Under the pieces are notes generated by a model. It did not search any database and was not told the origin of the DNA. It saw only the letters and a program-made list of their open reading frames with translations. The translations under genes were made by a program, and so were the position numbers. Shown piece after piece: positions 1 to 48,142 of a DNA stretch of 48,142 nt (positions within the stretch are counted from its first letter, which is position 1; every line of letters begins with the position of its first letter). Source of the stretch: a virus; the IMG/VR virus record IMGVR_UViG_3300046753_000257, positions 1 to 48,142 of that record. One strand, written 5' to 3'.

Positions 1-31
1 GCACTTGAAAGCGATAAACAAAACACAATGA
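1..31 (+). CDS. 3' end of the ORF that begins at 47988 (if the genome is circular)
   Basis: Bases 1-31 continue the reading frame that leaves the right end of the window, if base 48142 is joined to base 1. The frame then ends at TGA 29-31, which overlaps the ATG of the next gene as ATGA. These bases add ten sense codons, giving a 61-aa protein. If the window is not circular, this stretch is the end of an unseen upstream gene. Confidence 0.5.
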   Translation, partial: HLKAINKTQ

Positions 32-240
32 CACACGAACGCAAAGAAGAACACATACGAAACATAGCTTTCTGTATCCGTGATGGAGCATCAGGATATG
101 TAACTGACAACTTCAGGATTGAAGACTTGCCTACCCCACAGAGGACAGGCACTATGACACAGCAGGATACATACTCCAAGCACAAGGCACGACAAATCTT
201 CGAGGCTTTCCTCGAACAAAACCCTAATATCAATGAGTAA
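28..240 (+). CDS. Hypothetical early protein, 70 aa
   Basis: A small hydrophilic protein of unknown function. It has no recognised domain, signal peptide or membrane segment. The ATG at 28 overlaps the stop of the preceding frame (ATGA), and its own end overlaps the next small gene by 8 nt. This tight coupling is typical of a phage early operon. It is the first gene of a run of microgenes ahead of the replication genes, where host take-over proteins often lie; that role is only inference. Confidence 0.6.
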   Translation: MTHERKEEHIRNIAFCIRDGASGYVTDNFRIEDLPTPQRTGTMTQQDTYSKHKARQIFEAFLEQNPNINE

Positions 241-409
241 CTACGCAGTATACCGCGTCTTCCGTGATTGGGAGAAGCGACCCGAAGTCCTAATGGATGG
301 ACTCACACGAGAGCAAGCACAGACCATAGTAAGGAACACACCCTCTGATGACAGAAGTATGGTGGTGTTCGATGAAGAACCAAAAGATAAACAATGGGGC
401 AGACGCTAG
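233..409 (+). CDS. Hypothetical early microprotein, 58 aa
   Basis: A short ORF reading MSNYAVYRVFRDWEKRPEVL at its start and ending in a basic tail (KDKQWGRR). The ATG overlaps the previous gene by 8 nt. The composition is balanced and protein-like, with no transmembrane segment. Function unknown. The chained overlaps on both sides support translation. Confidence 0.55.
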   Translation: MSNYAVYRVFRDWEKRPEVLMDGLTREQAQTIVRNTPSDDRSMVVFDEEPKDKQWGRR

Positions 410-558
410 TGTGTGTCCGATCAAGTGTACACGTCAACCCAACACAGGACTTCAATGAGTGGGCGGAGTACACATTCAATCAAGTAAACGAAAACTATAA
501 ATCAAAAATCTCATGTACAAAGTTAGATTCCACCTCGGACGAGGTACGAACTTCATGA
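394..558 (+). CDS. Possible microprotein, 54 aa
   Basis: An ORF starting MGQTLVCVRSSVHVNPTQDF. It overlaps the previous gene by 16 nt and the start of the next by 46 nt. Its stop TGA (556-558) also forms an ATGA with an internal ATG at 555 of the following gene. It fills the otherwise empty 410-512 gap, but no family is recognised and the overlaps are larger than usual, so it may be spurious. Confidence 0.35.
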   Translation: MGQTLVCVRSSVHVNPTQDFNEWAEYTFNQVNENYKSKISCTKLDSTSDEVRTS

Positions 559-938
559 AGTGGCAGGTCAAGTACCTAGGCACAGAATACGGAGACGAAG
601 ACAGGGTGTCTTATGTAAACCCACAGGAAAATCAGCTAGCTATGCTAGGATGTAAGCTAAGCTTGCAACCAACAGCGGCTAAGAAGATTCACGACGGTGC
701 GAACAAGACTGTGTGTGCATGGATAGAGTGCGAGACTGTCCAAGTATTGGAGGTCAATCGGCTCAAGCCAAATGAACAGGACTACCGCATCAAGTTCAAC
801 CCGCGTCAAAGTCCTAACTGGACTGACGGATACAACAACATCGTTAGCGGTAACGAATACGAAATACTATTTACAAATGACAGGACTCTATGGGTGGTTG
901 GTGACGCTTATGAGTGTGGAACTTCCGACTTGGTTTAA
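513..938 (+). CDS. Conserved-looking hypothetical phage protein, 141 aa
   Basis: Starts MYKVRFHLGRGTNFMKWQVK. A compact, beta-rich looking soluble protein with a central stretch around ANKTVCAWIECETVQV (about residues 63-78). I have the impression of similar phage hypothetical proteins but cannot name a function. The ATG at 513 is preferred because the N-terminal KVRFHLGRG looks like a genuine protein start. An alternative ATG at 555 would give an ATGA overlap with the microORF upstream. Confidence 0.7.
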   Translation: MYKVRFHLGRGTNFMKWQVKYLGTEYGDEDRVSYVNPQENQLAMLGCKLSLQPTAAKKIHDGANKTVCAWIECETVQVLEVNRLKPNEQDYRIKFNPRQSPNWTDGYNNIVSGNEYEILFTNDRTLWVVGDAYECGTSDLV

Positions 939-978
939 CAACAAGTTTGGATGGTTCTTTAAAAACGGAAACAAATGA
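910..978 (+). CDS. Possible 22-aa micropeptide
   Basis: ATG at 910 begins a 22-codon frame (MSVELPTWFNNKFGWFFKNG then NK) that ends in an ATGA overlap with the gene at 975. It bridges the end of the 141-aa gene and the next gene, and is rich in Trp and Phe with a basic end. The translational coupling is the only support. Confidence 0.25.
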   Translation: MSVELPTWFNNKFGWFFKNGNK

Positions 979-1193
979 GCGAGCCAAGGATATCAATATA
1001 TACGAATCAGTCAGCTGAACACACGAAGAACGATGGGCGTAAGCTGTTCATTGAGTTCATGCAGATAATGAAAGAAGAGATGGACGGAAAGGTAATACTC
1101 CCTTTAATGCCTAATGACATGACGAACAAGTTCAGGGAGTTTGAAATAAAAATTAATAAACTATACGAAGATGGGATGGAATACGGATTCTGA
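975..1193 (+). CDS. Hypothetical early protein, 72 aa
   Basis: A charged, helix-rich protein (starts MSEPRISIYTNQSAEHTKND). No domain recognised and no signal or membrane segment. Its end overlaps the next small gene, whose ATG at 1171 lies in another frame. Unknown function in the early operon. Confidence 0.55.
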   Translation: MSEPRISIYTNQSAEHTKNDGRKLFIEFMQIMKEEMDGKVILPLMPNDMTNKFREFEIKINKLYEDGMEYGF

Positions 1194-1314
1194 AATTACA
1201 CAGCAGCTCTGGAGCTATGAGCGAGACGGCAAGACATACTACACCCCGTCTGGGGCATACGCTGAGAAGACAGGAGTTAACATTCAACAAGTATTATGTA
1301 TCACTTATGACTAA
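1171..1314 (+). CDS. Hypothetical microprotein, 47 aa
   Basis: The frame from ATG 1171 encodes MGWNTDSEITQQLWSYERDG and ends with VLCITYD before TAA 1312-1314. It overlaps the end of the preceding gene by 23 nt and the start of the next (ATG 1307) by 8 nt. This favours 1307 as that gene's start over the upstream ATG at 1217. The reading looks like real protein (Trp, Tyr, charged mix), but no family is known. Confidence 0.5.
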   Translation: MGWNTDSEITQQLWSYERDGKTYYTPSGAYAEKTGVNIQQVLCITYD

Positions 1315-1621
1315 CGAACAAGCAATCCAAATCATATTGGAAAACAAAGACCCATCTAACGCAGAACGTCTAGCAGCCATGTATGCTTGCGACGATATCA
1401 TTGAGGTAGACATTGATGTGTGGCTAAGCACAGACGTGTCAGAGTATCTACCCCAGTTCCCTGATATCGCAGAGAGTCTGGTTGAAGACCTACTCAAAGA
1501 AGATAGTATATCTGTGGAGCGTGTAGCCAACAGCCTTACCGAAGTATCAAGGTCTATGTATCACTACGTAAAGTTTTACGAAACACTCAGTAATTACGAC
1601 ACAGCATTGTCAGAACGCTGA
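1307..1621 (+). CDS. Hypothetical acidic protein, 104 aa
   Basis: Begins MTNEQAIQIILENKDPSNAE and is strongly acidic and helical, for example LVEDLLKEDSISVERVANSL. Several small acidic phage early proteins are DNA mimics or inhibitors, but nothing here proves that. The start at 1307 is chosen because the upstream alternative (1217) would overlap the 47-aa gene for most of its length and add an atypical Arg/Thr-rich leader. It is the last gene before the structured non-coding stretch. Confidence 0.6.
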   Translation: MTNEQAIQIILENKDPSNAERLAAMYACDDIIEVDIDVWLSTDVSEYLPQFPDIAESLVEDLLKEDSISVERVANSLTEVSRSMYHYVKFYETLSNYDTALSER

Positions 1622-1623
1622 CA

Positions 1624-1720
1624 GGGAGAGAGGCGGATGGTGTGCAGGGAGATCCTGCAACGCGCCGTGTGCTGGAGACAGCGCAACATTGAGAGCGTTG
1701 AGAAACAAAGTCTCTCTTTT
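1624..1720 (+). ncRNA. Candidate structured RNA in the 144-nt gene-free gap
   Basis: The gap between 1621 and 1766 is more GC-rich than its flanks and can fold into nested helices. An outer helix pairs GAGAGA (1626-1631) with TCTCTC (1711-1716). A hairpin TGCAGG/CCTGCA spans 1643-1659. A GTGCTG/CAGCGC stem at 1669-1684 is capped by a GAGA (GNRA-type) tetraloop. CAACGC (1658-1663) can pair with GCGTTG (1695-1700). A pyrimidine tract TCTCTCTTTTCCCC follows. It could be a free ncRNA, a leader of the DnaA-like gene, or a terminator/attenuator. No known RNA family is recognised. Confidence 0.45.
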
Positions 1721-1765
1721 CCCCTTTAAAAATTTGCATCACATAAACTTAAAACTTAAATTAGC

Positions 1766-2137
1766 ATGCTCAGTGAAATGAAATCAATAATGGAGGAGTA
1801 CTACCATGTAATAGGTTTAACTCCTGACAAGTCAAGGCGAGCCGAACAGGTAAAAGCGAGAGCCGCAATGATGTCAGCCATGAGGCATTTTAGTTTGACT
1901 ACCACATCTATTGGTGAGGTGTTCGAAGCTGACCACAGCACGGTAGTACATCACACAGCTAAGCACGATGGTAACATGGAGTACTGGCCTGGATACAGGA
2001 AGAACTACATATCTGCATCTAGGTTATGCAACAACACAATGAAAACTAAAGTAATCCAATCCAAACTACGATATGTAAACGCCCAAATAACTAGACTGAA
2101 TACATTGAAGAAAGACTTAGAAGAAACAATTAAATAA
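1766..2137 (+). CDS. DnaA domain IV-like DNA-binding protein
   Basis: 123 aa. Residues about 24-75 resemble the C-terminal DNA-binding helix-turn-helix domain of DnaA: an Arg-rich first helix (RRAEQVKARAAMMSAMRHF), the IGEVFEADHSTVVHHTAKH segment, and the D-H-[ST]-T-V-x-H signature. The AAA+ ATPase domain of DnaA is absent. A charged coiled-coil-like helix forms the C-terminus. It probably binds DnaA-box-like sites, either at a phage origin or as a regulator or competitor of host DnaA. It opens the replication gene block directly after the structured RNA. The domain call is fairly secure; the role is inferred. Confidence 0.75.
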   Translation: MLSEMKSIMEEYYHVIGLTPDKSRRAEQVKARAAMMSAMRHFSLTTTSIGEVFEADHSTVVHHTAKHDGNMEYWPGYRKNYISASRLCNNTMKTKVIQSKLRYVNAQITRLNTLKKDLEETIK

Positions 2138-2142
2138 TAATC

Positions 2143-2709
2143 ATGAGTAATTACAAATTCAAGACCACGAACATCCGTGGCAAGCAGTACGTTGAAGTCA
2201 ACGAACGAATCAAGTTCTTCCGACAGGAGGAGCAATACAAGAACTGGAGCCTTATCACAGATTTCACCGTGTTAGACGAGGCTCAATGTGTATGCAAGGC
2301 GTCGATCGTAGACGCTGAGAATCGCATCATCTCGGTAGGTCATGCACATGAGGTGCAAGGAAGTAGCAACATCAACAAGACTAGCTATGTAGAGAACTGC
2401 GAGACATCAGCTATTGGTCGTGCATTAGCTATGCTGGGTATTGGTATTGATACATCAATCGCTTCGGCTAACGAGGTATCTGATGCTATCGCCAAGCAGG
2501 ATGCTCCAGCACCAACCAAGGCTGAGAAGATGGTAAAGAAGGTGCAAGAGAAGTTTGATACCGCACCCCCTGAGAACATCATGGACAAAGCTGTTGCTTA
2601 CATCAAGTCGCAGACCGACAAGAAGAAAGCATTTGAGTCTATCGTAAGTAAGTATGGTGACAGCCTCACCGACAAGCAGATGTCAGGCTTACAGAAGTTT
2701 GTCCGATGA
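2143..2709 (+). CDS. Putative single-strand annealing protein (Rad52/Erf-like)
   Basis: 188 aa. Residues about 15-110 carry a pattern seen in phage annealing-type proteins: YVEVNERIKFFRQEEQYKNW, then a beta-rich middle with CKASIVDAENRIISVGHAHE, then ENCETSAIGRALAMLGIGI. The last motif (SAIGRALA) is widespread in Rad52/Erf/Sak-type phage annealases. The C-terminal 70 residues are Lys-rich and may bind DNA or partners. Its end overlaps the next gene (ATGA), and a RecE-like exonuclease follows two genes on, the classical exonuclease-annealase pairing. The exact annealase family is not certain. Confidence 0.6.
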   Translation: MSNYKFKTTNIRGKQYVEVNERIKFFRQEEQYKNWSLITDFTVLDEAQCVCKASIVDAENRIISVGHAHEVQGSSNINKTSYVENCETSAIGRALAMLGIGIDTSIASANEVSDAIAKQDAPAPTKAEKMVKKVQEKFDTAPPENIMDKAVAYIKSQTDKKKAFESIVSKYGDSLTDKQMSGLQKFVR

Positions 2710-3014
2710 GCAAGTACCCTGTAATGGACAGGAAGCTAACTAACATAGCTACGTTCTCAAGCTTTCGCCGTCAATGCCTAACGGCTAATATGTCTAAGCA
2801 CTGGGTTGACAATGACAACGAACAACCAGTATGTACGGGGTTATACTTCATTAAGCACAAGGACTTCCTAGGTGACATAGACATCGCGGAATATCACATC
2901 AACAGCAAGGGTAAATCCTTCTGGTGTACTGGTGGGAAGCCTACACACTGGGCTGAGATAGAAACCTATGAGTATATGCTTGAAGACGGCACACCATTAT
3001 ACGAAGACCAATGA
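2706..3014 (+). CDS. Hypothetical protein, DUF551-like
   Basis: 102 aa. The second half contains a pattern GKSFWCTGGKPTHWAEIETY resembling the THW-x-x-(L/I) signature of DUF551 proteins, which are common small phage proteins of unknown role. ATGA overlaps join it both to the annealase-like gene before it and to the exonuclease gene after it, so the three are translated as a unit. Function unknown. Confidence 0.55.
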   Translation: MSKYPVMDRKLTNIATFSSFRRQCLTANMSKHWVDNDNEQPVCTGLYFIKHKDFLGDIDIAEYHINSKGKSFWCTGGKPTHWAEIETYEYMLEDGTPLYEDQ

Positions 3015-3793
3015 ATATATCAGATAAATTAATGGAGCGGTACGGCAAGTCTCACTTGTCGTACTCGTCTCTCAAGCAAGCCCTAGGCGACATGGCTCAG
3101 TTCGATCGCTATATGAAGGGTGAAGTCAAATACAAATCAGATGCGCTAGAGTTCGGTACTATGTACGATATGCTGTTGTTCGAACGGGACAAAGCATTCG
3201 AGAAGTACACGGTCATGTCTCCATCCGCTATCGTAACCACGCTATCAGACAAGGCTCAAGCCTCCAAGAAACCAACGCTAACTGCTGAATACAAGGCAAG
3301 GCTCAAGGAAATCAAGGAGGAAGCGGCTGAGGATGGTAAGTCAATCGTATCGCACGATGAATGGCAGACAGCTAACGACATGATCGACAGGCTAGCAACA
3401 TGTGGTTTGCTTGACTCTCATCTCAAGGGTGACTATCAGGTAGGATTCCTTGAAGAGCTACACGGCATACAGGTCAAAGGATTCCTCGACTGCTTAGGCG
3501 ATGGATTCATCAGCGATAGTAAGTCGGCACGTAGCTCGGAGAAGTTTCGGTATGCCATCAAGGACTTCTCATATGACATCCAAGCTTACATCTACACACA
3601 GGTGTTTGGAATAAAAGATTTCTATTGGGTTGTACAAGAGAAGACTTATCCGTACCTTCCTGCCCTAGTTAAATGCTCTGACTCCACCCTGTTTACAGGG
3701 GAGATGAAGTTTCATGATGCTCTCAAGCGTATCACTAACTTCCTTGAGCAGGACTATAATCCACAAAAGGATTACTTAAACTATGAAGTTTAA
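3011..3793 (+). CDS. RecE/exonuclease VIII-like PD-(D/E)XK nuclease
   Basis: 260 aa. The layout matches phage RecE-type exonucleases: an N-terminal LSYSSLKQA segment, FGTMYDMLLFE (about 48-58), an acidic residue near 149, GFLD with D160, then ISDSK giving D169-x-K171. A YDIQAYIYTQ motif (188-197) corresponds to the QxxxY helix. These form the PD-(D/E)XK active site. It should degrade one strand of dsDNA ends to supply 3' overhangs for the annealase-like protein encoded just upstream. It overlaps that cluster by ATGA and, at its end, a 29-codon membrane peptide frame. Confidence 0.75.
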   Translation: MNISDKLMERYGKSHLSYSSLKQALGDMAQFDRYMKGEVKYKSDALEFGTMYDMLLFERDKAFEKYTVMSPSAIVTTLSDKAQASKKPTLTAEYKARLKEIKEEAAEDGKSIVSHDEWQTANDMIDRLATCGLLDSHLKGDYQVGFLEELHGIQVKGFLDCLGDGFISDSKSARSSEKFRYAIKDFSYDIQAYIYTQVFGIKDFYWVVQEKTYPYLPALVKCSDSTLFTGEMKFHDALKRITNFLEQDYNPQKDYLNYEV

Positions 3794-3872
3794 CAGACTA
3801 CTTAAGATAGCTTTGCTTATAGTGACTGCTATTACATTCGATTATTTTTTTTACAATTTTATAACCAGTTAA
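3783..3872 (+). CDS. Possible 29-aa single-span membrane peptide
   Basis: ATG at 3783 overlaps the end of the exonuclease gene by 11 nt. It encodes a short basic start (MKFNRLLK) followed by one hydrophobic span of about 20 residues (IALLIVTAITFDYFFYNFI). The frame fills the gap before the SSB-like gene. The positive-inside layout and coupling suggest a real small membrane protein, but at this length chance cannot be excluded. Confidence 0.35.
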   Translation: MKFNRLLKIALLIVTAITFDYFFYNFITS

Positions 3873-3883
3873 ATTCATTAAAC

Positions 3884-4186
3884 ATGAGTGAACAAACAAA
3901 GAAGTACGAAAGCGTACTGGTTGGTTGGGCCGATGAGCCTAGCTACAATGACAATGGCGAGTTGATGGGATGGTCTTTCCGTCTCAAGGACAACGAGCTT
4001 AAGGATGCTATTGACCAATACACCACCAAGCGTGATGCACAGGGTCAAGGCGGTAACGTTCGATTCCGACTATTCATGTCGAAGAATGGTAAGCCATGCC
4101 TAAGCGTGTGGGATCCTAACAGTGAGGCTGCGCAAGAGCGCCGCACAACAACTAAATCCGAAGGGTCTTCTGACCTTCCGTTCTAA
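3884..4186 (+). CDS. Putative single-stranded DNA-binding protein
   Basis: 100 aa. The C-terminus, KSEGSSDLPF, resembles the acidic tip (DDDIPF) by which bacterial SSB recruits repair proteins. It follows a flexible Arg/Thr/Ser linker (RRTTTKSEG). The first 80 residues look beta-rich (ESVLVGWAD, MGWSFRLKD, VRFRLFMSKN, KPCLSVWDP), compatible with an OB fold. A canonical SSB signature is not visible, so this is a divergent or convergent SSB. The position after an annealase and exonuclease and before the primase-helicase fits. A strong terminator follows. Confidence 0.5.
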   Translation: MSEQTKKYESVLVGWADEPSYNDNGELMGWSFRLKDNELKDAIDQYTTKRDAQGQGGNVRFRLFMSKNGKPCLSVWDPNSEAAQERRTTTKSEGSSDLPF

Positions 4187-4213
4187 CAGGTTATTTTAAC
4201 AGGAGACAGGGGT

Positions 4214-4237
4214 GGGGCGAAAGCTCTGCCCCTTTTC
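4214..4237 (+). terminator. Rho-independent terminator
   Basis: GGGGC (4214-4218) pairs with GCCCC (4228-4232) around a 9-nt loop and is followed by TTTTCTT. It lies 28 nt after the stop of the SSB-like gene and would end or attenuate the recombination gene unit. Confidence 0.75.
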
Positions 4238-4250
4238 TTCCTCTAATATT

Positions 4251-4499
4251 ATGGGACAACCAATATACTCTATGACCGCCAAGGTCATTACGATTAAGAA
4301 TAAGCGACCACAAACTAGAAACGTGTGGATCGTAAGCAAGTATGACAACCCATCAGACATCATGAAGAAGGATGGAAAAACAATGTCAAGGCTTGAGCGT
4401 GAGTTGTTTACCGCCAAGGCTAAGAACAAGACCATTGTGATTGATTCCATAACTTCGATAAAACAAGTTGGAACAACATCAATACAACATGAAACATAG
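4251..4499 (+). CDS. Hypothetical basic protein, 82 aa
   Basis: Starts MGQPIYSMTAKVITIKNKRP. A small, Lys-rich, alpha/beta-looking protein with no recognised domain. The ATG at 4251 is preferred over a GTG at 4212 because the GTG lies inside the terminator hairpin. Its end overlaps the DUF3310 gene by 11 nt. Unknown function between the recombination and replication genes. Confidence 0.55.
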   Translation: MGQPIYSMTAKVITIKNKRPQTRNVWIVSKYDNPSDIMKKDGKTMSRLERELFTAKAKNKTIVIDSITSIKQVGTTSIQHET

Positions 4500-4809
4500 C
4501 GACAAACAGGTAGGTGGCAAGCACTACAAGAGCATGAAGATTCAGCCCACTGACTTCATAGCTGCAAATGACATACCCTTCATAGAGGGGAATGTGATTA
4601 AATACGTATGCCGACACGAATTCAAGAACGGCAAGGAGGATGTCCTTAAGGCTATCCACTATTTAAATCTACTACTCGAATACAAATACTCGGATGAACG
4701 TAACGATATACAAGGACCTGTACAAGAAGTCAAAGGCGGACGCACATGTGATCCCGATAGTGACAGCCCTGAAGCGAATACAGGAGGGGACTTCTGCGCC
4801 AACGATTGA
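4489..4809 (+). CDS. DUF3310 (SaV-like) protein
   Basis: 106 aa. Residues about 4-66 match the DUF3310 family: DKQVGGKHYKSMKIQPTDFI, then GNVIKYVCRHEFKNGKEDVL and a helix KAIHYLNLLLEYKY. The family is common in phages near nucleotide or replication genes; it is sometimes labelled a nucleotide kinase, without proof. The last 39 residues are polar and low in structure and lie over the start of the primase-helicase gene in another frame, an overlap of 116 nt. The ATG at 4489 is chosen because the domain begins directly after it. Confidence 0.75.
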   Translation: MKHSDKQVGGKHYKSMKIQPTDFIAANDIPFIEGNVIKYVCRHEFKNGKEDVLKAIHYLNLLLEYKYSDERNDIQGPVQEVKGGRTCDPDSDSPEANTGGDFCAND

Positions 4810-6511
4810 AGCTGTTCGTGGTGGAGAAAAAGATTTCAAAAAGAGCCTACCCGTTGTATTATTCAGCGGTGAGTTTGGCGACAGGAAAGACCAAGCGATT
4901 GAGAAGCATAGCGGATACATTGTTCTGGACTTCGATCATATTGATGTTAAGACATCCAAGGCGCTTCTCAGTACGGACCCGTATGTATACAGCTGTTGGG
5001 TATCTCCGTCGGGTGATGGACTTAAGGCGCTAGTCAAGATAACCCACCCTGAGCGGCACCGCGATCACTTCCGTGCGCTACGCACATACTTTGACAAGCA
5101 GTACGACCTAGAGGTAGATGAGTCGGGCATCAACGAATCTCGTGCATGCTTTGAATCACACGACCCAGACATCATCATCAAAGATGAATCATCTAGCTTC
5201 GGAGCATTCGCCACAGAGAAGAGTGAATCACAGGTAGCTGTCTCACAATCAGGTGTTTACACGGATTACTTAAAGTTAAATCTAGCTGCACGTATGATAC
5301 GTCAGTGCGATGATGGAGATAAACATGCCACCCTTCTTCGTGCTGCTAGGCTGTGTGGCGGGTACATATCCGCTGGACGTATGGAGGAAGATGAGGTGGT
5401 TCGTGTGCTTACGCGAGAAATACTCAAGCGTGATGTAGATGATGAGAAGCATACCATCAACACCATCAGAGATGCTATCGAGAAGGGCAAGCAAGACCCT
5501 ATCCGAGCTACCATCGACGACGAGAAGAAGGCTCAGCGTGAGATGCTCGTTAATGATGGGGACATGTCGTTCATATCATCGGACGATGAGGACTTCAGGT
5601 GGATTGATGATTACGCTAATGGACGCATACCTGTAGGTTTGGACACGGGTGACAAGGATCTCGATCAGTACTTCAGGTACAAGCGAGAGTTCACTATCAT
5701 CAATGGTCATAGTAATGTCGGTAAGACTACAATGGCTCTGTACCTCATGGTTAACGCTACCGTGCGGCATGGTTGGAAGTGGGTTGTATACTCATCAGAG
5801 AACCGAACAGCCTCACTAAAGATGACCCTTATACAGTTTGCGCTTAACAAGCCTATTAGTTCTATGAATTACATGGAACGTAAGAAAGCTTACGAGTGGG
5901 TAGGAAAGTATTTTACCGTAATCAGCAATAAGCAGGTGTATAGCTATTCAGACATCATTGTGTTCCTTGAGAAGGTAATGAAGCAACAAGAGGTTGATGC
6001 TGTATTTATAGACCCGTACAACAGCCTAAAGCTAGACATGGGTAAGTCAGGTATTGGTGTACATGAATATCACTACGAGGCTGCCTCTGAGTTCCTTACA
6101 TTCTCTACAGCAAACAACATCGCGGTGTGGTTGAACATGCACGCTGTTACTGCTTCACAGCGTATTAAGGGTGAGGATGGATTGCCCGTAGCTCCATACG
6201 CTGAGGACACCGAGGGTGGAGGTAAGTTCGTGAATAGAGCTGACTCGTTCTTGACCATACACAGAAAGGTGCAGCACCCAACACCATCTGAGCGCAAGAT
6301 TACAGAGTTTCATGTGCGTAAGGTGCGTGACGTAGAGACGGGAGGCGAGCCTACCCCACTTGAAGAGCCGTTCAGATTTGAAATGAACACATCTAGAACT
6401 GGTTTCCGTGCGTTCAAGACTCAGAGAATGATGTTTGAGTCTGTTGATTTAGAGGGGGGAAAGCAAGAACCCTTTGTTTTTCCCATGAATACTTCGTTTT
6501 TAGACACTTAG
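4694..6511 (+). CDS. Primase-helicase: BT4734/VirE_N-type N-terminal domain fused to DnaB/Twinkle-like helicase
   Basis: 605 aa. Residues about 1-165 resemble the BT4734-like (VirE N-terminal) domain of Bacteroidota elements: LPVVLFSGEF, GYIVLDFDHID with acidic D79/D81/D84, and SPSGDGLKALVKI (104-116), a layout like archaeo-eukaryotic primases. Residues about 310-560 form a RecA-fold helicase: Walker A GHSNVGKTT (338-346), Walker B AVFIDPYNSL (436-445), and VWLNMHAVT after it. The protein would unwind the fork and lay primers for a host polymerase, since no phage polymerase is present. No other Met before residue 201 can serve as start, so the long overlap with the DUF3310 gene is real if both are translated. 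Confidence 0.85.
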   Translation: MNVTIYKDLYKKSKADAHVIPIVTALKRIQEGTSAPTIEAVRGGEKDFKKSLPVVLFSGEFGDRKDQAIEKHSGYIVLDFDHIDVKTSKALLSTDPYVYSCWVSPSGDGLKALVKITHPERHRDHFRALRTYFDKQYDLEVDESGINESRACFESHDPDIIIKDESSSFGAFATEKSESQVAVSQSGVYTDYLKLNLAARMIRQCDDGDKHATLLRAARLCGGYISAGRMEEDEVVRVLTREILKRDVDDEKHTINTIRDAIEKGKQDPIRATIDDEKKAQREMLVNDGDMSFISSDDEDFRWIDDYANGRIPVGLDTGDKDLDQYFRYKREFTIINGHSNVGKTTMALYLMVNATVRHGWKWVVYSSENRTASLKMTLIQFALNKPISSMNYMERKKAYEWVGKYFTVISNKQVYSYSDIIVFLEKVMKQQEVDAVFIDPYNSLKLDMGKSGIGVHEYHYEAASEFLTFSTANNIAVWLNMHAVTASQRIKGEDGLPVAPYAEDTEGGGKFVNRADSFLTIHRKVQHPTPSERKITEFHVRKVRDVETGGEPTPLEEPFRFEMNTSRTGFRAFKTQRMMFESVDLEGGKQEPFVFPMNTSFLDT

Positions 6512-6528
6512 GCTGTATCTTAGCTTAA

Positions 6529-7017
6529 GTGAAACGACAGAAAAGCGGAACTCCTAAGCGTAAATCAGCTAAAAAGCGCAATCTAGGTAAGTATAAAAGC
6601 GGACTAGAGAAGACTTGTGCGGACTTATTGTCCGAGCATAAGATCAACTTCACCTATGAGACTCACGAGTACATGCTCGTAGAGAAGTTTAGGTATCCAG
6701 GAACTTACCTGAAGATGACTACTAAGCGGAAAGACTTATCGGATCGTAGTGGTGCGATAGTCCTTCCCATTAAATACACTCCAGACTTCGTAGGACCAAA
6801 CGGAGAATGGATTATCGAAACCAAAGGGTACACTCCTTCGCATCATGACTTTCCGATGCGTTGGAAGCTGTTCCTTAAGCACTTGATAGACTCAGGAGAA
6901 CCAGTCCCAGCTCTGTTCATCTGTAAAAACAAACACCAGATTGAGCAGGCTATAGTGAAACTTAAAGAACTAGGATATGGCAAAAAACGAGTTAACAAAG
7001 GAGCAGCTAGGAGCTAG
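6529..7017 (+). CDS. T7 endonuclease I-like Holliday-junction resolvase
   Basis: 162 aa with a GTG start; no ATG occurs before residue 49 and the domain begins near residue 20. The order of catalytic residues matches T7 gp3: SGLE (E27), YTPDF (D86), IIETKGY (E97 and K99), followed by a Phe/Trp-rich helix MRWKLFLKHL. The enzyme would resolve branched recombination or replication intermediates before packaging. The N-terminus is very basic (KRQKSGTPKRKSAKKR). A TATCTTAG sequence just upstream resembles the TAnnTTTG promoter box with one mismatch, so a weak internal promoter is possible. Confidence 0.8.
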   Translation: MKRQKSGTPKRKSAKKRNLGKYKSGLEKTCADLLSEHKINFTYETHEYMLVEKFRYPGTYLKMTTKRKDLSDRSGAIVLPIKYTPDFVGPNGEWIIETKGYTPSHHDFPMRWKLFLKHLIDSGEPVPALFICKNKHQIEQAIVKLKELGYGKKRVNKGAARS

Positions 7018-7261
7018 CTACAGGATAGCCACCGTAAGGCTTCATGAACTCATTACTGAGTTTTTTGAAGAGCTATTCGATGAGAACGGAGATCCCCGTG
7101 AGGACTCTGGAAACGTAGCCAACATGGTTGCGGGTATTCGCGTAATGATGAATCAGGAGCTTGACCTTGTAAAGGAGGCTTCATTTGAACACTCTGAAGC
7201 AAACTACGATGCAAAGTCAAAGCAGGAAACGATATTCGTTCTCGACAGGAAGGGTAGCTGA
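6977..7261 (+). CDS. Hypothetical acidic protein, 94 aa
   Basis: Starts MAKNELTKEQLGASYRIATV. Helical and acidic, with no motif recognised. It overlaps the resolvase gene by 41 nt and the following nuclease-like gene by 53 nt in different frames, so it sits wedged between two PD-(D/E)XK proteins. It may be an accessory subunit of either, which is inference only. Confidence 0.55.
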   Translation: MAKNELTKEQLGASYRIATVRLHELITEFFEELFDENGDPREDSGNVANMVAGIRVMMNQELDLVKEASFEHSEANYDAKSKQETIFVLDRKGS

Positions 7262-7709
7262 AGTACGCTTCGAACGCGCGGCAAGAGACCTAGGTCTACA
7301 AGTAGTGAAGGCAGGAAGGAAAGACGATGTGCATTTGCACGTTGACTTCTGGATGGAGTACGAGGGCAAGGAAGGTAAGTGGGGGGTAGACGTCAAAGGC
7401 AATAACCTTCCAGATGAGATATGGTGTGAGTTCAAGAACGTAGCTGGTAATCCAGGATGGATGTACGGAGGAGCCAAGATCATAGCATTCGACATGCCAG
7501 AGGAAGGTGGCTTTAGCGTGGTTGATCGCGAAGACCTAGTTTCTTACTGCGAGGCTAATGTCGAGGATGTGTTTGTTTCTCATAAAAGAGACTCATACAA
7601 AAAGAAGTACACTCGAAAAGACAGAGAGGACGTTATAACCACATTAACCCTGAATGACCTCAAGGGTCTACTCTCTTATCGCGTCTGGAAATATTTTAAG
7701 GAGTACTGA
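7209..7709 (+). CDS. PD-(D/E)XK-like nuclease candidate
   Basis: 166 aa from ATG 7209. A helix AEVRFERAARDLGLQVVKAG is followed by HVDFWMEYEGKEGKWGVDVK, where a D-x-(hydrophobic) strand and a D-V-K strand form a possible PD-(D/E)XK core. A Trp/Gly-rich part (AGNPGWMYGGAKIIAFDMP) follows and resembles the central sheet of restriction-endonuclease folds. An upstream TTG at 7185 is possible but less likely. It is the last early gene, and its final 42 nt overlap the convergent metalloprotease gene. Confidence 0.5.
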   Translation: MQSQSRKRYSFSTGRVAEVRFERAARDLGLQVVKAGRKDDVHLHVDFWMEYEGKEGKWGVDVKGNNLPDEIWCEFKNVAGNPGWMYGGAKIIAFDMPEEGGFSVVDREDLVSYCEANVEDVFVSHKRDSYKKKYTRKDREDVITTLTLNDLKGLLSYRVWKYFKEY

Positions 7710-8801
7710 TTTATCCAGCTCATCCTCCCTATAAAAAGGATCAAGTTCTGCGCCGTAACATATTGTACCCCACTGACTTAGGAGTATTGAGAAGTCAATT
7801 ACATTGAAGTAACCATTGCCGTTTAGGTCTCCAGGCACGTATCCTGGATTGTCCCAGTTAGACAGCATAAGCATTAAGTCAATCATCCCTACTACGTGGT
7901 CTCCGTTTATATCCCCTAGACAATAAGGGTCTTGATCAGTGATGCCTGGACGAGAGAGGGGTAGTATGTAGTGTATCCGTTCAATCTGACCAGGGGTAAA
8001 GTTTGTCCTACATGAATCGGGATAGTAATCCATGTGGTTATTTGTTTCGTAACCATACAAAGCTGGAGGGCATATAGGGTTCTCACAACTAAAGTTTAGT
8101 TTTGTAGGTGGTGTATCGCAAACGTAGTCACCTGATTCATCGCAAGGACCTAAGTCCTCACCGCAGAACTCTACGTTTTTAAAAACATGTTGCAGCCCAA
8201 CGTAGTGTCCTACTTCGTGTATTAGGGTTTTATTTTGATCCCTATCGTCATACGAAAGCTGTGGACCGTAATTACCGAATACATCAGACCTAACCCACAC
8301 CCCATCCATTTCGGTGGTAGGTGTGTAAGCCGTCCATGCAAATCCAAGTATTCCATTACAGAACTTAGGGAATATATGTACGTTCATGTATATCTCTCTG
8401 TCCCACACTAGGTCCTCCACGTAGGTATCCATCCATTGGAACCCGCTCTGGCTATACGGTACACATATGTTGTTTTGCTCTAGGATCACAGGGGCACCCC
8501 AGAACTCATCGAAGTCGTGGTACACAATATCCGCTAAATCGAAGTTAATCATAGCCTCTTCGAACTCCTCGTTCAGATGCTCGTGAGCGTCCATGATTAT
8601 ATCCTCAGGTATGTAGCTATCTGGAAAGCTGTCGGTGTAGTATATGTGGTATACGTAATCTATATCCTCCCACTGCATCGGCTCTGGGACATAACCCATC
8701 ATTCTGGGCTGAACATTGTCGTTGCCGAATACAGCGCAAGAGTCCTGTCCTACAATCACGTACTGTGAGAGCAGGCATAGCATGAGAGCTAGGTGTTTCA
8801 T
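7668..8801 (-). CDS. Secreted M43-type metalloprotease with dockerin-like repeats
   Basis: 377 aa. A Sec signal peptide (MKHLALMLCLLSQYVIVGQD) precedes a zinc-protease domain. HEVGHYVGLQH (195-205) is the HExxHxxGxxH motif with E196 as catalytic base, CDTPP at 228-232 is typical of M43 (pappalysin/cytophagalysin) enzymes, and NNHMDYY (Met-turn M257) follows. Two Ca-binding dockerin-type repeats follow: GDINGDHVVGMIDLMLML (296-313) and GDLNGNGYFNVIDFSILL (324-341). No clear type IX sorting domain is seen, so the product may stay in the periplasm. The ATG overlaps the holin-like gene (ATGA), and no separate endolysin gene is visible, suggesting a lysis role. The family call is secure; the role is inferred. 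Probably host-derived. Confidence 0.88.
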   Translation of the reverse strand: MKHLALMLCLLSQYVIVGQDSCAVFGNDNVQPRMMGYVPEPMQWEDIDYVYHIYYTDSFPDSYIPEDIIMDAHEHLNEEFEEAMINFDLADIVYHDFDEFWGAPVILEQNNICVPYSQSGFQWMDTYVEDLVWDREIYMNVHIFPKFCNGILGFAWTAYTPTTEMDGVWVRSDVFGNYGPQLSYDDRDQNKTLIHEVGHYVGLQHVFKNVEFCGEDLGPCDESGDYVCDTPPTKLNFSCENPICPPALYGYETNNHMDYYPDSCRTNFTPGQIERIHYILPLSRPGITDQDPYCLGDINGDHVVGMIDLMLMLSNWDNPGYVPGDLNGNGYFNVIDFSILLSQWGTICYGAELDPFYREDELDKSVLLKIFPDAIRE

Positions 8802-9223
8802 CGTTTGGTTTTCTCGATTGTTCTTCCCGCAAAGTACGCACCAAAAACCGTAAGCATAAGTATCTCTAAAAGAGACACATAGCTTTCTTTAGGCATGAAG
8901 CTTTCATCAAGTCCATCCCATACCATCATGATCATGAAGAACAGCATAAGAACGATCATGGTTGCTGGGCGAATGATCTTAGCAATCTTTACATCGCTAG
9001 ACATATCAGCCTCCCAGCGTCTAGATACGTTGTTCTGAAACTCAACCTCAGCCTGTACTGCCGCTTTAGCCTCCTCTGGATCTACGCCCTTCTCCTTGTC
9101 TAGCAGGTTCTTTACAATACCAAGACCTCCCTTATCTGGTAAGAGGTCTCCTACGAGGCTTAAAATGCCTGGAGCCTTGGATTTGAGCCAATCCCCTAGC
9201 TTGGTGTCTTTAATCTTCTCCAC
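8798..9223 (-). CDS. Holin-like membrane protein (3TM-holin type)
   Basis: 141 aa with a GTG start at 9223. The N-terminal half is polar with a helix (LGIVKNLLDKEKGVDPEEAK). The segment NNVSRRWEADMSSD followed by IIRP and two hydrophobic spans (ATMIVLMLFFMIMMVW and YVSLLEILMLTVFGAYFAGR) with a basic end matches phage/GTA 3TM-type holins. It would form the lysis lesion in the inner membrane. It overlaps the giant ejected-protein gene by 14 nt upstream and the protease by ATGA downstream. Confidence 0.7.
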   Translation of the reverse strand: MEKIKDTKLGDWLKSKAPGILSLVGDLLPDKGGLGIVKNLLDKEKGVDPEEAKAAVQAEVEFQNNVSRRWEADMSSDVKIAKIIRPATMIVLMLFFMIMMVWDGLDESFMPKESYVSLLEILMLTVFGAYFAGRTIEKTKR

Positions 9224-12200
9224 GTAGTTCGTCGTATTTCTTATTAAACATCATGAGCAGCTTCCTTTCTTTCTCCATCAGTTCTTGAACCTTTGAGACT
9301 CTCTCTCCGTAGTTGTTTATTTTTCTTGCCGCTCTCTTTTGTTTTCTTAGATCCCTAAGCCTCTTGTTTATTGCCTTAAGATTAGCGTTTAAATTAGCTA
9401 CGCCTTTATATCTGTCTGGGTCACCATCAACTCGATTTCCCTTAAGCTCTGACATAAGCTGCTTAACTTCAACCTCTCTGTCTTTGAACTTCTGCATATC
9501 GTAATACTTAGAAGGTTCTCCGTAAACAATTCTCATAAACGGAACGTCATTAAAGTCAAGCTTTACTGGTTCCTCGGTGGTATCCGATATTGTTTTCCTT
9601 ACAGTCTCTATAGACCTATCAACAAACTTACCAGTACCCCCCATGAAATATTCCATAATATACCAACCTCCGTCAGGATTTATGTCAAGTACTCCTGGGA
9701 CGTTTTCAGAACCACCAGTAGCTTCGTTCATCCAGCTAAAGAACTGCTTCAATTCTTCTGGAGATCTAAACGACATAGATGAATTAGGTTTAGGGGTTCC
9801 AAATGGATATTGCTCAGCCATTACTGGGCTTCCGAAGTAGGTTTCATTGAATGCAAACGCATCAAAGAAAGGCTTGAAGGCTGTAGGTATAGCCGACTTC
9901 GTAGCCATTCTAGCTAGGTTTTCTGATTGACCAAAACTCACTGGGGAGAAGGCGTTAATCATAGTTGAAGCCATGAACGCTAAGCCCTCCAGGGCTGGTT
10001 TGTCACCTGACGCAACCTCTACAGCTACCGATCCTGCATTAGCAAAGATGTTATACCCGTATGGCATAGGAATCTTCCAGTAGTTCTCGCCATCTGGACG
10101 CATGATGATCATGTTTCTTTCTTTAACGTAGTCGGGAATCTTATTAAAGAAAAGCACCTCATCCTCATCTTCATCAGACGCAGCCCTGTTTAGCAGGGTA
10201 AGCATCCCATTCATGATCACCATACCTAGCGCAGCTTTTTGAGCGTTTGTTGCTCGTTGCCTCCAGTTCCTGGTACTTCCGTCAGGAGCTACAGCTGGCT
10301 TTAGCTTCGTTAGAGATCGGCCCAATCTGGCGGTACCCTGAACAGACGCATTGAAGAAAAGGAATGTAGCGTTCATAGCTGGACCCCACTCTCCCTGCTT
10401 GTTAAAGTTTACGGTAATGTTTTTTGAGAATTGAGCAGCCTTACCTCTGCTTACCCCTCCTTCTCGTGCTGCGATATAGGCTGACAAACGTATGCTGTTT
10501 TCGAATGCGTCGTTCATCCCCTCGATAAACTCAAGACCCTTCTTTACACCACCTATAATCCCTTGAGATTTAGTCTTTCCACTATCATCAATCTCTAATT
10601 CAGAAGCAATATCCTCTAAGCTTTTTTGATAGGCCCAGCCAGTCTTCCCCCCATCTTCCTTAAACTCGTTATAGTACCTCATTATAAGAGGGTCTGACTT
10701 AGCTCCAACCTCATCCCTTATGAGAGCCTTTAGAGACGGAGTAACCATCTTAAATATCCTCCTCATGGCTCCAGTGCCGTTAAGGAATCCACCTTCAATA
10801 TCTGTTTCGGCAGAAGCGTTAAATATAGCGGACTGAATATCACGAGAGAAGTTACTCAAGATAAACTCAGGGTTCCTAGATGTAAACGCAGCCCTCAGCC
10901 AAGAGTTCAAAGTACCCATGTACTTAACAAACAAATTCTTTTGAGGTAAATTCATACTTCTCAATGACTGAGCATATGAACCATCTTTAAATCTAATAGC
11001 TTTCTGAACCCCATTTACACGTACAGAAACAATATTAGGATCTAAATCCTTATACCCATCCTTATCCTTGTCTAGAATAGTCCAGACATCTTCGTTTGGA
11101 TTGCTTTCTACAAGATTGTAAAGAGCGTTCATAGATTCGTTGGTCCTCCCTTTAATGCTTACGGCTGCATTTTGAGATATTACCTGAGCTACTATATCAA
11201 CAGATTCTGTCTTTCTACCTTTCGCCTTCTTAGTTGTTGCTCCAGACACGCTAAATCCAGCTCCTCCGCTAGGATACGGAGAAAACTCAACGCTATCTTC
11301 GTCTCTTGCCTGCCCTTGAAGCGGAACGTAGTCACTAAACATCTCCTCAAAAGCATCAATGGTCTCTTGAGTCTCAAGACCCAGCTCAACCATTTTATCC
11401 CTAGTGTTTTGCTGAATCTCCCTTACAGTGGACGCTACCTTCTCTAGCTTTGCTTTTTTCTCATCGCTTAAAGAGTTAAGGATTCCATCTGCCCATTCGT
11501 CTGACTTACCGCTACCCTCGGTGTTTTCGCCTTCTGTTCTTTCTGAAATAACAGCATTACGCTCCTTAGCGTGTAAAGCATACATGTACTCATCAACATC
11601 TGATACGCTTAGGCCTTCTTCTTTTAGCTGCTCGGTTATTTTGGTTGTCTGATTGTCGAGTATCTCAAGATCGTTAGCCGCTCTTCCGTACATCCTTTCC
11701 TCAGCCATTCTAAAGTCTTCGGTCTCCTTGATCTGACCTTGATTCTTTTTAGCAACATCTTCCTGAAGCTTAAAAACTCTCCTGTATTTGTCTTGAAGGC
11801 GAACAAGCCACTTGTCTGTAAACTGATCTGTGCTTGATTGAGGCCTCTGATCCCATGTAGCACCACCTACATTACTTAAATTATTTCTTGAAGAAGCCCT
11901 AGAGTAAGAGATAGAGATAGGGCCCTGTATATTTCCTGGTTTAGCAGACTTGCTTTTAGCATCTGATATATTGTTAATGCCTTCGAATATTTCATTTATG
12001 GGGTACAGGTCTGGCATAAACTTCATAGGAGTTTCAAACTCAGTGCTTTTAGACACAAGAGCTCCTTTAAATCCAATGTCACCAGGAATTTCAGCGGTAG
12101 TTAGATTTAATTCTGGGACTTTACCCCCCTCAGATACAGTGTAGGGAATCATCCTATAGGCAATGAGATGTCCAGACGTTTTTTGAGTCAGATATGGGTC

Positions 12201-15200
12201 TAATAGGTTTTTCTCAGAGGCATAAGAAAGCGCGGTCATGCCGTCTTTAATAAGGCTGGAAATTCTATTTACAAAATCTTTTTTAGGCCCAGAAAATGGA
12301 TTTTTAAGATCCCCCGTAATCAAGGAATCAAGAACCTTGTTTACGTCATCAATAGTCTTTAGGTTCCACTCATAACTAAATGAAGGCCGACCTGGACCCT
12401 CTATCTGTTCAGCCCCTAATTCCCCTTCATTAACGTCAAATAACTGACTGATTAACCTCTCTCCGCCTGGCACATTAGTAAAGCCCATTCTTGCAGAACT
12501 CTGGTTCATTATAGAGTTGATCAGTTCAACCGCAGTCTCCTCTCTTGTTTCTCCACTCTCAACCTGGGAATTTAATTTGTTTTTGACGTCGAGGGCTATT
12601 TTAGAGGCTACATATGGATTTCCAGCTATTGCTTTATCACTTAAATTATTGAACGTTATGGCGACCTGTCCTCTTTCTCCTGGCTTTAATCCTTTGGATA
12701 TAGCGTCCATAGCGGCCTGTCTTTCCAATACCCTCTTAATAATACCAGCATCTTCTACTGTCAGGTGAGATGTAATTATTCTGTTCCCCTTCAGAGCCTC
12801 TTCGGTCCCTCTAGCTGTAAGTCTTATTTCGTTTTGTTTTTTTATCCCGCTTGGATTTTTCTTCTCTTCCTCGATCCAGGTGCTATCGTAACCCAATTGA
12901 ACACCCCTAACTCCATTCAATTCTTCCGCTGAGCCAACATTCTTTTTACGTCCTTTAGTGAAGTGCCTCATATGACCCTCAGGGGCTTTAAACTTACCTC
13001 TTTGAATCTGAGTAGAGAACTTAACCTCTCCGTCAGCTATAGCGTCTCCGCTTCCTGCTTCGTTAAACCTTACTAACCCACTCATGTTAAACAGGTCTGG
13101 GTTGTCCTCCTTGGAAATCGAACCTCTATTTCCTGCTAGATCTTTAAGCTGTTCTTTTGTAATCCCAGAGTCTATGGCAGCTTGAATGTTTTTCTTAGCA
13201 ATAACAAGCCCCTCAAAATCTAATTCAGTAGAAGATTCACCATCAGGATAGAAGCTTTGCAGGGTTGTATATACGTTTAGACCAGAGTTATACCATAAAT
13301 TACTAACCTCTTTAGAGAGCTTTGAGTACTGGACTCGCATTTCAGTGTCGGCGGCCTGATCCCTCATCCTTGCCGCTCCCTTTAACTCTTTAAAGGTAGG
13401 TATTCTCTTTATCTGTACTTTCTTTCCGTTTTTATCTACCTGAGGTTTAGGCGGCTTTACGATGTGCTTCTTGCCGTCCTTGATAAAGTACATTTCAGTT
13501 GCAATGCCAGGATATTTCTGGTTGGCTGTTATTTTATTGTACCAGTTTCTAAAGTGAAAATAGTCATTAACCTTTATGCTTTGGGGTGTACCGCTTTTAC
13601 CTCTTGAGTTAGTAAACACCCAATCCGATTCTCTTCCTGATTGACGATCAAAGGTGTAGAACACCTCAGTGTCTTTAAGGTACGTGAATTCACGCTTAGA
13701 CCTTGTGGACTTTGATATAGGAGATTCTGACTGAGACTCTCCAGGTGTAAACTGAACCTCCTCGCCTTCAATACCTCTAGAGAGAACCCTAGCGAATCCT
13801 TTTAAGTCAGCCTCACTGTTAATGATGTTTTTACCTATCAGTCTATTAATTATGTCTGCAATCTTTTGCCAAACATTTCTATATGAATCTGGAGACTTTA
13901 TATAGTCCCTAACATAACCACCAATAAGTTCCTCCTCGATATTGGCCTTCTTCTTACTGTCAGTTACAAACGCAAGAAGCGCTTTTATATCGCTGACTGT
14001 AAACTCACCATTTCTAATGTATACGTCCTCAATACTTCTAATTAGTTTTGGCATACCCTCTGCCGCTTTAACCATTCCCTTAACGCCATCAGGGAAGTAA
14101 GCAAACATTCTATCAGAGAGAACACCTCTTAATCTGTAGTTGTTTAGAGCTAGATCAAGAAGTTGATTTAAAAACCTTGACCTGACCTTACTGTCGCTAA
14201 GCATAGACTCCATAGCAAAGTGAAAGAGCACCTCCTCTGTGACTAGATCGGTTACGCTGTCCATATTGAACTCGCCAAAACCCTTAACAGCACTTCTAAC
14301 TTCTGGGTTGGTAACGTCAAGCATATGAATCTGCTTTTTCTTTGAATCGTACCAACCAAAGGTTACGTTATCCTTAGACATGGCCGATCCATCAGCCTCC
14401 CTCATGGCTATATTGAAGGAACCAATATCTCTATGAACCTTGATACTAACCTGAGGAAGCTTATCCCTGAACTTAGCTACAGCCTTGTTGAGTACGTTTG
14501 ACAGGAGACTTCTAAACTCCGTAGGCATGTTAGGGTTAGATAACCCAGCGTCTGGATTCTGCGAATCCACCTCAACAAAGTTGCTCTTTTCTTCAGCGTC
14601 TATTGATATAGTCGGCCTACTAGCTTTTTTAGCGGCTCTTTCCGAAGCCCTGTCCTTAGATAGCTGCTTCTCTAAGCTGTTTCTTTCTTTTAAAAGCGAC
14701 CGATATTCCTGTCTCTGTTCCTCATTCAACGCGGTAGGCCCCCCTATACCACCATCAGGAGCCAAAGCATTCTGAACTTGTGTTAGTATTGCGCTTATTC
14801 TTTTGTTTAAAGAATTAATTTTTAATTCCCCTTGCTTAACCCTATTAGTATAATAGCCCGACTTGTTTGCGGAATCTTCAACGGCCCCATCCAGACCGTC
14901 TTGACTTTCGTCATACTGAGACAACCTTTCACCCTCTGAGTTCTGAGAAGCAGTGGGTTTTGAGTTGTTGTCTACTACCTTTTTGGTGCTTGTGTTTTTA
15001 GCTGGAGCTGGAGCTTCCGAACCGCTGGAATCTTCAGCAGAAACGTCTGGCGTCTCTGGCTCTTTTGGTGCGTTATTGACTATCTCTTCGATCTGAGCCT
15101 CTAATTCAGTGACTCTTTTCTTTCCAAGTGGTGACTTGGATTTTCTTTGCTCCTCTAGCTCTATGGTTAAATCAATTAGGTTGTCACCGTCTTTTTCAGA

Positions 15201-16544
15201 AAGCCTGTTCAGTAAGTCTGAATTGGCGGATCTAGCTTTTCTTCTAGCAATAACAGGCGACCTTTTTAAATCAAGGGTATTAGAAAGCTCTGGGTCGTTC
15301 TTTATCTCTAGGCCCATATCGGCAAGCTGTTCTGGAGTCGCTGTGTCAACCAACCTCTGAGCCATCCTCCCTGAGATCTTCTTGCCTCTTTGCGTGTACT
15401 TAGGGGCAGAAGCCAAGCCTTTAAGTACACTGATAGGAGCGGTAGCCGTACCGCCTATAGATTCCATTACCACATCAGATCCAGTAATATCTTGACCAGC
15501 AGCAGCGCTTCCTGCTATCTCACCTACCCCCCCTCCAACAGCTTCAACGCCGATAGCCGTAGCAACCCCAGCTAGATTACCTACCCTGCCCCTACCTACA
15601 GCTTTTTTCGCAACTCCAACACCTTTACCCGCAAGACCTTGAGTAATGAATTCTATAGCACCTATAGTAAGTCCTCTAGCAGCTCCCTTTTTGACGACCT
15701 CAAACATAGCGTCGTCATCATTCAATATCGTCTTTAAGTTAGTTTCATTATACTCTAGCCCCTTCATTTCAAGCTGCTCCATAACCAACTCGGCAGTAGC
15801 GGATTGAGCCTCAACAATACCCCCTACAATAGAGCTTCCAAGCCTAAACCCGCTATAAGCTCCAGCTAATAGACCCACAGGCATACCTACGACAGTGGGT
15901 GATGTCGTCACAGCACCAGCTACCGCGCCCGCAACTGTAGACCCAACAACTGTGAGTATGTTGTCCGTGGTAGCATAAGCCCCCATGCTCTGACTGAATA
16001 TCTGAGGAATAAGACCGAAGTTCGCTTCCCCTTCTTCGTCCCAAAAATCCATTATAGCTCGTGTGCTATCTATAATTTCAGAGAACAATCCGTCATCATC
16101 TTCTTCCCTCAAAGCCTCTTTTTCGGCCATCAATTCATTGTACCGCTGTAATTCAGGGGTCATTTCAATTGAATTAACGGAATCTATTGACTCCGCAAAG
16201 GCACGAACCTCCTCGTCATCAGCCTCCATGCCAAGAGCGCCTTCATTAACAAGAGAGCTCATCCTTTTGTTTTCTTCCGAAACGTCAATACCCTGAAGGA
16301 AAGAACCAGCTATTTTATCCCACCAGTTATCGTCCTCGCTAAATACAGCATTAGCGTTCTTAAGCAAGGGTGTTTTTGCTTGTTGTTTCTTACCAAAGAA
16401 GTCTGGATTCTTCTCAGCAAGGGTGTTCATGGCAAAGCTGTAATCTTCACCTTGAACTCCTCGTGTCTGAAAGTAATTATCAGCGTCTACTTGATTGAGC
16501 CCAGAAGCTCTATTTATAAAGTAGTTTAGGTCTTTTTCCTCCAT
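9210..16544 (-). CDS. Giant ejected/polyvalent internal virion protein, 2444 aa
   Basis: The largest gene, 15% of the genome. Residues about 188-353 are Gly/Ala-rich and hydrophobic (for example GSTVAGAVAGAVTTSPTVVG), like membrane-inserting parts of ejected proteins such as T7 gp16. A charged, low-complexity linker follows near residues 490-570. Residues about 1880-2330 resemble the large polyvalent protein-associated domain LPD38: TSRNPEFILSNFSRDI and NATFLFFNASVQGTARLGRS. The C-terminus is a basic coiled coil. It is probably ejected with the DNA to form a trans-envelope conduit and to act in the cell. The enzymatic content of the middle part is not recognised. Confidence 0.75.
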   Translation of the reverse strand: MEEKDLNYFINRASGLNQVDADNYFQTRGVQGEDYSFAMNTLAEKNPDFFGKKQQAKTPLLKNANAVFSEDDNWWDKIAGSFLQGIDVSEENKRMSSLVNEGALGMEADDEEVRAFAESIDSVNSIEMTPELQRYNELMAEKEALREEDDDGLFSEIIDSTRAIMDFWDEEGEANFGLIPQIFSQSMGAYATTDNILTVVGSTVAGAVAGAVTTSPTVVGMPVGLLAGAYSGFRLGSSIVGGIVEAQSATAELVMEQLEMKGLEYNETNLKTILNDDDAMFEVVKKGAARGLTIGAIEFITQGLAGKGVGVAKKAVGRGRVGNLAGVATAIGVEAVGGGVGEIAGSAAAGQDITGSDVVMESIGGTATAPISVLKGLASAPKYTQRGKKISGRMAQRLVDTATPEQLADMGLEIKNDPELSNTLDLKRSPVIARRKARSANSDLLNRLSEKDGDNLIDLTIELEEQRKSKSPLGKKRVTELEAQIEEIVNNAPKEPETPDVSAEDSSGSEAPAPAKNTSTKKVVDNNSKPTASQNSEGERLSQYDESQDGLDGAVEDSANKSGYYTNRVKQGELKINSLNKRISAILTQVQNALAPDGGIGGPTALNEEQRQEYRSLLKERNSLEKQLSKDRASERAAKKASRPTISIDAEEKSNFVEVDSQNPDAGLSNPNMPTEFRSLLSNVLNKAVAKFRDKLPQVSIKVHRDIGSFNIAMREADGSAMSKDNVTFGWYDSKKKQIHMLDVTNPEVRSAVKGFGEFNMDSVTDLVTEEVLFHFAMESMLSDSKVRSRFLNQLLDLALNNYRLRGVLSDRMFAYFPDGVKGMVKAAEGMPKLIRSIEDVYIRNGEFTVSDIKALLAFVTDSKKKANIEEELIGGYVRDYIKSPDSYRNVWQKIADIINRLIGKNIINSEADLKGFARVLSRGIEGEEVQFTPGESQSESPISKSTRSKREFTYLKDTEVFYTFDRQSGRESDWVFTNSRGKSGTPQSIKVNDYFHFRNWYNKITANQKYPGIATEMYFIKDGKKHIVKPPKPQVDKNGKKVQIKRIPTFKELKGAARMRDQAADTEMRVQYSKLSKEVSNLWYNSGLNVYTTLQSFYPDGESSTELDFEGLVIAKKNIQAAIDSGITKEQLKDLAGNRGSISKEDNPDLFNMSGLVRFNEAGSGDAIADGEVKFSTQIQRGKFKAPEGHMRHFTKGRKKNVGSAEELNGVRGVQLGYDSTWIEEEKKNPSGIKKQNEIRLTARGTEEALKGNRIITSHLTVEDAGIIKRVLERQAAMDAISKGLKPGERGQVAITFNNLSDKAIAGNPYVASKIALDVKNKLNSQVESGETREETAVELINSIMNQSSARMGFTNVPGGERLISQLFDVNEGELGAEQIEGPGRPSFSYEWNLKTIDDVNKVLDSLITGDLKNPFSGPKKDFVNRISSLIKDGMTALSYASEKNLLDPYLTQKTSGHLIAYRMIPYTVSEGGKVPELNLTTAEIPGDIGFKGALVSKSTEFETPMKFMPDLYPINEIFEGINNISDAKSKSAKPGNIQGPISISYSRASSRNNLSNVGGATWDQRPQSSTDQFTDKWLVRLQDKYRRVFKLQEDVAKKNQGQIKETEDFRMAEERMYGRAANDLEILDNQTTKITEQLKEEGLSVSDVDEYMYALHAKERNAVISERTEGENTEGSGKSDEWADGILNSLSDEKKAKLEKVASTVREIQQNTRDKMVELGLETQETIDAFEEMFSDYVPLQGQARDEDSVEFSPYPSGGAGFSVSGATTKKAKGRKTESVDIVAQVISQNAAVSIKGRTNESMNALYNLVESNPNEDVWTILDKDKDGYKDLDPNIVSVRVNGVQKAIRFKDGSYAQSLRSMNLPQKNLFVKYMGTLNSWLRAAFTSRNPEFILSNFSRDIQSAIFNASAETDIEGGFLNGTGAMRRIFKMVTPSLKALIRDEVGAKSDPLIMRYYNEFKEDGGKTGWAYQKSLEDIASELEIDDSGKTKSQGIIGGVKKGLEFIEGMNDAFENSIRLSAYIAAREGGVSRGKAAQFSKNITVNFNKQGEWGPAMNATFLFFNASVQGTARLGRSLTKLKPAVAPDGSTRNWRQRATNAQKAALGMVIMNGMLTLLNRAASDEDEDEVLFFNKIPDYVKERNMIIMRPDGENYWKIPMPYGYNIFANAGSVAVEVASGDKPALEGLAFMASTMINAFSPVSFGQSENLARMATKSAIPTAFKPFFDAFAFNETYFGSPVMAEQYPFGTPKPNSSMSFRSPEELKQFFSWMNEATGGSENVPGVLDINPDGGWYIMEYFMGGTGKFVDRSIETVRKTISDTTEEPVKLDFNDVPFMRIVYGEPSKYYDMQKFKDREVEVKQLMSELKGNRVDGDPDRYKGVANLNANLKAINKRLRDLRKQKRAARKINNYGERVSKVQELMEKERKLLMMFNKKYDELRGED

Positions 16545-16557
16545 ATGTCTTTTGGAA

Positions 16558-18921
16558 TTAGTTTTGAGCTAAGCCTCTAGACAAAGGTAACAAACCTGAA
16601 TTTGATAACAATTTGTAATTCTCATTAGACTCAACTCTTAATACGCACTCCATAAGCAAATCAATAGGGACTTGGTTGACTGGAGTGTCTGGATTTACGC
16701 TTGAATATCCTAGCTCTGATGCAAACTCAGAAATAAGTTTAGAGTACTTTTCGGGATCGTTTTCAGAAACAGGAGCGTAAACCGATATAATATCAAACAG
16801 AGTTATCTCCTCTGGTGTTTTAGCCCCAGAAGGAAGTAATCCTTTATTCATTTTTTCTCCAACAGACCCTTGCCCAGCTTGTTTAATTACTAGGTCCTTT
16901 CTAAGAGCCTCTAAACCCTCTTCGGGAGTTTCAAATACCTGAAAGGGATCGTTTTTATCACCTCTGTTGTAATAAACTTCTCCCTCATATCCCTCGTAAG
17001 GCCTTAAGTTTCCAGGGTTGTTTGTTAAAACCGCAACCCCTCCTCCACCTTCATATACTGACCTCTGTTCCTCGGAAAGATTAGAAATCAAAGTTGATTT
17101 AGCTACACCCCCTTCTGGAGTTGCTTCCTCAGCTGGTTGTTCTAATGATATATCTTCAGGGACATTAGGACCATCTACTATGTTGTTTTGCTCCTTGATC
17201 TTAGATATAGCCTCACTTAATGCCTGCTGCCTGATGTCCTGGTTTTTTCCTTGTGCGCTCTGATAGTCAGATATTCTTCCGAAAGTGGAATCAAGAATAG
17301 ATGATAAAAACGATCCAACACCCCCCTGGCTGACACCAAGACCCTTTTCGTATCCTAACTCTTCAAGTCTGTTTTTATAAAAATCAGAATTTAATGCATC
17401 CTGTTCAATCTGTCTGTCTCTATCCTCCTGAGTCATACGAACATAGTCTCTATCAGGTGATGGATCAACGCTGCCTCTAGCGTCTCCAACAGCTGAGTTA
17501 ACCCTTTTGGCCTGCTCAAACCTGCTGTTTATTCTACTTCTTCTTGCCCTTGTAGCGTTAGTGTCTGAGTTATCCATCATTTCAGCGTAAAGCTGTGGTG
17601 TGAGATAAGACTTAAGGGATTCGTGAAGATCAGAGTCACTTGAAGCGGAGATAACCCTAACACTTCTATCTAATCTATCCCCTACGTACTCCCCTGAATC
17701 ATCAAACACGGGGTTTCCGTCCTCATCTAGGGAAGGCACAAGAGTCTCAACCTCAATGTGTATGTTTCCTAGTTGGTCCACATTCAATGCTGTCAGCTGC
17801 TCCCCTTCAGATAGAGATGTGGTGAAGTCATCCGTTATAGGTGTAGTCAGATTCTGGAGATAGTTAAATCCTGTATTTTCTATAGCGATTTGACCTGTGT
17901 GCTGACCTAAAACTCCTAACAGCTCTGAGGTGTCAGCAATGTCAGAAGTATTAGCATATGCGGCGTCTCTAACGCCTGAAGTGTCTTGTTGGCCCTCTAT
18001 CTTTCCAGTAACGCCTTCGTTGGTAACACCTCCAGTAAATATCTCACTGCTTCGATCAACAGCACCCTCTGCAAACCTGTCATCCCAAGCGTCACCCACA
18101 CCGCTTACCCAGTTTCCAATAACACGATTAACAAGCTCTTGATTTTCAGGCATCATAGCTTCATCTAGGGTCATTTTAGATGGGTTCATTTTTAGGTATT
18201 GACTCATAATACCTCTAACCTTTCTCTGATCTAGCTGTTGCCTGGCCCATCCTTCAGCTCCATCTCTTGTCTCGTGGACTCGCTTCATAGACTCGCTTCT
18301 TGAGTCGTAGTAATTGTAGCCATCCTCCCCAAACATACTCTCCTGAAGGCTAGGCATAAAGGGGTTATCTGGCCTTCTGTACTCTGCCAAACTCATTGGA
18401 GCTCCATTAGACATAACCATAGGCATTCCGTCTGGACCCCAAGTCACTTCAACGCCTTGATTCAAAGACATATATGCTGTCTCATAGTCCTGAATTGACC
18501 TAGAGTCCGCAAAGTCTCCATATGGGTTTTGACCTGTAGCCTTTCTCTGAATAAAGCCAGACCAGGTTCCAGCTTGTGCGCCCCCTTCTGCCGATCCAAA
18601 ATTCTCTGTCTTGTAGGCTTCCGAAGAATCAATAAAATTAGAGAGCATTTTAGCCTGCTGAACAAACTCAATCATACCATCAGTTGTTGCAGCCATAGTG
18701 TCCATCTCATCAGTAAGATGTTCGGCCCACTGGCTTGCTATAGAGTAATCACCCCCAAACATAGTTGAGGAATCAGCCATGTCTATCATGGAGGCCATTT
18801 CAAAGGCTTGAGCCTGTTTAGCCTGCCTCTTCTCCTCTATTGCACCAAGCTCATCTTTAAACCCGCTATACGGGTCTCCAGATCCCTGGGCAAATGGATA
18901 CTTTACTATTCCGTTACTCAT
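16558..18921 (-). CDS. Internal virion protein with C-terminal P5/NNPGN murein-hydrolase-like domain
   Basis: 787 aa. Most of the protein is polar and helical. The C-terminal 154 residues hold NNPGNLRPYEG (from residue 634), FQVFETPEEGLEALRKDL and ISVYAPVSENDPEKY. This pattern is known from phage structural protein P5-like and transglycosylase-like domains that open peptidoglycan during DNA entry. The position between two other internal proteins fits. It is the only murein-hydrolase candidate in the window. Its stop lies 13 nt before the giant gene's ATG, and its start overlaps the 330-aa gene (ATGA). Confidence 0.7.
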   Translation of the reverse strand: MSNGIVKYPFAQGSGDPYSGFKDELGAIEEKRQAKQAQAFEMASMIDMADSSTMFGGDYSIASQWAEHLTDEMDTMAATTDGMIEFVQQAKMLSNFIDSSEAYKTENFGSAEGGAQAGTWSGFIQRKATGQNPYGDFADSRSIQDYETAYMSLNQGVEVTWGPDGMPMVMSNGAPMSLAEYRRPDNPFMPSLQESMFGEDGYNYYDSRSESMKRVHETRDGAEGWARQQLDQRKVRGIMSQYLKMNPSKMTLDEAMMPENQELVNRVIGNWVSGVGDAWDDRFAEGAVDRSSEIFTGGVTNEGVTGKIEGQQDTSGVRDAAYANTSDIADTSELLGVLGQHTGQIAIENTGFNYLQNLTTPITDDFTTSLSEGEQLTALNVDQLGNIHIEVETLVPSLDEDGNPVFDDSGEYVGDRLDRSVRVISASSDSDLHESLKSYLTPQLYAEMMDNSDTNATRARRSRINSRFEQAKRVNSAVGDARGSVDPSPDRDYVRMTQEDRDRQIEQDALNSDFYKNRLEELGYEKGLGVSQGGVGSFLSSILDSTFGRISDYQSAQGKNQDIRQQALSEAISKIKEQNNIVDGPNVPEDISLEQPAEEATPEGGVAKSTLISNLSEEQRSVYEGGGGVAVLTNNPGNLRPYEGYEGEVYYNRGDKNDPFQVFETPEEGLEALRKDLVIKQAGQGSVGEKMNKGLLPSGAKTPEEITLFDIISVYAPVSENDPEKYSKLISEFASELGYSSVNPDTPVNQVPIDLLMECVLRVESNENYKLLSNSGLLPLSRGLAQN

Positions 18922-19910
18922 TTTCTATTTCTCATTGCGAACTCACGCATTAGTTTGCGGAAATACGGTGATTCTTTTGCTGCCTTCTTCTGTTGTTCTG
19001 GGTTGAGGATAGCCTCACCTCCAGTCATCTCACCAATCTTAGCCCCATCCTTCATCATGTCGATGGGGTTGGTCTCATGAGAAAACTCACCAGGGGTGGT
19101 CATACCTCCTTTTTTAAATCTTCCAAACATAAAAGGCATTTGAGCTCTTTGTGCTGCGCTCAAACCCATACCTGAAGTAGAAGGTATGGAGTAATCACCT
19201 AAACTAGCTTGAGAAAAGTTTCCCGTTCCTGTCTCTGACCCAAAGGCCCCAACTGGAGACAAGTTAAAATCGCCTAGACCTCCAGAGTAAGACTTAGCAG
19301 CATCAGCTGCCGATCCAGAACCACCTGACCCAAGTAAGCCCTGTCCAAACATACCAAGCCCAGAAGCAAAGGCATCCCCCAGTGCTTGTTTTTTGTAAGC
19401 GTCTAATTCTTTATTTCTTTGCTCTGCACCTCTAACAGCCTCAAACTTGCTTCCCTCTAAGTTTTGACCCAGCATTGTGTTTCTCATGTCCATCTCCTGT
19501 TGAACACCAGCAAACTGACCAAGTGCTGATTGCTGTCTTGCCTGCGAAGCAGCCTCAATGCCCATCCTATTCTGTGCTGCCGCTCTTTGAGAAGCCCCCA
19601 AACCGCCAAGGAGTGCTTTAGCCCCACCAGCCTTTAAAGCTCCAATACTAGATGCCTCCTGTTCAGCTGCGATCTGTCGCTGCATGTCAGCTGCTGGATC
19701 CTGCTTAGACATAGCCAAGTATTGATTCCAAGCGCTACCCACCCCATATTGAGGCATGTCCTTCTTGAGTTGCTCAAATTGAGCCGTAATCTCATCTGGA
19801 GTTTGACTCAAAGAATCAGAAGCTTTTTTAGCTCCAAAGAACTTCCCGACTGATGGGCCAAGAAGCCCCACTAGTTTTCCTGCTGCTACAAGTCCTGCTG
19901 GTATTGGCAT
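18918..19910 (-). CDS. Internal virion / tail-associated protein, 330 aa
   Basis: The N-terminus is hydrophobic (MPIPAGLVAAGKLVGLLGPS). A long Gln/Ala-rich helical middle follows (about 75-170), then a Gly-rich stretch (LGMFGQGLLGSGGSGSAADA), and a C-terminal segment KIGEMTGGEAILNPEQ that recurs in phage tail or virion proteins. Its place after the nozzle-like gene matches T7-like core/ejection proteins. A TATATTTG box ends exactly 4 nt before the ATG, so the mRNA may be leaderless. The specific role is unknown. Confidence 0.65.
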   Translation of the reverse strand: MPIPAGLVAAGKLVGLLGPSVGKFFGAKKASDSLSQTPDEITAQFEQLKKDMPQYGVGSAWNQYLAMSKQDPAADMQRQIAAEQEASSIGALKAGGAKALLGGLGASQRAAAQNRMGIEAASQARQQSALGQFAGVQQEMDMRNTMLGQNLEGSKFEAVRGAEQRNKELDAYKKQALGDAFASGLGMFGQGLLGSGGSGSAADAAKSYSGGLGDFNLSPVGAFGSETGTGNFSQASLGDYSIPSTSGMGLSAAQRAQMPFMFGRFKKGGMTTPGEFSHETNPIDMMKDGAKIGEMTGGEAILNPEQQKKAAKESPYFRKLMREFAMRNRK

Positions 19911-19914
19911 GATG

Positions 19915-19922
19915 CAAATATA
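19915..19922 (-). promoter_or_regulatory. Bacteroidota-type -7 box (TATATTTG), leaderless candidate
   Basis: Minus-strand TATATTTG matches TAnnTTTG and is followed by only 4 nt (catc) before the ATG of the 330-aa gene. The predicted start of transcription falls on or next to the ATG. It would drive the internal-protein and lysis genes. A clear -33 TTTG is not seen. Confidence 0.6.
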
Positions 19923-19926
19923 GTTA

Positions 19927-22900
19927 TTATTGACCTAAGGGGTGATGACTCTTAGAATCAGTTATGTGAGTGTTTATACAATACAGCTCGTGTTTGTTGT
20001 TAGAGCTGTTGGTTAGTTTGATTTTAGCGTAGTGTCCGCGAATAGGGTCTCCGTTTGAATCGCTTAAGATTATATGGTCCTGACCATCAGCCTGAGGGAC
20101 TATACCAGATACAGTCATTGAGTTCCCGCTTACCGAAAGAATAGTAATTAAGGTGTTGTCTTCTAGATATAATCCAACGCCAATAGGTATGTTTAATCTG
20201 TTAAGTCTAATCGTAGAGGTTAAAACCGTATTTGGGCTCAATGCGCCTACACTTAAAGTTCCTACATACATTTTTTGACTAGTGCTATTGCTAGAAGCAT
20301 CTCTAGGCATAGAAGCGTAGTAGCTACCTTCTCTCTCAGACCAGGAGGTTATCGTGCCAGACGTCTGACCTAAATCTGTTTTAGCTCCAGGATTCATATC
20401 CCATGCATCAGAATCACCTTCATAAGATAAAGCGTTGTATACCTTAACCCTTGATGGTGATATCTTAGAAACCATCTCTACTTCAGATGGGTAGTCGGCA
20501 TCGTAAAAGTTGTTTCTTGTTGCGCTATCGTGCCTCCAGAAAATATCATTACCGCTTGTGTGCTTAGCACTATACAGCATATTATTCTGATTAGAGTACA
20601 CATCGGGCGTAAAGCTGTACTTGCTCTGCCATACACCTCTAGCTACGTCATAACCTACCGTTTGTGGTGTTTCGCCTAATCCAGTAATAAAGTAGGTGCT
20701 GATTCGTGGATCGTATCCGCTTACGTACTTAGCATGACCAGCTTTAAAGAAGCCCTCAAAGAAAGAAGACATATTCTTTTCTGATATCGGCGATAGCTGC
20801 TCACCGCCAAGTCTCATTACAGCTTGTCTAGATTCGTCTACAAAGAACACATCGTTATCCTGAATGAGAACAGCCTCTGGGTGTCCTCCGCAACCATAGT
20901 CTCCTGAAGAGTATCTAGCCTGTCCTAGCACATTAGTTGAGATCGCTACGTTTCCGCTACCCTCAGCGTACTGAATGATATTCTTACCTACAGGAATCAA
21001 AGACAGCTTATTCTCTTGCAGAGCCACTAAGTTGTCGTTGTAATTACCTATATAGTTGATTGCACCAAACTTAGACTCAAGGCTGTCGAAGTTACCTAGT
21101 GAAGGGTTGAACGAAGACAAAGAGAGGTTAGCCACATCCTCTGCGTATGCATCTCCGTAAGTAATACCGTTAAATCGTCTTATCTCTGAGGCCTGCTTAA
21201 AGGGAGCGTGAGCTCTACCCCTACTCCAGATTTTAGATTCAATCCTGTCAGTGATGTTATTAGACTCTAAGAAGAAAGCCTTGTATTTATATAGGTCATA
21301 ACGAGAGCGATACTCCCAAGCTGAAAATCCACTAACCTGAATGGTTTGATCTGAGTCACTATGATGCAAGGCTGTCTTGCACTCAACGGGTCTAAACCAG
21401 GCGTCTCCGTTCGTGAGGGTAATGCTTGCTCCGTGGGGGTTAATAGAAGGGTTTTTTGCTCCGATACTACTTCCCTCACCTATCTCATAATAAACCTTCT
21501 CCGATGTTGTTTTCTTTGGTGTGTATATCTCCACAACCGTTTGCTTACCCCAGTGGTTTATAGAGGTTGAACCATTTAATGAAGAGTTGCCAGCTGATGG
21601 GTCGAACCCACTTACATCGCCCCAGTCATAACCTGCATACCTTATAGCGTTCCCATTGCTGTCAACTTCTCCCCCGTTAATTCTTGAAGATTCAAGAACT
21701 AGAAAAACGCCAGCGTGCTTATCTTCAGTTTCTTCAGATACGTGAATTGGGTCCGCGTTAATATCCACAGGCTCTGTTGGTAAGGAGGAATCTCCATCCG
21801 TGTGTGACATTATAACCACATCCACTACCTCAAACTCGATAGGCGATCCGTCAGAAGCCCTTTCATACATTGTTGTTGAGTCATCGTCCGATCGTCTACT
21901 TATAAGTCTTAGCTTATCACCATTTGTAAAAGAGTAGTCTCTTAGGGCTCCTTTTTCCGTTTTGTAGTCCTCTAGGTTGTTTAAAGAGACATACACACGT
22001 TTATTACCAGTGTCGGTTTTATGCTCGTCGTTGTTATTGTGTGTTATCTGAGTGCAAGCATAAAAGGCGGGACCTGTAGTGTACTGCACATAATCAGAAA
22101 TAGAGTCAGCACCAGAGTAAACTATCTGATATCTATCAGCCCAATCGGGTGGATTGAACCCTCCATCATCTGTTGACGGGAAAGCAATCTCTATAGACGC
22201 TGGCCCAAGCCCTTGAGATGCAGCTGATCTTTCTGGTATTGTATTTACATAGCAAGAACCCAGCTCATTAACAAACCCAGAACGATTAAACTTATCGTAA
22301 TAAACAATACCGAAGCTGTGAGTGCTACCTGACTTAAAAGTAGGTTTAGCAGTCTTTAGAATCGCTGTAGCCACATGATCAAAAACGTAGTTAGCTTCAA
22401 TTCCAGCTTGTAATTGGGTATCGCCAAAGGAAGTTACAAAACAATTAAGCAAAGACTGTATGTTCACGCCTTGAACAAAGTAATCATCATCCGAATTAGT
22501 AGCTTGAGGTCTTGCCGTTGAAAGACCCTCTGGGATCTTTATGCCTTTAACCTGAGGTTCTATAGTTATACTAGCTAAAGAAGAGCTTGAGTTTATAATT
22601 GTTTTATCAAAACCAACAGTAACCTCAACTCTTCCGTCAGACTCTACCTCAAGCCCATTTGGAAGAAGGAGTACAGAGGGGTTATCATCTAGCCCTCCCC
22701 CTGGGGTTGCCTCAAGTTCTTGGTCGATAAAGTATATATACGTTTTAGACTGTAGGGAAATTATTTGATCCAATGGAGATACAAGATCCTTAACCTTAGT
22801 GTCCTGAGACACCGTGAAACTTACAGATACGGTTTGAAGGTCAAATTCCTCATTCACAGATCTTGAGAATGAAACTGGTGAATTAAGGGGTGAGCGAAGC

Positions 22901-24342
22901 TGTCCACTTGCTGAACTTAGCGGCTCTCCCGAATCCACGTCTGGTAAACCTGAAATTGTAACGTCAAACGTAAGTACGGGTTTTTGCTCCTGGTCAGAAT
23001 CCTCTAATTGAATAGTGAAGTCTGTGTCGTACCTAAAGGAGATATTTATTTCGGTTCCTGATGGCACCACTGTGTCTCCTGTAGCTGATCCAGCCTGAAG
23101 AGAGTCAAATGATCCACCAGCAAGCAAGTCAATAGTAATTCCATTTGGAATAGTAGGAGGGAACTGATCTATAACATCATCCTGGTCATTACTAGATATG
23201 AACGTATCAGATTTAGATGTCGCTTCGGAGTACTTGGGAGTTATTGTAACGTTAGTCGGAACGTTATCTCTACCCTCTACGTAATTTGAATAGAACAGCC
23301 TATTGCCCGACAATGCCTGACCTTGGGCAAGAAGAGGAACGTTATCGTACATCTTATCAACAATGGAAGGGTCTACAGTAGCCCCAAGTGTATTGTTGTA
23401 AAACCTATAGACAAATGTTGAGGCGTCGTATATCGTGATATCGGTTCCAAAAAAGTTTCTAGTAATATTTACGCTAGGGTCAAACTCATCAACAACAAAG
23501 AAAGAGGTGTCATTCCCTCTCCTGCAAAGTAACCTAACCTTACTAAGGTCTGGCAATTGAACATCTACCTGCGTATTTACAAGGCATACGTTCTCAGAAA
23601 GCATGGATATAGCGTTACCCGTCTCCATAGACTGCAAGTACATAGACTGAGAAACAGCAAGGGCGGAGTAAGGAGATATCGCAGACTCTTCACCATCCTT
23701 AAATATGTTCTGAGTAGCAAACTGAAAAGCCTCTGTGTTTAGGTTGTTTTGACCAAAAGACGTGTCCGTATCAAAAGAAACTAAAGGAAACTTATTATTG
23801 GCAGCCTTTATTGTTTGAATAGCTTCACCAAAGCTTGAACCTAAGTTGTATTCTCCTGCGATGGCTCTATCTACATTAATCTTTCTTGGAGGTTTTACAT
23901 TATCGGTAAAATAGATAATAGTAGATACCGTTCCGTCCTGCTTAAAATCAGCGTTTATTAAATCAGCCTTTATAAAGCTTTCATTGTTAAAGTCAAGGCC
24001 AGAATGATTTCTGATTACCTCTACGTAGGTGTCGTCAGTTGTGTTGTACTGATATATAGCGTTATCAAAAGCGCCAGTATCTCTAGCCACAAAGAAGTAT
24101 ATAAAACCTCTATCTGAGTCAGAAACGCTACCTATGACCTTGCCCTTAGATCCATCAGGATTAACAAATGGAGAAGAGGTAGTAGCTGGTAAGGTGCCTT
24201 TAACATTTTTAACCACACCTTCGCTACCACTCCCGTCCTCAGAGATAGAAACATTGAGGGCGTCCGTCATGGCACCCTCTTTCAGCAAACGCTCGTCCTC
24301 ATCACTGACGAGGAAGCGTGGTATCATTTTATCAATCGCCAT
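19927..24342 (-). CDS. Tail nozzle-like protein (gp12-like), 1471 aa
   Basis: The N-terminus (MIPRFLVSDEDERLLKEGAM, then TDALNVSISEDGSGSEGVV) follows the pattern of podovirus tail tubular B/nozzle or stopper proteins, where a short leader is followed by a beta-propeller-like body with repeated Tyr/Asp motifs. At 1471 aa it is nearly twice T7 gp12, with an inserted beta-rich part around residues 350-600. It would form the distal tail tube below the adaptor proteins encoded directly upstream. Its ATG lies next to the stop of the 272-aa adaptor gene. Confidence 0.7.
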   Translation of the reverse strand: MAIDKMIPRFLVSDEDERLLKEGAMTDALNVSISEDGSGSEGVVKNVKGTLPATTSSPFVNPDGSKGKVIGSVSDSDRGFIYFFVARDTGAFDNAIYQYNTTDDTYVEVIRNHSGLDFNNESFIKADLINADFKQDGTVSTIIYFTDNVKPPRKINVDRAIAGEYNLGSSFGEAIQTIKAANNKFPLVSFDTDTSFGQNNLNTEAFQFATQNIFKDGEESAISPYSALAVSQSMYLQSMETGNAISMLSENVCLVNTQVDVQLPDLSKVRLLCRRGNDTSFFVVDEFDPSVNITRNFFGTDITIYDASTFVYRFYNNTLGATVDPSIVDKMYDNVPLLAQGQALSGNRLFYSNYVEGRDNVPTNVTITPKYSEATSKSDTFISSNDQDDVIDQFPPTIPNGITIDLLAGGSFDSLQAGSATGDTVVPSGTEINISFRYDTDFTIQLEDSDQEQKPVLTFDVTISGLPDVDSGEPLSSASGQLRSPLNSPVSFSRSVNEEFDLQTVSVSFTVSQDTKVKDLVSPLDQIISLQSKTYIYFIDQELEATPGGGLDDNPSVLLLPNGLEVESDGRVEVTVGFDKTIINSSSSLASITIEPQVKGIKIPEGLSTARPQATNSDDDYFVQGVNIQSLLNCFVTSFGDTQLQAGIEANYVFDHVATAILKTAKPTFKSGSTHSFGIVYYDKFNRSGFVNELGSCYVNTIPERSAASQGLGPASIEIAFPSTDDGGFNPPDWADRYQIVYSGADSISDYVQYTTGPAFYACTQITHNNNDEHKTDTGNKRVYVSLNNLEDYKTEKGALRDYSFTNGDKLRLISRRSDDDSTTMYERASDGSPIEFEVVDVVIMSHTDGDSSLPTEPVDINADPIHVSEETEDKHAGVFLVLESSRINGGEVDSNGNAIRYAGYDWGDVSGFDPSAGNSSLNGSTSINHWGKQTVVEIYTPKKTTSEKVYYEIGEGSSIGAKNPSINPHGASITLTNGDAWFRPVECKTALHHSDSDQTIQVSGFSAWEYRSRYDLYKYKAFFLESNNITDRIESKIWSRGRAHAPFKQASEIRRFNGITYGDAYAEDVANLSLSSFNPSLGNFDSLESKFGAINYIGNYNDNLVALQENKLSLIPVGKNIIQYAEGSGNVAISTNVLGQARYSSGDYGCGGHPEAVLIQDNDVFFVDESRQAVMRLGGEQLSPISEKNMSSFFEGFFKAGHAKYVSGYDPRISTYFITGLGETPQTVGYDVARGVWQSKYSFTPDVYSNQNNMLYSAKHTSGNDIFWRHDSATRNNFYDADYPSEVEMVSKISPSRVKVYNALSYEGDSDAWDMNPGAKTDLGQTSGTITSWSEREGSYYASMPRDASSNSTSQKMYVGTLSVGALSPNTVLTSTIRLNRLNIPIGVGLYLEDNTLITILSVSGNSMTVSGIVPQADGQDHIILSDSNGDPIRGHYAKIKLTNSSNNKHELYCINTHITDSKSHHPLGQ

Positions 24343-25160
24343 TAGAACTTAGGTGACTGTTTGTAATTCTTTCTAATCGTCTTCAGCGCCTCCTCTTTTG
24401 TGAAGGACTTGATGCGCCCGTTAGCTTTTCTACGCTCGTTGTAGTACTCCTGACGAGCCCTAGCCTTCTCGTTGGCTGGCACAGAGGCCTTACGTTCAAC
24501 GATCTTGTAGTACATGTATGCCATGAGTGCCTCCTCAAGGTAAACGTGAACTGAGGGGTTCTTAGAGCGTCCTTCGTCAGCTACATACTCAATAACTACC
24601 TCTGATACGCCAGACACAGGGCTCACTTCAATTCTGTTCTGATCTAGGTTAACCCTAAACTCCCCTTTATATCTACCCCCTCCAGCTCCATAAATAGCAT
24701 TCTGATGACCGTAATAATGATCTCTAAAAACAGCTGAGTTAAATGAACTAGTAGACTCCGTGGGTGATTTATCATCAATCCTGTCAAACACCCCATCTCC
24801 ATCTGAGTCGGCAGCGTCTTCCGAGTCTGTTACTTTTATGCCGTGACCATCCTGATAAGCCTGAGAGTAGTTTATATTCTTATTCTCACCAAGAACATAT
24901 ACAAGTCCATCACTACCTACAATACCAACTTTAGTCCAGTCCACGAAGTCATCTGGAAGCTCTACGGTATTGTTGGCTGAGTTTATCGTTAGTACTAAAG
25001 ATCTAATCTTTTTGGACATATCAAATCCCATCTCTCGAATACCTCTAAGAGCGTGAGTTCTAATCTGAGTGTCAGAGGCATTCCCAGCATAATCATCTTC
25101 ACCCATAGTGATGATGAAGTCATTTATGATTTGTTTTAAGGGTACTGTATTTCTAGCCAT
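24342..25160 (-). CDS. Head-tail adaptor / tail tubular A-like protein
   Basis: 272 aa. Starts with a helical part IIRP-free but typical of adaptors (LKQIINDFIITMGEDD), then LVLTINSANNTVELPDDFVD, a beta-hairpin pattern found in gp11-like adaptors. C-terminal helices include EALMAYMYYKIVERKAS. It contains an Asp-rich DSEDAADSDGDGVFDRIDD stretch (about 112-130), a possible Ca-binding thrombospondin-3-like loop. It sits between another adaptor and the nozzle and overlaps both neighbours by single bases. Confidence 0.65.
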   Translation of the reverse strand: MARNTVPLKQIINDFIITMGEDDYAGNASDTQIRTHALRGIREMGFDMSKKIRSLVLTINSANNTVELPDDFVDWTKVGIVGSDGLVYVLGENKNINYSQAYQDGHGIKVTDSEDAADSDGDGVFDRIDDKSPTESTSSFNSAVFRDHYYGHQNAIYGAGGGRYKGEFRVNLDQNRIEVSPVSGVSEVVIEYVADEGRSKNPSVHVYLEEALMAYMYYKIVERKASVPANEKARARQEYYNERRKANGRIKSFTKEEALKTIRKNYKQSPKF

Positions 25161-25921
25161 TAGTATGTCTCAGATTGTTTTCTAGCCTGCATCTCCTGAC
25201 CAGTGTAATTAACTATGTCTGTGTCTCTAAGGTTAACACCCACCATCTTACCTATCTCGTAAACCAAATCAGAAGTGTAGTGTTCTGGAAGCTCAAAGTC
25301 TGTGACAATAGGATTCTCTAAAGATGAATCATAAACAGAAGGCTGTTGAGAAACCCTAGCCCCTGTATCAGCAGCCCTACCTTCTGGGTACTTGTAGTAA
25401 CGTACCTCAATCTTGTTGATACTGGTAGGAAATACATGTATATCCTCAGATATCAAAGCTACTGGGAAGTCCTCTGTTGGAGCGCTTAAATCGCTTATTA
25501 GAATTCGCTCTAATTTCTCTTCATCATAACACACCTCGATAGGCTTCTTTGTGGACTGGTCAAGGAGAATAGATCCAGCAGTTGTTATGCTGATCAGCCT
25601 AGCCATTGGGTCTGCATTAAACCCTGTAGACACATTAAAAACCTCGTTTGTTTTACCTAGGGTGACTTTTGTGGAAAAAGCAGAAAGGTCTTCAAGAACC
25701 CTTTTAGTCCTAGACTTATCTCTAGATGGATTGAACCCAGCCCTTGACATACGTTGAGCGTCTTTTAGCTCGTCAAATAGACCGTTAAATATGTTTAGCT
25801 GAGCTACCTGGGCAAACCTATTAAATTCAACCTCAGTAACAAATCCCTGCTGGTCCTTGTTAGCAAGGTCCTTCAAGGTGTTGAATACCGTTATTGAGCT
25901 AGCTCCGAATGTCTTTGCCAT
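25160..25921 (-). CDS. Second head-tail connector/adaptor protein
   Basis: 253 aa. The helical start (FNTLKDLANKDQQGFVTEVE) with FNRFAQVAQLNIFNGLFDEL is followed by beta strands and a C-terminal helical part (LVYEIGKMVGVNLRDTDI). This is a common layout of phage connector proteins upstream of tail tubular A. It joins the 272-aa adaptor gene by a TAATG overlap. A -7 box lies 4 nt before its ATG, and a terminator lies just upstream of that box. The exact ring position is unknown. Confidence 0.6.
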   Translation of the reverse strand: MAKTFGASSITVFNTLKDLANKDQQGFVTEVEFNRFAQVAQLNIFNGLFDELKDAQRMSRAGFNPSRDKSRTKRVLEDLSAFSTKVTLGKTNEVFNVSTGFNADPMARLISITTAGSILLDQSTKKPIEVCYDEEKLERILISDLSAPTEDFPVALISEDIHVFPTSINKIEVRYYKYPEGRAADTGARVSQQPSVYDSSLENPIVTDFELPEHYTSDLVYEIGKMVGVNLRDTDIVNYTGQEMQARKQSETY

Positions 25922-25925
25922 GAGA

Positions 25926-25933
25926 CAAATATA
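25926..25933 (-). promoter_or_regulatory. Bacteroidota-type -7 box (TATATTTG), leaderless candidate
   Basis: TATATTTG on the minus strand is followed by tctc and then the ATG of the 253-aa adaptor. It begins 12 nt after the hairpin of the preceding terminator, whose T-tract fills the spacer region. Confidence 0.65.
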
Positions 25934-25934
25934 C

Positions 25935-25963
25935 GAAAAAGAAAAAGCCCCCTTTCGGAGGCT
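25935..25963 (-). terminator. Rho-independent terminator
   Basis: On the minus strand AGCCTCC pairs with GGGGGCT (one G-T pair) around a GAAA tetraloop (plus-strand 25946-25963), then TTTTTCTTTTT. It lies about 25 nt after the stop of the 267-aa gene. Confidence 0.8.
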
Positions 25964-25987
25964 CTTTCGCGTATATAATAGATTCCC

Positions 25988-26791
25988 TTAGGCTAGCTGA
26001 CGCTCAATCTCGTTAAGGACTACAGAACCTGTCTCGGTCATGCAATACCTAACAAAGATGTCAGCTGGGTCTTTACCTTCTGGAACGGCGATAATATGTT
26101 TGTTTGTGTCCGTCCATACGATGTGACCACCTTTATGAGAAATTAGATTATAATTCATAGCCTTCTTGACCTTAGCCTTAGTCTCAATGACTGGGTTGTC
26201 GAAAGCTTCAATAAATGATTTAGGGTTCTTTTTAGCAAAGACCAGGAGGTCGTGTCTTACCTCGTCAACCATCCGATCTGTGTTGATCGCAAAGGCTGTT
26301 GCTACTGACATGATTTCGTCGATTGGTTTGCTGCGAATCAAGTTAACAGCATCTGCGTACAAAAAGTCTGTCTGTAGCTCTTGTTTAGCTAGTGCTGAAT
26401 GATCAACCTTTTGGAAAGTAGAGCCACCATTAGACTTATTGTCTGGGTGCATTTCAAGAAAGTTCTTTAGGTTTTGTTGCTCTTCATTAACAAACAACCT
26501 TCCCTCCCTAAAAACAATCCCACCCTTTAGGGAATTTTCGTTTTGATCGTCTCGATAAACACTGGGCTCGTTAGGACAGTAACGCAAAGAAACTTGTTTG
26601 TTTTTTGCTCTGTCGAAGTACATAACCTCAGATTTGTTTAGCATATAGACAATGCCACCCTTCCCTATAATCTCAAACTCTACAGGCACTTTAACCTTGT
26701 TGGTGAATTTGGAGAGGTCTACCTTTTTTTCTGCAATAGTTGCAGGTTCCGCCGCTTTTGCTGGGCGTCCGCGTTTAGCTGTATTAGCCAT
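25988..26791 (-). CDS. Hypothetical virion-region protein with AT-hook-like start, 267 aa
   Basis: Begins MANTAKRGRPAKAAEPATIA; the KRGRPAK core is an AT-hook-like DNA-binding motif. The body is mixed alpha/beta with no known domain, and includes RMVDEVRHDLLVFAKKNPKS. It stands as its own unit between capsid and adaptor genes, bounded by a terminator on each side. It may be a head-completion or DNA-binding protein, but this is not shown. Confidence 0.6.
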   Translation of the reverse strand: MANTAKRGRPAKAAEPATIAEKKVDLSKFTNKVKVPVEFEIIGKGGIVYMLNKSEVMYFDRAKNKQVSLRYCPNEPSVYRDDQNENSLKGGIVFREGRLFVNEEQQNLKNFLEMHPDNKSNGGSTFQKVDHSALAKQELQTDFLYADAVNLIRSKPIDEIMSVATAFAINTDRMVDEVRHDLLVFAKKNPKSFIEAFDNPVIETKAKVKKAMNYNLISHKGGHIVWTDTNKHIIAVPEGKDPADIFVRYCMTETGSVVLNEIERQLA

Positions 26792-26822
26792 TTTTTTTGA
26801 TTTTAAATTAAATTAAGAAGAG

Positions 26823-26859
26823 TATAGAAAGGAGGAGCCGAATTGCCCCTCCCTCTATA
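26823..26859 (-). terminator. Terminator after the major capsid gene
   Basis: A long hairpin with TATAGA/TCTATA at its base and a G-rich/C-rich upper stem (GGGAGG opposite CCTCC), followed on the minus strand by a T-rich run (ctcttcttaattt). It begins 10 nt after the capsid stop. Confidence 0.7.
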
Positions 26860-26868
26860 CAGATTATA

Positions 26869-28206
26869 TCACTTGAACAAGAAGTGCTGGTTTGCACCTC
26901 GAACGCACAAGTTACACTCAGAACGGTAGTTGAACTTAGCCAAGTCCTCTCCGCCAGTGTTGTAGCCGAGTACTCCGCCACCTTCTACCCAGTGCTCCAT
27001 CTCTCTGCTGTAGTTGCCAGCAGACTTGTAGTTCATCTCCAACGAGTGGTGAGAGTTACCAGTCTTAGCGTCTACAATTACAGACAAAGGAATCAATGCA
27101 CCTTTTACGTCAGAAGCTCCACCAGCAGCTGGGTCGTTCAACAACTTCCAGTCATGCTTGTGGAAAGTGTAACCACCACGAGTGAATGACTTGAAGCCCA
27201 TAGCGATAGCCATGTCCTTGTCGTTGTTAAATGCACCGAATCCAGCAGCAGCTCCGATACCGCCTCCTGCCATTCCAGCAGCAGCGATTTGATTATCACA
27301 CTTAATAGAAAGCTCTCTGTTCAAATACAATGCGCTTTCCGCAGGAGCTCCTTGCTTGTCAATCTCTACGATAATTGCGTCGAAGCTGTCAGCCGCATTA
27401 AAAGCCGCATTGAACGGGTTAGTAGCGATTCCACCGCGAGCGGTAACAGCTGCTACGTAACCTTCAGATCCTGGAACGCTTGCGCCAAATGCGCTGTCTC
27501 CAGTCGTGAAGTTCTTCTCACCGAAGACCAACATGCCCTCACGCATATTCATGAACTTGCGACGAGCATCGAGCTCACCCTTCAAGTACCACATGTTCTG
27601 ACCGCCTACGTTTACCCATCCGATGTTAGAGGCTTGAGATCCAGTTACATGGAAGCTCTCCTTAACGATGGTGAATGGATTTGAATAACGAGTCAAACGA
27701 GGAGAAAACGGTCTTGTTGGCTGCTTTGAACCCTGTGGGTAAGCGTTACCAATAACCGTGTATTCTGCAGCCAAGAAAGTGTAGGCATCTCCAGTTGTCA
27801 TGTCAACAGCAGTGTATGCCGCGCCATCATCTGCATCGTTAGTGATGATCACGCGAGCAGAACCGTTAAGCAAAACATCATACTTTCGAAGAGCAGCTGC
27901 TTCGCTCGTGTTGGAAGCACCATCAATCTTAGTTACCGCGCCAGCAGCGGTCATAGTTACCCGACGACCTAAGCGGCCTTCTTCGAACCAGACTGTTTCG
28001 TCAGAAGTTCCAGCACTCTTCTTAGCGCCGATGATTTCTACGAGACCGCTTAAGCCTTGGTCTCCGTAGGCTGAGACGTAAATGTCTCTTACGTCGTCTT
28101 TTGTTCCGTTTACCAAATCACCCAAAGAGACGTACTTGTCTGGGGAAGCGGTGTAAAGTTGTGGTCCGTTTAATGAACCAGCACCTTGTGCTTGAGTTAA
28201 AGCCAT
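26869..28206 (-). CDS. Major capsid protein (HK97-fold, putative)
   Basis: 445 aa, right size for a podovirus capsid protein. It follows a scaffold-like gene and precedes adaptor genes. The start MALTQAQGAGSLNGPQLYTA and an Ala/Gly-rich interior (AAAGMAGGGIGAAAGFGAFN) fit capsid proteins. The gene has higher GC and better codon choice than nearby genes, as expected for the most abundant virion protein. A strong terminator follows. No TAnnTTTG box lies directly upstream, so it is likely co-transcribed with the scaffold gene. Confidence 0.8.
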   Translation of the reverse strand: MALTQAQGAGSLNGPQLYTASPDKYVSLGDLVNGTKDDVRDIYVSAYGDQGLSGLVEIIGAKKSAGTSDETVWFEEGRLGRRVTMTAAGAVTKIDGASNTSEAAALRKYDVLLNGSARVIITNDADDGAAYTAVDMTTGDAYTFLAAEYTVIGNAYPQGSKQPTRPFSPRLTRYSNPFTIVKESFHVTGSQASNIGWVNVGGQNMWYLKGELDARRKFMNMREGMLVFGEKNFTTGDSAFGASVPGSEGYVAAVTARGGIATNPFNAAFNAADSFDAIIVEIDKQGAPAESALYLNRELSIKCDNQIAAAGMAGGGIGAAAGFGAFNNDKDMAIAMGFKSFTRGGYTFHKHDWKLLNDPAAGGASDVKGALIPLSVIVDAKTGNSHHSLEMNYKSAGNYSREMEHWVEGGGVLGYNTGGEDLAKFNYRSECNLCVRGANQHFLFK

Positions 28207-28226
28207 AATATATAGTTATCTAATTT

Positions 28227-29309
28227 TTAAAACATACCTCCGTTTGGCCGCAGAATTTGTCTGAGCTGTTGGGCGAGGTTGTCCCCATCTGGTTGTACAT
28301 TTCCTTGATTAGGAGAAGTAGGTGTTGCGTTAGCTGCATTCTGTACAATGCCACGTTGACCGTCGGACATACCCTGTCTGTAAACAGACTGGACAATACT
28401 TTCTACGTTGTCAATCACAGCTCTGTGCATATTCAGAGTATCGTAATCCCAGCTCCCGTCCTCTCGTACATAAGGATCAAAAAACTCGTCAAGGCGAGTG
28501 TTTTTTTCAGCCAGCTGATTCTTGTAGTTATCATCCATACCGAAAGTAAACGTCTTGTCATTTCCGAGATTGAATTCAATCCCCTCCATAGCATCCAGCT
28601 CACTACGCATGTTTGAAACCCAGTTATCATCAATCATAGAAGTAGACTCTGCCTCTGCTTGGCGTTCTGGGGCTTGATACTGCAATCGCATATCATCAAT
28701 TCCCTTACGCGCATTAGATGCGTCTATCTTCATTTGCAGTTGCGAAAGCTTCACCTCGTCTTCTGAGTTAAGATCTGGATCGAGCTTATACTTGCTAGAG
28801 ACCAACATTCCGATTTCTTCTTGCGATAGGTTTGGGTAATCAGATGCCATCTGGACCTGAATAGCAGTCATGTCATCCATTTCGGATGGGTTCATTGACT
28901 GATAGATAAACCAATCTTGTGGATCGCGGCCAGTCTTTTCGACAAAATCCGCAATCACAGAAATACGCTCGTCAATCTCTCTTTGCTCCTGCTGCTGCGC
29001 CTGTAGGTCGTCGATAGAAGTTACGTTCCTCCCAAGCCTTTCGCTAAGGAATTCGAACACAGCCGTCTCGACTTCTTCTGGTGCATATTCTTGCTGAACC
29101 TCTGGTTGCGCATCCGTTGGTTCAGAAAAAGTTTCTTGTGGTTGTTCAACCCCTGGAGCAGCTTCCTCTGTAGGCTGTTCTTGTGGGGCTTGTTGAGATG
29201 CTACCTCTTCATCGCTTATGAAGCTAAAAGAAGGTGTAGACTCTTCTTGTACAGAAACGGGAGCATCTTGCTCCATCCCTTCTGTGGGTTGTGTGTTTTC
29301 TTGTTCCAT
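28227..29309 (-). CDS. Capsid scaffold protein (putative)
   Basis: 360 aa. Very acidic and Gln/Glu/Pro-rich N-terminal third (TEEAAPGVEQPQETFSEPTD), a helical acidic middle, and a C-terminal segment NLAQQLRQILRPNGGMF that could touch capsid subunits. Composition, size and position immediately before the capsid gene are those of phage scaffolds. A TATATTTG box lies 18 nt upstream of the ATG, giving the scaffold-capsid pair its own promoter. Confidence 0.75.
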   Translation of the reverse strand: MEQENTQPTEGMEQDAPVSVQEESTPSFSFISDEEVASQQAPQEQPTEEAAPGVEQPQETFSEPTDAQPEVQQEYAPEEVETAVFEFLSERLGRNVTSIDDLQAQQQEQREIDERISVIADFVEKTGRDPQDWFIYQSMNPSEMDDMTAIQVQMASDYPNLSQEEIGMLVSSKYKLDPDLNSEDEVKLSQLQMKIDASNARKGIDDMRLQYQAPERQAEAESTSMIDDNWVSNMRSELDAMEGIEFNLGNDKTFTFGMDDNYKNQLAEKNTRLDEFFDPYVREDGSWDYDTLNMHRAVIDNVESIVQSVYRQGMSDGQRGIVQNAANATPTSPNQGNVQPDGDNLAQQLRQILRPNGGMF

Positions 29310-29327
29310 TAAAATTTACTTTAAGTG

Positions 29328-29335
29328 CAAATATA
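29328..29335 (-). promoter_or_regulatory. Bacteroidota-type -7 box (TATATTTG)
   Basis: Minus-strand TATATTTG, 18 nt before the scaffold ATG. It would drive the scaffold and capsid genes. The -33 element is not clear. Confidence 0.65.
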
Positions 29336-29353
29336 TAACTTATTTGCTATCTG

Positions 29354-29590
29354 TTACTTAGACTTCTTCCAGCGACTTACCCTTCCCTTCTCTCTCTTCT
29401 CTTTTCTTCCTCTAGCTTTATCTGCTGGGGTCAACTCAGATGCTGTTGCTGGGGTATCCTTGGAGATTCTCTTGGTTGGTCTAAATGAGCGATCACCTTT
29501 TGAGTAATCCTTATCTCCAGATAAAGTCCTCCAATCCTCTTTAAACCAACGCTTTAGGTTAAGACCTGCTTTAGTTTTTCTTACCGCCAT
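29354..29590 (-). CDS. Small Lys/Arg-rich protein, 78 aa
   Basis: From ATG 29590: MAVRKTKAGLNLKRWFKEDW, then a Ser/Asp-rich part and a highly basic end (KARGRKEKREKGRVSRWKKS). The KTKAGLxLKRWFKE start recalls small basic proteins in marine phages and large DNA viruses of algae; I believe these are annotated with a DUF but cannot name it with certainty. Probably DNA-binding or virion-packaged. An upstream ATG (29611) would only add overlap with the next gene. It overlaps the 54-aa gene by 20 nt. Confidence 0.6.
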   Translation of the reverse strand: MAVRKTKAGLNLKRWFKEDWRTLSGDKDYSKGDRSFRPTKRISKDTPATASELTPADKARGRKEKREKGRVSRWKKSK

Positions 29591-29735
29591 TGCCCCATTT
29601 TTTAGCGCCAACTTTTCTACACTTGGCTAAAGCACCAGAAGCATAAGCAGAAGGCCATACACTATATCGAGACTTCACCTTGCTGTAACAAGCGTCCTTC
29701 AGGGTACCTCCTTTCTTGTACTTGACGGCTTTCAT
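29571..29735 (-). CDS. Small basic Cys-containing protein, 54 aa
   Basis: Starts MKAVKYKKGGTLKDACYSKV, followed by KSRYSVWPSAYASGALAKCR. The CYxKVKxRYxVWPSAYASGAL pattern is one I recognise from many marine phage and algal-virus small proteins, so the frame is very likely real despite its length. Function unknown; basic charge suggests DNA or capsid binding. ATGA overlap with the 71-aa gene upstream. Confidence 0.75.
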   Translation of the reverse strand: MKAVKYKKGGTLKDACYSKVKSRYSVWPSAYASGALAKCRKVGAKKWGNGGKKN

Positions 29736-29947
29736 TGCATTTGGTTCTTTGCAAGCAAGAGCTTGATCTCCTGGATGTCTTTTAAAAGCTGTTTAACATC
29801 CTCTCGGAATTCACCGCTATCCGCTTCTAGTGCGGCAACTCTTGTAGACAGCTTACTGTAGTCAGAGTGAAACTTCACCCAACCACCTACTAAAGATCCT
29901 GCAACTAGCAGAAATTCAAAATGAGAAATATTTTCTGGCATCTCCAT
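29732..29947 (-). CDS. Small membrane-anchored coiled-coil protein, 71 aa
   Basis: A hydrophobic N-terminal span (FLLVAGSLVGGWVKF, about 12-26) is followed by a coiled-coil heptad stretch (LSTRVAALEADSGEFREDVK and KDIQEIKLLLAKNQ). The layout resembles small phage holin-accessory or spanin-like proteins, though it lies among structural genes far from the other lysis genes. Coupled to the 54-aa gene by ATGA. Confidence 0.6.
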   Translation of the reverse strand: MEMPENISHFEFLLVAGSLVGGWVKFHSDYSKLSTRVAALEADSGEFREDVKQLLKDIQEIKLLLAKNQMQ

Positions 29948-29954
29948 ATCTTAA

Positions 29955-30200
29955 TCAACAATTCCACTTACGTAACGCGAGAGCCTTCCTGGTTGGTTTT
30001 CCATTAGGCTTCTTCATAGGTCCCTTTACACCAGACATCCTAGCGCAGAAGGACTTCCTTCTTTTTGCTGCCTTACTACCTTTCTTGAGCTTAGAGGGTG
30101 GTGTTGTAACAGCAGTCTTCAGATTACTACCCGTTTCCCTGTTGTACTTTTTTACACCTTCAGCCGTTAGCCCGCCAGAGCGGGATTTATGCTTACCCAT
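29955..30200 (-). CDS. Small basic Cys-containing protein (DUF6321-like), 81 aa
   Basis: From ATG 30200: MGKHKSRSGGLTAEGVKKYN, then a Lys-rich stretch, KRRKSFCARMSGVKGPMKKP and an end reading LALRKWNC. The RRKSFCARMxGxKGPM...LRKWNC pattern is shared by proteins I believe are called DUF6321, found in phages and large eukaryotic DNA viruses. The start at 30200 is preferred over ATG 30281 because the promoter box at 30253-30260 lies downstream of that ATG. Likely DNA-binding; unproven. Confidence 0.7.
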   Translation of the reverse strand: MGKHKSRSGGLTAEGVKKYNRETGSNLKTAVTTPPSKLKKGSKAAKRRKSFCARMSGVKGPMKKPNGKPTRKALALRKWNC

Positions 30201-30252
30201 CTTGAGGCTTACATTGCCCCCTCTCTTATAATTCTTGCAACATCGCATAAAG

Positions 30253-30260
30253 CAAAGATA
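30253..30260 (-). promoter_or_regulatory. Bacteroidota-type promoter (TATCTTTG with upstream TTG)
   Basis: TATCTTTG on the minus strand with a TTG 18 nt upstream, matching TTG-N17-23-TAnnTTTG. It lies 52 nt before ATG 30200 and directly after a terminator, so it starts the small-basic-protein unit. Confidence 0.65.
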
Positions 30261-30264
30261 ATAA

Positions 30265-30294
30265 AAACAAAAAAGACTCAATTAAGAGCCTTTT
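30265..30294 (-). terminator. Rho-independent terminator
   Basis: On the minus strand AAAAGGCTC pairs with GAGTCTTTT around ttaatt and continues into TTTTTTGTTTTT. It lies about 18 nt after the stop of the 357-aa fibre-like gene and is fused to the next promoter. Confidence 0.75.
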
Positions 30295-30312
30295 ATGTTG
30301 ATATTCAGTTTG

Positions 30313-31386
30313 TTACACAACTCTCCAGTATTTGTCTGGATCAAAATAAACTAAGTTTGTACCTACCTTATGGCCCATAACCCTGACAACATTACCCGTA
30401 GAGCTAGGAGCGGTGGAAGTTAACCTACCTGTAGATGCGCTTAAATAAACAGGATCCCCAGCGTACCCCCCTGGATCTGTGGCTGTATAAAAAACACCTT
30501 TAGAGGCCATGCCATCAGAAACATTAGAGCCAGTAGCCATACAGATAAGACCATAAGCTGCTCTTGTGTTAGACAAGGCGGAAGCTCCAGACCATCCAGA
30601 CTGTTGGTTGAGATAATAAAAGTATCCAGCATTAACGGAAGACGTGCTACCCAAATGAAGAATGTCAGATCCTATCCCAAAACTGCCAGCAGAAGATGCC
30701 CCTCCAGAGCTAACAGTTCTCTCCTTAATAGATATAAAGGATGATTGACCTCCTGTTATTCCTTCAGAGATTACAGTCTGACCTAGAATTCTTAAATCAC
30801 TATCTACAACAGTTTCATTGTCTGCCTTTAGCAGTATATCTTGATCGGCGTGAACCTCTAAATCTTCAGGGGTTTCTGAATTTGCCGCTATATAAGTATT
30901 TGTAGAGTCGTTGTCAAAGGCAATTTTGTTTTGCTGAAAGTCATATACATGACCAGAAACTCCATCCCCAAACTTAAGTATGCTGTGAGATCCAACGGGA
31001 GATATGTAAGGAGCGGCAGCCCCAACAACACCTCCATATAGTTTAATTCCAGAAGAGGATGAATTTGGTGAAATTACCTCAAGAGCTGAGTCAGAGAAGG
31101 TGAGTTTACTTTCTGCGTTAGCGCCAGAGGCGCTAGTAGCTGTAACAACTCTGTCGTCAGATCCATTTGTAAATGTTGTTATGGCAGCCCCAGCAGCACC
31201 TAAAAATTCAGAGGCGTTGACGGTCTCCCATTCAGATCCGTTCCAAGAAAGAAGCTGATCATTACCGCTTGGAGTTCCAGCAGGTGAAAGTCCAGAAACA
31301 GACAGCGAAAAAGCACTAGAGCTGACCGAAATAGGACCAGCTCCAGTGATGTTTTCTTCTAATACTATCTTTTTCCATGTAGCCAT
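30313..31386 (-). CDS. Fibre-like virion protein A, 357 aa
   Basis: Starts MATWKKIVLEENITGAGPIS, a short start shared with the 425-aa protein upstream (ATW-[KR]-K). The rest is Ser/Thr/Gly/Asn-rich and beta-strand-like (ANAESKLTFSDSALEVISPN), with a compact C-terminal part (SSTGNVVRVMGHKVGTNLVY). Composition is that of a trimeric beta-structured tail fibre or appendage. Receptor and exact site are unknown. Followed by a terminator. Confidence 0.6.
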   Translation of the reverse strand: MATWKKIVLEENITGAGPISVSSSAFSLSVSGLSPAGTPSGNDQLLSWNGSEWETVNASEFLGAAGAAITTFTNGSDDRVVTATSASGANAESKLTFSDSALEVISPNSSSSGIKLYGGVVGAAAPYISPVGSHSILKFGDGVSGHVYDFQQNKIAFDNDSTNTYIAANSETPEDLEVHADQDILLKADNETVVDSDLRILGQTVISEGITGGQSSFISIKERTVSSGGASSAGSFGIGSDILHLGSTSSVNAGYFYYLNQQSGWSGASALSNTRAAYGLICMATGSNVSDGMASKGVFYTATDPGGYAGDPVYLSASTGRLTSTAPSSTGNVVRVMGHKVGTNLVYFDPDKYWRVV

Positions 31387-31391
31387 GTTAT

Positions 31392-31547
31392 TTACTTAGG
31401 CTGCTTTTGCTGAAGAGATTCTAATCTTGCGAATTCTTTTTCAATCTTCTCGATAGTCTTAGCAACGATAGGAGCATCAGACCCTTTAATTGTTGCGGCT
31501 TCAGCGCATTGCTTCAGAAAGAAGACTTCTTGAATGTCTAGCTTCAT
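31392..31547 (-). CDS. Small helical hypothetical protein, 51 aa
   Basis: Reads MKLDIQEVFFLKQCAEAATI and then a Lys/Glu helix (VAKTIEKIEKEFARLESLQQ). The stop lies 5 nt before the ATG of the 357-aa fibre gene. It may be a fibre-associated factor. No family recognised. Confidence 0.55.
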   Translation of the reverse strand: MKLDIQEVFFLKQCAEAATIKGSDAPIVAKTIEKIEKEFARLESLQQKQPK

Positions 31548-31571
31548 TTTAATTAATTAAATGGTTTAAAT

Positions 31572-31745
31572 TTATTTAGCCTCTAGCTGATTATTCAGCT
31601 TGTTGACTATACTACTAAGCAAAAGTACATCTTTACCTTCAAATTTAGACTCAGAAAGTAATAGAAGAAGATAATTTAACTCTTGCTGAGAAAGTGTATC
31701 GGTAGATGGCTTTTTATCGCCTAATGATTTTCCTATAATTCCCAT
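31572..31745 (-). CDS. Small hypothetical protein, 57 aa
   Basis: Reads MGIIGKSLGDKKPSTDTLSQ, then a Leu-rich amphipathic helix (ELNYLLLLLSESKF) and KDVLLLSSIVNKLNNQLEAK. The ATG overlaps the stop of the 425-aa fibre gene (TAATG). Likely helical. Function unknown. Confidence 0.55.
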   Translation of the reverse strand: MGIIGKSLGDKKPSTDTLSQQELNYLLLLLSESKFEGKDVLLLSSIVNKLNNQLEAK

Positions 31746-33022
31746 TAGTCAACTCTCAAGTAGAGATCTTTACTTCCAGTAGCAAACCAAAAAGCACCAA
31801 CTCCAGCAGAAAGGTCGGTTGACTGAGCACCACTTAGAGGGGTATCTGACTGAAAGTCCATAACCGATAGATCAACAAGACCAGTTGTAGTCAATGAAGC
31901 GGAACCGTTGTGACCTCTCACCTTCCATCCAGTAAGATTAGAAAGCTGAGGAGTGATCCAAGCGAATCGAGGTCTGTGAGCTTCAGTGGTAGAAGTGTAA
32001 GCCTCAAGGCCAGACTCCGTAGCGTCAGTTACCGAAGGGGTAGTAGACTGAGTGGCAAGAGTGATTACGTGATCCTGAACCGTTACAGTCTCTGTGTTTA
32101 TAGTTGTGGTAGTTCCAGTTACACTAAAGTCACCCTGAACAGTTACATCACCAACAATAGAAGCACCCCCCGTAGTAACTGTAACACCATCGGTAGAGGT
32201 AACTCCATCAAACGTAACAGCATCAGTGGCTCCAAGGTTTATGGCTTCTGCCGATAACGTACTATTGGCAAGGGTAAGAACCACATCGCCCTGTACGGCT
32301 GGACTAATAGCAGCAGCAGTCTCTAAGTCAGTGTGATCAGAAATGTTAATCTCAGAAGCAGTCAAGATTTGATCCGCCCCCATAACAATATAGCTTGCAG
32401 AATTATTAGCTGTTGTTACATTGGGGAAGTTATCATCAATCGCAGCAGCCGTAAGTATCTTAGTGTCATCCGTAAAGGTTAGAGAATCAGTGTCTGCCGC
32501 TGTATAAAGCATCTCCTGATCAAAATGAAAAAGCTGAATAGCGCCATCTTTAATGTCAATCCCTTCGGAGGTTTCATTAATTTCAAGAGTACTTGGGTCA
32601 AGTTTGACGCTAATACCCCCTGGACCCACAGAAATACCAGGATCGTCGGCCAGCTCAATAGACATAACAGTGCTTACACCCGTGCCGCTAATTAAAAGTC
32701 CATTTCCGTCAAAGTTATCGGAAATACTTACTCCATCAGAATCAACGGTGATACCGTTTCCAGCCTTAACGACTACTTCAGCGTCATACTGAAGGGCCCC
32801 ACCCTGATCGGTTCGAACCCCACCAAGCGAGGCGTTATTCGAAAGGATTGTAATACCATTTCCTGGTAATACGGAGGTTATGTCACCACTACCAGCGGCT
32901 GCCTCAACAGCGGCAATAGCGTCATAAACAGCCTCATTGGAAGGTACTGATCCTGAGGCATCCTCAATAACCGTACTGGTTATGTCGTTGCTAGTTATTA
33001 CTTTTCTCCAAGTAGCGCTCAT
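31745..33022 (-). CDS. Fibre-like virion protein B, 425 aa
   Basis: Starts MSATWRKVITSNDITSTVIE, resembling the start of fibre-like protein A. A Thr/Asp/Ala-rich beta region follows, with the segment TVQGDFSVTGTTTTINTETV (about residues 295-315), a repeat type common in marine phage tail fibres. The C-terminal part (FAWITPQLSNLTGWKVRGHN) may be a receptor-binding tip. It has its own TATATTTG box 16 nt before the ATG. Confidence 0.65.
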   Translation of the reverse strand: MSATWRKVITSNDITSTVIEDASGSVPSNEAVYDAIAAVEAAAGSGDITSVLPGNGITILSNNASLGGVRTDQGGALQYDAEVVVKAGNGITVDSDGVSISDNFDGNGLLISGTGVSTVMSIELADDPGISVGPGGISVKLDPSTLEINETSEGIDIKDGAIQLFHFDQEMLYTAADTDSLTFTDDTKILTAAAIDDNFPNVTTANNSASYIVMGADQILTASEINISDHTDLETAAAISPAVQGDVVLTLANSTLSAEAINLGATDAVTFDGVTSTDGVTVTTGGASIVGDVTVQGDFSVTGTTTTINTETVTVQDHVITLATQSTTPSVTDATESGLEAYTSTTEAHRPRFAWITPQLSNLTGWKVRGHNGSASLTTTGLVDLSVMDFQSDTPLSGAQSTDLSAGVGAFWFATGSKDLYLRVD

Positions 33023-33038
33023 TTCTTTTTATTTTAAG

Positions 33039-33046
33039 CAAATATA
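33039..33046 (-). promoter_or_regulatory. Bacteroidota-type -7 box (TATATTTG)
   Basis: Minus-strand TATATTTG, 16 nt before the ATG of fibre-like protein B and 3 nt after the stop of the preceding gene. Confidence 0.65.
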
Positions 33047-33049
33047 CAA

Positions 33050-33757
33050 TTAATTTTCTATCCCGAAAAACAACTCGTTATTAGTGTTTGAGTATATCCC
33101 ACCAGCTACTGCGGTAGGCTCTGAATCCTGCCTAGCAAGAGAGACAACCCTATCTTGATTTAAAGTAAGGGCAGCCACATCCCCATCATCATTACCCACG
33201 AAAAGCTCCATCTTAGTAGATACACCTGGTCCGTATCCAGCAGATTGAACCTGAGTAAACACCATCTTGCCAGCCGTTGCTTGATCGCCACCTATGCTAG
33301 AACCAAAGAAAGCGACTTGAGCTATAACATCACCAGAAAAGGTCTCAGTAAGTAAGTCTTCAGATCCTCTAGATCTAAATAGGTTAATTGAAGGGGCATT
33401 GCTATTACTGTTTTGAGTAATAGAAACAGCTTCAAATTGAGGTGTCTCCGTCCAGTCGTAGTCTGATTGGCTATCGCTAAGCTTTGATAAAACAGAATTC
33501 TTTTTACCTCCTGGTATTGAGCCTATTTCAACCCAAGAAGAGTCTTCATCCCATTCAGACCCAGTAAAAACAAAAGCCTTATAGGTGTCATCAATCTGGG
33601 TAACAGCAAGAAATCCACCAGTCTGAACCTTAGATGAAAGATTGGATCTATCATCAGCAGACTGAAAAATACCATAACCTTTTACCTGATTGTCGTTTAC
33701 ATCCAGTATAGGATTTAAAGAATTGTTGTGTCTTATTTTTCCTGGAAATACTGGCAT
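33050..33757 (-). CDS. Fibre-like virion protein C, 235 aa
   Basis: Starts MPVFPGKIRHNNSLNPILDV. A Trp/Asp-rich part (FVFTGSEWDEDSSWVEIGSI) is followed by a Ser/Asn-rich beta region and a short acidic end (NNELFFGIEN). It resembles appendage proteins that join a carrier to a tip. It overlaps the 403-aa gene by one base. No domain recognised. Confidence 0.55.
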   Translation of the reverse strand: MPVFPGKIRHNNSLNPILDVNDNQVKGYGIFQSADDRSNLSSKVQTGGFLAVTQIDDTYKAFVFTGSEWDEDSSWVEIGSIPGGKKNSVLSKLSDSQSDYDWTETPQFEAVSITQNSNSNAPSINLFRSRGSEDLLTETFSGDVIAQVAFFGSSIGGDQATAGKMVFTQVQSAGYGPGVSTKMELFVGNDDGDVAALTLNQDRVVSLARQDSEPTAVAGGIYSNTNNELFFGIEN

Positions 33758-34968
33758 TAGAACGATATAGTTATGGTTAGTCCTGGGGCAAAAGCACCAC
33801 TATCATTAGACCTGTAAATACTGTATTGAGAAACAACTCCGTATTCATTTTCGATATTGAAAAAATCCTGATTATTAGATTGATTTATAAGTACTGAAAA
33901 GTCAGCCGTAACATTGTCTGTCCCCCCCTGTATAACGCTACTTATAGATCCAAAATTAGTAGGGTAAATAATATACGTATAGTTACCGTCAGTATCAGAA
34001 GATTGATCGGCAGTGGCGGTTATTGTAGACTCATTAATTAAATCATTAAAAATAGTAGATAAACCATCAAAAAGTACTTGAGCATTAGCGGACCCATAGA
34101 CAGAACCCGTTGAGCTGGAGCCTACTTTAACTCTATTCTTCCATCTTATCGTTCTTGTATTTGAATAGATTATTATGTCTTCATCTCCACCCTCGTCTAT
34201 AGCTGTAAGCCTAAATGAACGAGAAGTAGGGAAAGAAGGCACTATCTCTAAGACCTGAGAGAAAAAAGGACTTAAATTATTGTCTGGAAACCCTTGCTCA
34301 TAAATAGAGTTGTTTTGAAGTACGCTCACAGAATCGTCTTGAGTTTGATCTGGATTTCCTATGGACTGAGAAAATCCACTAATCCTAACTCCAGCACCTA
34401 CCTCTAAGTCGTCAAAGTTTGAAACAGCTGAAAAAGAGCTCCATTCATTCTCAGTAGAAAGGAAAGAAACTTTTAAGGCATTAAGCGATATAGAGGTTGA
34501 TATGTATTTTTCAAGCATATCAATGAGTATATCCTCTAGAGAAGTGCCTATAGATATAGGCGTACTCATATGATCGAAAGCAGGGTCGTTGTTGGTTATG
34601 TTTATAACCTGAGTGGTTAGCGCCTCGCCATCACCTCCAGTGCCTGTAGATCCATTTGTAGCGTATGTAATCCTGCCTTTTTCGTCTACGGTAATGTTCG
34701 CGGAAGTGTATCGACCTGGGGTTACATCAGTGTCTGAAAGGCTTATGGTTCCAGATGTGGTTATAATTCCGCCTATGAGTCCGTCCCCAGCTGTTATGCT
34801 AGTTACTGTTCCTCCGCTATCAGACCCATCCCCAGAGCCTACAGCAGCAACATAGCCTTGAGAGACCGTAATCGTATTGTTTGGAACTGGCGTTGATACG
34901 CTAATTGTATTTTTAACCGTTGGGTTAGAAACAATAATCTCTATGGTATCTCCTACAATTACAGCCAT
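33757..34968 (-). CDS. Fibre-like virion protein D, 403 aa
   Basis: Rich in Thr, Ser, Ile and Asn with beta-strand periodicity (TSITAGDGLIGGIITTSGTI and ITVDEKGRITYATNGSTG, a motif frequent in phage tail fibres). The second half may form a globular tip. A TATCTTTG box ends 4 nt before its ATG, so its mRNA is probably leaderless, and a terminator stands immediately upstream of the box. Followed in the same unit by fibre-like protein C. Confidence 0.65.
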   Translation of the reverse strand: MAVIVGDTIEIIVSNPTVKNTISVSTPVPNNTITVSQGYVAAVGSGDGSDSGGTVTSITAGDGLIGGIITTSGTISLSDTDVTPGRYTSANITVDEKGRITYATNGSTGTGGDGEALTTQVINITNNDPAFDHMSTPISIGTSLEDILIDMLEKYISTSISLNALKVSFLSTENEWSSFSAVSNFDDLEVGAGVRISGFSQSIGNPDQTQDDSVSVLQNNSIYEQGFPDNNLSPFFSQVLEIVPSFPTSRSFRLTAIDEGGDEDIIIYSNTRTIRWKNRVKVGSSSTGSVYGSANAQVLFDGLSTIFNDLINESTITATADQSSDTDGNYTYIIYPTNFGSISSVIQGGTDNVTADFSVLINQSNNQDFFNIENEYGVVSQYSIYRSNDSGAFAPGLTITISF

Positions 34969-34972
34969 GAAA

Positions 34973-34980
34973 CAAAGATA
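34973..34980 (-). promoter_or_regulatory. Bacteroidota-type -7 box (TATCTTTG), leaderless candidate
   Basis: TATCTTTG on the minus strand followed by tttc and the ATG of the 403-aa gene. It follows the terminator hairpin by 12-14 nt, with TTTG in the T-rich spacer. Confidence 0.65.
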
Positions 34981-34983
34981 AGC

Positions 34984-35010
34984 AAATAAAAAAAGGCCCT
35001 CGCGGGCCTT
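34984..35010 (-). terminator. Rho-independent terminator
   Basis: Minus strand: AAGGCCC pairs with GGGCCTT around a GCGA tetraloop, followed by TTTTTTTATTT. It lies 22 nt after the stop of the 89-aa gene. Confidence 0.85.
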
Positions 35011-35032
35011 CTTTATGATGTTGTTAGCTGTA

Positions 35033-35302
35033 TTATACCGCAGTAGCCTCAGGGAATGCCTGAGCGACAGCTGCGTCTACGATCACATCCAAGTCTGTCT
35101 CTCCAGCGGCGTTGTTGTACTGAACGTTTAAGTTGTGTACGAACACCCCTCCGTTCTCTACAGCCTGCATAGAGATGTATACGTTCTCTTCGTGTACGCT
35201 TACCTGCATTACCGATAGCGTTGGATTCAGAAGAGTGAAGTGATTTTCGAACTCTTTCTCACCTGCGATAGACCAGGATTTAGATTGAAATGTAAATGCC
35301 AT
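35033..35302 (-). CDS. Small beta-rich hypothetical protein, 89 aa
   Basis: Reads MAFTFQSKSWSIAGEKEFEN, then alternating strands (VSVHEENVYISMQAVENGGV). It is a single-gene transcription unit with its own -7 box and a very strong terminator, and its codon use and GC look better adapted than those of neighbouring fibres. This suggests a product made in large amounts, perhaps a capsid decoration or fibre subunit; inference only. Confidence 0.55.
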   Translation of the reverse strand: MAFTFQSKSWSIAGEKEFENHFTLLNPTLSVMQVSVHEENVYISMQAVENGGVFVHNLNVQYNNAAGETDLDVIVDAAVAQAFPEATAV

Positions 35303-35319
35303 AATTAAAAAGTTTAGCG

Positions 35320-35327
35320 CAAAGATA
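35320..35327 (-). promoter_or_regulatory. Bacteroidota-type -7 box (TATCTTTG)
   Basis: Minus-strand TATCTTTG, 17 nt before the ATG of the 89-aa gene, directly after the stop of the third LamG-like gene. Confidence 0.65.
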
Positions 35328-35328
35328 A

Positions 35329-35982
35329 TTAAATAAATCTATTTTTAAGGGCGTTGTAGTTTTGCGTGATTTCTGAGGCAGAGAGAGCGCGGTTATAGAC
35401 TTGAAAAACACTTAAATCCATCGGATTCGCGCCCTTCCGACCAGTTGAAATTTTTAAAGTATTGTCTGTGGTGTTAAGAGGATTACTTGTGTCACTTCCT
35501 AATAAAGTTCCATTATTAAAAACTGACGTAGTGTTAGAGGACTCATCGTGGGTTACGGTTAAGTAAGACCATTGACCATATGAATAGTTAACTAAAACAT
35601 CTCGGTACCACCCATTGAATTGAATTTGAGACGAACTTTTAGTCTCTAAGGCAAAGTGAGCAGCGGTGGTGGTTACTCCATACTCAAATATACTCCTTTG
35701 GCCGCCATACGAACCAAGATTTGCAAAAAGGCAAAAGGTTTTAGATTTGTTACCCCCTAACCCCAAAGCAGAGCTTGTTTCTACATAATCATTACTCCCA
35801 TCAAATACAATACTGCCACCATTCGCCGAATCAAATGTAGGTCCATTAGTCAATGTCCCATCATTGCCGCCAACTAAGTCATACCAAGTAGTCCCAGATC
35901 CTGGATAGCTATTACCATTAGCTGCATCCACGTAGAACACCAACCCATCCGTCACTATGCTTTTCCCAAATGAATAACTCAT
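35329..35982 (-). CDS. LamG/concanavalin A-like lectin protein 3, 217 aa
   Basis: Last of three tandem paralogues. The shared start VTDGLVFYVDAANGNSYPGS is followed by TWYDLVGGNDGTLTNGP, FDSANGGSIVFDGSNDYVET, a variable middle, and a shared end FQVYNRALSASEITQNYNAL. This is the laminin-G-like jelly-roll fold, usually binding glycans. It lacks a signal peptide and is probably a virion-borne receptor-binding or decoration module. ATGA overlap with the paralogue upstream. Confidence 0.75.
   Translation of the reverse strand: MSYSFGKSIVTDGLVFYVDAANGNSYPGSGTTWYDLVGGNDGTLTNGPTFDSANGGSIVFDGSNDYVETSSALGLGGNKSKTFCLFANLGSYGGQRSIFEYGVTTTAAHFALETKSSSQIQFNGWYRDVLVNYSYGQWSYLTVTHDESSNTTSVFNNGTLLGSDTSNPLNTTDNTLKISTGRKGANPMDLSVFQVYNRALSASEITQNYNALKNRFI
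35816..35841. repeat. 26-nt direct repeat, copy 1 (LamG-like gene 3)
   Basis: Identical to 36478-36503. It encodes the TFDSANGG segment of the LamG-like paralogues. A third, diverged copy lies near 37148-37175. The identity could support recombination between the genes. Confidence 0.75.
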
Positions 35983-36644
35983 ATGAATCTGTTTTTTAGA
36001 GCGTTGTAGTTTTGTGAGATTTCAGCTGCTGATAGGGCGCGGTTGTAAAAACTTACATTAGATATTGAATTTGGGTAAGATTGACCAGGGTTCCATACTC
36101 CATTATAATAATAAGCACCAATAGGAAGAATTGAGGGAATTGATAATGAAGTGTCTGTTTTTGTAGCGTCGCTTACTCCATCAACATAAAGTGTTGCAAC
36201 TCCATTAGCAATAGAGGCACATACATTTGTCCAGTTTGTAGTAGCATCAATAACCCCTTGTTGCCATCCTCCGCCCCATCCTATCGTCCATTTTCCATTA
36301 TACATCATTAAATAAAGCCTATCTCCATATCTAGACCCAAAAAATATTACGTTTTGTGTAGTATTTGGTAATTTAACCCAGCAGTTAATAGATAAATTAT
36401 GGGATTGGTTACCTGTGGGAAATAAGCCACTAACATCTATAGGTACAGAATCATCAGTCCCATCAAAGGAAAAACTACCACCATTCGCCGAATCAAATGT
36501 AGGCCCGTTAGTTAATGTACCATTACTACTACCTGCTAAATCAGTCCACGTAGTCCCGCTACCAGGATACGAGTTATCATTACCTGCATCCACGTAAAAA
36601 ACTAACCCGTCAGTTACTACCCCTATGTTGCTCTTTACGCTCAT
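35979..36644 (-). CDS. LamG/concanavalin A-like lectin protein 2, 221 aa
   Basis: Second of the three paralogues. It shares VVTDGLVFYVDAGNDNSYPG, the TLTNGPTFDSANGGSFSFDG block and the end VSFYNRALSAAEISQNYNAL. The middle (about residues 70-180) differs from the others and holds NVIFFGSRYGDRLYLMMYNG and GVATLYVDGVSD, the strands that carry ligand loops in LamG folds. It overlaps both neighbours by ATGA. Confidence 0.75.
   Translation of the reverse strand: MSVKSNIGVVTDGLVFYVDAGNDNSYPGSGTTWTDLAGSSNGTLTNGPTFDSANGGSFSFDGTDDSVPIDVSGLFPTGNQSHNLSINCWVKLPNTTQNVIFFGSRYGDRLYLMMYNGKWTIGWGGGWQQGVIDATTNWTNVCASIANGVATLYVDGVSDATKTDTSLSIPSILPIGAYYYNGVWNPGQSYPNSISNVSFYNRALSAAEISQNYNALKNRFI
36478..36503. repeat. 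26-nt direct repeat, copy 2 (LamG-like gene 2)
   Basis: Identical to 35816-35841, lying at the same position in the paralogous gene. Confidence 0.75.
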
Positions 36645-37321
36645 ACGAAACGGTTCTTTAAAGCATTATAGTTTTGAGTGACTTCCGTGGAGGTGAGTGC
36701 TCTATTATATATTTGGCCAATAGCAAAATTTCCAGACATACTTCTACCAACACTATGTGGGTCTCTACCTATAACTAAGTTACCCAAAGTTGATGGAGAG
36801 TGACTATTAGAATTTGTCGCAGATGTTATACCGCTTTCTTTACATAAATATGCTGTAAGTCCTGTGCTGCTCACTGAAATTACAGCCATAAACCATTCAC
36901 CATTTGGGGTAGTTAAACCACTTGACCAATTCCAGGTGGCGCTAGAACCATTCCAATGGTATCCAATTTGGTTGTTGTTAGACCTATATCCTAAACCAGT
37001 AACTCCTCCTCCTCCTCCTCTAGAAAATAAGATTCCAGCCCAGGTATTTTGTTGTCCATCTCTTTTAATCCAAGCTATAAAAGTAGCTTCGGTTAATGAT
37101 ATGGATTGATTAAATTGTGTGTAATCATCAACTCCATCAAACACAACGCTACCCGCATTGGCTGAATCATACGTTGGCCCATTAGTTAACGTCCCATTAT
37201 TTGCCGAAACCAAATTACTCCAAGTAGTTCCGCTACCAGGATAGCTATTCCCATTCCCTGCGTCTACATAGAATACTAACCCATCGGTTACGATAGGTGC
37301 GTTATTTGCAAACCCACCCAT
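36641..37321 (-). CDS. LamG/concanavalin A-like lectin protein 1, 226 aa
   Basis: First of the three paralogues in transcription order. It has the common start (IVTDGLVFYVDAGNGNSYPG) and end (IYNRALTSTEVTQNYNALKN), with its own middle: AWIKRDGQQNTWAGILFSRG and a Gly-rich loop RGGGGGVTG. It directly follows the 84-aa gene with no gap. Presumed glycan-binding virion module; whether it is a separate subunit or is attached to the large fibre is unknown. Confidence 0.75.
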   Translation of the reverse strand: MGGFANNAPIVTDGLVFYVDAGNGNSYPGSGTTWSNLVSANNGTLTNGPTYDSANAGSVVFDGVDDYTQFNQSISLTEATFIAWIKRDGQQNTWAGILFSRGGGGGVTGLGYRSNNNQIGYHWNGSSATWNWSSGLTTPNGEWFMAVISVSSTGLTAYLCKESGITSATNSNSHSPSTLGNLVIGRDPHSVGRSMSGNFAIGQIYNRALTSTEVTQNYNALKNRFV

Positions 37322-37576
37322 TTAGATCTCTGCGTTAGGATCGGTCCATTCTTCTCCAGCTAAGAGAGCCAATATCTCTTCGTGAGTGTACTCTTGCGAT
37401 TTTGTAGTCAAAGCTGTTACCGAAGAAGGCATATCACCTTCATATTTGACAAAGCTCTGAGTCTCTGCTAAGTTCTTTCTCAGCGTTTCTGCTGATGTCT
37501 CCATGACTTCTGAGAAGTCGATCGTGTCTACCTCTGAGAGGTCAAAGACTACGTAGTGTCTGTTATCGAAATGCAT
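37322..37576 (-). CDS. Small acidic protein after the large fibre, 84 aa
   Basis: Reads MHFDNRHYVVFDLSEVDTID, then a helical part and VKYEGDMPSSVTALTTKSQE, ending EEILALLAGEEWTDPNAEI. It is acidic and lies 4 nt after the stop of the 1193-aa fibre, the usual site for a fibre assembly chaperone or cap. No family confirmed. Confidence 0.55.
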   Translation of the reverse strand: MHFDNRHYVVFDLSEVDTIDFSEVMETSAETLRKNLAETQSFVKYEGDMPSSVTALTTKSQEYTHEEILALLAGEEWTDPNAEI

Positions 37577-37580
37577 TATA

Positions 37581-40500
37581 TTAAGTTAAAGTGGTGCTCT
37601 TCCAACCACCGTTGATGTACACGTAAAGATAGCAGGTGTTAGATACAATCCCTAACTGCATAGTGCCTTCAGGTGCTGTAGCTGTAGGTGCTGATGTGAG
37701 GATCTGAGGCAAAGCCATAGTTCCGTCAGAATTACTCTGGAACATAGGGAGGCCAGAAACATCATTAACACCAAACAGCGTGCCTGTAGTTGTGGTGTCT
37801 ACTTGGAATAAGTCGTGCGTACCGTCGTGTATTGTAAAGGTGTCCGCAGTGCCTGTTGGGTCGAGTTCTATATCGAGGTTAAAGCCGTTTGTGTCAATGG
37901 TTCTGTCTGCGTCAAGCGTCTGATCAGCTGTACCTATTCCTCCTGATCCTCCTCCACCACCACCAGAAGGCGTGGCGAAAGCAAGATCACCATTAGCGTC
38001 TACTTCGAGCACCTGACCAAGCGTTCCAGTGGCCGTAGGTAGGGCGTACCCCGTGCCTGTTAAGTCACCTACCTCGATACCGCTAACCTTAATTACACCG
38101 CTGGCTTTTATATTACCTACAACATCTAGTCTTTCCGTGGCACTTCCAAAAGTGTTACTATAAGCATTACCAACTTTAAGACCGTCGGAGGTCCAGTGAC
38201 CGTAGACACGCGGGGTTGAAGCGCCTGGGACGCTTGAGGTAAACCATATGTTATTTGTATAGTTTCCAGTATTTATCTGAAGACCTTGAATAGTTCCAGA
38301 AGGGTCCCAACCAATAGAGCCCCAGTAGTTGTTGTTGTAATTAGTTTGGTTACCACGAGGTCTAAAAACAAGTTGAGACGCATAATTACTTGTTCCACCA
38401 TCCGCAAACTCAAACACACTGTTGAAACCGAGGGAAGGGTTGTTTACTTCTGTCCCGATCAGCATGTTTCTGTTCTTTACAGAAACTTGACCGTTAGTTC
38501 CATCTAGCTTGAGAACGTTCTTATGGGTGTAGGTGTGAAAGTCATAACCTTGAGTACTAGAGCTATTTCCTGTCCATTCTAACCAGTCATAAACAAATGC
38601 TGTGTGCTGGAATGTTTGCAGGTTTTCTGCTGTTCTAAGGTGCATTCCTTGTCCTAGTATCCCACCACTTAAGTTAACAACATTACCACTTATAGAAACA
38701 CCTAAATCACTACCTCCAGATAAATCTAATATTTTATCCCCATTGGTTTCAGCAAATCTATACTGATTCGCTTTGAAAGTAGGACCATAATTACTATGGT
38801 CTCCTATCTCAACAATTAACTTATCAGCACTTCCATGCCACCCCCCATCCAAGATCAATTTAGGATTATGTCCTGCCGCAGCATCACCATTAATTGTTAA
38901 GGTTCCAGCATTACCAGTGTCATCACCTCTAACCCCAACCACAAGACTGTTGTGGATTTTTACTTTCTTGTTATCAAACTCCCCGTATATAAGCGGGGTA
39001 GTAGAGTTGGAGTTCTCTATGTAGAGCTTGTTGGACTCTGTGGTAAGCGCAGACCCAGATGAGTACCCAATAAGAACATTACTAGCTCCAGTCGTCATGG
39101 AACTTCCAGAACTTTCACCGACAGAAACGTTATAAGAACCCGAACCTTTTCCAGCTCCTCCCCCTACAACAGTATTATTGCTTCCGTTATTACCCCCTGA
39201 ATTATAGCCTATGTAAGTACCTCCAGCATTGCTATCTCCTGCGCTTGAACCAACAGCAACACCATAACCACCCGTCTTTGCGTTAGAACCAATGGCGGTT
39301 CCGTAAGTGTTACTGGAATAGGCGTTATTCCCTACCACAGTCATCCAACTACCGTTAGTTTTTCCTCTAGCTTGCGACCCAATAGCTGTTACTCCCTGGG
39401 CGCCAGACGTCATGTTAAGCCCAGCTCTCCACCCAACAAAGGTTTGGCCATGGTCGCTATTCGACCCTGTTGTGGCATGACCCGCTAGATAACCTACAGC
39501 CACAACTTTATTCCCCGTGGATAAAGATAAACCAGCATGATAGCCAAGCGTAGTGTTTTGACTCCCTGTAGTTAGAGCCGTGCTAGCTTGATACCCAACA
39601 GCTGTATTCTCTGTACCTGTAGTTAAAGCTGTTAATGCTTGGTAGCCTACAGCCACTGTGTTGGAGAATGTGGATGAGCCGCCTGTCCCCTTGCCAGATT
39701 CAAAACCTACTAAAACGTTTGCGCCGCCGTTATTTTGCTGACCAGCAGTAGACCCAATAGCTACGTTGTCGCTATAAGTTCTAATACTATTGTATACCCC
39801 ACCAGAATTTACACCAACAGCCACGTTGTTCGAGCCTACTATAGTAGACATTGAGTTGCTACCAATGGCTACGTTGTTGTCTCCATTTGATACCCTCATA
39901 GCTCTATTCCCAAGGGCTATATGATGTCCGTCTTGAAACTGAGTTTGATAAAGGCTTTCTGTGCCCATTGCGATAGAGTGAACACCCCCATTGGCCGCCC
40001 CCATAGCGTTATAGCCAATTGCGATTCCAGATTGGACAATCCAGGCCGCTCCCCTACCCGCATTTCTTCCTAAAAAAATATTATCAGAATAAGCGGAACT
40101 AAGCTTACCAGAACCCTTTCCAATAGCTATGTTGTAAGTGCCTCCCGCCGAAGCTCCTTCACCAATAGCCACAGAGCTAGTCCCAAGAACATATTGACCA
40201 GTTCCATCGCCAATAGCAACGTTTTTAGTTCCAGTCGTTATTGTGTTCGTTCCAGCGTTTATTAGAATATTACCCCCAGTGGCAGAATCTTTCAATTGAA
40301 GTTGTCCAACAACATCCAAGGATTCAGCAGGTGTCGTAGTTCCGATACCTACGTTGCCTGCGGTGTAGTAGATGTCGTTAGTTGAGGTTGTCCAGGGTGA
40401 TCCAGAAAAGTCAACGAAAGAAACAGCCCCGTTTCCGTCAGTTTGTAATAGCTGACCAGCAGAGCCATCTGCTGATGGCAAAGAATAGGATACGCTAGAT

Positions 40501-41162
40501 GTGTCACCCACCTGTATAGCTCCATTAAACCTTGCGTTACCGTTTACGTATAGGTTGGTAGAGGTTGGTATTTGACCAGACTCATTTACAGATATAGTAG
40601 CGTCATTGGCAAAAAGACCAGGTATAGAGCCTCCTGTTGTTGAAGAGAATATAGGGCTAACAAATTGATATCCAGCTGATGGACTACCCCCAATAGCTGC
40701 TACGACATAAGTGCCAGGAGCATCTTCAAGAAGTTTAATCTTGTCATCTACTGGATCCCAAACCAAAGCTCTCTGAGAAACAGGGCTTACATTTCCAACA
40801 GTCGGTATAACCTGAGTTGTTAGATTAGATGTATCAAAGTCTACAGTTACGTTATCTATATCGTTGATATCGTCAATTACAGTTCCGTCAATACCAGGCT
40901 CTCCCTGAATACCTTGATCACCCTGTGGGCCCTCTTCACCCTGTTCACCTTGATCACCTTGAATGCCCTGCTCACCTTGAATACCCTGTTCACCCTGTTC
41001 ACCCTGTGGGCCAATCAGAGAGTCTAAGTAGTCTTGTACAGTTCCAGTATTTCCTTCGTCTAACCATACCTGATAAGCGTTATCACCTTGCTCACCTCGA
41101 ACGCCTTTAATACCCTGGACACCCTGAGGACCCTTAGATACTGTAATTTTTATTTTCGCCAT
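37581..41162 (-). CDS. Long tail fibre with collagen-like and YadA-like repeats, 1193 aa
   Basis: Residues 11-27 and 51-93 are G-x-y collagen-like repeats (GPQGEQGEQGIQGEQGIQGD), separated by an AYQVWLDEGNTGTVQDYLDS linker. Residues about 315-740 hold many 14-residue-type repeats of the kind NVAIGxxA/SVAIGEGASAGG, the left-handed beta-roll of trimeric autotransporter (YadA/Hep_Hag) heads. A further beta part, a poly-Gly hinge (SGGGGGGSGG) and a C-terminal domain (LQLGIV-like GTMQLGIVSNTCYLYVYING) follow. A homotrimeric adhesin for host attachment is likely. It carries no signal peptide, as expected for a virion protein. Confidence 0.8.
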   Translation of the reverse strand: MAKIKITVSKGPQGVQGIKGVRGEQGDNAYQVWLDEGNTGTVQDYLDSLIGPQGEQGEQGIQGEQGIQGDQGEQGEEGPQGDQGIQGEPGIDGTVIDDINDIDNVTVDFDTSNLTTQVIPTVGNVSPVSQRALVWDPVDDKIKLLEDAPGTYVVAAIGGSPSAGYQFVSPIFSSTTGGSIPGLFANDATISVNESGQIPTSTNLYVNGNARFNGAIQVGDTSSVSYSLPSADGSAGQLLQTDGNGAVSFVDFSGSPWTTSTNDIYYTAGNVGIGTTTPAESLDVVGQLQLKDSATGGNILINAGTNTITTGTKNVAIGDGTGQYVLGTSSVAIGEGASAGGTYNIAIGKGSGKLSSAYSDNIFLGRNAGRGAAWIVQSGIAIGYNAMGAANGGVHSIAMGTESLYQTQFQDGHHIALGNRAMRVSNGDNNVAIGSNSMSTIVGSNNVAVGVNSGGVYNSIRTYSDNVAIGSTAGQQNNGGANVLVGFESGKGTGGSSTFSNTVAVGYQALTALTTGTENTAVGYQASTALTTGSQNTTLGYHAGLSLSTGNKVVAVGYLAGHATTGSNSDHGQTFVGWRAGLNMTSGAQGVTAIGSQARGKTNGSWMTVVGNNAYSSNTYGTAIGSNAKTGGYGVAVGSSAGDSNAGGTYIGYNSGGNNGSNNTVVGGGAGKGSGSYNVSVGESSGSSMTTGASNVLIGYSSGSALTTESNKLYIENSNSTTPLIYGEFDNKKVKIHNSLVVGVRGDDTGNAGTLTINGDAAAGHNPKLILDGGWHGSADKLIVEIGDHSNYGPTFKANQYRFAETNGDKILDLSGGSDLGVSISGNVVNLSGGILGQGMHLRTAENLQTFQHTAFVYDWLEWTGNSSSTQGYDFHTYTHKNVLKLDGTNGQVSVKNRNMLIGTEVNNPSLGFNSVFEFADGGTSNYASQLVFRPRGNQTNYNNNYWGSIGWDPSGTIQGLQINTGNYTNNIWFTSSVPGASTPRVYGHWTSDGLKVGNAYSNTFGSATERLDVVGNIKASGVIKVSGIEVGDLTGTGYALPTATGTLGQVLEVDANGDLAFATPSGGGGGGSGGIGTADQTLDADRTIDTNGFNLDIELDPTGTADTFTIHDGTHDLFQVDTTTTGTLFGVNDVSGLPMFQSNSDGTMALPQILTSAPTATAPEGTMQLGIVSNTCYLYVYINGGWKSTTLT

Positions 41163-41566
41163 TACTTTTGAGCTATAGTCACGTCTTCATTTACCTTGAA
41201 GGTTCCGTATATCAATGTGTCTACCGATAGGACCAAACCATTTGAACCCGCAGACATATCTGTTCTGGTTTGCTGAACATCATAAACATAAAGACCAGAG
41301 TCCATAATCATGTCAACAGCATCTACGGAAAAGGTGACCAGGCCAGGAGTGTCTAAAGATATCTTAGGGGTTACGTCAACTATATTAAGATCAGATGTGT
41401 CGCTTGGGCGAACGTCCATCTTAAAGGTGTATTTATTTCTTTGATTATTAAGATCAAGAGCCACACCGTCATCATCCTTAAGCTCTAAATTAAGGGTAAA
41501 TGTATCCCCCTTCCTACATATTAAATCAAGACGCTGTGACCTGTCTAAGTTTAAAACCTTATCCAT
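41162..41566 (-). CDS. Hypothetical beta-rich structural protein, 134 aa
   Basis: Starts MDKVLNLDRSQRLDLICRKG, then GDTFTLNLELKDDDGVALDL and VSFSVDAVDMIM-like strands (LVTFSVDAVDMIMDSGLYVY). The arrangement recalls N-terminal BppU-like baseplate domains, which attach receptor-binding proteins to tails. It overlaps the large fibre gene by one base, so it may be the fibre's anchor. Domain match not certain. Confidence 0.5.
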   Translation of the reverse strand: MDKVLNLDRSQRLDLICRKGDTFTLNLELKDDDGVALDLNNQRNKYTFKMDVRPSDTSDLNIVDVTPKISLDTPGLVTFSVDAVDMIMDSGLYVYDVQQTRTDMSAGSNGLVLSVDTLIYGTFKVNEDVTIAQK

Positions 41567-41567
41567 A

Positions 41568-44000
41568 TTAGCCTAGTATTTCTGATGTAATATCTCCTGA
41601 TTCTTCTGGTAGCTCACTTCTCTCTCCCTGACGCTGAGAAAGCAACTTACTCTGCTCAACGGCCTGTTTCTTCACCCTCTCATCCTTCCTGTCTTCTTTA
41701 AGTACTTCGAGCTTCTCTTTGAAGTTTTCGTCGTCTTCTTTGAATCCAAGCGTGGCCTGAGCCTTGATCATTTCAATCTCTTTTCTAAACCCGTGCTTCA
41801 CCTCCTCAAGCTGTGCCTCAAGCTGCATCTTAAGCTGTAGTTCCTGAGCCTTTAGCTGAGCCTCAATCTGCATCTCTTGCTGCTTGGCCTGAGATGTAGC
41901 CTGGGCAGATGCCTGCTGGATCTGAGCCTGCTGCTGAGAGTTCTGCATGGCAATCTGCTGATTCATAGCAATACGCTTCTTACGACGCACTATCAACAAA
42001 CGCTCAGCTTGATTAATGTCCTTGAGTTGACGAACTGCGATAGCATCTTCTAGGTCAATCTCCTTTTGAGACAAAGCAATCTGAATGTTTTGCTCAAGGT
42101 ACTGACGCTCAGCCTCTTCCATTTCCTTAACTACACGTACACCGAAGTTATACATAGCTAAGTCCCTGAAAGAGCTAAGCACCTTCATGTTTTCCTTTCC
42201 TATAGCATTCTCATAAATCCTATACAGAACAGACTCTGGGTGAATTACCTGGAGGCACTTAACAATATCGCTGCAAACCTTCTTGTACAGAACCATAGAA
42301 GAGTTAGTGATGTCATATATAGCGTTGTTGGCTGCCGCTAAAGCCTGCTGCCTAACGCCAACCAGGGCGTCTCCCTTTGGTGAAGAAGCATCCATCACCT
42401 CGTTAATCCCCGTAGCATCACGGATCATACGCAGGTAGTGGTTGTATAAACCGATGAGCTCATTGATGTTGCGAATACTATTCCCGATTTCTCTAATAGG
42501 TGGGTTCTGAAATCCTCCCTCTGGATTCTTGCTTCTGTAGTAGAATACACCAGTCTGCTCGTAGATATCGTGAAGATCAAGTGGCTGTAGATCACCACCT
42601 TTACCTAGCTGAACATTTTCTAAGCCCTCGATGTCAATTATGATTCCGTCTGGCTTCGCCTTAGCCACTGCCTGCTGGATCTTCAAATGAGTTAGCTGCA
42701 ACTGATCGGCAAATCCGATACAGCTATCAACCATAGACTTAGGAAGCATCTCCATTAAGTTCGTAGAGCAAACAGAAAAAGAGAGGTTAGTCCTAGATAT
42801 ATCGTGAATATTCTTAGGTATGTTATTCTTCTTGCCGTAATCAAAAACAAAGTCAGTGCCTATGATGTAGCTACCCCCATAAACAGAAGCAGACTCAAGC
42901 TTAGACATCTCCCTGTTAAATACAGATTCTGATTGCGTTTTATAAGACCCTCCCTTAGAGTAGAACCCTACATTTCCGTACCTGCTTTCTTTGCTTTCAA
43001 AATACTCACAATCAACAGACATAAATTCAAAGTCCAAAATTCCAATCTTCTGATCGGCAGACCCTTTAGACGCATGATTTGCTCCAGCACCGTGAGCAGT
43101 TTGAGTGGTGAGATTGTTATTGCTCCCATATCTTTTTTGAGCCGATTTAGATACAGACTTAAACTCATCATCTGTGAGTTGATTTCCAACCAATCTCCTT
43201 AACTCCTGTACGGTAACGTACTTTACACAACCAGCGTAAGTCAAGTCGCCGAAGTTTGGATCTTCAGTGTAGCTATGAATAAAGGAAGATGGATCTACGT
43301 ATTCAGTTCTAATCCCGTACTCTGGGTCGTTAGTTCTTTGAACCACAGACATCCCAATAACAGCTAAATCATTAACACACCTCCTGAAAGTAGAGTCATT
43401 AAAATCGTTCCACTCAAGGGTTAGGTTAGTGGCTATCTGAGCAGCTATTTCAGAGGAAGATTTAATATTATTCCCTATGAAGATCTCGGCCTCCTCTAAA
43501 GTCTCTGGTATATCCTTTGACTTCATCCCTACGCTAACCCCAGTCTTCTCTTCGATTTTAGCCAACTGCTGCTTAGCCTCAATCATCATTTCGATCTTAC
43601 GCTTCTCCTTATCCTTATCGGAGGAGGAAAGAGGGTCTATAGCCTCTAAATTAGGGTAAGGAGATAGAGAGAGGATTTTATTTACTACAATACGGACAAA
43701 CTTAGGCAGGATAGGGACAGGAGTAAAATCTATATTCAGCATACTTCCGTCCCCGTTATTGGGGTCTAAAGAAGTTAGTAAACTTCTATATATACTGGTA
43801 TCTTGAGTACCATTAGCGTACTTCCTGTTTCTTTCAAATACCTTTTTTCTCTTGGTGTAGTTAGATCCGTTTTCGTCAATTTTACCCCACTGATGATATA
43901 TGGACTTAGCATACTTAAGGCCATAATCTTTGCTTTCTTTTTGATCGGAAGGAGCTAAAGGGTCTGGAAAGCTAGAAGAGTTTTTGTTGTTACTGTACAT
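41568..44000 (-). CDS. Portal protein
   Basis: 810 aa from ATG 44000; a TTG at 44006 is less likely. The N-terminal half fits large podovirus and crAss-like portals (SIYHQWGKIDENGSNYTKRK, then DFTPVPILPKFVRIVVNKIL). A clip/stem region holds INELIGLYNHYLRMIRDATG, followed by ALVGVRQQALAAANNAIYDI. The last 170 residues form a Gln/Ala/Glu coiled coil (QQAQIQQASAQATSQAKQQE), the barrel/crown type. The portal forms the dodecameric DNA channel and docks the terminase encoded next to it. Confidence 0.85.
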   Translation of the reverse strand: MYSNNKNSSSFPDPLAPSDQKESKDYGLKYAKSIYHQWGKIDENGSNYTKRKKVFERNRKYANGTQDTSIYRSLLTSLDPNNGDGSMLNIDFTPVPILPKFVRIVVNKILSLSPYPNLEAIDPLSSSDKDKEKRKIEMMIEAKQQLAKIEEKTGVSVGMKSKDIPETLEEAEIFIGNNIKSSSEIAAQIATNLTLEWNDFNDSTFRRCVNDLAVIGMSVVQRTNDPEYGIRTEYVDPSSFIHSYTEDPNFGDLTYAGCVKYVTVQELRRLVGNQLTDDEFKSVSKSAQKRYGSNNNLTTQTAHGAGANHASKGSADQKIGILDFEFMSVDCEYFESKESRYGNVGFYSKGGSYKTQSESVFNREMSKLESASVYGGSYIIGTDFVFDYGKKNNIPKNIHDISRTNLSFSVCSTNLMEMLPKSMVDSCIGFADQLQLTHLKIQQAVAKAKPDGIIIDIEGLENVQLGKGGDLQPLDLHDIYEQTGVFYYRSKNPEGGFQNPPIREIGNSIRNINELIGLYNHYLRMIRDATGINEVMDASSPKGDALVGVRQQALAAANNAIYDITNSSMVLYKKVCSDIVKCLQVIHPESVLYRIYENAIGKENMKVLSSFRDLAMYNFGVRVVKEMEEAERQYLEQNIQIALSQKEIDLEDAIAVRQLKDINQAERLLIVRRKKRIAMNQQIAMQNSQQQAQIQQASAQATSQAKQQEMQIEAQLKAQELQLKMQLEAQLEEVKHGFRKEIEMIKAQATLGFKEDDENFKEKLEVLKEDRKDERVKKQAVEQSKLLSQRQGERSELPEESGDITSEILG

Positions 44001-44032
44001 CTGCAATGAGTAGAGTTTTTATAACTCCAATG

Positions 44033-44040
44033 CAAATATA
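44033..44040 (-). promoter_or_regulatory. Bacteroidota-type -7 box (TATATTTG)
   Basis: Minus-strand TATATTTG in the 46-nt gap between terminase and portal, 32 nt before ATG 44000. It would drive portal, the 134-aa gene and the long fibre. Confidence 0.65.
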
Positions 44041-44046
44041 GTAAAA

Positions 44047-46179
44047 CTAGAAGTGCCAGGCTTTAGGTCTATGTGTTCTGAAGAACTTCCTGTCTTTGAA
44101 GTCAGAAACAATCTTTTCTTTCTTTGACTTTTGAGCACCAAGAAGGGCTAAACCAGAACTAATAGTTAAGTCAAACTTAGTCCGCTTATCTATCTTATAT
44201 GCAATCCAATCCTCTAGAGTTCGGTTGAAGTACATGTTCCCAAACTCCTCAGTCTCAGCCTTTATACCTACGTGATCGTGTATGTACGCCTCAATAGCCT
44301 GGGCGTGAGACTGTATCACATCCTGTGAGTTAGATGGAATTCCTTTGGTTCTTACATTCACCGAGGAGTTTCCTGTCTTGAGGAAGTCAGGTCGGTCCAT
44401 TAAGTAACCGTCGTAACCCCTTGATTCAAAGTACCTTACGATACCGTACTTATTGTTCTCTACAAGCAAAGGGTACCCGTAAAAGAAAGCGCACATCAGA
44501 ACGTCTTCATAGAAAATACTAGCCAGGTCAGGACGAGAAGCATACTCAACCACAAACATGTTTGCAGGGGCGTCCATACTAAACTTATTATACATGTGTA
44601 GAGCCCCCTTAGATCCCCTTCCGTCCACTGTAGCGTCTAGGTCATATGAGTCAACCCCTCCAACACCGATATGGCCGTTAGGGGCCACCTTTTTGCCTCG
44701 TTCATCCTTCTTTTGATTTCTTAGATTGTCAGGGGGCATCCAGGATACTCTAAACCTACCATTAGGGTCTGGAGAAAATACAACCTCTTCGTCTTTCTTA
44801 GTCCATATGAAGTTACCTCTTACTACGGGGTTAGGGAACATATCCTCATTGAACTCTATCTGCTGGTAGATCTTACCTATATTAAATAGACTACCCTCGA
44901 TACTATCTCTAAACGCTTCGTCCTCAGTGAAAGGGAACTGCCTAATAATCTCATTTAGCTCAGAGGGGTCATTCTTAAAAGAGCTACGCTCGTTCTTGAG
45001 GTAGGTCTTACTGCCTTGATCGACGACCTCTCCGTCTATGCCTTGTATGTGTGCGCTTTGAGAGGGGTCCTCAACAACAGCATTGCCGTAAACATCGAAG
45101 AAGCCTTCCAGCGCATCATAGGCTGGGATGAATATTCTGTATAGTCCAGACCTAGTTCTTCCGTTCTGGTTTCTTTCGTTGGGGTCAGAGTCAGCCCACA
45201 GTTCTCTGTACTCCTCTCCTCCTTTGTTCATGGGGTTTACCGTACTTCCCACGAGGGCCTTGCCAACTACCCTCTTACCTACGATCAAGCAAGTGCGCTC
45301 AATCCTCCAGGCTTCCCTGATGTCGGTAGGCTTCTCCCACTTACCAGCCTCATCGAGGTACAACATATGTAGCTTCTCACCGTCATATGCGTTATTGGTG
45401 GTGTTCTTCCAGTTGATTACCGTATTGAGGGCGTCACCAATCTGAGAAGTCTTGTTGTTTTTCGTAATACGCTTAGAGGGCTCACGAAATGCCAGCTCCA
45501 TACGGGGGTTTGTGGTACCGTCCTGGATGGGCTTGAAGAAGAATGGGTAGCTGCGAAATATCGCAACCACCTTCTTCATGAATATGTTCTCCTGTGAGTC
45601 TTTACCAGTCTTCGACTGTATGCCAAGAAGCTTCTCTTTAACTTGACTAGCTTCATCCACCAAGACAGAAGAGCATACATTAGTGTAGCCAGAACGACGG
45701 CACTTAGTATAAAGCTGACCGAAACAACGAGGATCAGCTTCACAAGCAGCCATGTGGGTAAAGATGTCTTTTTGGAAAGCAAGGTATGATGGGTATCCGA
45801 TATCAATTTTAGACCATTGTAGAAACATATAATGTCTCCCTGTAATATACGTAGGTTCCCCATTATTGTAAAACCATACACCGTCACGCCTACGCTGAAA
45901 CTCTTGTTCGATGTAAGAACGAAACTTGTTCCGAAACTCGGAAGGTTTTTCGAACCACTCATCCATACTGCGTATCCTACGCATTTCCTCTGGCATAGAG
46001 ATGCGTTTCCACAGCTGCAACTTCTTTGGTTGGTCATGGAAGAGAATTTCCGATTTGCGCGGTTTCTTTGGTAGTACCACGAGTAACCCGTGGAGCTCGA
46101 TAGTTTCTCCTTCTGTACCGTTAGGGTCGATCTTAATCCCCTTAGCTTCATAACCTTTTATGTCGATTAAATTAGACAT
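44047..46179 (-). CDS. Terminase large subunit
   Basis: 710 aa from ATG 46179; the upstream TTG is ignored. The ATPase part has LYTKCRRSGYTN (157-167 region) at the Walker A site, where the usual lysine seems replaced, and a clear Walker B LHMLYLDEAGKW (270-281; D276, E277). ALVGSTVNPM follows as motif III. The nuclease part has GVGGVDSYDLD with acidic residues and later VENNKYGIVRYFESRG. It resembles terminases of crAss-like and related Bacteroidota phages. It packages DNA through the portal. TGATG overlap with the zinc-ribbon gene. Confidence 0.9.
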   Translation of the reverse strand: MSNLIDIKGYEAKGIKIDPNGTEGETIELHGLLVVLPKKPRKSEILFHDQPKKLQLWKRISMPEEMRRIRSMDEWFEKPSEFRNKFRSYIEQEFQRRRDGVWFYNNGEPTYITGRHYMFLQWSKIDIGYPSYLAFQKDIFTHMAACEADPRCFGQLYTKCRRSGYTNVCSSVLVDEASQVKEKLLGIQSKTGKDSQENIFMKKVVAIFRSYPFFFKPIQDGTTNPRMELAFREPSKRITKNNKTSQIGDALNTVINWKNTTNNAYDGEKLHMLYLDEAGKWEKPTDIREAWRIERTCLIVGKRVVGKALVGSTVNPMNKGGEEYRELWADSDPNERNQNGRTRSGLYRIFIPAYDALEGFFDVYGNAVVEDPSQSAHIQGIDGEVVDQGSKTYLKNERSSFKNDPSELNEIIRQFPFTEDEAFRDSIEGSLFNIGKIYQQIEFNEDMFPNPVVRGNFIWTKKDEEVVFSPDPNGRFRVSWMPPDNLRNQKKDERGKKVAPNGHIGVGGVDSYDLDATVDGRGSKGALHMYNKFSMDAPANMFVVEYASRPDLASIFYEDVLMCAFFYGYPLLVENNKYGIVRYFESRGYDGYLMDRPDFLKTGNSSVNVRTKGIPSNSQDVIQSHAQAIEAYIHDHVGIKAETEEFGNMYFNRTLEDWIAYKIDKRTKFDLTISSGLALLGAQKSKKEKIVSDFKDRKFFRTHRPKAWHF

Positions 46180-46367
46180 CAATAACTCTGTCCGTGTGAG
46201 TTCATTCTGCCAAGCGAAGGTACGCCTTCTTTAGGGTTTTTTATCTCCATTTGTTCACCGCATTCGCACTGCCCTTCAGGGTAGTAAACGCTGCCGTTCT
46301 TAAACTTCATGGTAAGGCTTCTCACAGATTTCTCTGCTTTACATTTCTCGCAAATAAGATCAGGCAT
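46179..46367 (-). CDS. Zinc-ribbon microprotein, 62 aa
   Basis: Two Cys pairs, CEKC (residues 6-9) and CEC (about 34-36), frame a beta hairpin (SLTMKFKNGSVYYPEGQ), giving a probable zinc ribbon. Position immediately before the terminase gene and coupled by a one-base overlap suggests a packaging accessory, perhaps in the place of a small terminase; inference only. Confidence 0.6.
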   Translation of the reverse strand: MPDLICEKCKAEKSVRSLTMKFKNGSVYYPEGQCECGEQMEIKNPKEGVPSLGRMNSHGQSY

Positions 46368-46385
46368 GATTTTTAATTTAATTAG

Positions 46386-46459
46386 TACCCCCGCTAGGAC
46401 TCGAACCTAGGACCCACAGCTTAGAAGGCTGTTGCTCTATCCAGCTGAGCTACGAGGGC
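46386..46459 (-). tRNA. tRNA-Arg (anticodon TCT)
   Basis: Full cloverleaf on the minus strand: acceptor GCCCTCG/CGGGGGT with two G-T pairs, D stem GCTC/GAGC with loop AGCTGGATA, anticodon stem ACAGC/GCTGT with loop CTTCTAA, T stem CTAGG/CCTAG with loop TTCGAGT, discriminator A. CCA is not encoded. It decodes AGA/AGG, codons frequent in these late genes. It lies within the packaging gene cluster. Confidence 0.95.
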
Positions 46460-46602
46460 GTATAGTTAACCTCTAAGTGACCGCTTGTAACTGTTTGGTT
46501 TTCAAAATCATAGTCATCCCAATATACAAGTCCGCTTGGGTTATTTTGAGAATCGCTCTGCGAATCCTCCTGAGTAGTCTTTGTCTTTTTCGATTTCTCC
46601 AT
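46450..46602 (-). CDS. Possible microprotein overlapping the tRNA start, 50 aa
   Basis: ATG 46602 opens a frame reading MEKSKKTKTTQEDSQSDSQN and ending VTSGHLEVNYTPS. The first 62 nt overlap the 95-aa gene, and the stop TAG lies at tRNA bases 8-10. The middle (SGLVYWDDYDFENQTV) looks protein-like and the frame fills the gap between the gene and the tRNA. Real expression is uncertain. Confidence 0.35.
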   Translation of the reverse strand: MEKSKKTKTTQEDSQSDSQNNPSGLVYWDDYDFENQTVTSGHLEVNYTPS

Positions 46603-46828
46603 TGTCGTTTAGTTCTTTAACCATTTGTTCTAGCCTCTGGCGCTCCACCAAAAGCTCTTTACAGTCAATAGCAGTTTGCTTTATGGATTGGAGCTCGGCC
46701 TTACGCGCAGAGCCCCCCGCCTCAGGATCGACAGGCTTCTTTACCTCTTCAATCATGTTATTAATAGCTACCTCCATGCTCTGCATAAGTCTCCTGGCGG
46801 CGCTTACCGTAGTGAATTTACTAGCCAT
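46541..46828 (-). CDS. Helical hypothetical protein, 95 aa
   Basis: Almost entirely helical and charged: ARRLMQSMEVAINNMIEEVK and AIDCKELLVERQRLEQMVKE, likely a coiled coil. Its place upstream of the large terminase and its size would allow a small-terminase role, but no DNA-binding motif is evident. It directly abuts the co-chaperonin-like gene. Confidence 0.55.
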   Translation of the reverse strand: MASKFTTVSAARRLMQSMEVAINNMIEEVKKPVDPEAGGSARKAELQSIKQTAIDCKELLVERQRLEQMVKELNDNGEIEKDKDYSGGFAERFSK

Positions 46829-47413
46829 TTAAATATCTACGTAATACATGTCATCCAAGCGGGTCCTGTAAAAAGTATCCCCATCTATCTTAAATGAGTA
46901 ATCTGAGTCTTTCTTTACAGCAACGACGTCTCCCTTTTTAACGCCTAGCTCATCTAGCTTATGGCTACCAAAAGCGACCTTAGCTTTCTTGACTTGTCTT
47001 TCTTTAACCTCAATAATTTCAATAATGTCCGATTTAACCTCTTCTTCTTGATCAATATGTTCGAGAATTGACCACGTAGAGAGAGGATGGACCTCGCCAG
47101 TCTTTTTAGACTTGTAAGCAAAAGCTTGAGAACTGATGGCGTGATCAGGATGGTAATGAACAACGTAATGATTATCGTCAACAGGAAGAGGCTGAGCATC
47201 AGCCATAACAACGAGGTGATGAAAGTAAAGTGTGTCACCTTCTTCAACGCCTGTTTCGTGTTTTGCAGGAACAGCAATAACTTCTCCTTCATTTACCCTG
47301 TTTTTAAATGGTTCAAATTTGGTGTCTATGTAAAGTTTTAGACCACCTTCTGTTTCTATCTCGTCTTCAAACTTCTTTTCGAGATAAACAATAAAGTTAT
47401 TTAGACTTTTCAT
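46829..47413 (-). CDS. Two-lobed GroES-like co-chaperonin
   Basis: 194 aa. The first lobe has ETEGGLKLYID (21-30), matching the GroES mobile loop (GGIVL), and NEGEVIAVPA then GVEEGDTLYFHH, matching GKVLAVG...VGDIVIF. The second lobe (about 140-193) repeats the fold without the loop: LGVKKGDVVAVKKDSDYSFK and DGDTFYRTRLDDMYYV, like the GroES end (KFNGEEYLIMRESDILAV). It would cap host GroEL to fold the capsid protein, like T4 gp31. Placement ahead of the packaging and head genes fits. It is twice the usual length of about 100 aa. Confidence 0.75.
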   Translation of the reverse strand: MKSLNNFIVYLEKKFEDEIETEGGLKLYIDTKFEPFKNRVNEGEVIAVPAKHETGVEEGDTLYFHHLVVMADAQPLPVDDNHYVVHYHPDHAISSQAFAYKSKKTGEVHPLSTWSILEHIDQEEEVKSDIIEIIEVKERQVKKAKVAFGSHKLDELGVKKGDVVAVKKDSDYSFKIDGDTFYRTRLDDMYYVDI

Positions 47414-47414
47414 G

Positions 47415-47651
47415 TTAAAAATTTAAGTCAAATTCAATTATGCATGGCATCTCTTCCACGCTTTTCCATAGCATTGTAGATCCGTCGCGCTCTATATAGA
47501 CAAGATACCTTTTTATTGATTTCTTGAACAGCAGTTCATCATCTAAAATAATAGCAGATACCAAGCCGTTGCCTGCTCTCATACCTACGTAATAAGCCAT
47601 ACCTTCTTTCGGGTTTAGCCCGATAATAATTTTTCTAATAAGTCCTTCCAT
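47415..47651 (-). CDS. Hypothetical protein, 78 aa
   Basis: Starts MEGLIRKIIIGLNPKEGMAY. Short beta strands and a basic middle (FKKSIKRYLVYIERDGSTML). No domain recognised. Its ATG overlaps the stop of the first late gene (TAATG), and its stop lies 1 nt before the co-chaperonin-like ATG. Confidence 0.55.
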   Translation of the reverse strand: MEGLIRKIIIGLNPKEGMAYYVGMRAGNGLVSAIILDDELLFKKSIKRYLVYIERDGSTMLWKSVEEMPCIIEFDLNF

Positions 47652-47947
47652 TAGTTCAGGGATATTCCCAGGTCACCAAGCAGGTCATCCAATGAGTCTT
47701 CTTCTTTATATGCGCTGTCCATTATGCTTTTCAACGTGTCTAGCTCTTGTCGGCTTTCCAGGTTAAAGCTGTACATGGTTTTCATTTCAGCGCTCTCATC
47801 CCCCTCCTCAACAGAATCAAAGTCTATGACTCCGATCACAATAGAGGCTAGGGTTCTATCTTTCATTTCGAACTCATCAATTACGTCCTCCATCTTTTTG
47901 ACGAGAGAATACATTTCGGCAAAGAAGAGGGTGTCCTTAGGGTTCAT
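47651..47947 (-). CDS. Acidic hypothetical protein, first late gene, 98 aa
   Basis: Starts MNPKDTLFFAEMYSLVKKME. Highly acidic, mixed helix and strand, ending SLDDLLGDLGISLN. It is the first gene read from the divergent control region, with a good TATATTTG box 19 nt upstream. Position and acidity would fit an early-late regulator or assembly factor, but no motif supports either. Confidence 0.55.
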   Translation of the reverse strand: MNPKDTLFFAEMYSLVKKMEDVIDEFEMKDRTLASIVIGVIDFDSVEEGDESAEMKTMYSFNLESRQELDTLKSIMDSAYKEEDSLDDLLGDLGISLN

Positions 47948-47951
47948 GATG

Positions 47952-47959
47952 TAAATTTG
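47952..47959 (+). promoter_or_regulatory. Plus-strand -7 box (TAAATTTG) of the divergent control region
   Basis: TAAATTTG matches TAnnTTTG and lies 28 nt before the ATG at 47988. It would start the early rightward transcript. No clear -33 element. Confidence 0.45.
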
Positions 47960-47966
47960 TTTAAGT

Positions 47967-47974
47967 CAAATATA
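47967..47974 (-). promoter_or_regulatory. Minus-strand promoter (TATATTTG with upstream TTG)
   Basis: TATATTTG with a TTG 17 nt upstream on the minus strand, matching the full Bacteroidota consensus. It starts the leftward late block, 19 nt before ATG 47947. It overlaps the leader of the plus-strand promoter. Confidence 0.65.
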
Positions 47975-47987
47975 CGACACAATTCAG

Positions 47988-48142
47988 ATGCCAAGGTCAA
48001 CAGTTAAAAAGACTAGACTCTTCAGGGAAGTTTCGAAGCTACCAGATAAGTACGTAAAGCACAACCATCTAAAGAACCTTCGAAGCGCCACGGATGACTT
48101 TCTAGACAGCAATCCAGATCTAACTAAGTCTTACCTACACTT
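47988..48142 (+). CDS. Early basic protein, cut by the window end (61 aa if circular)
   Basis: Starts MPRSTVKKTRLFREVSKLPD and is basic and helical. It runs off the right end. If joined to base 1 it ends at 31 as a 61-aa protein with an ATGA overlap to the gene at 28. It is the first gene of the rightward early operon, with a TAAATTTG box 28 nt upstream. Function unknown; small basic first-transcribed proteins are often DNA-binding or host-directed. Confidence 0.55.
   Translation, partial: MPRSTVKKTRLFREVSKLPDKYVKHNHLKNLRSATDDFLDSNPDLTKSYLH

Follow-up and report, generated by a model that had tools for sequence, protein, structure and literature searches.

A tandem array of three LamG genes

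The window analysed here is an entire virus record of 48,142 bases, and between positions 35329 and 37321 of its minus strand lie three tandem genes for LamG-like lectins. In order of transcription these are lamC (36641..37321), lamB (35979..36644) and lamA (35329..35982), which occupy slots 1, 2 and 3, begin with leaders of the classes MGGFANNAP, MSVK and MSY, respectively, and are joined by 4-nt ATGA overlaps. All three products belong to the Laminin_G_3 family (PF13385) of concanavalin A-like lectins, with E values of 7e-13 to 3e-16 (5e-14 for lamC) and scores of 49-60 bits against a curated cut-off of 27.6. A first-pass annotation, made from the letters alone, had proposed three such genes here that share an N-terminal block, a TLTNGP block and the C-terminal end, and the open reading frames, alignment and DNA repeat families all bear this out. 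Pairwise amino acid identity is 40-45% and lies mainly in the N-terminal ~60 residues, with the motifs VTDGLVFYVDA..NSYPGSGTTW and GTLTNGPT(F/Y)DSAN, and in the C-terminus, with the motif YNRAL..E..QNYNALKNRF. The DNA repeat families match these ends exactly, covering 176 nt at 72-77% and 65 nt at 66-80%.

The divergent part coincides almost entirely with the Pfam LamG_3 match (residues ~61-210), which lies at 36680..37138 in lamC (residues 62-214), 36015..36464 in lamB (residues 61-210) and 35368..35802 in lamA (residues 61-205), all on the minus strand. Further parts of the locus are the leader and N1 block of lamC (37226..37321, minus strand), which link the array to the neighbouring gene g37322, and two conserved junctions on the same strand. 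The lamC/lamB junction (36552..36706) comprises the C-terminal block of lamC, the ATGA overlap and the leader and N1 block of lamB, and the lamB/lamA junction occupies 35890..36044; both are supported by a diversity profile and by the points at which blocks shared between arrays stop.

The shared ends do not reflect a recent duplication, because dS is ~1 or more in the shared blocks of the three window copies and synonymous sites are therefore near or beyond saturation. On these grounds we discarded a recent tandem duplication, or gene conversion within the window, as an explanation. Moreover, paralogues within one phage are no more alike than paralogues from different phages and so give no sign of exchange inside a single genome. 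An exact 26-nt repeat that had been pointed out in lamA and lamB is indeed present (35816-35841 and 36478-36503), but it is not evidence of recombination, since the longest run of identical codons is not significant given the constraint on the protein (permutation p=0.07).

When the structure of lamB was predicted, as the first-pass annotation had suggested, the model was a jelly-roll beta-sandwich of moderate confidence (pLDDT 73.5, pTM 0.74), in which the invariant QNYNALKNRF segment forms a C-terminal helix and the leader is unstructured. In the PDB it most resembles lectin-like beta-sandwich domains (TM 0.55-0.69, normalised by query length). Neighbours in sequence or fold are sugar- or receptor-binding domains of sialidases, an arabinanase, pentraxins and clostridial neurotoxins, together with phage LamG proteins, and they indicate the fold class only. 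Homologues in the phages S-PM2 and immuto are annotated as virion or structural proteins, and the window's LamG products are probably located in the virion.

Genomic setting of the array

The terminase and portal of the window phage are nearest to those of Flavobacterium elemo phages, Cellulophaga phages and one metagenomic podovirus; Calle and Gundel, which are related isolates, have been described as podoviral (PMC8776804). Because the record encodes a portal, a GroES co-chaperonin and a crAss-type muzzle C-terminal domain, and because a search of it for a tail sheath gene found none, this marine phage is very probably short-tailed. Fibre-like genes fill a ~12-kb block that separates the portal from the next virion gene, g28227, and in the relative MW202828 other structural genes follow directly after the portal, with no fibre-like block. 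Upstream of the array is a collagen-like fibre or spike gene of 1193 aa (37581..41162, minus strand; PF01391; phrog_4636, tail spike), which is likely to belong to the same host-recognition island.

Two small genes on the minus strand flank the array. The upstream partner, g37322 (37322..37576, 84 aa), is 75-89% identical to the window's copy in related arrays, has homologues in S-SKS1 and immuto phages, and often adjoins or sits near LamG genes in other phages. It matches no family in Pfam or PHROG, and a confident model shows a small alpha/beta protein (pLDDT 87.5) that resembled no fold in the PDB. The downstream gene, g35033 (35033..35302, 89 aa), closes many arrays and is 69-94% identical in relatives. 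The wider g37322 family consists of ~80-aa proteins with invariant P50 and W77 from very different phages (L159-L204, L023), and its members are often found beside LamG genes, either upstream or downstream of them.

Arrays in related phages

To compare copy number and middle segments among related phages, as had been proposed, we collected relatives by searching viral contigs for LamG, g37322 and terminase. This comparison yielded 18 lineages, counting the window, in which g37322 is followed by the LamG genes and then usually by g35033; the related arrays are all metagenomic contigs, and these ~18 lineages form a limited set whose members are partly related to each other. Complete arrays hold two or three LamG genes, and no array is present in six of the seven relatives that have a terminase at 85-90% and a complete region from the portal to g28227. 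Copy number thus ranges from 0 to 3 and the arrays are mosaic, rather than showing the constant copy number and lack of recombination signal that had been named as arguing against a recombining array. In relatives whose g37322 is 75-89% identical, the LamG proteins are mostly 36-45% identical to those of the window.

Slot 1 begins with MGGFANNAP in all 18 arrays. The MSVK and MSY leaders belong to slots 2 and 3, where their order varies, and each leader class is used at most once in a complete array. The start MGGFANNAPIVTD is present exactly once per contig in 24 contigs.

Other layouts were also seen. L140, L155 and L158 lack the array downstream of g37322; just upstream of this gene they encode another LamG-like protein, whose N-terminal leader resembles DKV..W..LSKISDV. 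Long arrays of at least eight LamG genes, with two g37322 homologues in between, are found in L023 and L033, and L050, a close relative of the window, has an extra LamG-like open reading frame upstream of g37322 (12351-13308).

Gene ends and LamG domains vary independently

Across the arrays, the first ~100 nt and the last ~50 nt of each LamG gene are conserved and go with one of the three leader classes. Between phages, the DNA of slot 1 is 97% identical in the leader and 88% in the N1 block (88-97% across leader and N1), and identical codons are used at 77-91% of shared residues among slot-1 genes, as compared to 46% between slots. N1 DNA identity is 0.82 within and 0.69 between leader classes (permutation p=0.0002), whereas domain identity is 0.199 within and 0.193 between them (permutation p=0.11); the arrays are metagenomic, few and partly related, and the tests ignore this kinship, so that both p-values serve as guides. 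Likewise, mean identity between domains is ~20%, with 0.202 for the same slot and 0.197 for different slots, and among the seven domain pairs that are most alike (the six best plus WIN_3/L133_1), five have different leaders. There is no detectable link between leader class and domain.

The divergence of the middle segment had been attributed to the loops in which LamG ligands bind. The divergence is real, but it is not confined to loops: entropy in the LamG domain is 2.77 bits in strands and 2.76 bits in loops, and we therefore rejected loop-only hypervariability in favour of replacement of the entire domain.

Mosaic arrays and their breakpoints

We compared 15 arrays for shared blocks, defined as DNA of at least 93% identity. 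Every such block that ends inside a LamG gene ends within its first 103 or last 51 nt, and none of the 15 arrays has a block end in mid-gene. Breaks there are not expected under homologous exchange, because different domains share no homology in that part. The junctions themselves, where the 3′ end of one gene meets the 5′ end of the following gene, reach 93-97% identity in comparisons of several arrays.

Some of these blocks join phages with different backbones. For example, L148 and L141, whose portals are 97% and 67% identical to that of the window (over the parts present), have in common 1004 nt at 97.6%, a stretch that takes in g37322 and gene 1 and reaches 59 nt into gene 2. L148 and L151, also with different backbones, have the same block of g37322 and gene 1 as well as gene 3 at 97.3%; the gene-2 domain is the only part of the array that differs. 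The slot-1 gene common to L010, L141, L148 and L151 was seen only in those lineages, and the closest portal relatives of the window (L010 and L148) have LamG domains unrelated to its own.

Domains also recur in other slots and in other types of phage. The window's lamB and gene 1 of L132, a slot-1 gene, are 90.8% identical in DNA from nt 31 to the stop codon while their leaders differ, and a domain ~79% identical to that of lamA occupies slot 1 of L133. The lamB domain is found again in L209 at 91% DNA identity, under other ends (YSPNVV... and ...LKGRFGL) and on a contig that also encodes a contractile sheath. Similarly, gene 3 of L010 matches L265 at 91% and gene 1 of L131 matches L254 at 75%, L265 and L254 both being sheath contigs. 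A bacterial source for the domains was rejected, since a profile scan of bacterial genomes revealed no relatives of them and lamB alone gave only matches of 25-30%.

Mosaic genes with breakpoints in conserved flanks are the pattern of a recombinationally exchanged adhesin module, and the arrays show this pattern. Exchange of domains between arrays, between slots and between types of phage is well supported by these genomic comparisons.

Discussion

We consider it likely that this short-tailed phage, which is of the Flavobacterium elemo/Cellulophaga type, carries in its host-recognition island an array with three slots for LamG receptor lectins, each encoded by a gene of its own and each with an exchangeable domain. 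In this respect the recombination half of the earlier proposal, recombination-driven receptor switching, is well supported by the relatives, while the receptor half is inferred from the fold, the neighbourhood of tail and fibre genes and the variability. A variable binding part carried on a constant attachment part is the layout of a receptor-binding protein, and the LamG domains most likely bind host surface glycans.

The array might operate as follows. Each slot would keep its own short leader and N-terminal block, with a C-terminal helix common to all, and these constant ends probably attach the lectin to the virion or to a partner. The LamG domain between them would be a cartridge that selects the ligand. 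When two phages infect the same cell, homologous recombination within the conserved ends could then replace a whole domain and sometimes move it to another slot or another type of phage, as is seen in the mosaics of relatives. Such a swap would change or widen attachment, and probably alter which bacteria are bound. The protein encoded by g37322, which travels with the array, may possibly be its chaperone or adaptor. On the plus strand, an exonuclease VIII-like (PDDEXK) protein (3011..3793; phrog_412, E 3.5e-38; PF12684) could supply the homologous recombination, and an endonuclease I-like protein (6529..7017; PF05367; phrog_945) is a possible junction resolvase. A broader version, which we put forward tentatively, is that of a dedicated combinatorial attachment system with three leader-addressed slots, filled by cartridges from a pool that circulates among marine short-tailed and contractile-tailed phages, in which the ~130-nt junctions would be conserved partly as exchange sites.

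The alternative that survives best concerns function rather than exchange. The lectins could be virion components with a role other than reception, for example in binding algal polysaccharide, particles or mucus and so keeping the phage near its hosts. LamG domains bind many ligands, the folds that we recovered resemble glycan-binding domains generally, and several lectins beside a large separate fibre or spike gene could well be accessory. However, the strong diversification between otherwise close phages fits variation among bacterial hosts at least equally, and we regard a non-receptor role as rather unlikely.

Ordinary divergence, with three old paralogues whose ends are constrained by the fold or by virion attachment, a lectin domain that changes fast and recombination of no particular importance, is improbable. 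It would be in keeping with the near saturation of synonymous sites in the ends of the window copies, with the similar ends of many phage LamG proteins outside this group and with the lack of significance of the 26-nt repeat. Three findings speak against it, since they need exchange: the abrupt transitions at gene ends from 97% identity to no match, the presence of nearly the same domain behind different leaders and in a phage with a sheath, and the lost linkage between domain and leader. Provided that the mosaics are not assembly errors, they already contradict this account.

The proviso deserves attention, as the related arrays are all metagenomic and contigs could have been misjoined at the ~130-nt junctions, which at 93-97% identity between phages might produce false mosaics. 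Yet such chimeras are very improbable as a general explanation, even if single mosaics may have arisen in this way, because the longest exact repeat between paralogues within one array is only 9-27 nt and because each of three arrays was recovered in three contigs that differ by 0-1 mismatch, although these contigs are possibly not independent samples. In addition, the shared blocks stop short of full identity (97-98%) and stem from metagenomes with different numbers, and lamB-like domains differ by dispersed substitutions too. Finally, a dedicated diversification machine, either a diversity-generating retroelement or a site-specific invertase, resembles the array in outline in that a variable adhesin lies between constant parts, but can be dismissed as scarcely credible, since variation is by whole domains and not by adenine point changes or inversions, and since neither a reverse transcriptase (PF00078) nor a tyrosine or serine recombinase (PF00589, PF00239) has a match in the record and the inverted repeats of the array region are only weak.

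An array of exchangeable lectins has several partial counterparts among known systems. Among the Alteromonas phages A5, V22 and P24 (PMC10579305), receptor-binding genes likewise cross between podo-, myo- and siphophages of marine bacteria, and an adjacent small chaperone gene travels along, much as g37322 does; those phages share a whole 10-gene module, however, whereas here single LamG domains move between fixed ends in three slots. The BACON repeats of crAss-like phages (PMC6949934) are also tandem putative carbohydrate-binding domains near tail genes in Bacteroidota-type phages, with horizontal transfer of single domains in two lineages. The crAss muzzle C-terminal domain is common to crAss-like phages and the window phage, but BACON repeats lie inside one protein, whereas the array has a different fold, LamG, with one domain per gene under its own leader. 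In the gp38 adhesins of T-even phages, hypervariable segments lie between conserved glycine-rich motifs. Like the ends of the LamG genes, these motifs around host-specificity segments are possible exchange points (PMC12529663), although gp38 has an unrelated fold and varies in short loops of one gene rather than in a ~150-residue domain of several genes. Metaviromic islands (PMC3909814) similarly contain host-recognition genes, including lectin-like ones, that differ between close marine phages; that work reports under-recruitment, and not this array, its leaders or its breakpoints. The cyanophages S-PM2 and S-SKS1 and the Flavobacterium phage immuto, which belong to different phage groups, encode homologous LamG proteins (34-36% identity), two of them in tandem in immuto, and their records do not describe leaders or domain exchange.

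Cross-morphotype host-recognition modules, transfer of single BACON domains, gp38 segments and metaviromic islands were already known, whereas a multi-gene, leader-addressed array with whole-domain exchange at its junctions was not found in the open-licence papers searched. Phages are known to exchange receptor-binding parts, but mostly as entire modules or as the tips of fibres. In these arrays one can read directly what is exchanged, where it begins and ends and which slots there are, namely ~150 residues between fixed ends in three slots with distinct leaders, and the same domain appears in short-tailed and contractile-tailed phages. The arrays thereby make it possible to study in nature how attachment specificity is recombined, how many lectins one virion carries at a time, and whether gene junctions are retained for recombination. 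They also provide a catalogue of ~35 distinct LamG domains that is usable for glycan arrays.

Other large proteins of the record

Matches to the 1193-aa collagen-like fibre (37581-41162) form a patchwork, and this gene is mosaic among relatives, which match either the last ~100-170 residues of the protein, at up to 98%, or isolated pieces from its middle, and not the whole. The crAss muzzle C-terminal domain (PF25729) is part of a 1471-aa protein (19927-24342), which suggests a crAss-like short tail in a phage record of 48 kb. A 2444-aa protein with an LPD38 polyvalent-protein domain (9210-16544) is probably an internal virion protein, and a 377-aa protein (7668-8801) carries an M43-type metallopeptidase domain together with a weak dockerin match.
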